38,403 nucleotides of DNA. Source: Oscillospiraceae bacterium. Lineage in GTDB: Bacteria; Bacillota; Clostridia; Oscillospirales; CAG-272. The position numbers were made by a program, and so were the translations under genes. The stretch covers positions 1-38,403 of the forward strand of contig SVSL01000009.1 of assembly GCA_015064315.1 (NCBI GenBank). Direction: 5' to 3'. Within the stretch, counting starts at the first letter, position 1, and each line of letters opens with the position of its first letter. The notes under the pieces are model-generated. The model had not been told where the DNA came from. It ran no database searches and worked only from the letters and a program-made list of their open reading frames with translations. Shown here piece after piece: positions 1 through 38,403 of the stretch.

Positions 1-214
1 CGCGTTCTGACACCACACCGTGGTGTCATTCATTACGCTTGCGTCGCTTCGCTACGTCGCCCCCTACAAGCAAAATGTTTAACCGCATCAACACGGCGTT
101 TGCGAGATAAAAACCATTATTCTCGGACAGTCGAAAGGCTATCGCCGCCGGTCCCTACAAATGTATTGTGGTAATTTTCAAGAAATCGCGTAGCCGTAAA
201 GCTTGACTGTTCAA
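1..214. other. Non-coding left edge with a short dyad
   Basis: I see no credible gene here. Positions 9-16 and 20-27 form a perfect 8-bp inverted repeat (GACACCAC/GTGGTGTC, 3-nt loop). It is followed by GC-rich alternating sequence around 35-62 (GCTTGCGTCGCTTCGCTACG). The string CCCTACAA occurs twice (62-69 and 152-159). The composition resembles dispersed intergenic repeats of clostridial genomes, but with one copy in the window this cannot be proven. Confidence 0.3.
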
Positions 215-250
215 AAAGAGGCTGAGTCGTTCTGATGACTCAGCCTCTTT
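215..250 (-). terminator. Rho-independent terminator of the microcompartment operon
   Basis: A perfect 14-bp stem (215-228 pairs with 237-250; 8-nt loop) lies just after the pduL stop codon. On the minus strand it is followed by a run of T (complement of the A run 213-217). It closes the operon read from 15487 leftward, and the flanking A/T runs could let it work in both directions. Confidence 0.92.
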
Positions 251-255
251 GTTTA

Positions 256-909
256 TTACTGTCTCTTGATCAGCTTTGCCTTGAAGCCGTTGCCCACGCC
301 TGCGGCGTTGGCATCATCGGTGTCGATGTGCATTTCCAAACGGAAATCCTTATGGACGCGGATCTGCACGTCGTAGAAAAGGCTTCTTCTCTCGCCTGAA
401 AGCTCTACGTCAACGTATTTGTTATCCACAACACCAAAGGCTTTGCCTTCCTCCTCACTCATGTGAATGTGGCGGTTGGCAATGATGCAGCCTTCCTTCA
501 GGGTTACAATGCCCTTGGGGCCGATGATGGTAATGGGAGACGAGCCCGCGATGTCGCCCGACTCGCGTACGGGGGGCTTTACCTTGAGCACGTAGCTGTC
601 GGTTCGCGAGATCTCCACCTGAGATGCCTTTCTCTCGGGACCCAGCACGCGGACCCCCTCAATGGCGCGCATGGAAGGTCCTACAATGGTAAGCTGCTCC
701 TTGCAGGCAAACTGACCGGGCTGGGAGAGATCCTTGAGCTTGTTGAGCGTATATCCCTTTCCAAACAGGATATCCACGTGCTCGCGGGTCAGATGGATGT
801 GGCGGTTGGAAATACCTACGGGAATCTCTCCCTCGGTATTGCCGCCAACCTGCACGGCTTCAATGACCTTGCTCACCAGCGCCTTTAATTCTTGTTCCGT
901 ATAGTTCAT
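256..909 (-). CDS. pduL: PduL-type phosphate propanoyltransferase
   Basis: The product converts propionyl-CoA + Pi to propionyl-phosphate + CoA, regenerating CoA inside a microcompartment. I start it at 909 (MNYTEQELKALV), which follows a GGAGAG-type ribosome binding site; a longer open frame upstream only overlaps the end of the aldehyde dehydrogenase gene. This gives 217 aa, normal for PduL. Hallmarks are two histidine motifs, NRHIHLT and NRHIHMSEEEG, typical of the metal-binding duplicated PduL fold, and a third, MHIDTDDANA, near the C terminus. Residues 1-20 form an amphipathic helix that looks like an encapsulation peptide. It is the last gene of the operon and pairs functionally with the acetate kinase at 2386-3591. 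The family assignment is secure; the acyl substrate (propionyl rather than acetyl) is inferred from context. Confidence 0.93.
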   Translation of the reverse strand: MNYTEQELKALVSKVIEAVQVGGNTEGEIPVGISNRHIHLTREHVDILFGKGYTLNKLKDLSQPGQFACKEQLTIVGPSMRAIEGVRVLGPERKASQVEISRTDSYVLKVKPPVRESGDIAGSSPITIIGPKGIVTLKEGCIIANRHIHMSEEEGKAFGVVDNKYVDVELSGERRSLFYDVQIRVHKDFRLEMHIDTDDANAAGVGNGFKAKLIKRQ

Positions 910-922
910 GCTTGCTCTCCTG

Positions 923-2368
923 TCAGATGATTCTGAAGTTATCCGCCATGACGCATCTGCGCTTTCTGGTAAAGGAGCGCGCCGAGGTAATGCCCTCGCC
1001 CGTGGGACCCGCAATGGTGAAGGTGGTGTGTCCCTCGCCGCCAAAGCCGATTCCGGCATAGGAGGGGGCGTTCTTGACGAAAATGGTGGTCTCTACTGCC
1101 TTTGCAAATGCAGAGAGGTGATCGATGTTCTTGGAGTGCATATGCGCGGTATGACGGTTGCCATGCTCTGCCTTCACGGCAAGCTCAATCGCCTGCTCAA
1201 TGTTGTCCACGCGAACGATGGGAAGAATGGGCATCATCAGCTCGTGCTGAACGAACTCGTGCATAAAGTAGGTCTCACAGATGATGCAACGAACGCTCTT
1301 GTCTACGTGGATGCCGATCTTTGCAAGGAGAACGTCGGCGTCGCGACCTACGCAGTCACGGCTGACGGTCTTGAACTTGACGCCCGCCTTGTTGGTCTTT
1401 TCCTCAAGCACCACGCCTACAAGCTGATCTGCCTGCTCCTGGGTGATGAGGTATGCGCCGTTCTTCTGCATTTCAGCGATGAGCTGATCGGCAATGTTGG
1501 AGAAGGCGAAAACTTCCTTCTCTGCAATACAGGGCAGATTGTTATCAAAGCAGCAGCCGTCAATGATATCCTTGCCTGCCTTTTTGATGTCGGCGGTATC
1601 GTCTACGATAACGGGAGGGTTGCCCGCGCCCGCGCCGATGGCCTTCTTACCGGAGGAAAGAACGGCTTTGACAACACCGGGGCCGCCGGTGCAAACCAGC
1701 AGCTTGATCTTGGGGTGGCTCTGCATAATGCCGGCACTCTCCAGCGTGGGCTTTACCATGGAGCAGACCAGAATCTCGGGTCCGCCTGCGGCGGCAGATG
1801 CGCGGTTGACCAGGTCTACCGCATAGTTGGAGGTTGCAATGGCATTGGGATGGGGATTGAACACCACGCCGTTGCCTGCGGCGATCATGCCAATGGAGTT
1901 ACAAATCACCGTCTCGGAGGGATTGGTGCTGGGGGTAATGGAGCCAACCACGCCAAAGGGAGCCATTTCGGTTAAGGTAAGGCCGTTGTCACCCGTTTTT
2001 GCCTCGGAAACGATGTCCTCGGTGCCGGGGGTCTTTTCGGCAACCAGAATATGCTTGAGCTTCTTGTGCTCCACCTTTCCCATTCCGGTTTCGGAAACGC
2101 CGATGGCAGCCATAATGGGAGCCTCGGCAACCGTCAGCTTGCGGATTTCGGTAATGATCTTTTCTCTCTGCTCAACGGTCATGGCGCGAACCGCCTTGTA
2201 GCCGCGCTCTGCGGCATCAATGGCATCGTTCATATCGGCGTAAATACCGATGAGCTTTCTGCCATCGTATTCTGTGGAGCTGTATTTCAAATGATTAGAG
2301 GCAACGCTTGTGCCCTTGATAATGCTTTCAACGATCTTTCGGATCTCAGCTTCGGTAATGTTAGCCAT
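923..2368 (-). CDS. pduP: CoA-acylating aldehyde dehydrogenase (PduP-like)
   Basis: This 481-aa enzyme would oxidise propanal to propionyl-CoA with NAD+ in the microcompartment lumen. The N terminus (MANITEAEIRKIVESIIKG) is an encapsulation-peptide-like helix. The catalytic cysteine is Cys280 in the motif DNNLPCIAEK, and glycine-rich nucleotide-binding stretches (TPSTNPSETV, GGPGVVKAV) match the PduP/EutE class. The start at 2368 follows AGGAGATCC. It lies between ackA and pduL, so the whole aldehyde-to-acid branch is contiguous. Its NADH output could balance the alcohol dehydrogenase at 8762-9964. The fold and chemistry are clear; the propanal preference comes from the neighbours. Confidence 0.93.
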   Translation of the reverse strand: MANITEAEIRKIVESIIKGTSVASNHLKYSSTEYDGRKLIGIYADMNDAIDAAERGYKAVRAMTVEQREKIITEIRKLTVAEAPIMAAIGVSETGMGKVEHKKLKHILVAEKTPGTEDIVSEAKTGDNGLTLTEMAPFGVVGSITPSTNPSETVICNSIGMIAAGNGVVFNPHPNAIATSNYAVDLVNRASAAAGGPEILVCSMVKPTLESAGIMQSHPKIKLLVCTGGPGVVKAVLSSGKKAIGAGAGNPPVIVDDTADIKKAGKDIIDGCCFDNNLPCIAEKEVFAFSNIADQLIAEMQKNGAYLITQEQADQLVGVVLEEKTNKAGVKFKTVSRDCVGRDADVLLAKIGIHVDKSVRCIICETYFMHEFVQHELMMPILPIVRVDNIEQAIELAVKAEHGNRHTAHMHSKNIDHLSAFAKAVETTIFVKNAPSYAGIGFGGEGHTTFTIAGPTGEGITSARSFTRKRRCVMADNFRII

Positions 2369-2385
2369 GCTTCAGGATCTCCTTT

Positions 2386-3591
2386 TTATTTGCTTGCCAG
2401 TCTTTGGGTGTCAATGGCGATCATATATTCTTCGTCGGTGGGGATGATCCAAGTGGATACCTTAGCCCCCTCCTTGGTGATGTCAAAGGGAATGCCGCGG
2501 GTAAAGCTTGCGTTCTTTTCGGTATCGATCTCAATGCCGAGGTAGCTCATGTTTCCGCATACCATTTCGCGGATGTTATATTGATTTTCACCAATGCCTG
2601 CGGTGAAGACAATGGCGTCAAGGCCGTTCATCTCGGCGGTGTAAGCACCGATGAGACGCTTGATGCTGGTGATCAGAACGTCAATGGCAAGCCGGGCGCG
2701 CTTGTTGCCCTTGTTTGCCTCGTCTACCACGTTGCGCAGGTCGTTGGAAATGCCCGAGACGCCCAAAAGACCGCTCTTCTTGTTGAGGATATCCTCAACC
2801 TCTTGTGCCGAGTAGCCCTTGGTCTTCATCAGATAGGTTACAACGGTAGGATCAAGGCTACCCACGCGGGTGCCCATAACAACGCCCTCCTGAGGAGTGA
2901 AGCCCATGGAGGTATCGATTGCCTTGCCGCCCTGTACGGCGGTAATGGAGGAGCCGTTGCCGAGGTGGCAGGTGATGATCTTGAGGTCTTCAATGGGCTT
3001 GCCCAAAACCTCAGCCAGCTTTGCGCTGACGTAGCGGTGAGAGGTGCCGTGGAAGCCGTAGCGACGGATCTTATCGTTTTCGTAGAACTCGTAGGGGAGC
3101 GCGTAAACGTATTTGGATGCCTCAACGGTGGAGTAGAAGGAGGTATCGAATACGGCTACCTGAGGAACGCCTGGCATGAGCGCAAAGCAAGCCTTGATTC
3201 CTGCAATGGCGGGAGGTCCGTGCAAGGGGTTGATGGGAACGATGGTCTCCAGATATTTGATCACGCTTTCGGTGATGACAGAGGATTCCTTCAGCATCTC
3301 GCCGCCGTGGGCTACGCGATGACCGACAGCATCGATCTCAGCGATGGATGCGATCACGCCGTATTCCTTGGAAGAGAGCAGGGAAAGCACCTTTTTAAGG
3401 GCTACGCCGTGATTGGGGAAGTCAACCTCCTCGGTGTAGCTTTTGCCGCCGCGCTTGTGGGTGATAAAGCCACCCGCGCCAATACGCTCACAGGTGCCTT
3501 TGGCAAGAACCTCGGAGCTTTCCATTTGGAAGAGCTGATATTTCAGGGAAGAGCTTCCCGCGTTGAGTACAAGAATTTTCATGGTGATCAT
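2386..3591 (-). CDS. ackA: Acetate/propionate kinase
   Basis: The enzyme transfers phosphate from acyl-phosphate to ADP, giving the only substrate-level ATP of the encoded pathway. Family motifs are all visible: MKILVLNAGSSSLKYQ at the N terminus, RRYGFHGTSH, CHLGNGSSI, GTRVGSLDP and VFTAGIGEN. It is 401 aa from ATG 3591, or 398 aa from the in-frame ATG at 3582 (MKILVLN), which matches family N termini better; an AAGGATAG ribosome site sits close to the first. No encapsulation peptide is seen, so it probably works in the cytosol or at the shell. Its position between the DeoR gene and the aldehyde dehydrogenase suggests propionate kinase duty. Confidence 0.95.
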   Translation of the reverse strand: MITMKILVLNAGSSSLKYQLFQMESSEVLAKGTCERIGAGGFITHKRGGKSYTEEVDFPNHGVALKKVLSLLSSKEYGVIASIAEIDAVGHRVAHGGEMLKESSVITESVIKYLETIVPINPLHGPPAIAGIKACFALMPGVPQVAVFDTSFYSTVEASKYVYALPYEFYENDKIRRYGFHGTSHRYVSAKLAEVLGKPIEDLKIITCHLGNGSSITAVQGGKAIDTSMGFTPQEGVVMGTRVGSLDPTVVTYLMKTKGYSAQEVEDILNKKSGLLGVSGISNDLRNVVDEANKGNKRARLAIDVLITSIKRLIGAYTAEMNGLDAIVFTAGIGENQYNIREMVCGNMSYLGIEIDTEKNASFTRGIPFDITKEGAKVSTWIIPTDEEYMIAIDTQRLASK

Positions 3592-3607
3592 CTATCCTTT
3601 CAATTTT

Positions 3608-4384
3608 TCATTTCAGAGAATTATTTTCGTAAATCAGACCAATGGACCTTTCCTCGCAGAAGCCGATCCAGCGTTCCGCGGGAGCCGAGTCGGTGACGAT
3701 GAGATCCAGGTCGGTGAAATCGCAGACCTTGACAAAGGATTTTTTGTCGAATTTCTCGGCGTCCAGTGCCAGGATCCGTCTCTCGGCGGAGTGGAGCATG
3801 GCTTGCTTGATCAGCGAATCGTTTTCATTGGAATCGGTGATGCCGAGCTCGGTGTCAATCCCCTTGCAGGAGCAGATGGCGGTGTCCACGTGATAGGAGT
3901 GGATCATTTTTTCTGCGGAGGAGCCTGTGAGGGAAAGGGCGTTTTTCTTCAGATTTCCGCCCGTGGAAAGTACCGTCCAGTCGGGCTTATCGGCAAGCTC
4001 CAAAAGAACCTTGACCGAATTGGTGATGATGGTTAGATTTTTCTTTTCCTTGATCTTTTTGATCACGTAGAGCGCTGTGGAGCTGGAGTCCACCATAACG
4101 CGCTCGCCGTCCTCAATGAGGCCGGCAATGATCTGTGCGATCTTTTGCTTTTGAGGCACGTTTGCACTTTCGCGGACGTTGTAGGGAAGGTCAATGGCAG
4201 AGCTGTGCTTGGAAACGGCACCGCCGTAGGTCTTGGAGACCAAGCCCTCCTTGTCCAGCTTTTCCAGATCGCGACGGATGGTTTCCTCGGTCACGTCAAA
4301 ATCCTTTGCCAGCTCGGCGACCAGAACCTTTCCGTTGGCTCCGAGTCTTGCAAGGATCTCTCTTCTTCGTTCAATGGCAAGCAA
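3608..4384 (-). CDS. DeoR-family transcriptional regulator
   Basis: 258 aa. Residues 1-57 form a DeoR helix-turn-helix (LAELAKDFDVTEETIRRDLEKL is the classic pattern, quoted here as AELAKDFDVTEETIRRD). The rest is a DeoRC effector domain, which in this family senses phosphorylated sugars or related metabolites. The only usable start is TTG at 4382-4384, giving MLAIERRREIL; an in-frame stop lies just upstream, and GAGGTG lies 7 nt before it. The weak start may keep the regulator scarce. It is embedded in the operon it probably controls, between the acetate kinase and PduT-like genes. Candidate operators are the TTTTCGCAA sites around the operon promoter. The ligand is unknown; fuculose-1-P or rhamnulose-1-P would suit the pathway. 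Confidence 0.9.
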   Translation of the reverse strand: MLAIERRREILARLGANGKVLVAELAKDFDVTEETIRRDLEKLDKEGLVSKTYGGAVSKHSSAIDLPYNVRESANVPQKQKIAQIIAGLIEDGERVMVDSSSTALYVIKKIKEKKNLTIITNSVKVLLELADKPDWTVLSTGGNLKKNALSLTGSSAEKMIHSYHVDTAICSCKGIDTELGITDSNENDSLIKQAMLHSAERRILALDAEKFDKKSFVKVCDFTDLDLIVTDSAPAERWIGFCEERSIGLIYENNSLK

Positions 4385-4402
4385 AGGATTTCACCTCACT
4401 TT

Positions 4403-4948
4403 TTAAAGAATGCTTTCCCAAAGTCTTTCATCGGGACCTGCGATAATGGAGGTATCCAAGAGGAGTCCGTCCTCCACACCTGCCTTGGCGCGCTCAATGG
4501 CGGCACTTACCGAGGAGACGCTGCCCGTGAGAATGATGTAGGATTTTCCGCACATTCCCTTGGCAAGGCGAACCTCAACCAGCTCTACCATAGCCGTTTT
4601 TGCCGCGGTGTCTGCTGCCACAACGGCAGAAGCTGCCGTAAAGGTTTCCAGAATACCGATGGCACTCTTGTTTTGAATTTCCAGCGCACCGCAAATGGCG
4701 GGCTGAACCGATTCGTGGGGATTTCCCAGAATGAATTTATCAATGAGCATGGCGGAGTTAAAGCGTTCCGCCGCATCGATGGCTGCCTTTACCGAGCTGA
4801 TTTCGCCCGCGATGGTGGCAAGATATTTTCCGGGACATACGGGATTTGCCTGAACCACCTCAACGTCTGCTGTTTTGAGCATGATGTCGGTTGCGGTAAT
4901 GCCCGATGCAACGGTTTTGAATTCGATCATTCCAAGCGCTTTTTTCAT
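4403..4948 (-). CDS. pduT: Trimeric microcompartment shell protein (PduT-like, tandem BMC domains)
   Basis: 181 aa with two BMC domains in tandem (about 1-90 and 95-181), the BMC-T architecture in which a trimer mimics a hexamer. Cys38 in NPVCPGKY matches the position of the cysteine that holds a [4Fe-4S] cluster in the central pore of PduT, so an electron conduit across the shell is likely. It is adjacent to the PduS/RnfC-like gene (4986-6305), the redox partner expected for such a pore. Start at 4948 follows AAGGAATC. The shell role is certain; the cluster is inferred from the conserved cysteine. Confidence 0.9.
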   Translation of the reverse strand: MKKALGMIEFKTVASGITATDIMLKTADVEVVQANPVCPGKYLATIAGEISSVKAAIDAAERFNSAMLIDKFILGNPHESVQPAICGALEIQNKSAIGILETFTAASAVVAADTAAKTAMVELVEVRLAKGMCGKSYIILTGSVSSVSAAIERAKAGVEDGLLLDTSIIAGPDERLWESIL

Positions 4949-4985
4949 GTATCTTGATTCCTTCTACCGCTTGTGCGGTGATTTT

Positions 4986-6305
4986 TTATTTTGTGATCTT
5001 TACGTAGCTTTGGGTAACGGCGCTGACTTTTCCGCTGATGGAGGCGTGAATATTCACGCTGAGCGTACCCTCCTTGGCACGGGCGATCACGTCGCCCTCC
5101 TTGACCTCGTCACCCTCCTTGACGGTGGCAACTGCGGGGGCTCCCAAATGCTGAGAGAGCAAAAGCTTGACGGCTTTTGTCTCAAATTCATAGGAGATCG
5201 GCGCGGGGACGTCGTATTTCTTGAGTCCCAGGCGCATGGTCAGACGTTCCACCGAAACCTTCTTGAAGGCGGCGTCCTTAACAAGGTCGGGCTTGATGTC
5301 GTCGGGAGGCTTGTAGCCTTGCGCTCTCGCCATGGTTTTCAGCTCTGCGATCATGGCTCTGGGAGAGAGTCCTTGCGGGCAGGAGTAGGTCTCGCAAAGA
5401 CCGCAGCCCGAGCAGAACATGGAGCCTGCCAGCGCCTCGACCTTTCCCTTGCCTCCGTTGGAGAGCACGCGCATGACCAAATGGGGATATACGGGATAGC
5501 CCAGCACGCGGCGGGAGCAGAGGTCGGTACAGCTTCGGCATTGACAGCAGACCGACATGGTGCGGCGCAGATTGACCGAAGAATTCAGCTTTTTATTCAT
5601 GATCACCGTGTGATCCTTGGGAAGCACGATGATGGCATTGGTGGTCTTGGTGACCGGCTGGTAAGGCGTGGTGAGTCTTCCCATCATGGGGCCGCCGCAA
5701 AGATATTCGGGCTCTTCCACCGTAGTGCCTCCCACTGCCGTGATCAGCTCGGAAATTTTGGTTCCCAGCGGTACGTAAAGGGTAGCGGGGTGAGCGACCT
5801 CGCCTGCCACGGTGACGAATTTATGGGTGACCGGCTTTCCCTTTATGGCTTGATGGACGTTGTAGACCGATTCCACGTTGCAAACGGTGACGCCCACCGA
5901 GAGGGGAAGCTTGCCGGGATCCACCACTCTGCCCGTGACCTCCTTGATGAGAATGATCTCGTCGCCTGCGGGATAGACCGCGTCCAGCTTGTGGATCTTC
6001 AGCGCGGGATAATCTCCGATCTCGCTTTCCAGCGCAAGGAGTGCCGAGTGATAATGTGCCTTGATGGCAACGATCCCCTGCTTTGCGCCCGCCGCCGTAA
6101 CCAATTCGGAAAGGGTGGAGAGAATCTCGGCGGTATATTCCTCAAGAACCTGCCGATGCACCTTTAAGAGCGGCTCACATTCGGCGCAGTTGAGGATGAT
6201 GGTATCGACCTTGTCCGAAAGCTTGGCGTAGCTTGGGAATCCGGCACCGCCGGCACCCACCACTCCCATCTCTCGAAGGAGATCTTTTAACGCATTCAGT
6301 TGCAT
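4986..6305 (-). CDS. pduS: PduS/RnfC-like flavo-iron-sulfur electron-transfer protein
   Basis: 439 aa from ATG 6305 (MQLNALKDLLREMG) after AAGGATTC; a longer frame would run into the EutN gene and is rejected. Domain order: N-terminal SLBB/RnfC-like nucleotide and flavin-binding region with GAGGAGFP and CAECEP (about 17-45), two [4Fe-4S] motifs (CCQCRSCTDLC near 252, CSGCGLCETYSCP near 295-307), and a C-terminal barrel-sandwich segment (KEGDEVKEGDVIARA). In B12-dependent systems PduS reduces cobalamin. Here there is no cobalamin enzyme, so it more likely shuttles electrons between NADH and the PduT-like pore, or toward the glycyl radical activase. That role is inference. Confidence 0.9.
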   Translation of the reverse strand: MQLNALKDLLREMGVVGAGGAGFPSYAKLSDKVDTIILNCAECEPLLKVHRQVLEEYTAEILSTLSELVTAAGAKQGIVAIKAHYHSALLALESEIGDYPALKIHKLDAVYPAGDEIILIKEVTGRVVDPGKLPLSVGVTVCNVESVYNVHQAIKGKPVTHKFVTVAGEVAHPATLYVPLGTKISELITAVGGTTVEEPEYLCGGPMMGRLTTPYQPVTKTTNAIIVLPKDHTVIMNKKLNSSVNLRRTMSVCCQCRSCTDLCSRRVLGYPVYPHLVMRVLSNGGKGKVEALAGSMFCSGCGLCETYSCPQGLSPRAMIAELKTMARAQGYKPPDDIKPDLVKDAAFKKVSVERLTMRLGLKKYDVPAPISYEFETKAVKLLLSQHLGAPAVATVKEGDEVKEGDVIARAKEGTLSVNIHASISGKVSAVTQSYVKITK

Positions 6306-6330
6306 ATTTGAATCCTTATACGATACTTTA

Positions 6331-6600
6331 TCAGTCGGCGTTGATGCCGGTTCCGCTATCGATGATACCAACAATGGCGGCGTCAATGGGAGCGCGCTCC
6401 TGGTCGCATCCGATGCGTGCGGCACTTCCGGTGGCAACCAAAACAACCTCGCCAATACCTGCGCCTACGTTGTCAACGGCAACGATTCGCTTGGCGCTTC
6501 CCGTGCCGGCACAGGGCTCTACGATCATGAACTTACTGCCAATGAGCTTCTCATTCTTTCTGGTGGAAACAACGCTTCCAACGATTTTTCCGATCAACAT
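6331..6600 (-). CDS. eutN: EutN/CcmL-family pentameric vertex protein
   Basis: 89 aa. Begins MLIGKIVGSVVSTRKNEKL, and has the EutN/CcmL barrel pattern with GAGIGEVVLVATGSAAR and a C-terminal IVGIIDSG segment. Pentamers of this family cap the twelve vertices of the shell, so far fewer copies are needed than of BMC-H. Start follows GGAGAAAAAG. The 134-bp gap before it in the transcript carries competing RNA hairpins (6636-6720) that could lower its expression relative to the shell hexamers. Confidence 0.93.
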   Translation of the reverse strand: MLIGKIVGSVVSTRKNEKLIGSKFMIVEPCAGTGSAKRIVAVDNVGAGIGEVVLVATGSAARIGCDQERAPIDAAIVGIIDSGTGINAD

Positions 6601-6635
6601 ATCTTTTTCTCCAAATTATATACAGATTTTTTGGT

Positions 6636-6720
6636 GTTTATTTTCCCAGCAACAGGTTTTGCGGGCAAAGCCCATTGCTCGGAAAATAAACCACGCTTTG
6701 AAACATGATTTATTTTCCGA
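6636..6720 (-). promoter_or_regulatory. Three-arm alternative hairpin between BMC-H and EutN genes
   Basis: In minus-strand (transcript) order there are three arms: A (complement of 6709-6720, TCGGAAAATAAA), B (complement of 6679-6690, TTTATTTTCCGA) and C (complement of 6636-6646, GGAAAATAAAC). A and B pair perfectly over 12 bp. B and C pair over 11 bp (6636-6646 with 6681-6691), extended inward by AGCAA/TTGCT and by 6655-6662 with 6665-6672. The two structures exclude each other. There is no strong U tract, so attenuation, RNase processing or mRNA-end protection are all possible. Confidence 0.6.
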
Positions 6721-6734
6721 TGTCCTGACAGAGA

Positions 6735-7013
6735 TCAGTTCAGAGAAGGAAGAATCTTCTCAACGTCTGCATGAGGACGGGGAATTACGTGAACTGCTAC
6801 CAGCTCGCCAAGGGAAGAAGCGGCAACGCTGCCTGCCTCGGTTGCAGCCTTAACGGCTCCAACGTCGCCTCTTACCATAACGGATACCAGACCGGAGCCG
6901 ATCTTCTCGGTGCCGATGAGCTCAACGTTTGCAGCCTTTACCATTGCGTCAGCTGCCTCGATAGCGGCAACCAGACCGCGGGTCTCAACCATTCCAAGTG
7001 CTTCGAGTGCCAT
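6735..7013 (-). CDS. pduA: PduA-like hexameric shell protein, copy 1
   Basis: 92 aa, canonical single BMC domain. It keeps the PduA features Lys26 (edge packing), the pore loop KIGSGL (37-42) and Arg79 in VIPRPH. It differs from copies 2 and 3 at only one or two residues (Glu4, Ser67). AAGGAGGT ribosome site. It is the last of the BMC-H block in transcription order, directly before the hairpin region. The protein forms hexagonal tiles whose small pore passes polar metabolites such as propanediol. Confidence 0.95.
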
Positions 7014-7042
7014 AGTGGATTTACCTCCTTATAAAATTTTCA

Positions 7043-7321
7043 TCAGTTCAGAGAAGGAAGAATCTTCTCAACGTCAGCATGGGGGCGGGGGATTACGTGA
7101 ACTGCTACCAGCTCGCCGAGTGCGGAAGCGGCAACACTGCCTGCCTCGGTTGCAGCCTTAACGGCTCCAACGTCGCCTCTTACCATAACCGATACCAGAC
7201 CGGAGCCGATCTTCTCGGTGCCGATGAGCTCCACGTTTGCAGCCTTTACCATTGCGTCGGCTGCCTCGATAGCGGCAACCAGGCCGCGGGTCTCAACCAT
7301 TCCAAGTGCTTGAAGTGCCAT
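7043..7321 (-). CDS. pduA: PduA-like hexameric shell protein, copy 2
   Basis: 92 aa, identical to copy 1 except Gln4 and Ala67. Lys26, the KIGSGL pore loop and Arg79 are retained. A strong CGGAGGT ribosome site precedes ATG 7321. DNA is nearly identical to copy 1 along its whole length, pointing to recent duplication or ongoing gene conversion. Copies may raise dosage or co-assemble into mixed hexamers. Confidence 0.95.
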
Positions 7322-7364
7322 AATAGATGTACCTCCGTTTATTTTTGATTTTTGATTTTACTTT

Positions 7365-7643
7365 TTAGTTCAGAGAGGGAAGAATCTTCTCAACGTCTGC
7401 ATGAGGACGGGGAATTACGTGAACTGCTACCAGCTCACCCAGTCTGGAAGCGGCAACGCTGCCTGCCTCGGTTGCAGCCTTAACGGCTCCAACGTCGCCT
7501 CTTACCATAACCGATACCAGACCGGAGCCGATCTTCTCGGTGCCGATGAGTTCAACGTTTGCAGCCTTTACCATTGCGTCTGCAGCCTCAATTGCTGCTA
7601 CCAGTCCTCTGGTTTCTACCATTCCAAGAGCTTCAAGTGCCAT
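7365..7643 (-). CDS. pduA: PduA-like hexameric shell protein, copy 3 (mosaic)
   Basis: 92 aa, identical to copy 1 except Arg67. The DNA is a mosaic: the first ~22 codons (about 7580-7643) match copy 4 (8122-8400) almost base for base, whereas the remainder matches copies 1 and 2. This is what gene conversion between paralogues leaves. AAGGAGA ribosome site. Pore and edge residues are intact, so it should be a functional shell hexamer. Confidence 0.95.
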
Positions 7644-7663
7644 GATTTAAAATCTCCTTCAAA

Positions 7664-8083
7664 TTATTGATTATCGTTATTATTTTCGATGGGGGTCTCC
7701 GTGATCTCGGGGATCGTGATTTGCTGAGGCTCCTCGGCTTTTACCGCGGATGCCTTTGCCGCTTTTTTCTGCGGCTTTGCCTTTTCTTTGGCTTGTGCCT
7801 GCTTTTCCAGGCGCTTTGCGGAAAGCTCTGCGAGCCTTACCGTTTCGGGGTGGGGGTTGGCGATGACCGCGCTGGCACAAGGCTTTTTAATGCATTGTGC
7901 GCAGGCACTTTCTACCGCCGCCGTAACTGCCGACACGCTTCCTGTGACAATGAGGGTAACCAAGCGTCCGCCGAGCTTTCGCTCCCAGCTGACCAAGGAT
8001 ACGTCCGCGCTTTTGCACATAATGTCCAGCGCATCAACCGCCGCAACTACTCCGCTCACCTCGACAAATCCAAGTGATTTCAT
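7664..8083 (-). CDS. BMC-domain shell protein with C-terminal extension (PduK-like layout)
   Basis: 139 aa. Residues 1-85 are a BMC domain with a divergent pore loop (KLGGRL at 36-41 instead of KIGSGL). It contains Cys23 and a cluster Cys61-x2-Cys64-x4-Cys69 (CAQCIKKPC). Residues ~88-120 are a Lys/Ala-rich linker (KEKAKPQKKAAKA), and the tail ends in QITIPEITETPIENNNDNQ. The layout recalls PduK, a BMC domain plus an extension, although PduK's known metal motif is in its tail rather than in the domain. The tail may reach into the lumen or cytosol to bind a partner. Ribosome site CGGAGG. Function beyond shell membership is unknown. Confidence 0.88.
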   Translation of the reverse strand: MKSLGFVEVSGVVAAVDALDIMCKSADVSLVSWERKLGGRLVTLIVTGSVSAVTAAVESACAQCIKKPCASAVIANPHPETVRLAELSAKRLEKQAQAKEKAKPQKKAAKASAVKAEEPQQITIPEITETPIENNNDNQ

Positions 8084-8121
8084 AGTGCCTCCGTGAGTGC
8101 TTTGTGTTGAGAGGGATCAGA

Positions 8122-8400
8122 TCAATCCAAAGAGGGGAGGATCTTCTCAACGTCTGCGTGAGGACGGGGGATGACGTGAACGGCTACCAGCTCGCCCAGC
8201 TTGGAGGCTGCGGCACTGCCTGCTTCGGTTGCGGCCTTAACGGCTCCAACGTCGCCTCTTACCATAACGGATACCAGTCCGGAGCCGATCTTCTCGGTGC
8301 CGATCAGGGTTACCTCTGCTGCCTTTACCATTGCGTCTGCAGCCTCGATCGCTGCTACCAGTCCTCTGGTTTCTACCATTCCAAGAGCTTCAAATGCCAT
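8122..8400 (-). CDS. pduA: PduA-like hexameric shell protein, copy 4 (divergent)
   Basis: 92 aa with the same KIGSGL pore, Lys26 and Arg79 as copies 1-3. It carries Phe3, Glu29-Val-Thr31 (Asn29-Val-Glu31 in the others), Ala63, Lys67 and Asp92. Residue 29 is an edge position in PduA-type hexamers, so this copy may pack differently with its neighbours. Ribosome site AAAGGA. It is probably the older paralogue, since it sits apart from the tandem trio and donated sequence to copy 3. Confidence 0.94.
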
Positions 8401-8431
8401 TTTCTTTATTTCCTTTCAATTATGAATCAAA

Positions 8432-8746
8432 TTATTTTTTATCAAATGCGTTCAGCTTGAGCATTTTTTCGGTGGATTCCTCGGTATTTGCAATCACGTG
8501 CTTGGATACCGTTCCGCTCACACCGTTTGCCGCGATCTCCGCCGCTTCGACTGCCGCCTTGACGTCCTCTACCGATCCTCTGAACTTGATGCAGATGATC
8601 AGCGGAACGGGAAGGGCATCGGCGTTACCGGGCTTGTTTTTGTCAAGGGTCTCCACGGTCACGTTGGCGGCTTTGCAGCCGGCGTCCACCGCTACAAAGG
8701 CGGCGGTCAGACCAAAGACCTCAATAAAACCTGTGGCTTTTCCCAT
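8432..8746 (-). CDS. Divergent single-BMC shell protein
   Basis: 104 aa from ATG 8746 (MGKATGFIEVFGLTAA), preceded by GGGTGA. An in-frame GTG at 8755 would add three residues but fits the ribosome site less well. The BMC fold is recognisable (FGLTAAFVAVDAGCKAANV ... FRGSVEDVKAAVEAAEIAA). The pore loop is longer than in the PduA copies (LDKNKPGNADALPVP), and the C terminus is TEESTEKMLKLNAFDKK. The longer loop suggests a differently sized or gated pore. It is a probable minor shell component following the alcohol dehydrogenase in transcription order. Confidence 0.82.
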   Translation of the reverse strand: MGKATGFIEVFGLTAAFVAVDAGCKAANVTVETLDKNKPGNADALPVPLIICIKFRGSVEDVKAAVEAAEIAANGVSGTVSKHVIANTEESTEKMLKLNAFDKK

Positions 8747-8761
8747 ATCGGTCACCCGTTA

Positions 8762-9964
8762 TTACTTGTTGACGATGGCGATCTTGAGACCTTCCATCTT
8801 CAGGTTGGTTTCGAGGGCCTCGTTGATCTGTTCCAGCGGATACTTGTGGGTGATCAGCTTGTCAAGGGGAATGCCGATGGCTTTCGCACGCTTGAGGAAA
8901 TCAAAGGTGGTTGCGTAGTCACGCAGGGTGTATACCCAAGAGCCCACGGTGGTGATCTCCTTGGAGCAGATGTCGAAGTGGGGATTGATGGTGGCGTCGC
9001 CGCCGTTGATGAAGAAGCCAAGCTCGCAAAGTCCGCCGCCGTTGCGGATGAACTTGTAGATGTTGGCGTGAGCGATGGGAGAACCGGTGCATTGGAATGC
9101 GAAGTCGGCAAGGTAGCCGCCAAAGGCATCCTTGACAGCACCCGCAAGCGCCTCAACGCCCTTGTGCTCCTTGAAGTTGACCGTTTCGGTAGCGCCCATG
9201 AGCTTTGCAAACTCCAGTCTCTTTGCCTCGCCGTCAACCGCAACCAGATTCTCGATACCCATGGTGCGGAGAACCGCGATACAGATCAGACCGATGGGGC
9301 CGCATCCCTGTACCACAACACGGGAGTTGAAGCGGAGGATTCCGGTGGTCTTAGCTCTTTCCACTGCGTGGATGAGCACGGCGCAGGGCTCGATGAGGAT
9401 TCTGGAGTCCAGATCCAGATCGCTGACGTTGAAGATGGTGGAGCCGCCCTTGACCACAAGGTAATCGGCAAACCAGCCGTTGAGATGCTTGTCGTCGTCG
9501 GGAAGCAGACCGTAAACGTCTGCGCCTCCCACGTTCTGCTTGTTCAGGTCGAACATGGTGATGTCGGGATTGTCCTTGAAGATCATGCAGGTAACTACCT
9601 TGTCGCCAACGGCGAGGGGCTTGCCTGCACTGTCTACCTTGACGTTCTTACCCATCTTAACGATCTCACCGGTGCCCTCGTGACCGAGAACAACGGGGAT
9701 GAGCGAGAAGGGGTCGCGCTTGAATTCATGAGCGTCGGTGCCGCATACGCCGCATCCCTCCACCTTGACCAGAATATCATCGTCGCCAAGAGCGGGGATG
9801 GGATATTCCTTGAGATCAAAGTGCTCCAGCTTGGTGAGCATTGCCACGCGAGCCGTTGCGGGAACCGATGCAGAAGAGGTCGCACGCGCGGGAGCGGAGG
9901 AAGAGCCCATGCTTTCCAGCACCTGACGCACGATCTTTTCAATGTCTGCGGATTTCATATCCAT
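8762..9964 (-). CDS. Zinc-type alcohol dehydrogenase with encapsulation peptide
   Basis: 400 aa from ATG 9964 (MDMKSADIEKIV), spaced 8 nt from AAAGGATAG; the upstream ATG at 10000 lacks a site. Residues 4-20 (KSADIEKIVRQVLESMG) are an encapsulation-peptide-like helix, joined by a Ser/Ala-rich linker to a medium-chain dehydrogenase. Catalytic zinc signature GCGVCGTD (Cys74) and GHEGTG are present, as is the Rossmann motif GCGPIGLICIAV. The four-cysteine structural-zinc lobe is missing; the corresponding stretch (VVTCMIFKDNPDITMFD) has one Cys. It should reduce lactaldehyde to 1,2-propanediol or propanal to propanol using NADH. The substrate is not decidable from sequence. Confidence 0.9.
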   Translation of the reverse strand: MDMKSADIEKIVRQVLESMGSSSAPARATSSASVPATARVAMLTKLEHFDLKEYPIPALGDDDILVKVEGCGVCGTDAHEFKRDPFSLIPVVLGHEGTGEIVKMGKNVKVDSAGKPLAVGDKVVTCMIFKDNPDITMFDLNKQNVGGADVYGLLPDDDKHLNGWFADYLVVKGGSTIFNVSDLDLDSRILIEPCAVLIHAVERAKTTGILRFNSRVVVQGCGPIGLICIAVLRTMGIENLVAVDGEAKRLEFAKLMGATETVNFKEHKGVEALAGAVKDAFGGYLADFAFQCTGSPIAHANIYKFIRNGGGLCELGFFINGGDATINPHFDICSKEITTVGSWVYTLRDYATTFDFLKRAKAIGIPLDKLITHKYPLEQINEALETNLKMEGLKIAIVNK

Positions 9965-10003
9965 TTTATCTATCCTTTCGTGTATCTGCGAAGTAATCAA
10001 AAT

Positions 10004-10480
10004 TTACAGCTGTCTTTCAAAATACGCTTTTCCGAATGCCGAGAGAGCAGTGTCCTGTTCCTCGGAGCCTCCGCTGACCCCCAGACCGCCAATGATCACG
10101 CCTTTTTCGTTGACCAACGGGTCGCCGCCGCCGAAGATCACGATCTTACCCTGATTGGTAAACTGGATCCCGTAGAGCGATTCGCCGGGCTGAGCCAACG
10201 GCTTGAGATCAATGGTTGACATCTTGAGAGCCACCACGGTAAAGGCTTTGTTCACCGCCACGTCGTAGCTGGCGATGTATGCGTCATCCATGCTTTTGAC
10301 AAGCCTTGGATGTCCCCCCGCGTCGCTGACGCAGACCACTGCCTTGACACCGATGCGCTTTGCCTCGGCGAGCACGGCGTTGGAGAGCTTTTCCGCAAGG
10401 GAAAGTGTCATGACCGACTTGTCGGCTTTGTAATTGGAAATGGTATTTTGAACGATCTTTCGAATCTCGGATTCGTTCAT
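10004..10480 (-). CDS. GlcG/HbpS-family protein (PduO C-terminal domain-like) with encapsulation peptide
   Basis: 158 aa. Residues 1-17 (MNESEIRKIVQNTISNY) match the encapsulation helices of the aldehyde and alcohol dehydrogenases. The remainder is a GlcG/HbpS domain (VSDAGGHPRLVKSMDDAYIAS ... FGGGDPLVNEKGVIIGGLGVSGG). This domain forms the C-terminal half of PduO, but the adenosyltransferase half is absent, consistent with no B12 enzyme here. Some relatives bind heme; the role in glycyl-radical microcompartments is not known. No Shine-Dalgarno-like sequence is visible in the 15 nt after the aldolase stop, so translation may be coupled to the upstream gene. Confidence 0.85.
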   Translation of the reverse strand: MNESEIRKIVQNTISNYKADKSVMTLSLAEKLSNAVLAEAKRIGVKAVVCVSDAGGHPRLVKSMDDAYIASYDVAVNKAFTVVALKMSTIDLKPLAQPGESLYGIQFTNQGKIVIFGGGDPLVNEKGVIIGGLGVSGGSEEQDTALSAFGKAYFERQL

Positions 10481-10495
10481 AGAATCAAGAGGGAA

Positions 10496-11290
10496 TTATT
10501 TACCCAGCTGCTCCAGAACCAGCTTGGTAACCATTGCGATGGTGTCTGCATCGGCAGAGCCCGACTTGCAGTGACCGCCGCAACCGTGACAGCTGGGCTT
10601 GCCTGCCTGTACGTTGGGGCAAATGTCTGCGGGATGCTTGCCCTTCAAACCAAACTGACGGCGGATCTCGTAAAGTCTTTCAACCTGCGCGTCGGTCAGC
10701 TGCTTGGGGCCACCCAGCATCTTGGACTGATACATCAGCTGTGCGTAGAACTCCAGAGATTCCATCTTGTGGTATGCGTTGAGGAGGCTATCGGAGAAGG
10801 AAAGTGCGCCGTGGTTTGCAAGCAGAACTGCATCGTAGTGCTGCAGGTACTTGGAAATTGCGTCGGGAATTTCCTCGGTGGAGGGGGTGCCGTACTCAGC
10901 GATCGGAACACAGCCCAGTGCGATGACTGCCTCGGGCATGATGGGCTCGGTCAGCGGAATGCCTGCGATGGCAAAGGAGGTAGCGTAGAGAGGATGTGCG
11001 TGAACGACGGACTGAACGTCGGGACGCTCGCGATAAACTCTCATGTGCATCTTGATCTCGGAGGAGGGCTTGAATCCCTTGTTTGCCTGCAGAACCTTAC
11101 CGTTGGCGTCTACCTTACAGATGTATTCGGGGGTCATAAAGCCCTTGGATACGCCCGTGGGGGTGCAAAGGAATTCGTTGTCGCTGATCTTTACGGAAAT
11201 GTTACCGTCATTGGATGCAACCATACCCTTGTTGTAGATACGCTTACCGATCTCGCATATCTGTTTCTTGATTTCATACTCGTTTACCAT
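10496..11290 (-). CDS. fucA: Class II aldolase (fuculose/rhamnulose-1-phosphate aldolase type) with C-terminal encapsulation peptide
   Basis: 264 aa. It would split L-fuculose-1-P or L-rhamnulose-1-P into DHAP and lactaldehyde. Catalytic and zinc residues visible: Glu78 in SSEIKMH, His97 and His99 in HAHPLYA, His160 in NHGALSF. The catalytic domain ends near 222. A linker with four cysteines (CPNVQAGKPSCHGCGGHCK) follows, then a C-terminal amphipathic helix (ADTIAMVTKLVLEQLGK) that looks like an encapsulation peptide. The aldolase is what marks this locus as the fucose/rhamnose type rather than a choline or glycerol type. AAGGAG ribosome site. The exact sugar is not determinable; isomerase and kinase genes are outside the window. 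Confidence 0.92.
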   Translation of the reverse strand: MVNEYEIKKQICEIGKRIYNKGMVASNDGNISVKISDNEFLCTPTGVSKGFMTPEYICKVDANGKVLQANKGFKPSSEIKMHMRVYRERPDVQSVVHAHPLYATSFAIAGIPLTEPIMPEAVIALGCVPIAEYGTPSTEEIPDAISKYLQHYDAVLLANHGALSFSDSLLNAYHKMESLEFYAQLMYQSKMLGGPKQLTDAQVERLYEIRRQFGLKGKHPADICPNVQAGKPSCHGCGGHCKSGSADADTIAMVTKLVLEQLGK

Positions 11291-11334
11291 TGTTTTGTTC
11301 TCCTTGATATGTTAATTATTTTTGATTTTGAATT

Positions 11335-11760
11335 TTATTTCTGCTTTCGCAGATGATTTTTTAGTGCTTCCACGCCTTCACCGGAGTGGGAGTTGATGGG
11401 GAAGATCCTTTCGCATCCCGAAAGGCGAAGCCAATTTGCGGCGCGCTCCGGGGAAGCGCGATCGATCTTTGTCACAATGCCGATCACCTCGCGGTTGACC
11501 ATGCAGGTGATGTTTGGGGGAAAAAGGGAGTAATCGTCGTCTGCTGCAATGAGCAGCGCCACAACGTCGGCTTCATAGGCGTAGATCGCCAAAGCCGCTC
11601 CCAAGCCGTGTACCTCGGCATATTCGCCGGGGGAATCGATGAGCCAGTCACCGTAATCCATAAACTGGGTTTTTACGTATTGGATCTTTTCTCCGCGCAG
11701 GGCTTGCTTCAGGGTGGTTTTTCCCACGCCGTGCCGTCCCACGAGGAGGGTCTTCTTCAT
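11335..11760 (-). CDS. eutP: EutP/PduV-family small GTPase
   Basis: 141 aa from ATG 11760, which overlaps the stop of the preceding shell gene (TGATG), so translation is probably coupled; an ATG at 11781 would lengthen the overlap. The Walker A motif GRHGVGKTT (8-16), DSPGEY and TKID (near 97-100) are the Ras-like nucleotide-binding motifs of EutP/PduV. In other systems PduV associates with microcompartments and may influence their positioning; a kinase activity has been proposed for EutP. The role here is unproven. Confidence 0.88.
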   Translation of the reverse strand: MKKTLLVGRHGVGKTTLKQALRGEKIQYVKTQFMDYGDWLIDSPGEYAEVHGLGAALAIYAYEADVVALLIAADDDYSLFPPNITCMVNREVIGIVTKIDRASPERAANWLRLSGCERIFPINSHSGEGVEALKNHLRKQK

Positions 11761-12122
11761 CAGGTTTTTGTGATCTTGCATACCGTGAATCCAAGCGTGC
11801 CCTCGGCGTAGTCGGTGACCGCCTTGAGGGAGGCATCAACCTCCGAGTAGGTTCCCGTGAGAATGACGGTTCCGCTGAAGCGATCCACAAAGCCGAGCTG
11901 TGCGCCCGAAGCCTTGATGGCAATGTCTCCTGCGATGATCGCCGTTTCCGCGGGGCTGAGTGTCAGGATGCCGATGGCGGACTTGGAATATTCCACCGCG
12001 GGATCAAGTCCCAGCTTTTTATACAGGATCTCGTCGGGGTTGGCGATAATGTGCGCCAGCGTGATCTGCTTACCCGGAACCAGCTCTTGTATAATGCGTT
12101 GCTTTTCTGCGTAATGTTCCAT
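11760..12122 (-). CDS. pduU: PduU/EutS-type circularly permuted shell protein
   Basis: 120 aa. The opening RIIQELVPGKQITLAHIIANP is diagnostic of the PduU/EutS family, whose permuted BMC fold carries an N-terminal strand forming a small barrel over the hexamer pore. The rest (AIGILTLSPAETAIIAGDIAIKASGAQLGF) is the BMC core. The pairing with the EutP GTPase immediately downstream is seen in eut and pdu operons too, and fits the idea that this shell protein docks the GTPase. Confidence 0.93.
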   Translation of the reverse strand: MEHYAEKQRIIQELVPGKQITLAHIIANPDEILYKKLGLDPAVEYSKSAIGILTLSPAETAIIAGDIAIKASGAQLGFVDRFSGTVILTGTYSEVDASLKAVTDYAEGTLGFTVCKITKT

Positions 12123-12143
12123 ATTGGTTGGCTTTTACCTCCT

Positions 12144-12938
12144 TTAACCGCCGATGCTTCCCATCAGACCCGTGGCATTGACAACCTCCAGGAGGGCTTC
12201 CATCTGTTCTCTTGTGGGAGGCGAGACGTGTGCCATGGTGTAGGCTCTTCCCAAGCCTGCGTACTTGTCCGAGCCGATGCGGTGATAGGGAAGCAGGTGC
12301 ATTTCCTTGACACCGTCAAGGCTCCTTGCAAATTCCGCAATCGAGCGGATCTCGTCGGGAGAGCTGTTGAAGGTTGGGATCACAGGGGTTCTGATGATCA
12401 GATTCTTGGATTCTCTTGCGATATGCACAGCGTTCTCAAGAATCAGCTTGTTATCGCGCGTGGTAAATTCTTTGTGCTTGACGGGATCGGTGTGCTTGAT
12501 GTCCATGAGCACCGTGTCCACGTAAGGGAGCAGTCGGCGGATCACGTCCATTTCGGCGTATCCCGTGGTTTCAATGGCGGTGGAGATTCCGTATTCCTTG
12601 GCGGCTTTGAGAAGCGCCTCGGAAAAATCGGGCTGCCACAGGCACTCTCCTCCCGAGAGGGTCATGCCTCCGCCGCCTGAGCGGTTATAGTAGACGCGGT
12701 CACGAAGGATCTCTTCCATGACCTCTCTTACGGTCACGTCCCGTCCCACCGGCTTGGAAACGCCTGCCGTTACCATGGTTTCTTGCTTCCATTCCTGGGA
12801 TTCGGGATTGCAGCACCATCGGCAGCGCAGGGGACATCCCTTTAAAAAGATGATGGTTCGGATGCCGGGGCCGTCGTGGATCGAGAAGCGCTGGACGTTG
12901 AAGATCCTGCCCGTTGTCTCTAAGATGCTGTTTTCCAT
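12144..12938 (-). CDS. Glycyl radical enzyme activase (radical SAM)
   Basis: 264 aa. The N terminus has the radical SAM cluster motif Cys35-x3-Cys39-x2-Cys42 (GCPLRCRWC) after the activase hallmark RFSIHDGPGIRT. A second hallmark, GGMTLSGGECLWQPDF, follows. The protein uses SAM and a [4Fe-4S] cluster to place the radical on Gly816 of the neighbouring enzyme. Unlike many diol-dehydratase and choline-lyase activases it lacks the ferredoxin-like insert with extra cysteines after the SAM motif; the length is pyruvate-formate-lyase-activase-like. GGAGGTG ribosome site; second gene of the operon. It is the only activase in the window. Confidence 0.95.
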   Translation of the reverse strand: MENSILETTGRIFNVQRFSIHDGPGIRTIIFLKGCPLRCRWCCNPESQEWKQETMVTAGVSKPVGRDVTVREVMEEILRDRVYYNRSGGGGMTLSGGECLWQPDFSEALLKAAKEYGISTAIETTGYAEMDVIRRLLPYVDTVLMDIKHTDPVKHKEFTTRDNKLILENAVHIARESKNLIIRTPVIPTFNSSPDEIRSIAEFARSLDGVKEMHLLPYHRIGSDKYAGLGRAYTMAHVSPPTREQMEALLEVVNATGLMGSIGG

Positions 12939-12961
12939 TTGCTGCTCACACCTCCATCGAA

Positions 12962-15487
12962 TCAGAAGCCTTGCTGCTCGGTTCGATTGATGATGTCCTC
13001 CTGCAGTCCCTTGGAAAGGGTGGTGAAGAGGGCGGAGTAGCCGGCTACGCGAACCACCAGAGATTTGTATTTCTCGGGATGCTTTTGCGCATCTCTCAGG
13101 GTTTCGCGGCTGACCACGTTGAACTGCATATGGCTTCCTTTTTGATCAAAGTATCCGCGCACCAGGGCAACAAAGCTTTCCAGTCCGCTCCGACCCTCCA
13201 GTGCCGAGGGGTGGAACTTCATGTTAAAGAGGGTGCCGTTGGAGGCGATGTAGTGATCAAGTCGGGAGACCGAGTTTGCCGCCGCCGTGGGACCCTTAAT
13301 ATCCCGTCCCGCCGCAGGCGAAACGCCGTCGGCAATGGGGGTGTAGGCGAGTCTGCCGTCGGGGGTGGCACCGGTCTGTGCGCCCAGCGGTACGTTTGCC
13401 GACACGGGGTAAAGACCTGCTTGGAAGATACCGCCGCGGGGGTTTTTGTACTGCTCCATGGGCTTGGTGTAGGTGTATGCGATCTCGCGTGCGAACAGGT
13501 CGATCTCGTCGTCGTCATTGCCGAACTTGGTCAGAGACGCAATGTCTGAGAGAAGCTCGCCGTATTTCTTTTTCGCATCCTCGCTCGCGGGATTGTTCTT
13601 TACGGTGAGGTAGATGGTCTTGATATCCTCCTCGGTGGGCATTTTGCCCGATGCGGCAACCGATGCGGCGATCTGCTGTGTCAGCTTTGCTGCCATGGCG
13701 GAATCCATATCCTTGCCGTAGTTATGCTCCAGTGCCTCCTTGAAGAAGGGGAGCGTATATTTTTTGTCTTCAAAGACCAGCTTTTTGATGGCGTAGAGCG
13801 CGTCGGTCACGTTGGCGATGCCAAAGCCCTGAGGTCCTGTGAAGTTGTAGAGGGCTCCACCCTCCTGCAGACTCTTGCCGCGTCCGATGCAATCCTCTAC
13901 CATGCAGGACTGGAAGGGCAGGGGACAGCGCTCACCGTGTGCCACGTCAATGGCGTTATCGGCGTTGACCATCAGCTCGATGAAATAATTCATCTGCTCT
14001 CGGTAAGCGGTTTCGAATTCCTCGTAGGTCTTCATGGTGGCAACGTCCGAGGTTTTGGGACCGATCTGCACGCCCTTGTCCATGCCTTGGGAGAAGACCA
14101 TCTCCAAGGGTCTGCACATATTGAAGAACGCGGCGTCGTGCCATCCGTCGGTTTTTGCCGCCTTTTGAGGCTCTACGCAACCGATGATGTTGTAGTCTCT
14201 TGCATCCTCCAGGGTGAGTCCTCGGCTTTGCAGAGAGGGAATGATGACTTCATCATTATAATAGGCGGGGAATCCGATGCCCGTACGTGTCAGCTCGGCG
14301 GCGCGGATGAGGAACTCGTGGGGAGAACCGTTCCAGACGCGGACCGAGAAGGAGGGCTGGGGCAAAAAGACATGCTCGGTGGCGGTGACTGCCATGAACG
14401 AGAGGTCGTTGGTGGCGTCTCGCCCGTGCTTATCCTGACCGCCTACGATGAGGTTTTGGAAGAGGCTGTATCCCGCAAAGCCCTCGGCACTTGCGGCATC
14501 ACGAACCTTGTTCAGGTCGTTGAGCTTGACCCAAACGCAGTCCATCAGCTCCTGCGCATCCTCGCGGCTGATCTTGCCCGCATCCAGATCCTTTTTATAA
14601 TAAGGATACATATATTGGTCAAAGCGACCGGGGGAGATGGAGTGTCCGCTGGATTCGATCTGCAAAAGCATTTGGATGAACCAGAAGGATTGGCATGCCT
14701 CATGGAAGCCTTCTGCGCCGTTTTCGGGAACGCTTCGGCAGATTGCCGCAATGCTTTCCAGCTCTTTTCTGCGACCGATGTCGGAAGCCGTTTTTGCCAT
14801 GCTTGCGGCGAGCTCGGCGTAGCGCTTGGCGTATTTGATAGCAGCCTCACAGCTGATCACCACCGCATCCAGAAAATGCTTTCTCTTGGCGTAATCGGCG
14901 TCGCCCGGGCGGAGCTTTTTCAGCTCTGCCTTTACCTCCTCCAAGATTCCGCGATAGCCTACCGCCAAAACCTTGGGGTAATCCACGGTCAGATGTCCGA
15001 TGCCGTTGTAGAAGTAGTTGCCGGGGGTGAACATTCCGTGATCGATAGCGAGCTTTGCTTCGTCCGACATATAGGAGGTGGCAAGCTCGGAGGTGGTTTT
15101 GCCCTTCCAGTATTTGTAGACCTCGGCAAGGGTTTCCTTGGTGTCCTCGGAGATGTAGAAGGGATCCGCCACGCGGGTCTCCACCGTGTCAAACTCGGAT
15201 TCCAGCCACTCAAAGGAATACTCGGGGAATACCTGGCAGCCTCTGGGGGCCACGGTTGCCGAGCCTACGATCAGCTCGTTGTCACGGATGATGATGGGAA
15301 TATGCTCGAGAATATGCGCAAATGCTTTTGCGCGTCTTGTGATAATGGGTTCTCCCTCGGTTGCCTTGTAGGACTCGGTCAGAAGAACGGCTCTGTCTGC
15401 CTCAATACGGGGCATCTTTTCATACAAAGCCTCCACAAGCTTTGGGATTCTCGGAGATTTTGCAATGGGTTCTGTATAGAACTTCAT
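12962..15487 (-). CDS. Glycyl radical diol dehydratase (probable propane-1,2-diol dehydratase)
   Basis: 841 aa, first gene of the operon, with AAGGAGG 7 nt before ATG 15487. The thiyl residue is Cys437 in NIIGCVEPQ, with the acid Glu439 used by C-O eliminating members. The glycyl radical site is Gly816 in VRVAGYSALF. SSGHSISPGRFDQYMYP and NGIGHLTVDYP resemble substrate-site segments of B12-independent glycerol/propanediol dehydratases. It should convert (S)- or (R)-1,2-propanediol to propanal. The GCVEP motif is shared with choline lyase, so the diol call depends on the aldolase and the aldehyde-handling genes downstream. No encapsulation peptide is seen at either end. Confidence 0.9.
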   Translation of the reverse strand: MKFYTEPIAKSPRIPKLVEALYEKMPRIEADRAVLLTESYKATEGEPIITRRAKAFAHILEHIPIIIRDNELIVGSATVAPRGCQVFPEYSFEWLESEFDTVETRVADPFYISEDTKETLAEVYKYWKGKTTSELATSYMSDEAKLAIDHGMFTPGNYFYNGIGHLTVDYPKVLAVGYRGILEEVKAELKKLRPGDADYAKRKHFLDAVVISCEAAIKYAKRYAELAASMAKTASDIGRRKELESIAAICRSVPENGAEGFHEACQSFWFIQMLLQIESSGHSISPGRFDQYMYPYYKKDLDAGKISREDAQELMDCVWVKLNDLNKVRDAASAEGFAGYSLFQNLIVGGQDKHGRDATNDLSFMAVTATEHVFLPQPSFSVRVWNGSPHEFLIRAAELTRTGIGFPAYYNDEVIIPSLQSRGLTLEDARDYNIIGCVEPQKAAKTDGWHDAAFFNMCRPLEMVFSQGMDKGVQIGPKTSDVATMKTYEEFETAYREQMNYFIELMVNADNAIDVAHGERCPLPFQSCMVEDCIGRGKSLQEGGALYNFTGPQGFGIANVTDALYAIKKLVFEDKKYTLPFFKEALEHNYGKDMDSAMAAKLTQQIAASVAASGKMPTEEDIKTIYLTVKNNPASEDAKKKYGELLSDIASLTKFGNDDDEIDLFAREIAYTYTKPMEQYKNPRGGIFQAGLYPVSANVPLGAQTGATPDGRLAYTPIADGVSPAAGRDIKGPTAAANSVSRLDHYIASNGTLFNMKFHPSALEGRSGLESFVALVRGYFDQKGSHMQFNVVSRETLRDAQKHPEKYKSLVVRVAGYSALFTTLSKGLQEDIINRTEQQGF

Positions 15488-15576
15488 ATCAAGCCTCCTT
15501 TGTGATCAAACAAAAGCGATTTTTTTGCAAGAATTGTGCTTTGTATTTGCCAAACGAACGCAAAACAACATTATAA

Positions 15577-15585
15577 TTGCGAAAA
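15577..15585 (-). promoter_or_regulatory. Candidate operator, downstream copy (TTTTCGCAA)
   Basis: Minus-strand TTTTCGCAA, roughly 20 nt downstream of the -10 box. It is an exact 9-bp copy of the element at 15640-15648, 63 bp away (about six helical turns). It is placed where a repressor would block elongation or loop with the upstream copy. The link to the operon's DeoR protein is inferred. Confidence 0.4.
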
Positions 15586-15604
15586 AACATACTTTTCTGC
15601 GTAC

Positions 15605-15633
15605 ATTGTATCACAATGCCGTTGATTTGTCAA
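15605..15633 (-). promoter_or_regulatory. Promoter of the microcompartment operon
   Basis: Minus strand: -35 TTGACA (15628-15633), 17-bp spacer, -10 TACAAT (15605-15610). Transcription should start near 15598, giving a ~110-nt leader before ATG 15487. It is the only strong promoter-like element I see ahead of the operon. Confidence 0.8.
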
Positions 15634-15639
15634 TAGCTT

Positions 15640-15648
15640 TTGCGAAAA
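15640..15648 (-). promoter_or_regulatory. Candidate operator, upstream copy (TTTTCGCAA)
   Basis: Minus-strand TTTTCGCAA lying 6 bp upstream of the -35 box. Together with the copy at 15577-15585 it brackets the promoter. AT-rich surroundings make a chance 9-mer pair possible, so confidence is limited. Confidence 0.4.
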
Positions 15649-15737
15649 TATTTTGGTTTTTAGTGGTTTTATGTTGGATTTGTTTAGGTCTTGCGACCTA
15701 CCGCGGTGTCTTGAGATACTGAAAAAGAAGTTTTTAT

Positions 15738-15754
15738 TACAATAATTTATTGTA
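15738..15754. promoter_or_regulatory. Perfect 8-1-8 palindrome
   Basis: TACAATAA-T-TTATTGTA, perfect arms around one central base, about 105 bp upstream of the operon's -35 box and outside the HD-gene terminator. Its inner 7-1-7 geometry recalls Fur-superfamily boxes, but the sequence does not match the usual Fur, PerR or Zur consensus. Binding protein unknown. Confidence 0.4.
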
Positions 15755-15824
15755 TATAGGTGTGGAATCAAAACAAAATTGTTTGGATTGTTGTTGTTTT
15801 TGGTTTGGTTTTGCTTTTTTTGTG

Positions 15825-15863
15825 AGAAAACAAAAAAGAAAAGCGGCGAACAAGCCACTTTTC
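15825..15863 (-). terminator. Terminator of the HD-domain gene
   Basis: Minus-strand stem AAAGTGGC/GCCGCTTT (complement of 15854-15861 and 15840-15847, one G-U pair, 6-nt loop) followed by TCTTTTTTG. It lies 34 bp after the stop at 15897 and insulates the microcompartment operon from upstream read-through. Confidence 0.75.
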
Positions 15864-15896
15864 TTTCAAAGCAAGAATGGAATGAATTTTACGGAA

Positions 15897-16472
15897 TCAA
15901 CCTTCCTTGTTGCCCTCGCGCTCGATCTTTTTCAGAGAATCCTCGCGCAGGACGTCGCGCAGATGTCGGGTCCATTCCGACCACTCGGCGTTTTCCTGCC
16001 CGTAGACCAAATTCTCGGTGTATTCCAGAGGGATCCAGGTGGAGATGGGCGCCTCGTTGTGAGAGATCACTGCCTCCATGTTGTCCAGAGCCTTGAAGAG
16101 CTTTGCCTCGGGCGTTTCCAATGCCTCCATTTCGGCAAAGAGCGCGGCAAATTCAAGCGCTGTGTCCTGGGGAAGCAGGGAGAGGATCCTTTCAATGGCG
16201 TGATCCTCCCTTGCCTCGTCGGCATCGGTCTTGTAGAAGGAGGGAATGTCTCCTGTCAGCGCCTCTCCAAAATCGTGGATCAGACACATTTTGACCACCT
16301 TTTGGATGTCTATATCGGGGTATTCGTCGGCACAGAGCAGAGCCATGACCGTGAGCCGCCAGGAATGCTCGGCAACGCTTTCGTGGCGTCCCGTGGAGGT
16401 CCAGGAGTGACGGGTGTGGCACTTCAGCTTCTCAACCGTGCCCAAAAAATCAATGTATTGACGGGGATCCAT
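15897..16472 (-). CDS. HD-domain nucleotidase (YfbR/HDDC2-like)
   Basis: 191 aa. The HD metal-binding pattern is clear: RHESVAEHSWR (about 29-39) and CLIHDFGEALTGD (about 63-75), with a later conserved Asp in KALDNMEA. Family members are metal-dependent 5'-deoxynucleotidases or related phosphohydrolases, so a role in nucleotide-pool housekeeping is likely. AAGGAGA ribosome site before ATG 16472; own terminator downstream. I found no convincing promoter in the 108 bp before it, only a weak AT-rich hairpin (TTAGAAC/GTTCTAA), so it may be co-transcribed with the methyltransferase gene upstream. Unrelated to the microcompartment operon as far as can be seen. Confidence 0.85.
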   Translation of the reverse strand: MDPRQYIDFLGTVEKLKCHTRHSWTSTGRHESVAEHSWRLTVMALLCADEYPDIDIQKVVKMCLIHDFGEALTGDIPSFYKTDADEAREDHAIERILSLLPQDTALEFAALFAEMEALETPEAKLFKALDNMEAVISHNEAPISTWIPLEYTENLVYGQENAEWSEWTRHLRDVLREDSLKKIEREGNKEG

Positions 16473-16580
16473 GGGAATCTCCTTTCTTCTTTGGAAAAAT
16501 TAAAAACAACGAAAATCCAAAAGGATTGGTGTATGATTTTTATCAAAAATTAGAACGATAATTGTTTTTGTTCTAAAAAA

Positions 16581-17810
16581 TCAAACGATCTGGAAGATGA
16601 AAAATTTGAGATAATCGGTTTCGGGAACGTTCCAGAGAATGGGGTGGTCGGGGGCTTGCTGTCTCGCCTCGATCTGACGCAGACCAACGCCCGCATCCTC
16701 GGCGGCGTTGTGCAGCATCTGCTTGAAGTAGGTCTCGGTCATAAAGTGAGAGCAGGAGCAGGTGGCAAGATAGCCGCCTCGGGGGAGCAGCTTCATTGCC
16801 TTGAGGTTGATCTCCTTGTAGCCGCGGATGGCGTTTTTCAGGGTGTCGCGGCTCTTGGTAAAGGCGGGGGGATCGAGGATGATAAAATCGTAGTCGCTCT
16901 TTCCTTTCTCAGCCATGGATGTGAGGAGCTCAAAGACGTCGGCGCAGACAAAATCCATGCGTCCGTCAAGCGCGTTGCGCTCGGCGTTTTTCTTTGCCAT
17001 GGAGATGGCATCGGCGGAAATATCCACCGAGGTCACGTGGGAGGCGCCTCCCATGGCGGCGTTGAGCCCAAAGGAGCCCGTGTGGGTGAAGCAATCCAGC
17101 ACCTTGCGACCCTTTGCGATCTTGGCGATGGCGGCGCGGTTGTATTTTTGGTCAAGGAAGAAGCCGGTCTTCTGTCCGTTTACGTAATCCACCTCGTAGA
17201 CGATGCCGTTTTCGGTGATGTGGGTGATGCCGTCGGTGTCGGTCAAAAGCCCTTCGCCGCGCCAAAATCCCTTGTATTGCTCCATACCCTCCAGCTTGCG
17301 GATGGGAGCCTCGTTGCGCTCGTAGAGAACCGATATGGAAACGCCAAAGTCCTCGCGGAGAATGCGGATCAGGGAGGCGTAGAGCTGTTCCTTGATGCGT
17401 TCCATGCCAAGGGAAAGCACCTCGGTGACAAGCACGTCGCCAAAACGATCCACGGTAAGTCCGGGGAAGGCGTCGGCTTCGCCAAAGATGAGACGGCAGC
17501 AGGAAAAATCGTCCTCGCCCATGACGGTGCGGCGGTAATCGAGAGCCCAACGGAGCTTTCTTTCCCAAAAGGCGGTGTCAAATTTGTCGTTGGCGTTTTT
17601 GGAGACCACGCGAACGCGGATCTTGGAGTTTTGGTTATAGAAGCCTGTGCCCAGATATTTGCCCTTTTGGGAGCGCACGTCCACAAGGGAGCCGTTCTCG
17701 GGAGCACCTTCGAGATTCGTGACCTCGTCGGCAAAGACCCAGACGTGCCCGCCCGTGAGCATTTTTTCGCCCTTGGGCGTGATGGTAACAACGGGATATG
17801 TTCTTGGCAT
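16581..17810 (-). CDS. rlmI: RlmI-type 23S rRNA (cytosine) methyltransferase
   Basis: 409 aa from ATG 17810 (MPRTYPVVTITPKGEK) after AAAGGGGC; a longer open frame extends past the promoter and is not used. An N-terminal PUA domain (GHVWVFADEV, about 20-95) is followed by a Rossmann methyltransferase: VLDCFTHTGSFGLNAA (SAM motif I), DPPAFTKS, and the CSCSHFM cysteine motif of the m5C type. RlmI methylates C1962 of 23S rRNA in E. coli; the same site is likely but not proven here. A good promoter lies at 17874-17902. Confidence 0.9.
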   Translation of the reverse strand: MPRTYPVVTITPKGEKMLTGGHVWVFADEVTNLEGAPENGSLVDVRSQKGKYLGTGFYNQNSKIRVRVVSKNANDKFDTAFWERKLRWALDYRRTVMGEDDFSCCRLIFGEADAFPGLTVDRFGDVLVTEVLSLGMERIKEQLYASLIRILREDFGVSISVLYERNEAPIRKLEGMEQYKGFWRGEGLLTDTDGITHITENGIVYEVDYVNGQKTGFFLDQKYNRAAIAKIAKGRKVLDCFTHTGSFGLNAAMGGASHVTSVDISADAISMAKKNAERNALDGRMDFVCADVFELLTSMAEKGKSDYDFIILDPPAFTKSRDTLKNAIRGYKEINLKAMKLLPRGGYLATCSCSHFMTETYFKQMLHNAAEDAGVGLRQIEARQQAPDHPILWNVPETDYLKFFIFQIV

Positions 17811-17873
17811 GGGAATGCCCCTTTCTGATGCAATCTGATGAAAACAGATGAAATTTAACGATACGTCCCCCAT

Positions 17874-17902
17874 ATTATAGCACGAAACGGGGGATTTGTA
17901 AA
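17874..17902 (-). promoter_or_regulatory. Promoter of rlmI
   Basis: Minus strand: -35 TTTACA (17897-17902), 17-bp spacer, -10 TATAAT (17874-17879). About 60 bp upstream of the ATG at 17810, which supports that start. Confidence 0.8.
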
Positions 17903-17914
17903 GAGGGGAGTGCA

Positions 17915-17946
17915 CGAAAAAAGAACGGCGATTGCTCGCCGTTCTT
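17915..17946 (-). terminator. Terminator of the leucine-rich-repeat lipoprotein gene
   Basis: Perfect 11-bp stem AAGAACGGCGA/TCGCCGTTCTT (17921-17931 with 17936-17946, 4-nt loop), followed on the minus strand by TTTTTT. It separates the lipoprotein gene from rlmI. Confidence 0.9.
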
Positions 17947-17959
17947 GGAAAATTTTAAA

Positions 17960-19285
17960 TTACCACGCCGTGGGAATACCGTCCACGTATCTCCAATAGT
18001 TGCCAGAGACGGTGGGCTGAGTTGAGGAGTAAAAGTAACAGGTAGGGTGGCTGTCAAGAATATGGTTTTCCAAAACGACTATCCGCTCCCATTCCTCTAA
18101 CGTGCCACCGTAGTAAACGGTTGCAAGATTTTCACATTCAAGGAAGGCGTATTCGTCGATTTCAGTAACACTGTTTGGAATGACAACGCTTGTCAGAGCG
18201 GTGCAATTTTCAAACGTCGCGCCGAAAATTTGTGTAACACTTTCGGGGATTGTAATGCTTGTAAGGCTTGTGCAATTTCCGAATGTGCCGGCGAAGTAGG
18301 AGATGCTGTTGGGGATGGTAACGCTTGTAAGTTGCGTGCAGTTGCGGAAAGCGTTGTAGTCCAGAAAGACCGTATCTTCATGAACGACAACCGAGGTAAT
18401 GCTTTGATCGACTGCTTGAAGCAAATAGAAGTAGGGGTTTTGGCTGTTTCCCAGATATTTTGCGTTTTGATAAACCGTGCCAACGATATTCGGACATCCC
18501 CCAAACGCACTGTAGCCAATGCCTTCTATGCTGTTGGGGAGGGTAACGTTGGTCAGAGCTTCGCAGTACGCAAACGCAAGTCCGTCAATCCCTATTACGC
18601 TATCGGGAATGGTAATCTCGGTAAGAGCCTTGCACCCATCAAACGCATGGGCGCCGATTCTTGTCACGCCGTTGGGGATGGTAACGCTTGTCAGTTCTTC
18701 GCAGTATTGAAATGCGTATCCGCCAATCAGCTTGGTGCTTTCGTGAAGATTGGCTGCGGTGATTTCACGGGCGTTTGCTCCCTTGGCGTACAAATAGGGA
18801 TTGTCTCGGCTTCCCAAATATACTATTTTTTGATGCGTTGTTGTGGCAAGCTTATCGCAAAGCACAAACGCGTCGGGGGCAACGTCGTAAAGGCTGTTGG
18901 AAAGGACAAGGCTCTTTAGCTTGGAGCAGTGCAAGAATGCCTCATAGGAGATTTTCGTGACGCTGTCGGGCATGGCGAGGTCCGTAATGCTCTCGCAATC
19001 CTTAAAGGCTTGAACTCCAATCTCTGTTACGATATATCCGTTGATTTCTTTTGGAATTACGATTTGGGTATCGGTGCAGGTTCCGATTCCCGTAATGGTG
19101 CAGGTTTTTTCGTCCTCATTGACTTGGTATGCCAATCCCACCGATTCGGGGAGGGCATCGGGATCGAATTTTTCTTTTTCTTTTCCTTTTTCCGGACTGT
19201 TCTTGCTGCAACCTACAAGAAGCATCATGCTGAACAACAAGAGCGCCGCAAACAAAAACAGGGAGCGTGTGTTGCTTTTTTTCAT
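17960..19285 (-). CDS. BspA-like leucine-rich-repeat lipoprotein
   Basis: 441 aa. Residues 1-26 are a lipoprotein signal peptide ending in the lipobox LVGC (Cys26), so the protein is anchored on the outer face of the membrane. After a charged linker (KNSPEKGKEKEK), residues ~80-410 contain repeated ~23-residue LRR_5 units with the pattern ITIPxSVTxIxxxAFxxC. In gut and oral bacteria such repeats often mediate adhesion or host and glycan contact, but the ligand here cannot be guessed. AAGGAGG ribosome site, own promoter and own terminator make it a single-gene unit. Confidence 0.88.
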   Translation of the reverse strand: MKKSNTRSLFLFAALLLFSMMLLVGCSKNSPEKGKEKEKFDPDALPESVGLAYQVNEDEKTCTITGIGTCTDTQIVIPKEINGYIVTEIGVQAFKDCESITDLAMPDSVTKISYEAFLHCSKLKSLVLSNSLYDVAPDAFVLCDKLATTTHQKIVYLGSRDNPYLYAKGANAREITAANLHESTKLIGGYAFQYCEELTSVTIPNGVTRIGAHAFDGCKALTEITIPDSVIGIDGLAFAYCEALTNVTLPNSIEGIGYSAFGGCPNIVGTVYQNAKYLGNSQNPYFYLLQAVDQSITSVVVHEDTVFLDYNAFRNCTQLTSVTIPNSISYFAGTFGNCTSLTSITIPESVTQIFGATFENCTALTSVVIPNSVTEIDEYAFLECENLATVYYGGTLEEWERIVVLENHILDSHPTCYFYSSTQPTVSGNYWRYVDGIPTAW

Positions 19286-19359
19286 AAAGAAATCCTCCTT
19301 GGGATGAAAGAGCGGTGATCCAAAGCTCTTTTTAAAGCCATAGGTCGGCTGACGGTTTC

Positions 19360-19388
19360 ATTTTACCATAAAAATTTTCTTTTGTAAA
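19360..19388 (-). promoter_or_regulatory. Promoter of the LRR lipoprotein gene
   Basis: Minus strand: -35 TTTACA (19383-19388), 17-bp spacer, -10 TAAAAT (19360-19365) preceded by TGG (extended -10). Leader of about 70 nt to ATG 19285. Confidence 0.75.
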
Positions 19389-19449
19389 TAGATTTTCTCA
19401 AAAAATCCTCGTTCACAGAAAGTTAACATCGGAAAATGTGCCGGAATCC

Positions 19450-19478
19450 TTGCATTTTGTCAAAAAAAAGGATAAAAT
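19450..19478 (+). promoter_or_regulatory. Possible promoter of the sufC-sufB pair
   Basis: -35 TTGCAT (19450-19455), 17-bp spacer, -10 TAAAAT (19473-19478). Both boxes are imperfect in an AT-rich stretch, so this is tentative. No riboswitch-like structure is evident in the leader to 19570. Confidence 0.4.
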
Positions 19479-19569
19479 AAAGAGAATCCTAAATATATAA
19501 AAATATAGGCAAGGGTTCTTTGAATATAGATTTCAACAAAAAATTCATCAAACAGGAAGATAAAAGACT

Positions 19570-20289
19570 ATGTTAGAACTCAAAAATTTATCCTACAAGA
19601 CAGAGGATGGCAAGGAGATTCTCCGCAACGTCAGCCTCAAAATAGAGGATCGCTTCGTAGCGGTCACGGGCCCCAACGGCAGCGGCAAGTCCACTCTTGC
19701 CAAGCTCATCGCGGGCATCTACACCCCCACCTCGGGACAGATTCTGCTCGACGGTGTGGATATTACCAATATGTCGATCTCGGATCGCGCCAACAACGGC
19801 ATCAGCTTTGCCTTTCAGCAGCCGGTTCGCTTCAAGGGAATCACGGTGAAGGATCTCATTTCCATCGCCGCAGGCAAAAAGATCTCGGTCTCCGAGGCTT
19901 GCCAGTATCTCTCCGAGGTGGGACTCTGCGCCAAGGACTATGTCAACCGCGAGGTGGACGGTTCTCTCTCGGGCGGTGAGCTGAAGAGAATTGAGATCGC
20001 CATGATCAATGTGCGCGGCACCAAGCTCTCGGTCTTTGACGAGCCCGAGGCGGGAATTGATCTTTGGAGCTTCAATAACCTCATACAGGTCTTCAAAAGC
20101 ATGCACGAGCGCACGCGCGGAACCATTCTCATCATCTCTCACCAGGAGAGAATTCTTGACATCGCCGACAAGATCGTTGTGATCGCGGGCGGCGAGGTAA
20201 CGGCATACGGTGCCAAAAATGACATTCTTCCCGAGCTTCTCGGAGCCCGGGCGGGATGCAGATTTACGGCAAAGGAGGCGCAGGTATAA
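19570..20289 (+). CDS. sufC: SufC-type Fe-S assembly ATPase
   Basis: 239 aa cytosolic ABC ATPase: Walker A GPNGSGKST, Q-loop FAFQQP, signature LSGGELKR, Walker B LSVFDEPEAGIDLW, switch His IISHQE. It partners with the SufB-like protein whose ATG overlaps its stop codon (TAATG). With only C and B components this is the minimal SUF layout (SmsCB type) found in anaerobes. No SufS, SufU or SufD genes lie alongside. It could serve the Fe-S demand of the radical SAM and PduS/PduT-like proteins, though it is a separate transcription unit. Confidence 0.93.
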   Translation: MLELKNLSYKTEDGKEILRNVSLKIEDRFVAVTGPNGSGKSTLAKLIAGIYTPTSGQILLDGVDITNMSISDRANNGISFAFQQPVRFKGITVKDLISIAAGKKISVSEACQYLSEVGLCAKDYVNREVDGSLSGGELKRIEIAMINVRGTKLSVFDEPEAGIDLWSFNNLIQVFKSMHERTRGTILIISHQERILDIADKIVVIAGGEVTAYGAKNDILPELLGARAGCRFTAKEAQV

Positions 20290-21206
20290 TGGATCAGATT
20301 CAAAAGCGTCTTTTGGAGGAGGTCGCAGATCTCCACGAGGTTCCTCAGGGAGCCTATTCTCTGCGAATCAACGGTCAGCTGCACGGCAAGAACGATTCGG
20401 AGAACATTACCATTGTGAAAAAAGAAGACAAGCCCGGTATTGATATTTACATTCGTCCGGGAACCAAAAACGAGAGTATGCATATTCCCGTGATCCTCTC
20501 TCAGAGCGGTCTGAAGGAAACCGTCTACAACGATTTCCACATTGGCGAGGACTGCGACGTGACCATTGTTGCGGGCTGCGGTATTCACAACAGCGGCTCG
20601 GGTGAGAGCGAGCACAGTGGCATTCATGCCTTCTATCTCGCCAAGAATGCCAAGCTCAAGTATGTGGAAAAGCACTACGGCGAGGGCGACGGAAACGGCA
20701 AGAACGTGATGAACCCCACTACCATTGTGGTGATGGATGAGAACAGCTACATGGAGATGGAGACCGCGCAGATCAAGGGCGTGGATTCTACCGAGCGTTC
20801 TACCACCGCAACTCTTGCATCGGGGGCTACGCTGATCGTTCGTGAGAAGATCATGACCCACGGCGAGCAGTTTGCAAAAACCGACTTTACCGTGGATCTC
20901 AACGGTGAGGATTGCGGCGCTCACGTGGTGTCGCGTTCCGTGGCAAAGGATAACAGCCGTCAGAGCTTTTTGTCCCACGTGCGTGGAAATAACAAGTGCT
21001 CGGGGCATACCGAGTGTGACGCCATCATCATGGATGACGCGCAGGTGATTGCGCTTCCGCAGATCGAGGCGAATCACGTGGATGCTTCCTTGATTCACGA
21101 GGCTGCCATCGGCAAGATCGCGGGTGAGCAGCTTATTAAGCTCATGACGCTGGGTCTTTCCGAGCAGGAAGCCGAGGAGCAGATCGTCAACGGGTTTTTG
21201 AAGTAA
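20289..21206 (+). CDS. sufB: SufB/SufD-family Fe-S scaffold protein (minimal type)
   Basis: 305 aa from ATG 20289 (MDQIQKRLLEEVADLHEV) with AAAGGAGG upstream; an earlier in-frame ATG at 20256 lies inside sufC and is rejected. The C-terminal signature IALPQIEANHVDASLIHEAAIGKI is typical of the SufB/SufD beta-helix family; GHTECDAI and VAGCGIHNS supply conserved cysteines. It is much shorter than E. coli SufB (about 495 aa), as expected for minimal systems where one B-type protein homodimerises on two SufC. Confidence 0.9.
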   Translation: MDQIQKRLLEEVADLHEVPQGAYSLRINGQLHGKNDSENITIVKKEDKPGIDIYIRPGTKNESMHIPVILSQSGLKETVYNDFHIGEDCDVTIVAGCGIHNSGSGESEHSGIHAFYLAKNAKLKYVEKHYGEGDGNGKNVMNPTTIVVMDENSYMEMETAQIKGVDSTERSTTATLASGATLIVREKIMTHGEQFAKTDFTVDLNGEDCGAHVVSRSVAKDNSRQSFLSHVRGNNKCSGHTECDAIIMDDAQVIALPQIEANHVDASLIHEAAIGKIAGEQLIKLMTLGLSEQEAEEQIVNGFLK

Positions 21207-21218
21207 CAGAAAATAAAA

Positions 21219-21260
21219 CGGCACGCAGTCGCAAAATTTGGGGCTGCGTGTCGCTTTTTT
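21219..21260 (+). terminator. Terminator of sufC-sufB
   Basis: 10-bp stem CGGCACGCAG/CTGCGTGTCG (21219-21228 with 21244-21253, one G-U pair) followed by CTTTTTT. Confidence 0.85.
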
Positions 21261-21261
21261 A

Positions 21262-21290
21262 TTGACAAGGTATGGAAAAAATGTTATAAT
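21262..21290 (+). promoter_or_regulatory. Promoter of the stand-alone glycyl radical enzyme gene
   Basis: -35 TTGACA (21262-21267), 17-bp spacer, -10 TATAAT (21285-21290) with TGT just before it. The predicted leader is only about 23 nt to ATG 21320, so regulation by a leader RNA is unlikely. Confidence 0.88.
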
Positions 21291-21319
21291 AAAATCCAAT
21301 AAAAAGCAAGGAGGATGGG

Positions 21320-23383
21320 ATGGATATTTGTCTTGCGCGTGATCGACTTTTGAAATTGGCCTTGGAAATGGAACAGAATATCGGCGCGTCGGTGATGCAA
21401 AGGGATAGCCTTTTGATTGAGGCGGTGTTGAAAAACGCCGAGATTGACATCCCCGAGGACGCTGTTTTTACGGGAAGCCTTGCCCATTTGGACGTGATGA
21501 AGGAGATCGTTGAAGCGCGTGCCGATGCGCTGGGCGAGGTGCTTCACCAAAGGGATGCGCTGAAGCCTCATTTTGCGGCGCAGGAGATCCGCGCCTATAC
21601 GGGTGCTTATGACTTCGGACACACCTCGCCGGACTGGGAGAACGTCTACCGACTGGGGCTTCCGGGGCTTTTGGAGCGCTTGAAAAAAGCGCAGACGGAT
21701 GCTGCCGAGGCGGAGGAAAAGGAGTATTGCGCCGCCGGTGTACGCGTGTGGAGCGCAGCGTTGGAATCCGTGGAGCGTATGGCGAAAAAAGCACACGTGT
21801 TAGGGAAAATCGATATGGCAAGCGGACTTCTGGCACTTTCCCAAAGACCTCCCGAGAGCCTGTTTGAGGCGATGCAGCTCTGCTTTTTGTACTATGATCT
21901 TCAACAGAACGTGGAAAGAAGCCTTGTGCGTACGCTGGGAAGATTAGACCGCTTACTCTACCCTTATTGGAAGCGTGATCTTGAAAAGGGAACTCTCACA
22001 GAGGCGTCTGCGGATGCCCTGATCGATGCTTTTCTGCGCGCGTGGGATGAAAGAAGGATCACCGCCAACGCTCCTTTTACCGTTGGCGGCTCCTTTGGAG
22101 AGACGGGGGCGTGTGTCAATGCGCTCTCCTACCGTCTTCTTGCGCGCCACGTTGCGCTGGGCTTGCCCAACGTCAAGGTGCATATTCTTTACACCGAGAA
22201 CACGCCGCGGGATTTTTTGAAAATCGCTTTTTGCGGCATCCGTGAGGGGTCTAACAGCATTGTGTTTCTCAATGATCAAAGGGTTATTCGTTCTCTTTCC
22301 GCGCTTGGAATGGCGTACGAGGATGCCTGCCGCTACGACGTGGTGGGATGCTACGAGCCCTCCGCCAAGGGGGAGGTTCCTTGCTCCTGCAATGGGCGTG
22401 TGAATCTCGCGCGGGCTGTGGAGCGGGCAATGGCGGATTGCTTGGAGAAACAGGAAGAAGAACTCTCCTTCGACCTCCTTTTGGAGCGATTCTACCGTCA
22501 CGTGGCGGATTTTTGCTACGGATCTATGGCTTTGGTGGATGCGTGGGAGGAGAAGCTTTCTCTGCTTCATTCGTCGCCTTTCTTTTCTGCCACCTTTGAT
22601 CACTGCATTGAGAAAAGATCCGACGTGTATGCCGGAAACGGTGCGAAATATCACAATTCCTCCATCAATCTGGTGGGGCTTGCCACGGCGGTAGACTCGC
22701 TTTTGGCGATTCGAAAGGCGGTGCTTGAGGATCGAATCTTCACGCTTGCCGAATTTTCTTTGATTCTTCAAAGCAACTGGCAGGGGAATGAAGCTCTGCG
22801 ACAGCGCATTCTGAAGAAATATCCCAAATACGGAGCCGGCGATCCCGATGCCGATCGGATCGCGCAAGAGACCGTAAGGCGTGCCGCTGAATGTGTGAAC
22901 CGAAAGCCCAATCGCAAGGGCGGTATCTATCGCCTTGGCGCGTTCTCCATTGATTGGCGCATTGGCTTTGGCAGACGGATGGGGGCGAGCGCGGACGGAA
23001 GACTTGCCGGAGAGCCGCTTTCCAAAAACCTGTGCGCTTCCACGGGGGCGAGCCGAGACGGTGTAACGGCTGAGATCCTTTCGATTGCTTCTCTTGACGG
23101 CAATGCCATGCCCAATGGCTCGGTGCTGGATCTGGTGCTTCATTCCTCTTCGGTAAAGGGGGAAGTGGGATTGGAGGCACTGGAGGCGACCTTGCGTGCC
23201 TACGTGGGACAGGGAGGCATGGCAATCCAGTACAGTGTATTGAATGCCGAAGAGCTCCGTGAGGCGCAGCTGCGTCCCGAAGCGTACCAAAATTTGCAGG
23301 TTCGCGTGTGTGGCTGGAACGCGCGGTTTGTGTCGCTTTCAAGGGTGGAGCAGGATGAGTTCATTTTGCGCTCCGAGCATTGA
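21320..23383 (+). CDS. Stand-alone glycyl radical enzyme, unknown substrate
   Basis: 687 aa, clearly shorter than pyruvate formate-lyase or diol dehydratases (about 750-850). The thiyl residue is Cys344 in DVVGCYEPS and the radical glycine is Gly665 in VRVCGWNARF, both in the expected positions. The GCYEP and RVCGWN motifs differ from the microcompartment enzyme (GCVEP, RVAGYS), so this is another subfamily. AAGGAGG ribosome site, own strong promoter and own terminator; single-gene unit. No activase gene is adjacent, so it must borrow one, perhaps the protein at 12144-12938 or one elsewhere. I do not recognise the substrate. Confidence 0.88.
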   Translation: MDICLARDRLLKLALEMEQNIGASVMQRDSLLIEAVLKNAEIDIPEDAVFTGSLAHLDVMKEIVEARADALGEVLHQRDALKPHFAAQEIRAYTGAYDFGHTSPDWENVYRLGLPGLLERLKKAQTDAAEAEEKEYCAAGVRVWSAALESVERMAKKAHVLGKIDMASGLLALSQRPPESLFEAMQLCFLYYDLQQNVERSLVRTLGRLDRLLYPYWKRDLEKGTLTEASADALIDAFLRAWDERRITANAPFTVGGSFGETGACVNALSYRLLARHVALGLPNVKVHILYTENTPRDFLKIAFCGIREGSNSIVFLNDQRVIRSLSALGMAYEDACRYDVVGCYEPSAKGEVPCSCNGRVNLARAVERAMADCLEKQEEELSFDLLLERFYRHVADFCYGSMALVDAWEEKLSLLHSSPFFSATFDHCIEKRSDVYAGNGAKYHNSSINLVGLATAVDSLLAIRKAVLEDRIFTLAEFSLILQSNWQGNEALRQRILKKYPKYGAGDPDADRIAQETVRRAAECVNRKPNRKGGIYRLGAFSIDWRIGFGRRMGASADGRLAGEPLSKNLCASTGASRDGVTAEILSIASLDGNAMPNGSVLDLVLHSSSVKGEVGLEALEATLRAYVGQGGMAIQYSVLNAEELREAQLRPEAYQNLQVRVCGWNARFVSLSRVEQDEFILRSEH

Positions 23384-23465
23384 AAAAACGGAAAAAACAA
23401 AAAAAGCAGGAAAAAACTGGAAAACAAGGTAAAAACAGAGCGAAAAAATCGAAAAAATATAATTT

Positions 23466-23527
23466 TTGTGCAAAATGCGCAGATGTAGAAAAAAAGCTTC
23501 TAAATTTGTGCGTTTTGCACAATTTTT
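23466..23527 (+). terminator. Terminator after the stand-alone glycyl radical enzyme
   Basis: 16-bp stem with two G-U pairs (23466-23481 with 23507-23522; arms start TTGTGCAAAA and end TTTTGCACAA). The loop holds an inner 5-bp stem TAGAA/TTCTA, and a TTTTT tail follows. Strong enough to act in both directions. Confidence 0.8.
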
Positions 23528-23574
23528 AGGTGGGGTAGGTGGAGGATATTACGGTGGCACACCCTTGAAAATCG

Positions 23575-23589
23575 GTAAATTAAATTTAC
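23575..23589. promoter_or_regulatory. Palindromic operator candidate, distal copy
   Basis: GTAAAT-TAA-ATTTAC, perfect 6-3-6 dyad followed by ACTT context shared with the second copy. About 245 bp upstream of the -35 box. Confidence 0.45.
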
Positions 23590-23680
23590 TTTTTCAAAAA
23601 GTCAAGAGAAAAATGAAAAATATTTGATGAAAAAATAGACAAAAATGCAGGGGAATGGCGGTCTTGTTGAGAAAAACGCC

Positions 23681-23695
23681 GTAAATTATATTTAC
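23681..23695. promoter_or_regulatory. Palindromic operator candidate, proximal copy
   Basis: GTAAAT-TAT-ATTTAC, same arms as 23575-23589, centre 106 bp away (about ten helical turns). I did not notice a third copy elsewhere in the window. Confidence 0.45.
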
Positions 23696-23712
23696 TTACT
23701 TGAAAAATAGGG

Positions 23713-23732
23713 GAAATGTTCTTGAAATGTTC
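23713..23732 (+). repeat. Tandem direct repeat GAAATGTTC
   Basis: Two copies of GAAATGTTC at 23713-23721 and 23724-23732, an 11-bp period. This spacing is typical of tandem response-regulator sites, but no regulator gene is nearby to test the idea. Confidence 0.4.
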
Positions 23733-23832
23733 AAAATTTGTCCATGGTCTTTTTTGGAGGCGGATTTTCAAAAAATGGGGATTTTTGCCGTTTTTTGGCA
23801 GGATCGGACAATCTTTTTCACATTGTTTTCCC

Positions 23833-23861
23833 TTGACAAATCCGCGGTTTTGTGGTATGAT
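23833..23861 (+). promoter_or_regulatory. Promoter of the transporter/DUF5696 operon
   Basis: -35 TTGACA (23833-23838), 17-bp spacer, -10 TATGAT (23856-23861) preceded by TGG (extended -10). Predicts a long leader of about 240 nt before ATG 24110. Confidence 0.85.
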
Positions 23862-23913
23862 ATATTGTATCTAAATGGGGTAATTCTGCCCAAATGCGCT
23901 TGCAGGAGGGAAA

Positions 23914-23949
23914 ATGACCCGATTTTTCGACCTTTCAAACGCTTTTTGA
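23914..23949 (+). CDS. Possible leader peptide MTRFFDLSNAF
   Basis: An 11-residue ORF starting 4 nt after a perfect AGGAGG (23904-23909), inside the long leader of the operon. The ten bases TTGCAGGAGG before it are repeated exactly before the first structural gene (24092-24101). Three of its 11 residues are Phe. A hairpin follows directly (CGCA-AGGCC/GGCTT-TGCG, about 23954-23976). Translation-coupled attenuation is conceivable; no expression evidence exists. Confidence 0.4.
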   Translation: MTRFFDLSNAF

Positions 23950-24047
23950 CCGCGCAAAGGCCTTGTGGCTTCTGCGGGGAAGAGGAGTGCGCGAGGGTTG
24001 AGCTTGTACGAAACGTAACAGAACTTCTTTCGGGAGAGGGGACGTTG

Positions 24048-24111
24048 CCTGAGTACCCACTAAATCGGACTCGGCTCAGGTCCGAAATGATTTGCAGGAG
24101 GAAACGCAAAT
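24048..24111 (+). promoter_or_regulatory. Competing hairpins and Shine-Dalgarno hairpin in the operon leader
   Basis: CCTGAG (24048-24053) can pair with CTCAGG (24075-24080). Alternatively TCGGAC (24065-24070) pairs with GTCCGA (24080-24085). The two share bases and exclude each other. Next, ATTTGC (24090-24095) pairs with GCAAAT (24106-24111), placing AGGAGG in a 10-nt loop with the start codon at the stem base. This is a plausible translation-control element; it matches no riboswitch class I recognise. Confidence 0.5.
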
Positions 24112-27100
24112 GAGAAACACAAAATTCACAAGAACCCTTTGCCTGATCTTGGCGATGATGACTCTTGTGAGCGGCTTTGTCGTATCTGCCGGCGCAAGCG
24201 GCAATCGAAAGTACGAGAATGCCACCGACAAGTCGATCAGCGACTATGCTGATAAGCTGAACACCATCTCCTACGAGGAGTATATGGCGGTCCCCGAGCA
24301 TCAAAAGCTTTTCTCGGGTGACAAGAAGCCGGTGTCCATTATCATCGATTTTGATGCGTGCTCAAATTGGAGCTTCCGTAACGGAAGCGGAGACGTGATC
24401 ACCTACATCGACGGTAATTGGCTGCTGACTCGTAAGAGCGATGGCAAGATCTTTACCTTTGAGGAAGCTCTGAAAGAGGGCTACCAGAAAAAGGATCTGG
24501 TCTACGTTGATGAAAACGTCGACGGCGTCAAGGCACTCTATACGCCCAGTCTTGGTACCACCACCTGGACCATTGACCTGGCTTCGTACGGTGTTACCGA
24601 ATCGGCTCTGTTCAACATTGGATTGGAGTATTACCCCGTAGAAGGCAAGTCTGTTGCCATTGAGCGTGAGTTTTACATCAATTCCGAGGCTCCCTTTGCT
24701 GAGGCGCGCGCACTGACGCTCGCAAAGATCTGGGGACTTCGTGCAACCGACGGTGTGTCCGAGCTGATTTGCAAGTATGAGCTCACCAAGGATGACAATC
24801 TGGATTCCATCCTTGAGGAGGCTGCGGAAGCCGGCGTTGAGGTTGTTGAGGTTGCAGAGGATGGCAAGAGCGTTTCTCTGAAGCAACCCAAAATTATCAA
24901 CGCTAAGGTGAATGCTTTCGTTGACAAGTACGAGCTTCGCTTCTTTACCGTTGATAAGAACAAAAACGAGATGCGTCCTTCCATGGTACAGGATCCCTGC
25001 TGGACCTACTACACCATGCACGACAGTAACGGATATTTTAGTGAAGATTTTGGTTTCGTGCTGACTCCCGATGCAAACGGCGACGTTCGCCTGATGCTGG
25101 AGGGTATCAACGAGCCTATGGCGATTTCCCGAATCGTTCTCACGCCCTATGCCGAGATGATCTCCTACGAGGAGTACATTGCTTCTATTAAGAATAAGGT
25201 AGGCGACGATGAAGGCGATGACGTGGTGAAGATCGAAACCGAGTATCCCACCAATACCTCCACCAACACCGTGTATCCCATTGAGGATAGAACCTCTCCT
25301 CTGACTTCTCCCGTGGATCCCGCAAGAACCATTCTCAATACCATTGGTTCCGAGAAGTGGGCAACCGCAGGACAGTGGGTTGAGTATCAGTTCACCGTAA
25401 ACGATTCCGGCTTGTACGATATTTACGCACGCTTCCAGCAGAGCTACCTGGACGGTATGTACGTAAACCGTGTAATGAAGCTGTATACGAATTATGCGGA
25501 CATTGCCGCTTATAAGGCTGCCATCGGCAACGATGCCGGCTACTACAACGGCGTACCCTTCGCAGAGGCTGCTCGCCTGAGATACAACTATTCCTCCGGC
25601 TGGCAGGTAACCGGACTGAACTCCGGCGAAGGCGAGGATTACAAGATCTACCTTGAAAAGGATGTTGTATACACCATTCGCTTCGAGGTTACCCTTGGTA
25701 GCATGAGCGAGCTGGTTCGTGAGATCGAGGATATTCTGAACACTTTGAATAATGACTACCTCAGCATTCTGAAGTTGACCGGTACCTCTCCCGACAAAAA
25801 CCGTGACTACGCCTTTAACCGCTTGTTGCCCGACACCATGATGAGCATGATGGATCAGGCTGTCAGATTGGAAAAGGTTTCCGCGGAATTGAAAAATACC
25901 TCCGGTGATGCTTCCACCTACACCGGTATTTGTGATAAGCTGGTTGCTCTGCTCAGACGTATGGCAACCGACGAGGATCAGGTTGCAAAGAATCTGACCA
26001 ACTTCAAGAACTACGTTGGTTCTCTCGGTACCTTCTTGACCGACGCAAAGACCCAGCCTCTTGAAATGGACTACTTTGTGATCCAGTCCTCCGAAAAGGA
26101 ACAGCCCAAGGGCGCTGCAGGCTTCTTCAGATCTCTGTGGCACGAAATCCTTTGCTTCATCCAGTCCTTCTTCCGTGACTACAACCACATGGGTGCTATG
26201 GAAGATTCCGATACCGACAAGACCATCAGCGTTTGGGTTCCTTACGGACGTGACCAGGCAAACGTTATTCGTAACCTGTCCACCAACCAGTTCACCGCAG
26301 ATACCAAGATCGCGGTTGACTTGAAGCTGGTTACCGGCGGTACCTTGCTTCCTTCGATTCTTGCAGGCATGGGTCCTGACGTTTACATGGGTCTGGCGCA
26401 GGCGAGCGTAATCAACTACGCAATCCGCGGCGCGCTGATCAACGTGGAAGAGATGGATGGCTTTGGCGAGGTTGTTAAGAACTTTAACGACGCGGCAATG
26501 GTGGTTCTTGGAACGCAGGATGCGGATGGCGTGACCCACTACTACGGTCTGCCCGAGAACCAGGAATTTGCAATGATGTTCGTTCGTATAGACATTCTTG
26601 CAAGCCCTGCCGTTGACATTGAGATCCCCACCACTTGGGAGGAGCTTTACGTGGCTCAGTCCAAGCTGGAGACCAACAACATGGAAATTGGTGTTACCAC
26701 CAGCTATAAGATGCACCTCTACCAGATGGGCGGTGAGCTCTTTGCGGATGACGGTATGAGAATCAACCTCGACTCCGTGGTTGGTCTGAAGTCCTTTGAG
26801 ACCATGTGTAACATGTTTACGCAGTTCTCCTTCCCCTACAAGTATGATCCTGCAAACCGTTTCAGAACCGGTGAAATGCCCATCATTATTTCCAACTATA
26901 CGTCTCTTTATAATAAATTGAAGGTTTTTGCAACCGAAATCGAGGGTAGCTGGACCATGGTTCCCGTTCCCGGTTACGAGTATCAGGACGAAAACGGTGA
27001 GTATTACCTCAACAACCAGTCGGTTGCAAACGTGGACGCAACGGTTATGATCGCCGGTGTTGACGACGAGAGCGCCGCTTGGGAGTACATCAAGTGGTAC

Positions 27101-27856
27101 ACCGGCGCTGCTTGCCAGGTTGACTACGCAAACGAAATGGTTGCAATCATCGGTGACTCCGCAAAGCATCCTACCGCAAACCGCGCAGCTCTTGAAAGTA
27201 TGCCTTGGACTCCCGACGAGTACGTTGAGATTCAAAAGCAGTTTGAGAATCTTGCATCGGTTCCCAACTATCCCGGTTACTACATCATCGACCGTTATAC
27301 CGACTTCGCATTCCTGTCGGCTTACAACGATGATGCGGATCCCAGTGATGAGATCTTGAGCTACATCAACACCATTAACAAGGAAATCACCCGTAAGCGT
27401 GAAGAGTTCAAGCTGGAGACCCTGGAGATCGGTCAGACCAAGGCCGAGAAGAGAAGAGGTCAGGTGCTGAAGGCTATGACCGCTTTGGATTCGATCAACG
27501 GATCCAAGTACGAAGCCGCAATTGAGGCTGCCAAATACGCCATTGCAAACGATGATATCGTACAGCTTTCGGCGATTGCAGAGACTTTCTCCGCATTCCT
27601 TTCCTACGATTACCTTGCTGACAAGCGTGTCATTGAAAACGAAGACCTTAGTGCCGCTGCAAAGTCTGCTAAGATTGAGCAGTTCAACAAGGAATTGAGA
27701 AACAAATACGAGAACGAATTCTTCGTTTTCGTTACCAAGCAGACTGCTGAACCCAAGAATGGCGGTTACAAGATCGAAGATCTGAACGAGAAGCAGCTGG
27801 TATTCTTTATTTCGGTATGCTTGGATGACATCGCGAAAGCACTCGCTTCTTACTGA
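24110..27856 (+). CDS. Large secreted protein with C-terminal-half solute-binding domain
   Basis: 1248 aa from ATG 24110 (MRNTKFTRTLCLILAMM). Residues 1-30 are a signal peptide without a lipobox. About 90-400 is beta-rich and unrecognised. About 405-540 looks like a CBM6/35-type sandwich (WATAGQWVEYQFTVNDSGLYDIYARF). About 675-695 is a hydrophobic/amphipathic stretch (FFRSLWHEILCFIQSFFRD). About 703-1045 is a family 1 extracellular solute-binding domain (ISVWVPYGRDQANVIRNLS, GMGPDVYMGLAQ, TWEELYVAQSKLE, AAWEYIKWYTG). About 1105-1248 is helical. Typical binding proteins are 400-550 aa lipoproteins, so the size and lack of a lipid anchor are unusual. It leads the permease operon and presumably delivers a glycan; the ligand is unknown. 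Confidence 0.85.
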   Translation: MRNTKFTRTLCLILAMMTLVSGFVVSAGASGNRKYENATDKSISDYADKLNTISYEEYMAVPEHQKLFSGDKKPVSIIIDFDACSNWSFRNGSGDVITYIDGNWLLTRKSDGKIFTFEEALKEGYQKKDLVYVDENVDGVKALYTPSLGTTTWTIDLASYGVTESALFNIGLEYYPVEGKSVAIEREFYINSEAPFAEARALTLAKIWGLRATDGVSELICKYELTKDDNLDSILEEAAEAGVEVVEVAEDGKSVSLKQPKIINAKVNAFVDKYELRFFTVDKNKNEMRPSMVQDPCWTYYTMHDSNGYFSEDFGFVLTPDANGDVRLMLEGINEPMAISRIVLTPYAEMISYEEYIASIKNKVGDDEGDDVVKIETEYPTNTSTNTVYPIEDRTSPLTSPVDPARTILNTIGSEKWATAGQWVEYQFTVNDSGLYDIYARFQQSYLDGMYVNRVMKLYTNYADIAAYKAAIGNDAGYYNGVPFAEAARLRYNYSSGWQVTGLNSGEGEDYKIYLEKDVVYTIRFEVTLGSMSELVREIEDILNTLNNDYLSILKLTGTSPDKNRDYAFNRLLPDTMMSMMDQAVRLEKVSAELKNTSGDASTYTGICDKLVALLRRMATDEDQVAKNLTNFKNYVGSLGTFLTDAKTQPLEMDYFVIQSSEKEQPKGAAGFFRSLWHEILCFIQSFFRDYNHMGAMEDSDTDKTISVWVPYGRDQANVIRNLSTNQFTADTKIAVDLKLVTGGTLLPSILAGMGPDVYMGLAQASVINYAIRGALINVEEMDGFGEVVKNFNDAAMVVLGTQDADGVTHYYGLPENQEFAMMFVRIDILASPAVDIEIPTTWEELYVAQSKLETNNMEIGVTTSYKMHLYQMGGELFADDGMRINLDSVVGLKSFETMCNMFTQFSFPYKYDPANRFRTGEMPIIISNYTSLYNKLKVFATEIEGSWTMVPVPGYEYQDENGEYYLNNQSVANVDATVMIAGVDDESAAWEYIKWYTGAACQVDYANEMVAIIGDSAKHPTANRAALESMPWTPDEYVEIQKQFENLASVPNYPGYYIIDRYTDFAFLSAYNDDADPSDEILSYINTINKEITRKREEFKLETLEIGQTKAEKRRGQVLKAMTALDSINGSKYEAAIEAAKYAIANDDIVQLSAIAETFSAFLSYDYLADKRVIENEDLSAAAKSAKIEQFNKELRNKYENEFFVFVTKQTAEPKNGGYKIEDLNEKQLVFFISVCLDDIAKALASY

Positions 27857-27893
27857 TTCAACACTCTATATTAATAATTAAGGAGAAAGAGCA

Positions 27894-28841
27894 ATGGCAA
27901 AACAATCGGCTGCATATAAAGCTGTTGCCAGAAAAGACCTGACGTACCGTCAATGGATCTGGAAAGAGATGAAGCGCAACTGGGTTGCATACGTTATGAT
28001 CGCACCCTACATGCTTGTGTTCTCTCTGTTCACCATTGTACCGGTTGTCCTGTCCGTGGTTATCAGCTTTACAGACTTTAACATGCTTCAGATCCCGAAT
28101 ATCGTTTGGTTCGAGAACTACATCAACCTGTTCTTCGCGGATGATATCTTCCTGATCGCATGTAAGAACACGCTTATTTTCGCCGCAATCGTAGGACCTG
28201 CTTCCTACTTGATGGCATTCCTCATCGCATGGTTCATCAACGAGCTTAGCCCCCGTATCCGTGCGGTTATTACCTTGGTATTCTATGCACCCTCTATTTC
28301 GGGTCAGGTTTACTTGATTTGGGCTACGCTGTTTGATGCCGACTCCTACGGTTGGGTAAACGCAACGCTGATGGAGCTTGGCTTGATCGATAAGCCGCAG
28401 GAGTGGTTTAAGGACGCGGACTACGTTATGCCTCTGTGTATCATGGTTGCGCTTTGGACTTCTCTTGGTACTACCTTCCTTGCCTTTATTGCAGGTTTGC
28501 AGGGTATTGACCGCGCACAGTACGAGGCAGGCGCGGTGGACGGTGTTAAAAACCGTTGGCAGGAGCTTTGGTACATTACGTTGCCCAACATGAAGCCTCA
28601 GCTGATGTTCGGTGCAGTGCTTGCAATTACCAACGCGTTCGGATTTGGCGGTGTCGTTACCGCTTTGGCAGGCTTCCCCTCGGTTGACTATGCGGCGCAT
28701 ACCATTATGCACCACTTGGATGACTACGGCGGACAGCGTTATGAGATCGGTTATTCCTCTGCGATTGCGGTGGTGCTCTTCATCATCATGGTCGGATCGA
28801 ATATGCTGGTACGTAAAATGCTCTCAAAGGTAGGTACGTAA
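27894..28841 (+). CDS. ABC sugar transporter permease, MalF-like (pair 1)
   Basis: 315 aa with about six membrane segments starting at MIAPYMLVFSLFTIVPVVLSVV. The cytoplasmic EAA loop is present (YEAGAVDGVKNRWQELWYITLP, around residue 209, cited here as EAGAVDGVKNRW), which docks the ATPase. AAGGAG ribosome site. It ends one base before the next permease. The ATPase is not encoded here and is presumably a shared MsmK-type protein. Confidence 0.93.
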   Translation: MAKQSAAYKAVARKDLTYRQWIWKEMKRNWVAYVMIAPYMLVFSLFTIVPVVLSVVISFTDFNMLQIPNIVWFENYINLFFADDIFLIACKNTLIFAAIVGPASYLMAFLIAWFINELSPRIRAVITLVFYAPSISGQVYLIWATLFDADSYGWVNATLMELGLIDKPQEWFKDADYVMPLCIMVALWTSLGTTFLAFIAGLQGIDRAQYEAGAVDGVKNRWQELWYITLPNMKPQLMFGAVLAITNAFGFGGVVTALAGFPSVDYAAHTIMHHLDDYGGQRYEIGYSSAIAVVLFIIMVGSNMLVRKMLSKVGT

Positions 28842-28842
28842 C

Positions 28843-29715
28843 ATGGCAAAATTAAGAACAAGAAAACATAAGGTCGTCCTCTCCCGCTCTGCGGGAGGTG
28901 ACGCCGGCATCGTAGTATTGCTTGTTATACTCGGAGCATTTATGTTCCTCCCCATGCTGTACGTGGTGATGCAGTCCCTGAAGCCCCTGGATGAGTTGTG
29001 GAACTATCCTCCTCGCTTCTACGTAGTAAACCCCAGCTTTAAGAACTTCCGCGACCTGTTCATTCTGATGAATGACTCTTGGGTTCCGTTCTCCCGTTAC
29101 ATCTTTAATACCATCTTCACCTCTGTTGGCGGTACCTTCGGACACCTGTTCATTGCATCTATGTGTGCATATTCGCTGGCAAAGATCAAGTTCCCCGGCG
29201 CAAAGGGAACCTTTAAGCTGATCCGTACCTCGCTGATGTTCCACGCAACCGTTACCGCAGTTGCAAGCTTCATTCTGATGAGTGCGTTCCATATGATCGA
29301 CTCCTACTGGGCAATTATCATTCCCGCATGGGGCGATACCTTGGGTCTGTACCTGATGAAGCAGTTTATGGACTCCGCTGTTCCGGATACCGTATTGGAA
29401 AGCTCCCGTTTGGACGGCGCGAGCGAGCTGAAGACCTACTGGGTTATCGCAATGCCCATGGTTAAGCCCGCATGGCTGACGCTGATCGTAGAGTGCTTCC
29501 GTAAGCTTTGGAACGCAGGTTCTTCCATTTATATTTATTCCGAGCAGTTGAAATCCTTCAACTACGCAATCGGTCAGATCACTGCCGGTGGTATCAAGCG
29601 TGCGGGTGCATCCGCGGCAGCTACCGTGCTGATGATGATCGTTCCTATTATGGTATTCGTCGTTTCTCAGTCCAACATTATTGAGACGATGGGATCCAGT
29701 GGTATGAAAGACTAA
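28843..29715 (+). CDS. ABC sugar transporter permease, MalG-like (pair 1)
   Basis: 290 aa, MalG-type. First membrane helix IVVLLVILGAFMFLPMLYVV; EAA loop ESSRLDGASELKTYW with MPMVKPA near residue 185-205. Ribosome site AAAGGTAGG inside the end of the previous gene, so the two are translated together. Normal length, without the insertions seen in pair 2. Confidence 0.92.
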   Translation: MAKLRTRKHKVVLSRSAGGDAGIVVLLVILGAFMFLPMLYVVMQSLKPLDELWNYPPRFYVVNPSFKNFRDLFILMNDSWVPFSRYIFNTIFTSVGGTFGHLFIASMCAYSLAKIKFPGAKGTFKLIRTSLMFHATVTAVASFILMSAFHMIDSYWAIIIPAWGDTLGLYLMKQFMDSAVPDTVLESSRLDGASELKTYWVIAMPMVKPAWLTLIVECFRKLWNAGSSIYIYSEQLKSFNYAIGQITAGGIKRAGASAAATVLMMIVPIMVFVVSQSNIIETMGSSGMKD

Positions 29716-29725
29716 GGAGGGCAAT

Positions 29726-31867
29726 ATGAAAAGAATTACATCTGTTTTGCTGATTATATTGTCCCTTGTGATGGTGGCATCGGCATTCACCATTGGTGCT
29801 GGCGCATCCTCTGCGTACCAGACCTACACCTACTCCATCAACGGAGACGCGCTCTATTCTCCTGACGCGTATTCCGCAACCGGAACCTACGATTATTTGG
29901 CAATGGGTCTGGATCTGAACCTTGATAACCCCGGTGACATGATTACCGACGAAAGAGGAAAGGTTTACATTGCAGACACCAACAACAACCGAATCATCAT
30001 TTTGGACCCCTACTACAAATTGGAGTTCATTATCACCACCTTTATCAATGCGCAGGGTAATAACGACGCATTGGCAAAGCCTCAGGGCGTGTTTGTAACC
30101 GAGGATTCGATCTGGGTATGCGATACCGATAAGAACCGCTTGGTTGAGTTTGACCTTGAGGGTAACTTCAAGCGTATTCTGGACGCCCCCGAAAGCCAGC
30201 TGTTTGACGATGACGCCGTTTACAAGCCTGTTGCAATGGCAATCGACCAGTACGGCAGAATTTACGTTGTTTCCTCGACCACCTATCAGGGTATCATCGT
30301 AATGGATAACAACGGTGGATTCGTTGGATTCATCGGTGCGCAGGCGGTAACCGCAAGCGCATGGGACATCATTTGGAAGAGATTCCAGACCGATGAACAG
30401 AAGAAGCAGTCTACGGCTGCCGTTTCCACTGAGTTTAACAACATCGCAATCACCGAGGACGGCTTCGTTTACGTAACCACCTCCTCCATCGAGGAGAAAT
30501 CGGTAAGAAGCGCGATCACCGGTAAGCAGACCAGCGGTAAGTATATGCCCGTTAAGCTGCTGAATCCCGCAGGCGACGAGATCATGAGACGTAACGGCTT
30601 CTGGCCGCCCGCAGGTGAGATCCAGTTTACCACCGATACTACGCAGGAATATTCCGGCGTTTCCACCGTTACCGACGTAGCGGTTGGTCCCGAGAAGACC
30701 TGGTCGATCATCGACTCCAAGAGAAACAAGATCTACACCTACGACTACAACGGTAACCTGCTGTTCGCTTTTGGTGACAAGGGCGCAATGCTGGGTAGTA
30801 TTTCCAACATCGAGGCTGTTTGCTATCAGGATACCACCATGTTGGTTCTGGATAAGGGTAACAACAGTATCGTTGTTTACGAGCGTACCGAGTACGGTGA
30901 TCTTTTGATCAAGGCAATTGCAGCAGAGAACTCCCTGGACTACGATTACGCAATCGAGTGTTGGGAAGCAGTTCTGCAGAGAAACTCCAACTTTGACGCC
31001 GCTTACGTTGGTATCGGTAACGCACACTTCCGTAACGGTGAATACGAAAAGGCGCTGGGCTACTTCGAGGACGCATACGATACCGAGGGCTGGTCCAACT
31101 CTTACAAGGAAGTTCGTAAGAACGCCATGTCCGACTGGTTCCTGCTCATCGTTGGCGCAATCATCGTATTGGTGATTCTGGTGGCTAAGGCATTTGCTTG
31201 GGCTGCTAAGGTAAACAAGCGCGTTGCTACCGACGGTAAGGCAAGAAAGACCTTTGGACAGGAATTGCTCTACGGTTTGTACGTTATCTTCCATCCCTTC
31301 GATGGCTTCTACGACCTCAAGCATGAGCATCGTGGCTCCGTAAGAGCTTCCATCGTATTTGTGGTTTTGACCATTCTCTCCTTCTTCTATCAGGGCATGG
31401 GTCAAGGCTACGTAATGAATCCCACAGGAAGGACCACCACCATTATGGCACAGGCGATCTCGGTACTGGTACCGCTGTTCCTGTTCATCTTGGCAAACTG
31501 GTGTCTGACCACCTTGTTTGAGGGTGAAGGTAGCTTTAAGGATATCTTTATCGCGTCCTCTTACTCTCTCGTTCCCCTGATTCTTTTGACAGTCCCCGCG
31601 ACCATCGGCTCCAACTGGGTAACCAATACCGAAAAGGGTCTGATCACCATGGTCAGCACCATCGCCTTTATCTGGACGTTTGCGTTGCTCTATTTTGGCA
31701 CCATGGTAACACACGATTACTCCATGTTCAAGAATCTGATCACCATTGCGGGAACGTTGGTGGCAATGATTTGTATCATCTTTATCGTGCTGTTGTTCAG
31801 TATGCTTCTTACAAAACTGGTAAGTCTGGTAAGCAACATAGTTACTGAAATTCAGTACCGAATGTAA
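29726..31867 (+). CDS. NHL-repeat, TPR and Yip1-domain membrane protein
   Basis: 713 aa. Signal peptide 1-27; NHL-type beta-propeller about 55-390 (DERGKVYIADTNNNRIIIL is a textbook unit, cited as KVYIADTNNNRIIIL); tetratricopeptide unit about 410-450 (AAYVGIGNAHFRNGEYEKALGY, cited as GNAHFRNGEYEKALGY); first membrane helix about 470-490 (LLIVGAIIVLVILVAKAF). A Yip1-like multi-span domain (about 500-713, four to five helices) follows. The propeller and TPR would face outside and the Yip1 part sits in the membrane. AAGGAGG ribosome site. Perhaps a glycan-sensing or scaffold component for the adjacent permeases; no enzymatic motif seen. Confidence 0.85.
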   Translation: MKRITSVLLIILSLVMVASAFTIGAGASSAYQTYTYSINGDALYSPDAYSATGTYDYLAMGLDLNLDNPGDMITDERGKVYIADTNNNRIIILDPYYKLEFIITTFINAQGNNDALAKPQGVFVTEDSIWVCDTDKNRLVEFDLEGNFKRILDAPESQLFDDDAVYKPVAMAIDQYGRIYVVSSTTYQGIIVMDNNGGFVGFIGAQAVTASAWDIIWKRFQTDEQKKQSTAAVSTEFNNIAITEDGFVYVTTSSIEEKSVRSAITGKQTSGKYMPVKLLNPAGDEIMRRNGFWPPAGEIQFTTDTTQEYSGVSTVTDVAVGPEKTWSIIDSKRNKIYTYDYNGNLLFAFGDKGAMLGSISNIEAVCYQDTTMLVLDKGNNSIVVYERTEYGDLLIKAIAAENSLDYDYAIECWEAVLQRNSNFDAAYVGIGNAHFRNGEYEKALGYFEDAYDTEGWSNSYKEVRKNAMSDWFLLIVGAIIVLVILVAKAFAWAAKVNKRVATDGKARKTFGQELLYGLYVIFHPFDGFYDLKHEHRGSVRASIVFVVLTILSFFYQGMGQGYVMNPTGRTTTIMAQAISVLVPLFLFILANWCLTTLFEGEGSFKDIFIASSYSLVPLILLTVPATIGSNWVTNTEKGLITMVSTIAFIWTFALLYFGTMVTHDYSMFKNLITIAGTLVAMICIIFIVLLFSMLLTKLVSLVSNIVTEIQYRM

Positions 31868-31888
31868 GGACAGATAGGAGGTTATAAT

Positions 31889-34800
31889 ATGAATTTTCAA
31901 AAAAGAATATTTACGACACTCTTAGCTGTTATCATGCTTCTCGGTGCTTTTTCCGGGCTTGGTATTAACGTAGGAGCGGCTGAAGAGGAAGTTTCCATGG
32001 AGGACAAGATCAAGAACACCTACCTGGGACAGTCCTACAACACCCCCGAAGAAAAGCTGGCATCCATGACCATGATGCTGGAGCGTGACGGCTATCAGCT
32101 CTGGGTTGATCCCCTGAGCGGTGAGGTCGCTACCAAGGAGCTCGCAACCGGTAACATTGCGTTCTCTAACCCTTGGGACGTTACCGGATCTGATATGGAC
32201 ATTCAGAACGAGACCAAAAAGACCGGTTCTCAGTCCACACAGATGCAGGTGCTCTCTCAGCTGGTTGTTCAGTACGTGGACAACGGTACCACCAAGTATC
32301 TTTACAGCTTTGAGGAAGCAGCGCTGCGCGAGCAGATCTCTATCGTAAACATCAAAAACGGTGTGCGTATTGAGTACACCATTGGACGTGAAGAGTCCAG
32401 AAAGCTGGTTCCCAGATGGATCTCCGAGGAGAACTTCATTAAGTTCATTCAGACTCCTTTGGCAAACGCCGTTACCAACGGCGAGCTCAGCGACTTCTTG
32501 TATAGAAAGGTTGTAGAAAGCTTCTATTTCGAGAAGAGCTTGGAGAATGAAAAGACGCAGAGAGCGAAGGATCAGCTGCTTCAGAACTATCCGATCTGCG
32601 CAGAAATGGATATTTATGAGTTTGCACCCGACGCTACCTCCACTGAGGTAAACCTGGTTGAAACTTATATCAAGACCTACTGCGAGGATTATAGCTTTGA
32701 ACAGATGGACGCCGACCACGAGGAAACCGGTTACGAAGCAACCGATGAAAAGTATCCCGTGTTCAAGATGGCTCTGGAATACTCCTTCGACAACGGCGGT
32801 TTGATCGTTCGTCTGCCTTGTAACGGTCTGCGCTACGATATGACCACCTACACGCTGGAAAATCTGTCGATCCTGCCTTACTTTGGTGCAGGTAACAGCA
32901 AGAATCCCGGCTACAACTTCTATCCCGACGGCTCCGGTTCGCTGTTTGATTTCGAGCAGCTGAATACCAAGGCTACTACTACCATTAAGGGTAAGGTTTA
33001 CGGCTCCGACTATGCTTACCATACGCTGACCGGTACTTACCAAAAGGCAATTCGTTATCCCGTTTACGGTACAGTTGCCACCGAGACCATTTACTCCTTT
33101 ACCTGCGTTGACGCAGACGGAAAGCCTCACAGCATTTCGGTTTCCAATACCGTTATGGATCTGGATGAGATCAAGGAATGGCTGGATTGGGAAGCTACCT
33201 GGTCTTACGTAAATGCAAACGGTGAGACTGTTACCGAAAAGAAGACCAAAATGATGCTGACCTCCGAAATTACGGAGGAGACCTACAAGCGCGGTTACGT
33301 AGCGGTAATCGAGTCGGGTGATTCTCTTGCGGAAATCGCAACCTATCACGCAGGCTCTCTTAGCCCCTACAACACCATTATGAACTACTTCAACCCCAAG
33401 CCCAAGGACAGTTATGACCTTGCGGATGCACTTTCGGTAACCAACAACTCGATTATGACGGTTGTTTCCGACCGTAAGTACACGGGTAACATCAGAATCC
33501 GCTACCAGATGCTCAGCGACGTTGCAAGAGGTCAGGAGGCAAGAAAGTCTAATCCCGATTATAAGTTCTATGAGGCTTCTTGGTTGGGTATGGCTGAGGC
33601 TTACCGTGATTATCTCGTTGACAAGGGCATTTTGACCAAGCTGGAAGAGGATGACGTTCAGCCCGACATTCCTCTTTACATGGAGAGCTTTGGTGCGCTG
33701 GAGGTTCAAAAGGTTATTGCGACCATTCCTATGGACGTTATGACTCCTCTTACTACCTTTGAGAACGTTTCCTCTATGTATGAGGAGCTTTCCAATGAGG
33801 GTGTTAAGAACATCAATTTCAAGCTGACCGGCTTTGCCAACGGCGGTATGTATTATACCGTTCCTTCCGCTCTTGAGTGGGAAGACGCAGTTGGCGGCGA
33901 GGATGGCTTCCAGGAGCTGATCGAGAAATCTAAGGAGATCAATAGCCGTGGCGACGGTTCTCATTTGGGATTGTTCCCGGATTTCGACTTCGCTTATATC
34001 CAAGCCAATACCTCGTTTGACGATACCAACCTCAGAGATGATGCGGTTAAGACCATTGATAACCGTTATACCTCTTTGAGACAGTACAGTGCAACTCTTC
34101 AGACTTACGTCAGCTTCTATCAGCTGGCCGTATCTCCTTCCCGTTACAGCAAGTTCTATAAGCAGCTTCTGAAATCCTATCAGGAATACGGACTTGACAC
34201 CATGTCGGTTGGTTCCTTGGGTTCTGCTTTGAACTCTGACTTTGATGAGGATGATCCTTACAACCGTGAGGACAACAAGGAGTATACCGAGCAGGCGTTC
34301 TCTTACCTCAAGAATGCGGGCTATAGCCTCATGACCGATAAGGGTAACGCTTACACTTGGGGCTACGTAGACCACATCATCAACGTGGATCTCGACTCCA
34401 GCCGTTACGTAAAGTCCAGCGCATCCGTTCCTTTCATTGGCGCTGTGCTTCACGGCTACATTGAATTTGCCGGCACGCCCTTCAACAAGGAGGGTGACAC
34501 CGACTACGCTATGCTTCGTGCAATCGAAAACGGCTCCGGTCTCTATTTCGTTCTGTCTTACCAGAACACCGCAGAGCTGAAGAAAGACGTTTTCCTCAGC
34601 CAGCACTATTCGGTTCAGTACGACATTTGGCGTGAAGACGTAATTGCTTATTACAACGAGCTGAACAGCCTGCTCAAGGACGTTCAGACCAAGGAGATCA
34701 TTGCCCATCAGTTCCTGGAGGGTGAGCGTGTTCTGGATCGCGACGAGCTTCTCAACGAGATCGAGTCGAGCCTGAAGGAAGCCATCAAGGAAGAGCTGAA

Positions 34801-35800
34801 GAAGCAAGAGGATCTTGAAAACTCTCAGATCGTTGCAGTTGGTGACGCTTGGCAGTCTGCCTTGAACGCAACCTCCGATATCGAAGCTTTGATCGCCCAG
34901 ATGAACGCAAAGAATGACGAAATGCTCGCTACCTACAACCGTGTTGAAAGCTTGGTTACGCCCATGACCGGTGGTGCACAGCAGGCATTCAGCAGCTCGC
35001 TGCGTGCAATCTGGAGCGCAATCGACGGTGATGATTCTAACGGATCTATGACGTTGGGTGAGGCTGATATCGAAAAGATGCAGGAAATGTTCCCTGAGGC
35101 ACTGGATGCAATGCAGTCCTATATTAACACTGTTAAGAATCAGGCAGCAGGCGTTTACAAGTGCTATGAGGAGCAGAAGATCCTTTTGAAGAAGATCTAC
35201 GCTGTTATCGAAAACGTTGAAGCGGCTTCCGCTGTAATCGAGAACTCCGACCTGAGCGAAGACGTAAAGAAGAACCTGGTTGGTCACATTGCAGTATGCC
35301 TGGATGAGGCTAAGGCAATGATCCCCGGTGCCGAGGCATTGGTTGACGTTCACGTTGACCTGATGGATAACACCAAGTCTACTTCCGTTATCAACATTGC
35401 GCTGACTGCTCCCGATGCTGTTGCAGCGATTGACAGTAAGGAAACCGAGTGGTCTCCCTTCGTTTCTCACTTGAAGGATATCTACGACGGCTATGAAATC
35501 GATGGCGTCTTCTATGAAGGATGTACCTACTTTACCGCTGAGGATGTTCTTGCAGCCGTAAGACTGGATGAAGAGGACGTTGAGGACGAAGAGGTTGAGG
35601 ATAGCATCTTCGACAGATATCACGTTGATAACAATCAGATCGTTGCCGTTACCTACGGTGACCGTGACTTCAACACCTACGGTGTAAAGACCGCTTACAA
35701 GACCTTTATTCTGAACTACAACACCTTCGCGGTATTCGTGGAGTACGATAACGTAAAATACACGATTCCCAGCGGCGGATACGTTGTGATCAATCACTGA
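31889..35800 (+). CDS. DUF5696-like large secreted protein, possible glycoside hydrolase fold
   Basis: 1303 aa. Signal peptide 1-31 (cleavage near VGAAEEE). About 40-570 is beta-sandwich-like with GAGNSKNPGYNFYPDGSGS. About 590-930 resembles a TIM barrel (PLYMESFGALEVQKVIATIP, GLFPDFDFAYI, YGLDTMSVGSLGSALNSDF, FVLSYQNTAELK). About 955-1235 is mainly helical. The last ~60 residues return to strands (NNQIVAVTYGDRDFNTYG ... YTIPSGGYVVINH). Order and motifs fit the DUF5696 family as I recall it. A hydrolase role with acids in PDFDF or ESFG is inference. AGGAGG ribosome site. No membrane anchor. Confidence 0.75.
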   Translation: MNFQKRIFTTLLAVIMLLGAFSGLGINVGAAEEEVSMEDKIKNTYLGQSYNTPEEKLASMTMMLERDGYQLWVDPLSGEVATKELATGNIAFSNPWDVTGSDMDIQNETKKTGSQSTQMQVLSQLVVQYVDNGTTKYLYSFEEAALREQISIVNIKNGVRIEYTIGREESRKLVPRWISEENFIKFIQTPLANAVTNGELSDFLYRKVVESFYFEKSLENEKTQRAKDQLLQNYPICAEMDIYEFAPDATSTEVNLVETYIKTYCEDYSFEQMDADHEETGYEATDEKYPVFKMALEYSFDNGGLIVRLPCNGLRYDMTTYTLENLSILPYFGAGNSKNPGYNFYPDGSGSLFDFEQLNTKATTTIKGKVYGSDYAYHTLTGTYQKAIRYPVYGTVATETIYSFTCVDADGKPHSISVSNTVMDLDEIKEWLDWEATWSYVNANGETVTEKKTKMMLTSEITEETYKRGYVAVIESGDSLAEIATYHAGSLSPYNTIMNYFNPKPKDSYDLADALSVTNNSIMTVVSDRKYTGNIRIRYQMLSDVARGQEARKSNPDYKFYEASWLGMAEAYRDYLVDKGILTKLEEDDVQPDIPLYMESFGALEVQKVIATIPMDVMTPLTTFENVSSMYEELSNEGVKNINFKLTGFANGGMYYTVPSALEWEDAVGGEDGFQELIEKSKEINSRGDGSHLGLFPDFDFAYIQANTSFDDTNLRDDAVKTIDNRYTSLRQYSATLQTYVSFYQLAVSPSRYSKFYKQLLKSYQEYGLDTMSVGSLGSALNSDFDEDDPYNREDNKEYTEQAFSYLKNAGYSLMTDKGNAYTWGYVDHIINVDLDSSRYVKSSASVPFIGAVLHGYIEFAGTPFNKEGDTDYAMLRAIENGSGLYFVLSYQNTAELKKDVFLSQHYSVQYDIWREDVIAYYNELNSLLKDVQTKEIIAHQFLEGERVLDRDELLNEIESSLKEAIKEELKKQEDLENSQIVAVGDAWQSALNATSDIEALIAQMNAKNDEMLATYNRVESLVTPMTGGAQQAFSSSLRAIWSAIDGDDSNGSMTLGEADIEKMQEMFPEALDAMQSYINTVKNQAAGVYKCYEEQKILLKKIYAVIENVEAASAVIENSDLSEDVKKNLVGHIAVCLDEAKAMIPGAEALVDVHVDLMDNTKSTSVINIALTAPDAVAAIDSKETEWSPFVSHLKDIYDGYEIDGVFYEGCTYFTAEDVLAAVRLDEEDVEDEEVEDSIFDRYHVDNNQIVAVTYGDRDFNTYGVKTAYKTFILNYNTFAVFVEYDNVKYTIPSGGYVVINH

Positions 35801-35821
35801 GAAAGGGAGGAGCTTTAAGTT

Positions 35822-36832
35822 ATGACAAAAGATATCAAGCTGGCAAAGCCTGCAGCTATGCCCAAGAAAAAGAAAATCGCCTCCCTTGATCGCAGAAAGG
35901 CTCGTTCCGGTTGGATTTTCGTTCTCCCCTTTATTCTGGGATTTTTGATCATCTATCTTCCCATGGTTTGGGAATCCATTACCATCAGCTTTACGCAGGT
36001 TACAACCCTGACAGCTCAGGGCGAGACCGGATATGCTACCGAGTTTGTTGGATTTACCAACTACAAGACCGCCCTGTTTAGCTACAAGGGCGGTCAGGGA
36101 AATCAAACCTTTATCCAGATTCTGGTAACGGGTCTTGGACAAATGGCGTTTGACGTTCCCGCAATTCTGATCTTCTCCCTCTTCATGGCAGTTATGCTGA
36201 ACCAGAAGATGGCGGGAAGAGCCGCATTCCGTGCAATCTTCTTCCTCCCCGTTATTCTTTCCACCGGTATCATGCAGGGCATCGCCGCTGCCGATATTAC
36301 CAGTGAGGAGATGGAGGGCGGAATTGATGACGGTTCCGGAAGACCCGAAGGCGAAGGCGAGGAAGACCAGTTGGTTTCTTCCATGGACCTTCAGATGCTG
36401 TTTGCCAACATGAAGGTTGGTGCGGGAATGGTGGAATACATTGCTGAGATTTTGAACAACATCTATGATATCGTAAACCGTTCCGGTGTACAGATGTTGA
36501 TCTTCTTGGCAGCGTTGCAGTCCATTTCTCCCGCGATTTACGAGGCGTGCCGTATCGACGGTGCAACCTCTTGGGAGACTTTCTGGAAGATCACCTTCCC
36601 AATGATCAGCCCGATGATCTTGGTAAACGGTGTTTATACCATCGTAGACTCCTTCACGACCGAAAGCAACCAAATCATGTCTTACATTTCTGATGCTTAT
36701 TCGGCAGCCCAAGGCGGTAGTGAAGTGAGTACGGCAATGTCTTGGATCTACTTCATCATTGTTATCCTGATCGTTGCAGTGATTGCAGGTATCCTTTCGG
36801 CATCCGTATTCTACAGCCGTAAGAATGACTAA
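35822..36832 (+). CDS. ABC sugar transporter permease, MalF-like with acidic loop insertion (pair 2)
   Basis: 336 aa. First helix IFVLPFILGFLIIYLPMVW; EAA loop YEACRIDGATSWETFW with FPMISP near residue 240. Between helices, residues ~158-215 hold an unusual acidic, Gly-rich insertion (EEMEGGIDDGSGRPEGEGEE) and a following helix, absent from the pair-1 MalF protein. GGGAGGAG ribosome site. Confidence 0.9.
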   Translation: MTKDIKLAKPAAMPKKKKIASLDRRKARSGWIFVLPFILGFLIIYLPMVWESITISFTQVTTLTAQGETGYATEFVGFTNYKTALFSYKGGQGNQTFIQILVTGLGQMAFDVPAILIFSLFMAVMLNQKMAGRAAFRAIFFLPVILSTGIMQGIAAADITSEEMEGGIDDGSGRPEGEGEEDQLVSSMDLQMLFANMKVGAGMVEYIAEILNNIYDIVNRSGVQMLIFLAALQSISPAIYEACRIDGATSWETFWKITFPMISPMILVNGVYTIVDSFTTESNQIMSYISDAYSAAQGGSEVSTAMSWIYFIIVILIVAVIAGILSASVFYSRKND

Positions 36833-36849
36833 GGGAGGAGGAAAAGAAC

Positions 36850-38058
36850 ATGAACGCACAAAAGATGAATGAAAAACCCGTTGTAAAGCGGGAGACCAAA
36901 AACAAAATTCGTGTGAGCTTTGACCGTACTCCTTTGAAGGAGCGCCTGAAGGCGAAGTTCCTGTCCTCCTACTTCCTCACCAAGGTTGTATTTGTAATCT
37001 TCAGACTGGTTTTGATGGTTGGTGTTTCGTACATTGTATTGTACCCCTTCTTGACCAAGTTCATGGGATCCATCATGGCTCCCGAGGATTTTGTAGACGT
37101 TACCGTAATGCTGCTCCCCAAGAACGTGACGCTGGATATTTACCGTGCCATTATCCTGGAGCTTGATTACTGGGGCGCGTTTGCAAACACCTTTACGCTT
37201 TCTTTCTCGACTGCACTGATTCAGACCTTTATCTGTTGTTTGATCGGTTACGGTTTTGCAAAGTTTAAGTTTAAGGGTAGAAACCTCCTCTTTATGCTGG
37301 TAATGCTCACCATGATCATTCCTCACCAAACCCTGTATTACTCCATGTTCCTGAAGTTCCGCTATTTCGATGTGTTTGGCATTGTAAAGTTTCTCAAGGG
37401 CGGCGGAATTGAGCTGTTTGGACACAATATTATGGAGCTTGGTGAAAAGATCGGCGGCGAGTTTGGCGCAAAGTTCATTGAATTCTTTGAGAATTTGGAC
37501 GTATTGCCCGACTCCATCAAGTGGGGTGAATTCACCACTGCAAAGAACATTACCAAGTATAAGGTCAACATGGAAATTACTTCCGCGGGTATCAATCTGC
37601 ACAACACCTATCTTCCCATGATCCTGCTCTCCTTGGGCGGCTTGGCATTCAAGAACGGTTTGTACATTTTCTTGCTCCGTCAGTTCTTCCGTGGAGTACC
37701 TGATGAATTGGAAGAATCGGCATACATGGACGGTTCGGGCACGCTCCGCACCTTCATTCAGATCATTCTTCCTCTGTCCATCCCCATGATGATCACCGTA
37801 TTCCTGTTTGCATTCTGCTGGCAGTGGACTGACGAATTCTACGTCAATATGTTCTTCTCCAGCTCGGATATTAACATGTTGCCTAAGTTTGTTGGCATTC
37901 CTCCTTCCCTCAACACCGAGTTTGCGGGCGCGGAGCTTTACAACACGGCAATTCGAAACACTTGCGGTTTGATGATCATTGCACCGCTGGTTATCCTGTA
38001 CGTATTCTGCCAGAACTTCCTGGTACAGGGTATCGAGCACTCGGGTATTGCAAACTGA
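36850..38058 (+). CDS. ABC sugar transporter permease, MalG-like with loop insertion (pair 2)
   Basis: 402 aa, over 100 aa longer than the pair-1 MalG protein. It has a charged cytoplasmic N-terminal extension of ~50 residues, then the first helix (FVIFRLVLMVGVSYIVLYPF). An insertion spans about 177-252 (FLKGGGIELFGHNIMELGEK ... ITSAGINLHNTYLP). EAA loop EESAYMDGSGTLRTF with LPLSIP near 285-305. GGGAGGAGG ribosome site. Last gene of the operon; a hairpin follows at 38076. Confidence 0.9.
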   Translation: MNAQKMNEKPVVKRETKNKIRVSFDRTPLKERLKAKFLSSYFLTKVVFVIFRLVLMVGVSYIVLYPFLTKFMGSIMAPEDFVDVTVMLLPKNVTLDIYRAIILELDYWGAFANTFTLSFSTALIQTFICCLIGYGFAKFKFKGRNLLFMLVMLTMIIPHQTLYYSMFLKFRYFDVFGIVKFLKGGGIELFGHNIMELGEKIGGEFGAKFIEFFENLDVLPDSIKWGEFTTAKNITKYKVNMEITSAGINLHNTYLPMILLSLGGLAFKNGLYIFLLRQFFRGVPDELEESAYMDGSGTLRTFIQIILPLSIPMMITVFLFAFCWQWTDEFYVNMFFSSSDINMLPKFVGIPPSLNTEFAGAELYNTAIRNTCGLMIIAPLVILYVFCQNFLVQGIEHSGIAN

Positions 38059-38075
38059 TTTGGTTTGTATCCTAT

Positions 38076-38114
38076 ATCAAAGGGAGTCGGCTCCAAGAGC
38101 CGACTTCTTTTGAT
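38076..38114 (+). terminator. Terminator of the transporter/DUF5696 operon
   Basis: 18-bp stem with two G-U pairs (38076-38093 with 38097-38114; core AGTCGGCTC/GAGCCGACT, 3-nt loop). The T-rich part lies in the stem and no U tail follows, so it may also protect the mRNA end. Confidence 0.7.
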
Positions 38115-38158
38115 TGAAAGAGAAGAATGAAAAAATGCATGAAAATGAAATAAAGTTC

Positions 38159-38187
38159 TTGACAATGGGGAAAGAATATGGTATAAT
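38159..38187 (+). promoter_or_regulatory. tRNA-Gln promoter
   Basis: Consensus promoter: TTGACA (38159-38164), 17-bp spacer, TATAAT (38182-38187) preceded by TGG. The tRNA begins about 39 bp downstream of the -10. Confidence 0.92.
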
Positions 38188-38225
38188 AGGAACGTTCTGA
38201 GAAAAAGAACAGAAACTGAAAATTT

Positions 38226-38300
38226 TGGGGTATAGCCAAGCGGTAAGGCACCAGACTTTGACTCTGGCATTCGTAGGTCCGAATCCTGCTACCCCAGCCA
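38226..38300 (+). tRNA. trnQ: tRNA-Gln (anticodon UUG)
   Basis: Acceptor stem TGGGGTA/TACCCCA, anticodon stem CCAGA/TCTGG around loop CTTTGAC with anticodon TTG, T arm GTAGGTCCGAATCCTGC, discriminator G and an encoded CCA. 75 nt; reads CAA (and CAG by wobble). Confidence 0.97.
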
Positions 38301-38301
38301 G

Positions 38302-38344
38302 AAAAAAGCACACATTTGTCTACCGGACAAATGTGTGCTTTTTT
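38302..38344 (+). terminator. Terminator after tRNA-Gln
   Basis: Perfect 19-bp inverted repeat (38302-38320 with 38326-38344, loop TACCG) ending in TTTTTT. Symmetric A/T ends make it functional in either direction. Confidence 0.95.
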
Positions 38345-38347
38345 CAA

Positions 38348-38403
38348 CGAAATTTGCCCTGCGGGCAAGTGAAATAGCTTCGCTGTGAAATATTTGCTCC
38401 GCA
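38348..38403. repeat. Array of mini-hairpins separated by GTGAAAT, truncated by the window
   Basis: Units: CGAAAT, then TTGCCC-tgc-GGGCAA (38354-38368); GTGAAAT (38369-38375), then AGC-ttc-GCT (38376-38384); GTGAAAT (38385-38391), then TGC-tcc-GCA at the edge (38395-38403). Regular spacers with different small stems suggest a dispersed intergenic repeat family. Confidence 0.6.

Follow-up and report, generated by a model that had tools for sequence, protein, structure and literature searches.

The window analysed here, a stretch of 38,403 nucleotides from an Oscillospiraceae bacterium, contains seven open reading frames, all on the forward strand, between positions 24110 and 38058. The intergenic gaps are 37, 1, 10, 21, 21, and 17 nt. 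Four of the genes have a full 6/6 Shine-Dalgarno match, two have 5/6 and the remaining one has 4/6. A putative promoter lies upstream on the same strand (TTGACA-N17-TATGAT with TG before the -10 hexamer, 23833..23861, an 11/12 match), and the unit is closed by a predicted intrinsic terminator, also on the forward strand (38076..38114; an 18-pair hairpin of -27.8 kcal/mol, z -7.6). The terminator and a tRNA are followed by the end of the window at 38403. Among 22 loci in the window's family, the upstream sequence was long enough for a comparison of the promoter in 16. An 11/12 site precedes the operon in every one of these, versus 2/16 when each was mononucleotide-shuffled once. These features bear out the initial annotation of a tightly spaced seven-gene operon with a single promoter and strong ribosome sites, while the "export" part of its label is unsupported.

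The first gene (24110..27856, +) encodes a giant solute-binding protein (SBP) of 1248 aa with a signal peptide. By itself this protein matched no Pfam family at E<=0.01, but the profile of its family hits structurally characterized sugar-binding proteins (best 5ysb, 1.2e-32) and, in its middle region, the CBM35-bearing 5x7g (5.3e-8); CBM_35 was found in 5 of 25 family members. The layout is thus a CBM35-like middle with the solute-binding domain in approximately the last third, the borders in the window protein being approximate. Downstream are permease A1 (27894..28841, +; PF00528 35.7 bits, UgpA profile 9.6e-16), of MalF/UgpA type, and permease B1 (28843..29715, +; PF00528 19.9 bits, UgpE profile 6.5e-18), of MalG/UgpE type, which also matches the GlcU profile. 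They are followed by a 713-aa NHL-TPR-Yip1 membrane protein (29726..31867, +), recognized by its Pfam domains and hydropathy segments, an exported DUF5696 protein of 1303 aa (31889..35800, +; PF18952 452 bits), and permeases A2 (35822..36832, +; PF00528 43.9 bits), a member of the conserved core described below, and B2 (36850..38058, +; PF00528 43.2 bits). In alignment, B2 carries a loop insertion, several dozen residues long, relative to its homologue in locus L174. Since BPD_transp_1 (PF00528) is found in all four permeases, with B1 below the curated cut-off, the assignment of two permease pairs stands. A crude lipobox pattern matched 10/123 giant SBPs and 9/119 DUF5696 proteins; we discarded these statistics because mechanically assigned ORF starts make the test unreliable, and the same pattern caught just 13 of 61 classical SBPs.

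The operon itself has no ATPase, as originally reported, but this does not extend to the genome, which has an ATPase of UgpC/MsmX type elsewhere (contig C76 of the window genome, G000; 480 bits, cut-off 432). Given this remote gene, and a ugpC located 37 nt upstream of the gene set in Paenibacillus cellulosilyticus, we do not consider the absence a special feature. The system has the components of a CUT1-type (MalFG) importer, namely two BPD_transp_1 permeases per transporter, an extracellular family 1 SBP and a MalK/UgpC/MsmX-type ATPase, in this case remote. As in the MsmX/MsmK-dependent CUT1 importers described in the available parts of two reports (PMC7658222, PMC8579813), there is no dedicated ATPase and one orphan ATPase would serve. 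The window differs from those importers in having two permease pairs, the NHL-TPR-Yip1 protein and a GH129-related protein as one set.

That last protein was called "DUF5696-like", which identified it correctly but too weakly, as at 452 bits it is a genuine DUF5696 member. Its kinship with GH129-type enzymes also means that the accompanying statement, that the operon has no known glycosidase, can be kept only with a qualification. This kinship is visible only when DUF5696 family profiles are compared with solved GH129-type structures, those of the enzymes DagB (1.5e-13) and NagBb (2.2e-9), as characterized in the portions available of PMC5698469 and PMC8106489. In contrast, the Pfam GH129 model (PF11308) had no match in the window genome, in a search that was matchless throughout, controls included. 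The DUF5696 family shares with DagB a sandwich, the first half of the barrel and the C-terminal domain, matched in that order, whereas the second, catalytic half of the barrel does not align to known enzymes. The stretch equivalent to the catalytic Asp (NagBb Asp435, DagB Asp486) falls in this unaligned part. By spacing only, Asp784 (codon 34238..34240, +) is a candidate catalytic residue, and the position is Asp in 100 of 112 DUF5696 sequences. On these profile matches, DUF5696 is a divergent, GH129-related TIM-barrel protein. It scored above cut-off in 39 of 398 phylum genomes sampled, and neither DUF5696 nor PF18952 is named in the text of any paper found in the literature searched.

The gene set is conserved widely in the Bacillota, far beyond the genus. 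Its full complement in window order was found in 35 of 40 relatives' loci, a count that includes two loci with weak DUF5696 matches and no operon (L072 and L073). Among 80 named loci, 51 are complete in window order and the other 29 represent the leading part of the same order. The second permease pair appeared to be missing in seven named loci, but their DUF5696 ORFs (1863-2036 aa) reach or approach the end of the fetched flank, so we do not accept these as losses; this check covered 7 of the 29 partial loci. In 54 DUF5696 loci from across the phylum, searched with component profiles built partly from those same loci, DUF5696 occurs with the NHL-TPR-Yip1 protein in 53 and has a permease pair after it in 51; the exceptions are at contig ends. 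In several lineages the NHL-TPR-Yip1 protein is split into two genes. The pairing of this protein and the GH129-related protein with sugar permeases spans many Bacillota families, in agreement with the proposed coupling of the propeller/Yip1 and DUF5696 proteins to permeases. The initial annotation named homologous operons whose genes are not kept together as evidence against a single system. We found no such separation for the NHL/Yip1-DUF5696-permease core, but the giant SBP is present in 35 of the 54 loci (before the core in 29, after it in 6), and in the remaining 19, some of which are contig-limited, the stretch read contains neither it nor the first permease pair.

A counterpart to the operon is in print. 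The Caldicellulosiruptor bescii xylan locus, xloEFG-X-GH129-axoFGE, is xylan-induced and uses a shared MsmK (PMC8579813), and the sections of that report available to us assign no function to X or to the GH129 protein. The window has the same order of SBP-permease-permease-X-GH129-permease-permease, also with no ATPase in the operon, the match being one of layout and not of directly compared sequences. By this layout, the unnamed X gene is probably the NHL-TPR-Yip1 protein. The C. bescii locus differs in that axoE, a second SBP, and xylan-degrading enzymes accompany the transporter genes; the window has neither. A related locus, in genome G334, reproduces the C. bescii layout, including xyn-type genes: the operon and two SBPs are followed by GH43-GH43-CBM6, GH10, GH39, GH10, an esterase, GH39, and GH10. 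Because the same layout was printed for C. bescii, the system is not "undescribed" in the strict sense.

Import of oligosaccharides by the operon is likely, based on the conserved layout, the xylan-induced counterpart and the hemicellulases that adjoin homologous operons (GH26 with CBM27/35, GH43, GH3, GH31, GH35, and GH106). We think it very unlikely that the system imports non-plant, non-host material such as the cell's own envelope polymers. Such a role would be in keeping with the lack of CAZymes among the ten genes scanned upstream of the window operon, and with DUF5696 matches in 26 of 34 same-genus relatives, as for a housekeeping function; both the adjoining hemicellulases and the xylan induction in C. 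bescii argue against it.

A feature new to this analysis is a second, classical SBP near the operon in 47 of the 54 phylum loci (no more than 600 nt away in 39), the clade of which has multiplied as scattered lipoproteins in the window's family. The window genome has 18 of these orphan SBPs, of which 17 lie on contigs lacking any PF00528 match, and one relative has at least 53, a lower bound as no more than 53 candidates were scored per genome. Permeases for the orphans may also sit past contig ends or have diverged too far to match PF00528, which would count against their use of a common permease.

The orphans are related to the operon-neighbour binding proteins, as judged by profile and tree controls. 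An orphan profile scored >30 bits against 53 of 61 operon-neighbour SBPs versus 0 of 48 background SBPs, and against neither of the two SBPs that are permease-linked in the window genome. The 61 neighbours were gathered with a profile from background SBPs alone, so the answer was not preselected; the background set comprised 13 and then 28 SBPs (both strands allowed), with 20 longer, weaker-scoring SBPs added as a harder control. Eight of the 61 score like background, including both from P. cellulosilyticus and one of two from Butyrivibrio. In a tree of 62 of 150 SBPs (random draws plus the two permease-linked proteins, with three giant-SBP domains omitted), all 14 sampled orphans share a group with 21 of the 24 operon SBPs (99/99), and all 24 background SBPs lie on the opposite side.

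These SBPs bear directly on the earlier proposal that two channels share one binding protein, with the NHL/Yip1 and DUF5696 proteins as a putative surface capture machine around the giant SBP. This arrangement is unlikely. It would accord with the single SBP of the window operon, with the co-occurrence of the giant module and the core in 35 of the 54 loci, and with four same-genus genomes (G004, G010, G021, and G031) that have the operon and no orphan SBP at E<=1e-15. However, a single shared SBP is not supported because 47 of the 54 loci have a second one and 18 relatives of it occur elsewhere in the genome; moreover, the core is independent of the giant SBP, since 19 loci lack the latter in the stretch read, contig limits applying to some, and 47 have a classical SBP.

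From the genes observed, with their order, their conservation and the families to which they are related, we infer roles for the modules, and the operon as a whole is probably a conserved Bacillota oligosaccharide ABC import system with two of them. The first would comprise the giant CBM-bearing SBP and A1/B1, and the second A2/B2, constantly coupled to the NHL-TPR-Yip1 protein, which is probably an extracellular scaffold, and to the exported GH129-related protein, which would trim or hold side-chain-bearing oligosaccharides at the permease. A solo MsmX/UgpC-type ATPase would energize both permease pairs. In many lineages a classical SBP adjoins the operon. In the window's family it appears to have been lost from there and its clade to have multiplied, and A2/B2, perhaps with A1/B1, would then act as a hub fed by orphan SBPs. 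Specifically, A2/B2 with its scaffold and GH129-related protein may accept dozens of dispersed orphan lipoproteins, all from the operon-neighbour clade, in this uncultured gut Clostridia family. We offer this hub tentatively, at somewhat under an even chance, and it is less certain than oligosaccharide import. Several genomes are at odds with it, namely G029, whose 24 orphans come with no detected operon, and the operon-bearing G004, G010, G021, and G031, with no such SBP at E<=1e-15; the eight operon-neighbour SBPs that score like background also count against it. If the hub is correct, the sugar importer would have a hub-and-spoke design and would acquire new specificities through duplication of SBPs and nothing else. 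A single importer would then account for how herbivore-gut Clostridia, at 6-16 PF00528 matches per genome, could use up to 50 or more SBPs, and the SBP repertoire would be a readable list of the diet.

Alternatively, the orphans could be sensors, adhesins or scavengers that do not dock on the operon, with each importer keeping its own partner, a reading we take seriously but do not favor. Regulatory rather than transport SBPs are known (CuaD, in the available part of PMC12838199), and the orphans' neighbours are mostly housekeeping in appearance; among the 75 of 121 listed neighbours scanned, GH2 (2 of 75 proteins) was the sole glycosidase in the 25 of 96 families listed. Orphan numbers, counted without eight family genomes (G003, G005, G007, G009, G015, G024, G026, and G032), range from 0 to at least 53 in 22 genomes with the operon and from 0 to 24 in seven without a complete one. 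Operon presence does not predict orphan number. The upper value of 24 comes from G029, an 81% complete genome in which the operon was not detected. Against this alternative, the nearest relatives of the orphans are operon-neighbour and not background SBPs, and permeases other than those of the operon are few in the window genome, where PF00528 has 13 matches. The use of one permease pair by more than one SBP with a remote ATPase, which the hub proposes for the window, has a parallel in the cello-oligosaccharide importer Athe_0595-0598, described in the available part of PMC12838199 as having two SBPs, one permease pair and the remote ATPase MsmK, compared with 18 scattered predicted SBPs in the window genome.

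The seven genes delineated in the initial annotation between positions 23833 and 38058 were borne out, with all genes in a single direction, gaps of 1–37 nt and Shine-Dalgarno sequences matching at 4 to 6 of 6 positions. The promoter at 23833 matches 11 of 12 consensus positions, and a site of this quality was present in all 16 usable loci (those with enough upstream sequence) among 22 of the window's family (L050–L071), versus 2/16 in a control with one shuffle per locus. The unit is closed by a 39-nt hairpin (38076–38114, z -7.6), beyond which lies a tRNA-Gln with a promoter-like site of its own. No CAZyme was found among the ten window genes scanned upstream of the operon. The gene directly upstream of its promoter (21320–23380, +) encodes a protein that resembles glycyl radical enzymes but is short (687 aa); PFL-like and Gly_radical domains are recognized in it, yet it scores far under all full-length NCBIfam cut-offs. 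The opposite strand (256–15487, -) encodes a phosphate propanoyltransferase, an aldehyde dehydrogenase, an acetate kinase, an RnfC-like protein and a full-length 841-aa glycyl radical enzyme, a gene set that may represent a microcompartment locus of the glycyl-radical enzyme type.

Four of the operon's seven proteins are MalF/MalG-type permeases (pairs A1/B1 and A2/B2). NHL, TPR and Yip1 domains were identified in the 713-aa protein; its hydropathy profile has a signal segment, a single segment separating the TPR part from the Yip1 part and several more inside the latter, so the NHL/TPR part is probably outside the cell. The earlier proposal that this protein and the DUF5696 protein form a surface machine for glycan capture or processing is plausible. 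The 1248-aa first gene product, the giant solute-binding protein (SBP), had no Pfam families at E≤0.01 when searched alone. In its family profile, the last third matched solved structures of sugar-binding proteins (Lin1841, 5ysb, being the best at 1.2e-32) and the middle matched 5x7g (5.3e-8), an enzyme that carries a CBM35; CBM_35 was detected in 5 of 25 family members. The window genome encodes a UgpC/MsmX-type ATPase (480 bits, cut-off 432) on a contig, C76, that has no PF00528 permease match.

At 452 bits, the 1303-aa product is a genuine member of the DUF5696 family. A profile of 25 such proteins matched the GH129-like DagB (5opq) at 2.2e-8 and NagBb (5wzn) at 8.6e-7, and a profile of 38 more diverse members reached 1.5e-13 and 2.2e-9, respectively. 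DagB aligns colinearly over the N-terminal sandwich and the barrel's first half, with a weak match in the C-terminal domain; the rest of the barrel gave no alignment to known enzymes. The passages cited here from PMC5698469 give the DagB domain layout, list mutations of Asp202, Asp486, Glu517 and Glu531 as abolishing activity, and equate NagBb Asp435 with DagB Asp486. By spacing only, Asp784 and Asp828 of the window protein (Asp in 100/112 and 87/112 sequences) are candidate catalytic residues. The Pfam GH129 model had no matches in the window genome, in a search that was silent everywhere else too. From these profile comparisons we regard the protein as related to GH129 and not as a member of it. 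Two window-genome DUF6259 proteins (L192 2824–4812; L193 3333–5318) weakly match DUF5696 across the barrel, which suggests a wider group of related, unassigned barrels. One segment (32393–32713, residues about 169–275) recurs in BspA-type leucine-rich-repeat proteins of the same genome (L190 6678–8111, 51% identity; L191 7803–8960, 35%), and is therefore a module common to the importer and these proteins. At seven loci (L095, L107, L112, L115, L116, L121, and L150) the DUF5696 ORFs are 1863–2036 aa and include a long extension, in which Pfam recognized no domain in the one ORF tested (L112).

The full window order was found in 35 of 40 loci around relatives' DUF5696 matches, covering many families of the order; one genome (G046) has six DUF5696 copies. 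Of the remaining five, L042 is permuted, L037 and L068 are cut by contig ends, and L072 and L073 are weak matches without the operon. With the giant SBP alignment as query, genomes of named species yielded at least 592 stretches, at least 580 encoding an SBP relative; among the best 80 that were kept, titled mostly as herbivore-gut Clostridia or Oscillospiraceae, 51 have the entire order and 29 its leading part, all seven checked of the latter being flank-limited. Across the phylum, DUF5696 exceeded the cut-off in 39 of 398 sampled genomes. In all 54 strong matches not previously fetched, NHL/Yip1 adjoins DUF5696 at 53 and a permease pair is next at 51, the exceptions lying at contig ends (L209 for NHL/Yip1; L172, L233, and L230 for the permease pair), while the giant SBP is present at 35 (29 before the core, six after). 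The invariant unit is therefore NHL-TPR-Yip1, DUF5696 and permease pair 2 (A2/B2), with the giant SBP and A1/B1 as a frequent partner. A smaller, classical SBP (373–659 aa) was present in the stretch read at 47/54 loci, within 600 nt of the set at 39. At L175 (3862–6718) the B1 permease gene is in two halves, separated by an opposite-strand 442-aa ORF that is perhaps a mobile element. A complete operon is also present in L133, whose record title names an archaeon, Methanocorpusculum sp.; a binning error seems a likelier cause than transfer.

PF00528 gives 13 permease matches in the window genome, which is 81.5% complete; the operon accounts for four of these. The genome also encodes 18 SBPs of a single family (E≤1e-15), 17 of which are on contigs without a permease match and one on contig C20. 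The C20 locus had the sole permease seen at 18 loci with 36 such orphan SBPs in this and four related genomes. The lipoprotein-signal cysteine is invariant (33/33 aligned), and the orphan profile matched maltose- and arabino-oligosaccharide-binding structures only weakly (best 7.3e-5). Among 29 family genomes, orphans range from none to at least 53 (G020, followed by G017, G034, and G027 with 34, 33, and 27) and permease matches from 6 to 16. The orphan profile scored >30 bits against 53/61 operon-neighbor SBPs, 0/48 background SBPs (from four phylum genomes) and 0/2 permease-linked SBPs of the window genome. In a 62-row tree, rooted by midpoint only and with some long branches, a 99/99 branch separates 21/24 operon SBPs and 14/14 sampled orphans from 24/24 background rows and three operon SBPs; the orphans cluster together with 100/100 support. 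We propose a putative hub, in which A2/B2 would serve many orphan SBPs. Counting against it are a genome (G029, 81% complete) with 24 orphans in which the operon was not found, four operon-positive genomes (G004, G010, G021, and G031) with zero orphans at threshold, the background-like scores of 8/61 operon-neighbor SBPs, and orphan neighbors that, among the families displayed, appear mostly housekeeping.

On sequence grounds, we consider the operon a conserved type of oligosaccharide import operon that is already partly published. In the portions of PMC8579813 cited here, the Caldicellulosiruptor bescii xylan degradation locus includes the operon xloEFG-X-GH129-axoFGE-xynF-xynE-xynD-xyn10A-xynX-xynB, attributed to XynR and AraR and up on xylan versus cellobiose (proximal part about 10- to 100-fold, distal 4- to 9-fold), with MsmK as shared ATPase. 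In genome G334 a window-type set is followed by two SBPs, GH43-GH43-CBM6, GH10, GH39, GH10, an esterase, GH39 and GH10; because this layout matches the C. bescii operon, we infer that G334 is Caldicellulosiruptor-like. Text searches found no paper for DUF5696 or PF18952, and in searches by domain and product names no title or abstract opening among the 9 and 5 papers listed describes the set. Two papers mention GH129 together with Caldicellulosiruptor. Given the C. bescii layout, the operon type is not strictly undescribed; what is new is the core module, together with the proposed hub.

CAZyme neighbors at other loci include GH26 with CBM27/35, GH43, GH3 with a GDSL esterase, GH31, GH35 with PF10091, and GH106; in G032 and G002, both of the window's genus, GH31 enzymes lie 3' of the operon. 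Rather than being specific to xylan, the system looks like a chassis that serves several decorated hemicelluloses. On plasmid pNP243 of Butyrivibrio fibrisolvens, the complete set is accompanied by a two-component system, GH43 and two SBPs. In Paenibacillus cellulosilyticus, ugpC sits 37 nt 5' of the set, and several LLM flavin-dependent oxidoreductases, odd for a sugar importer, are interleaved with SBPs after it (L195 18874–29521).
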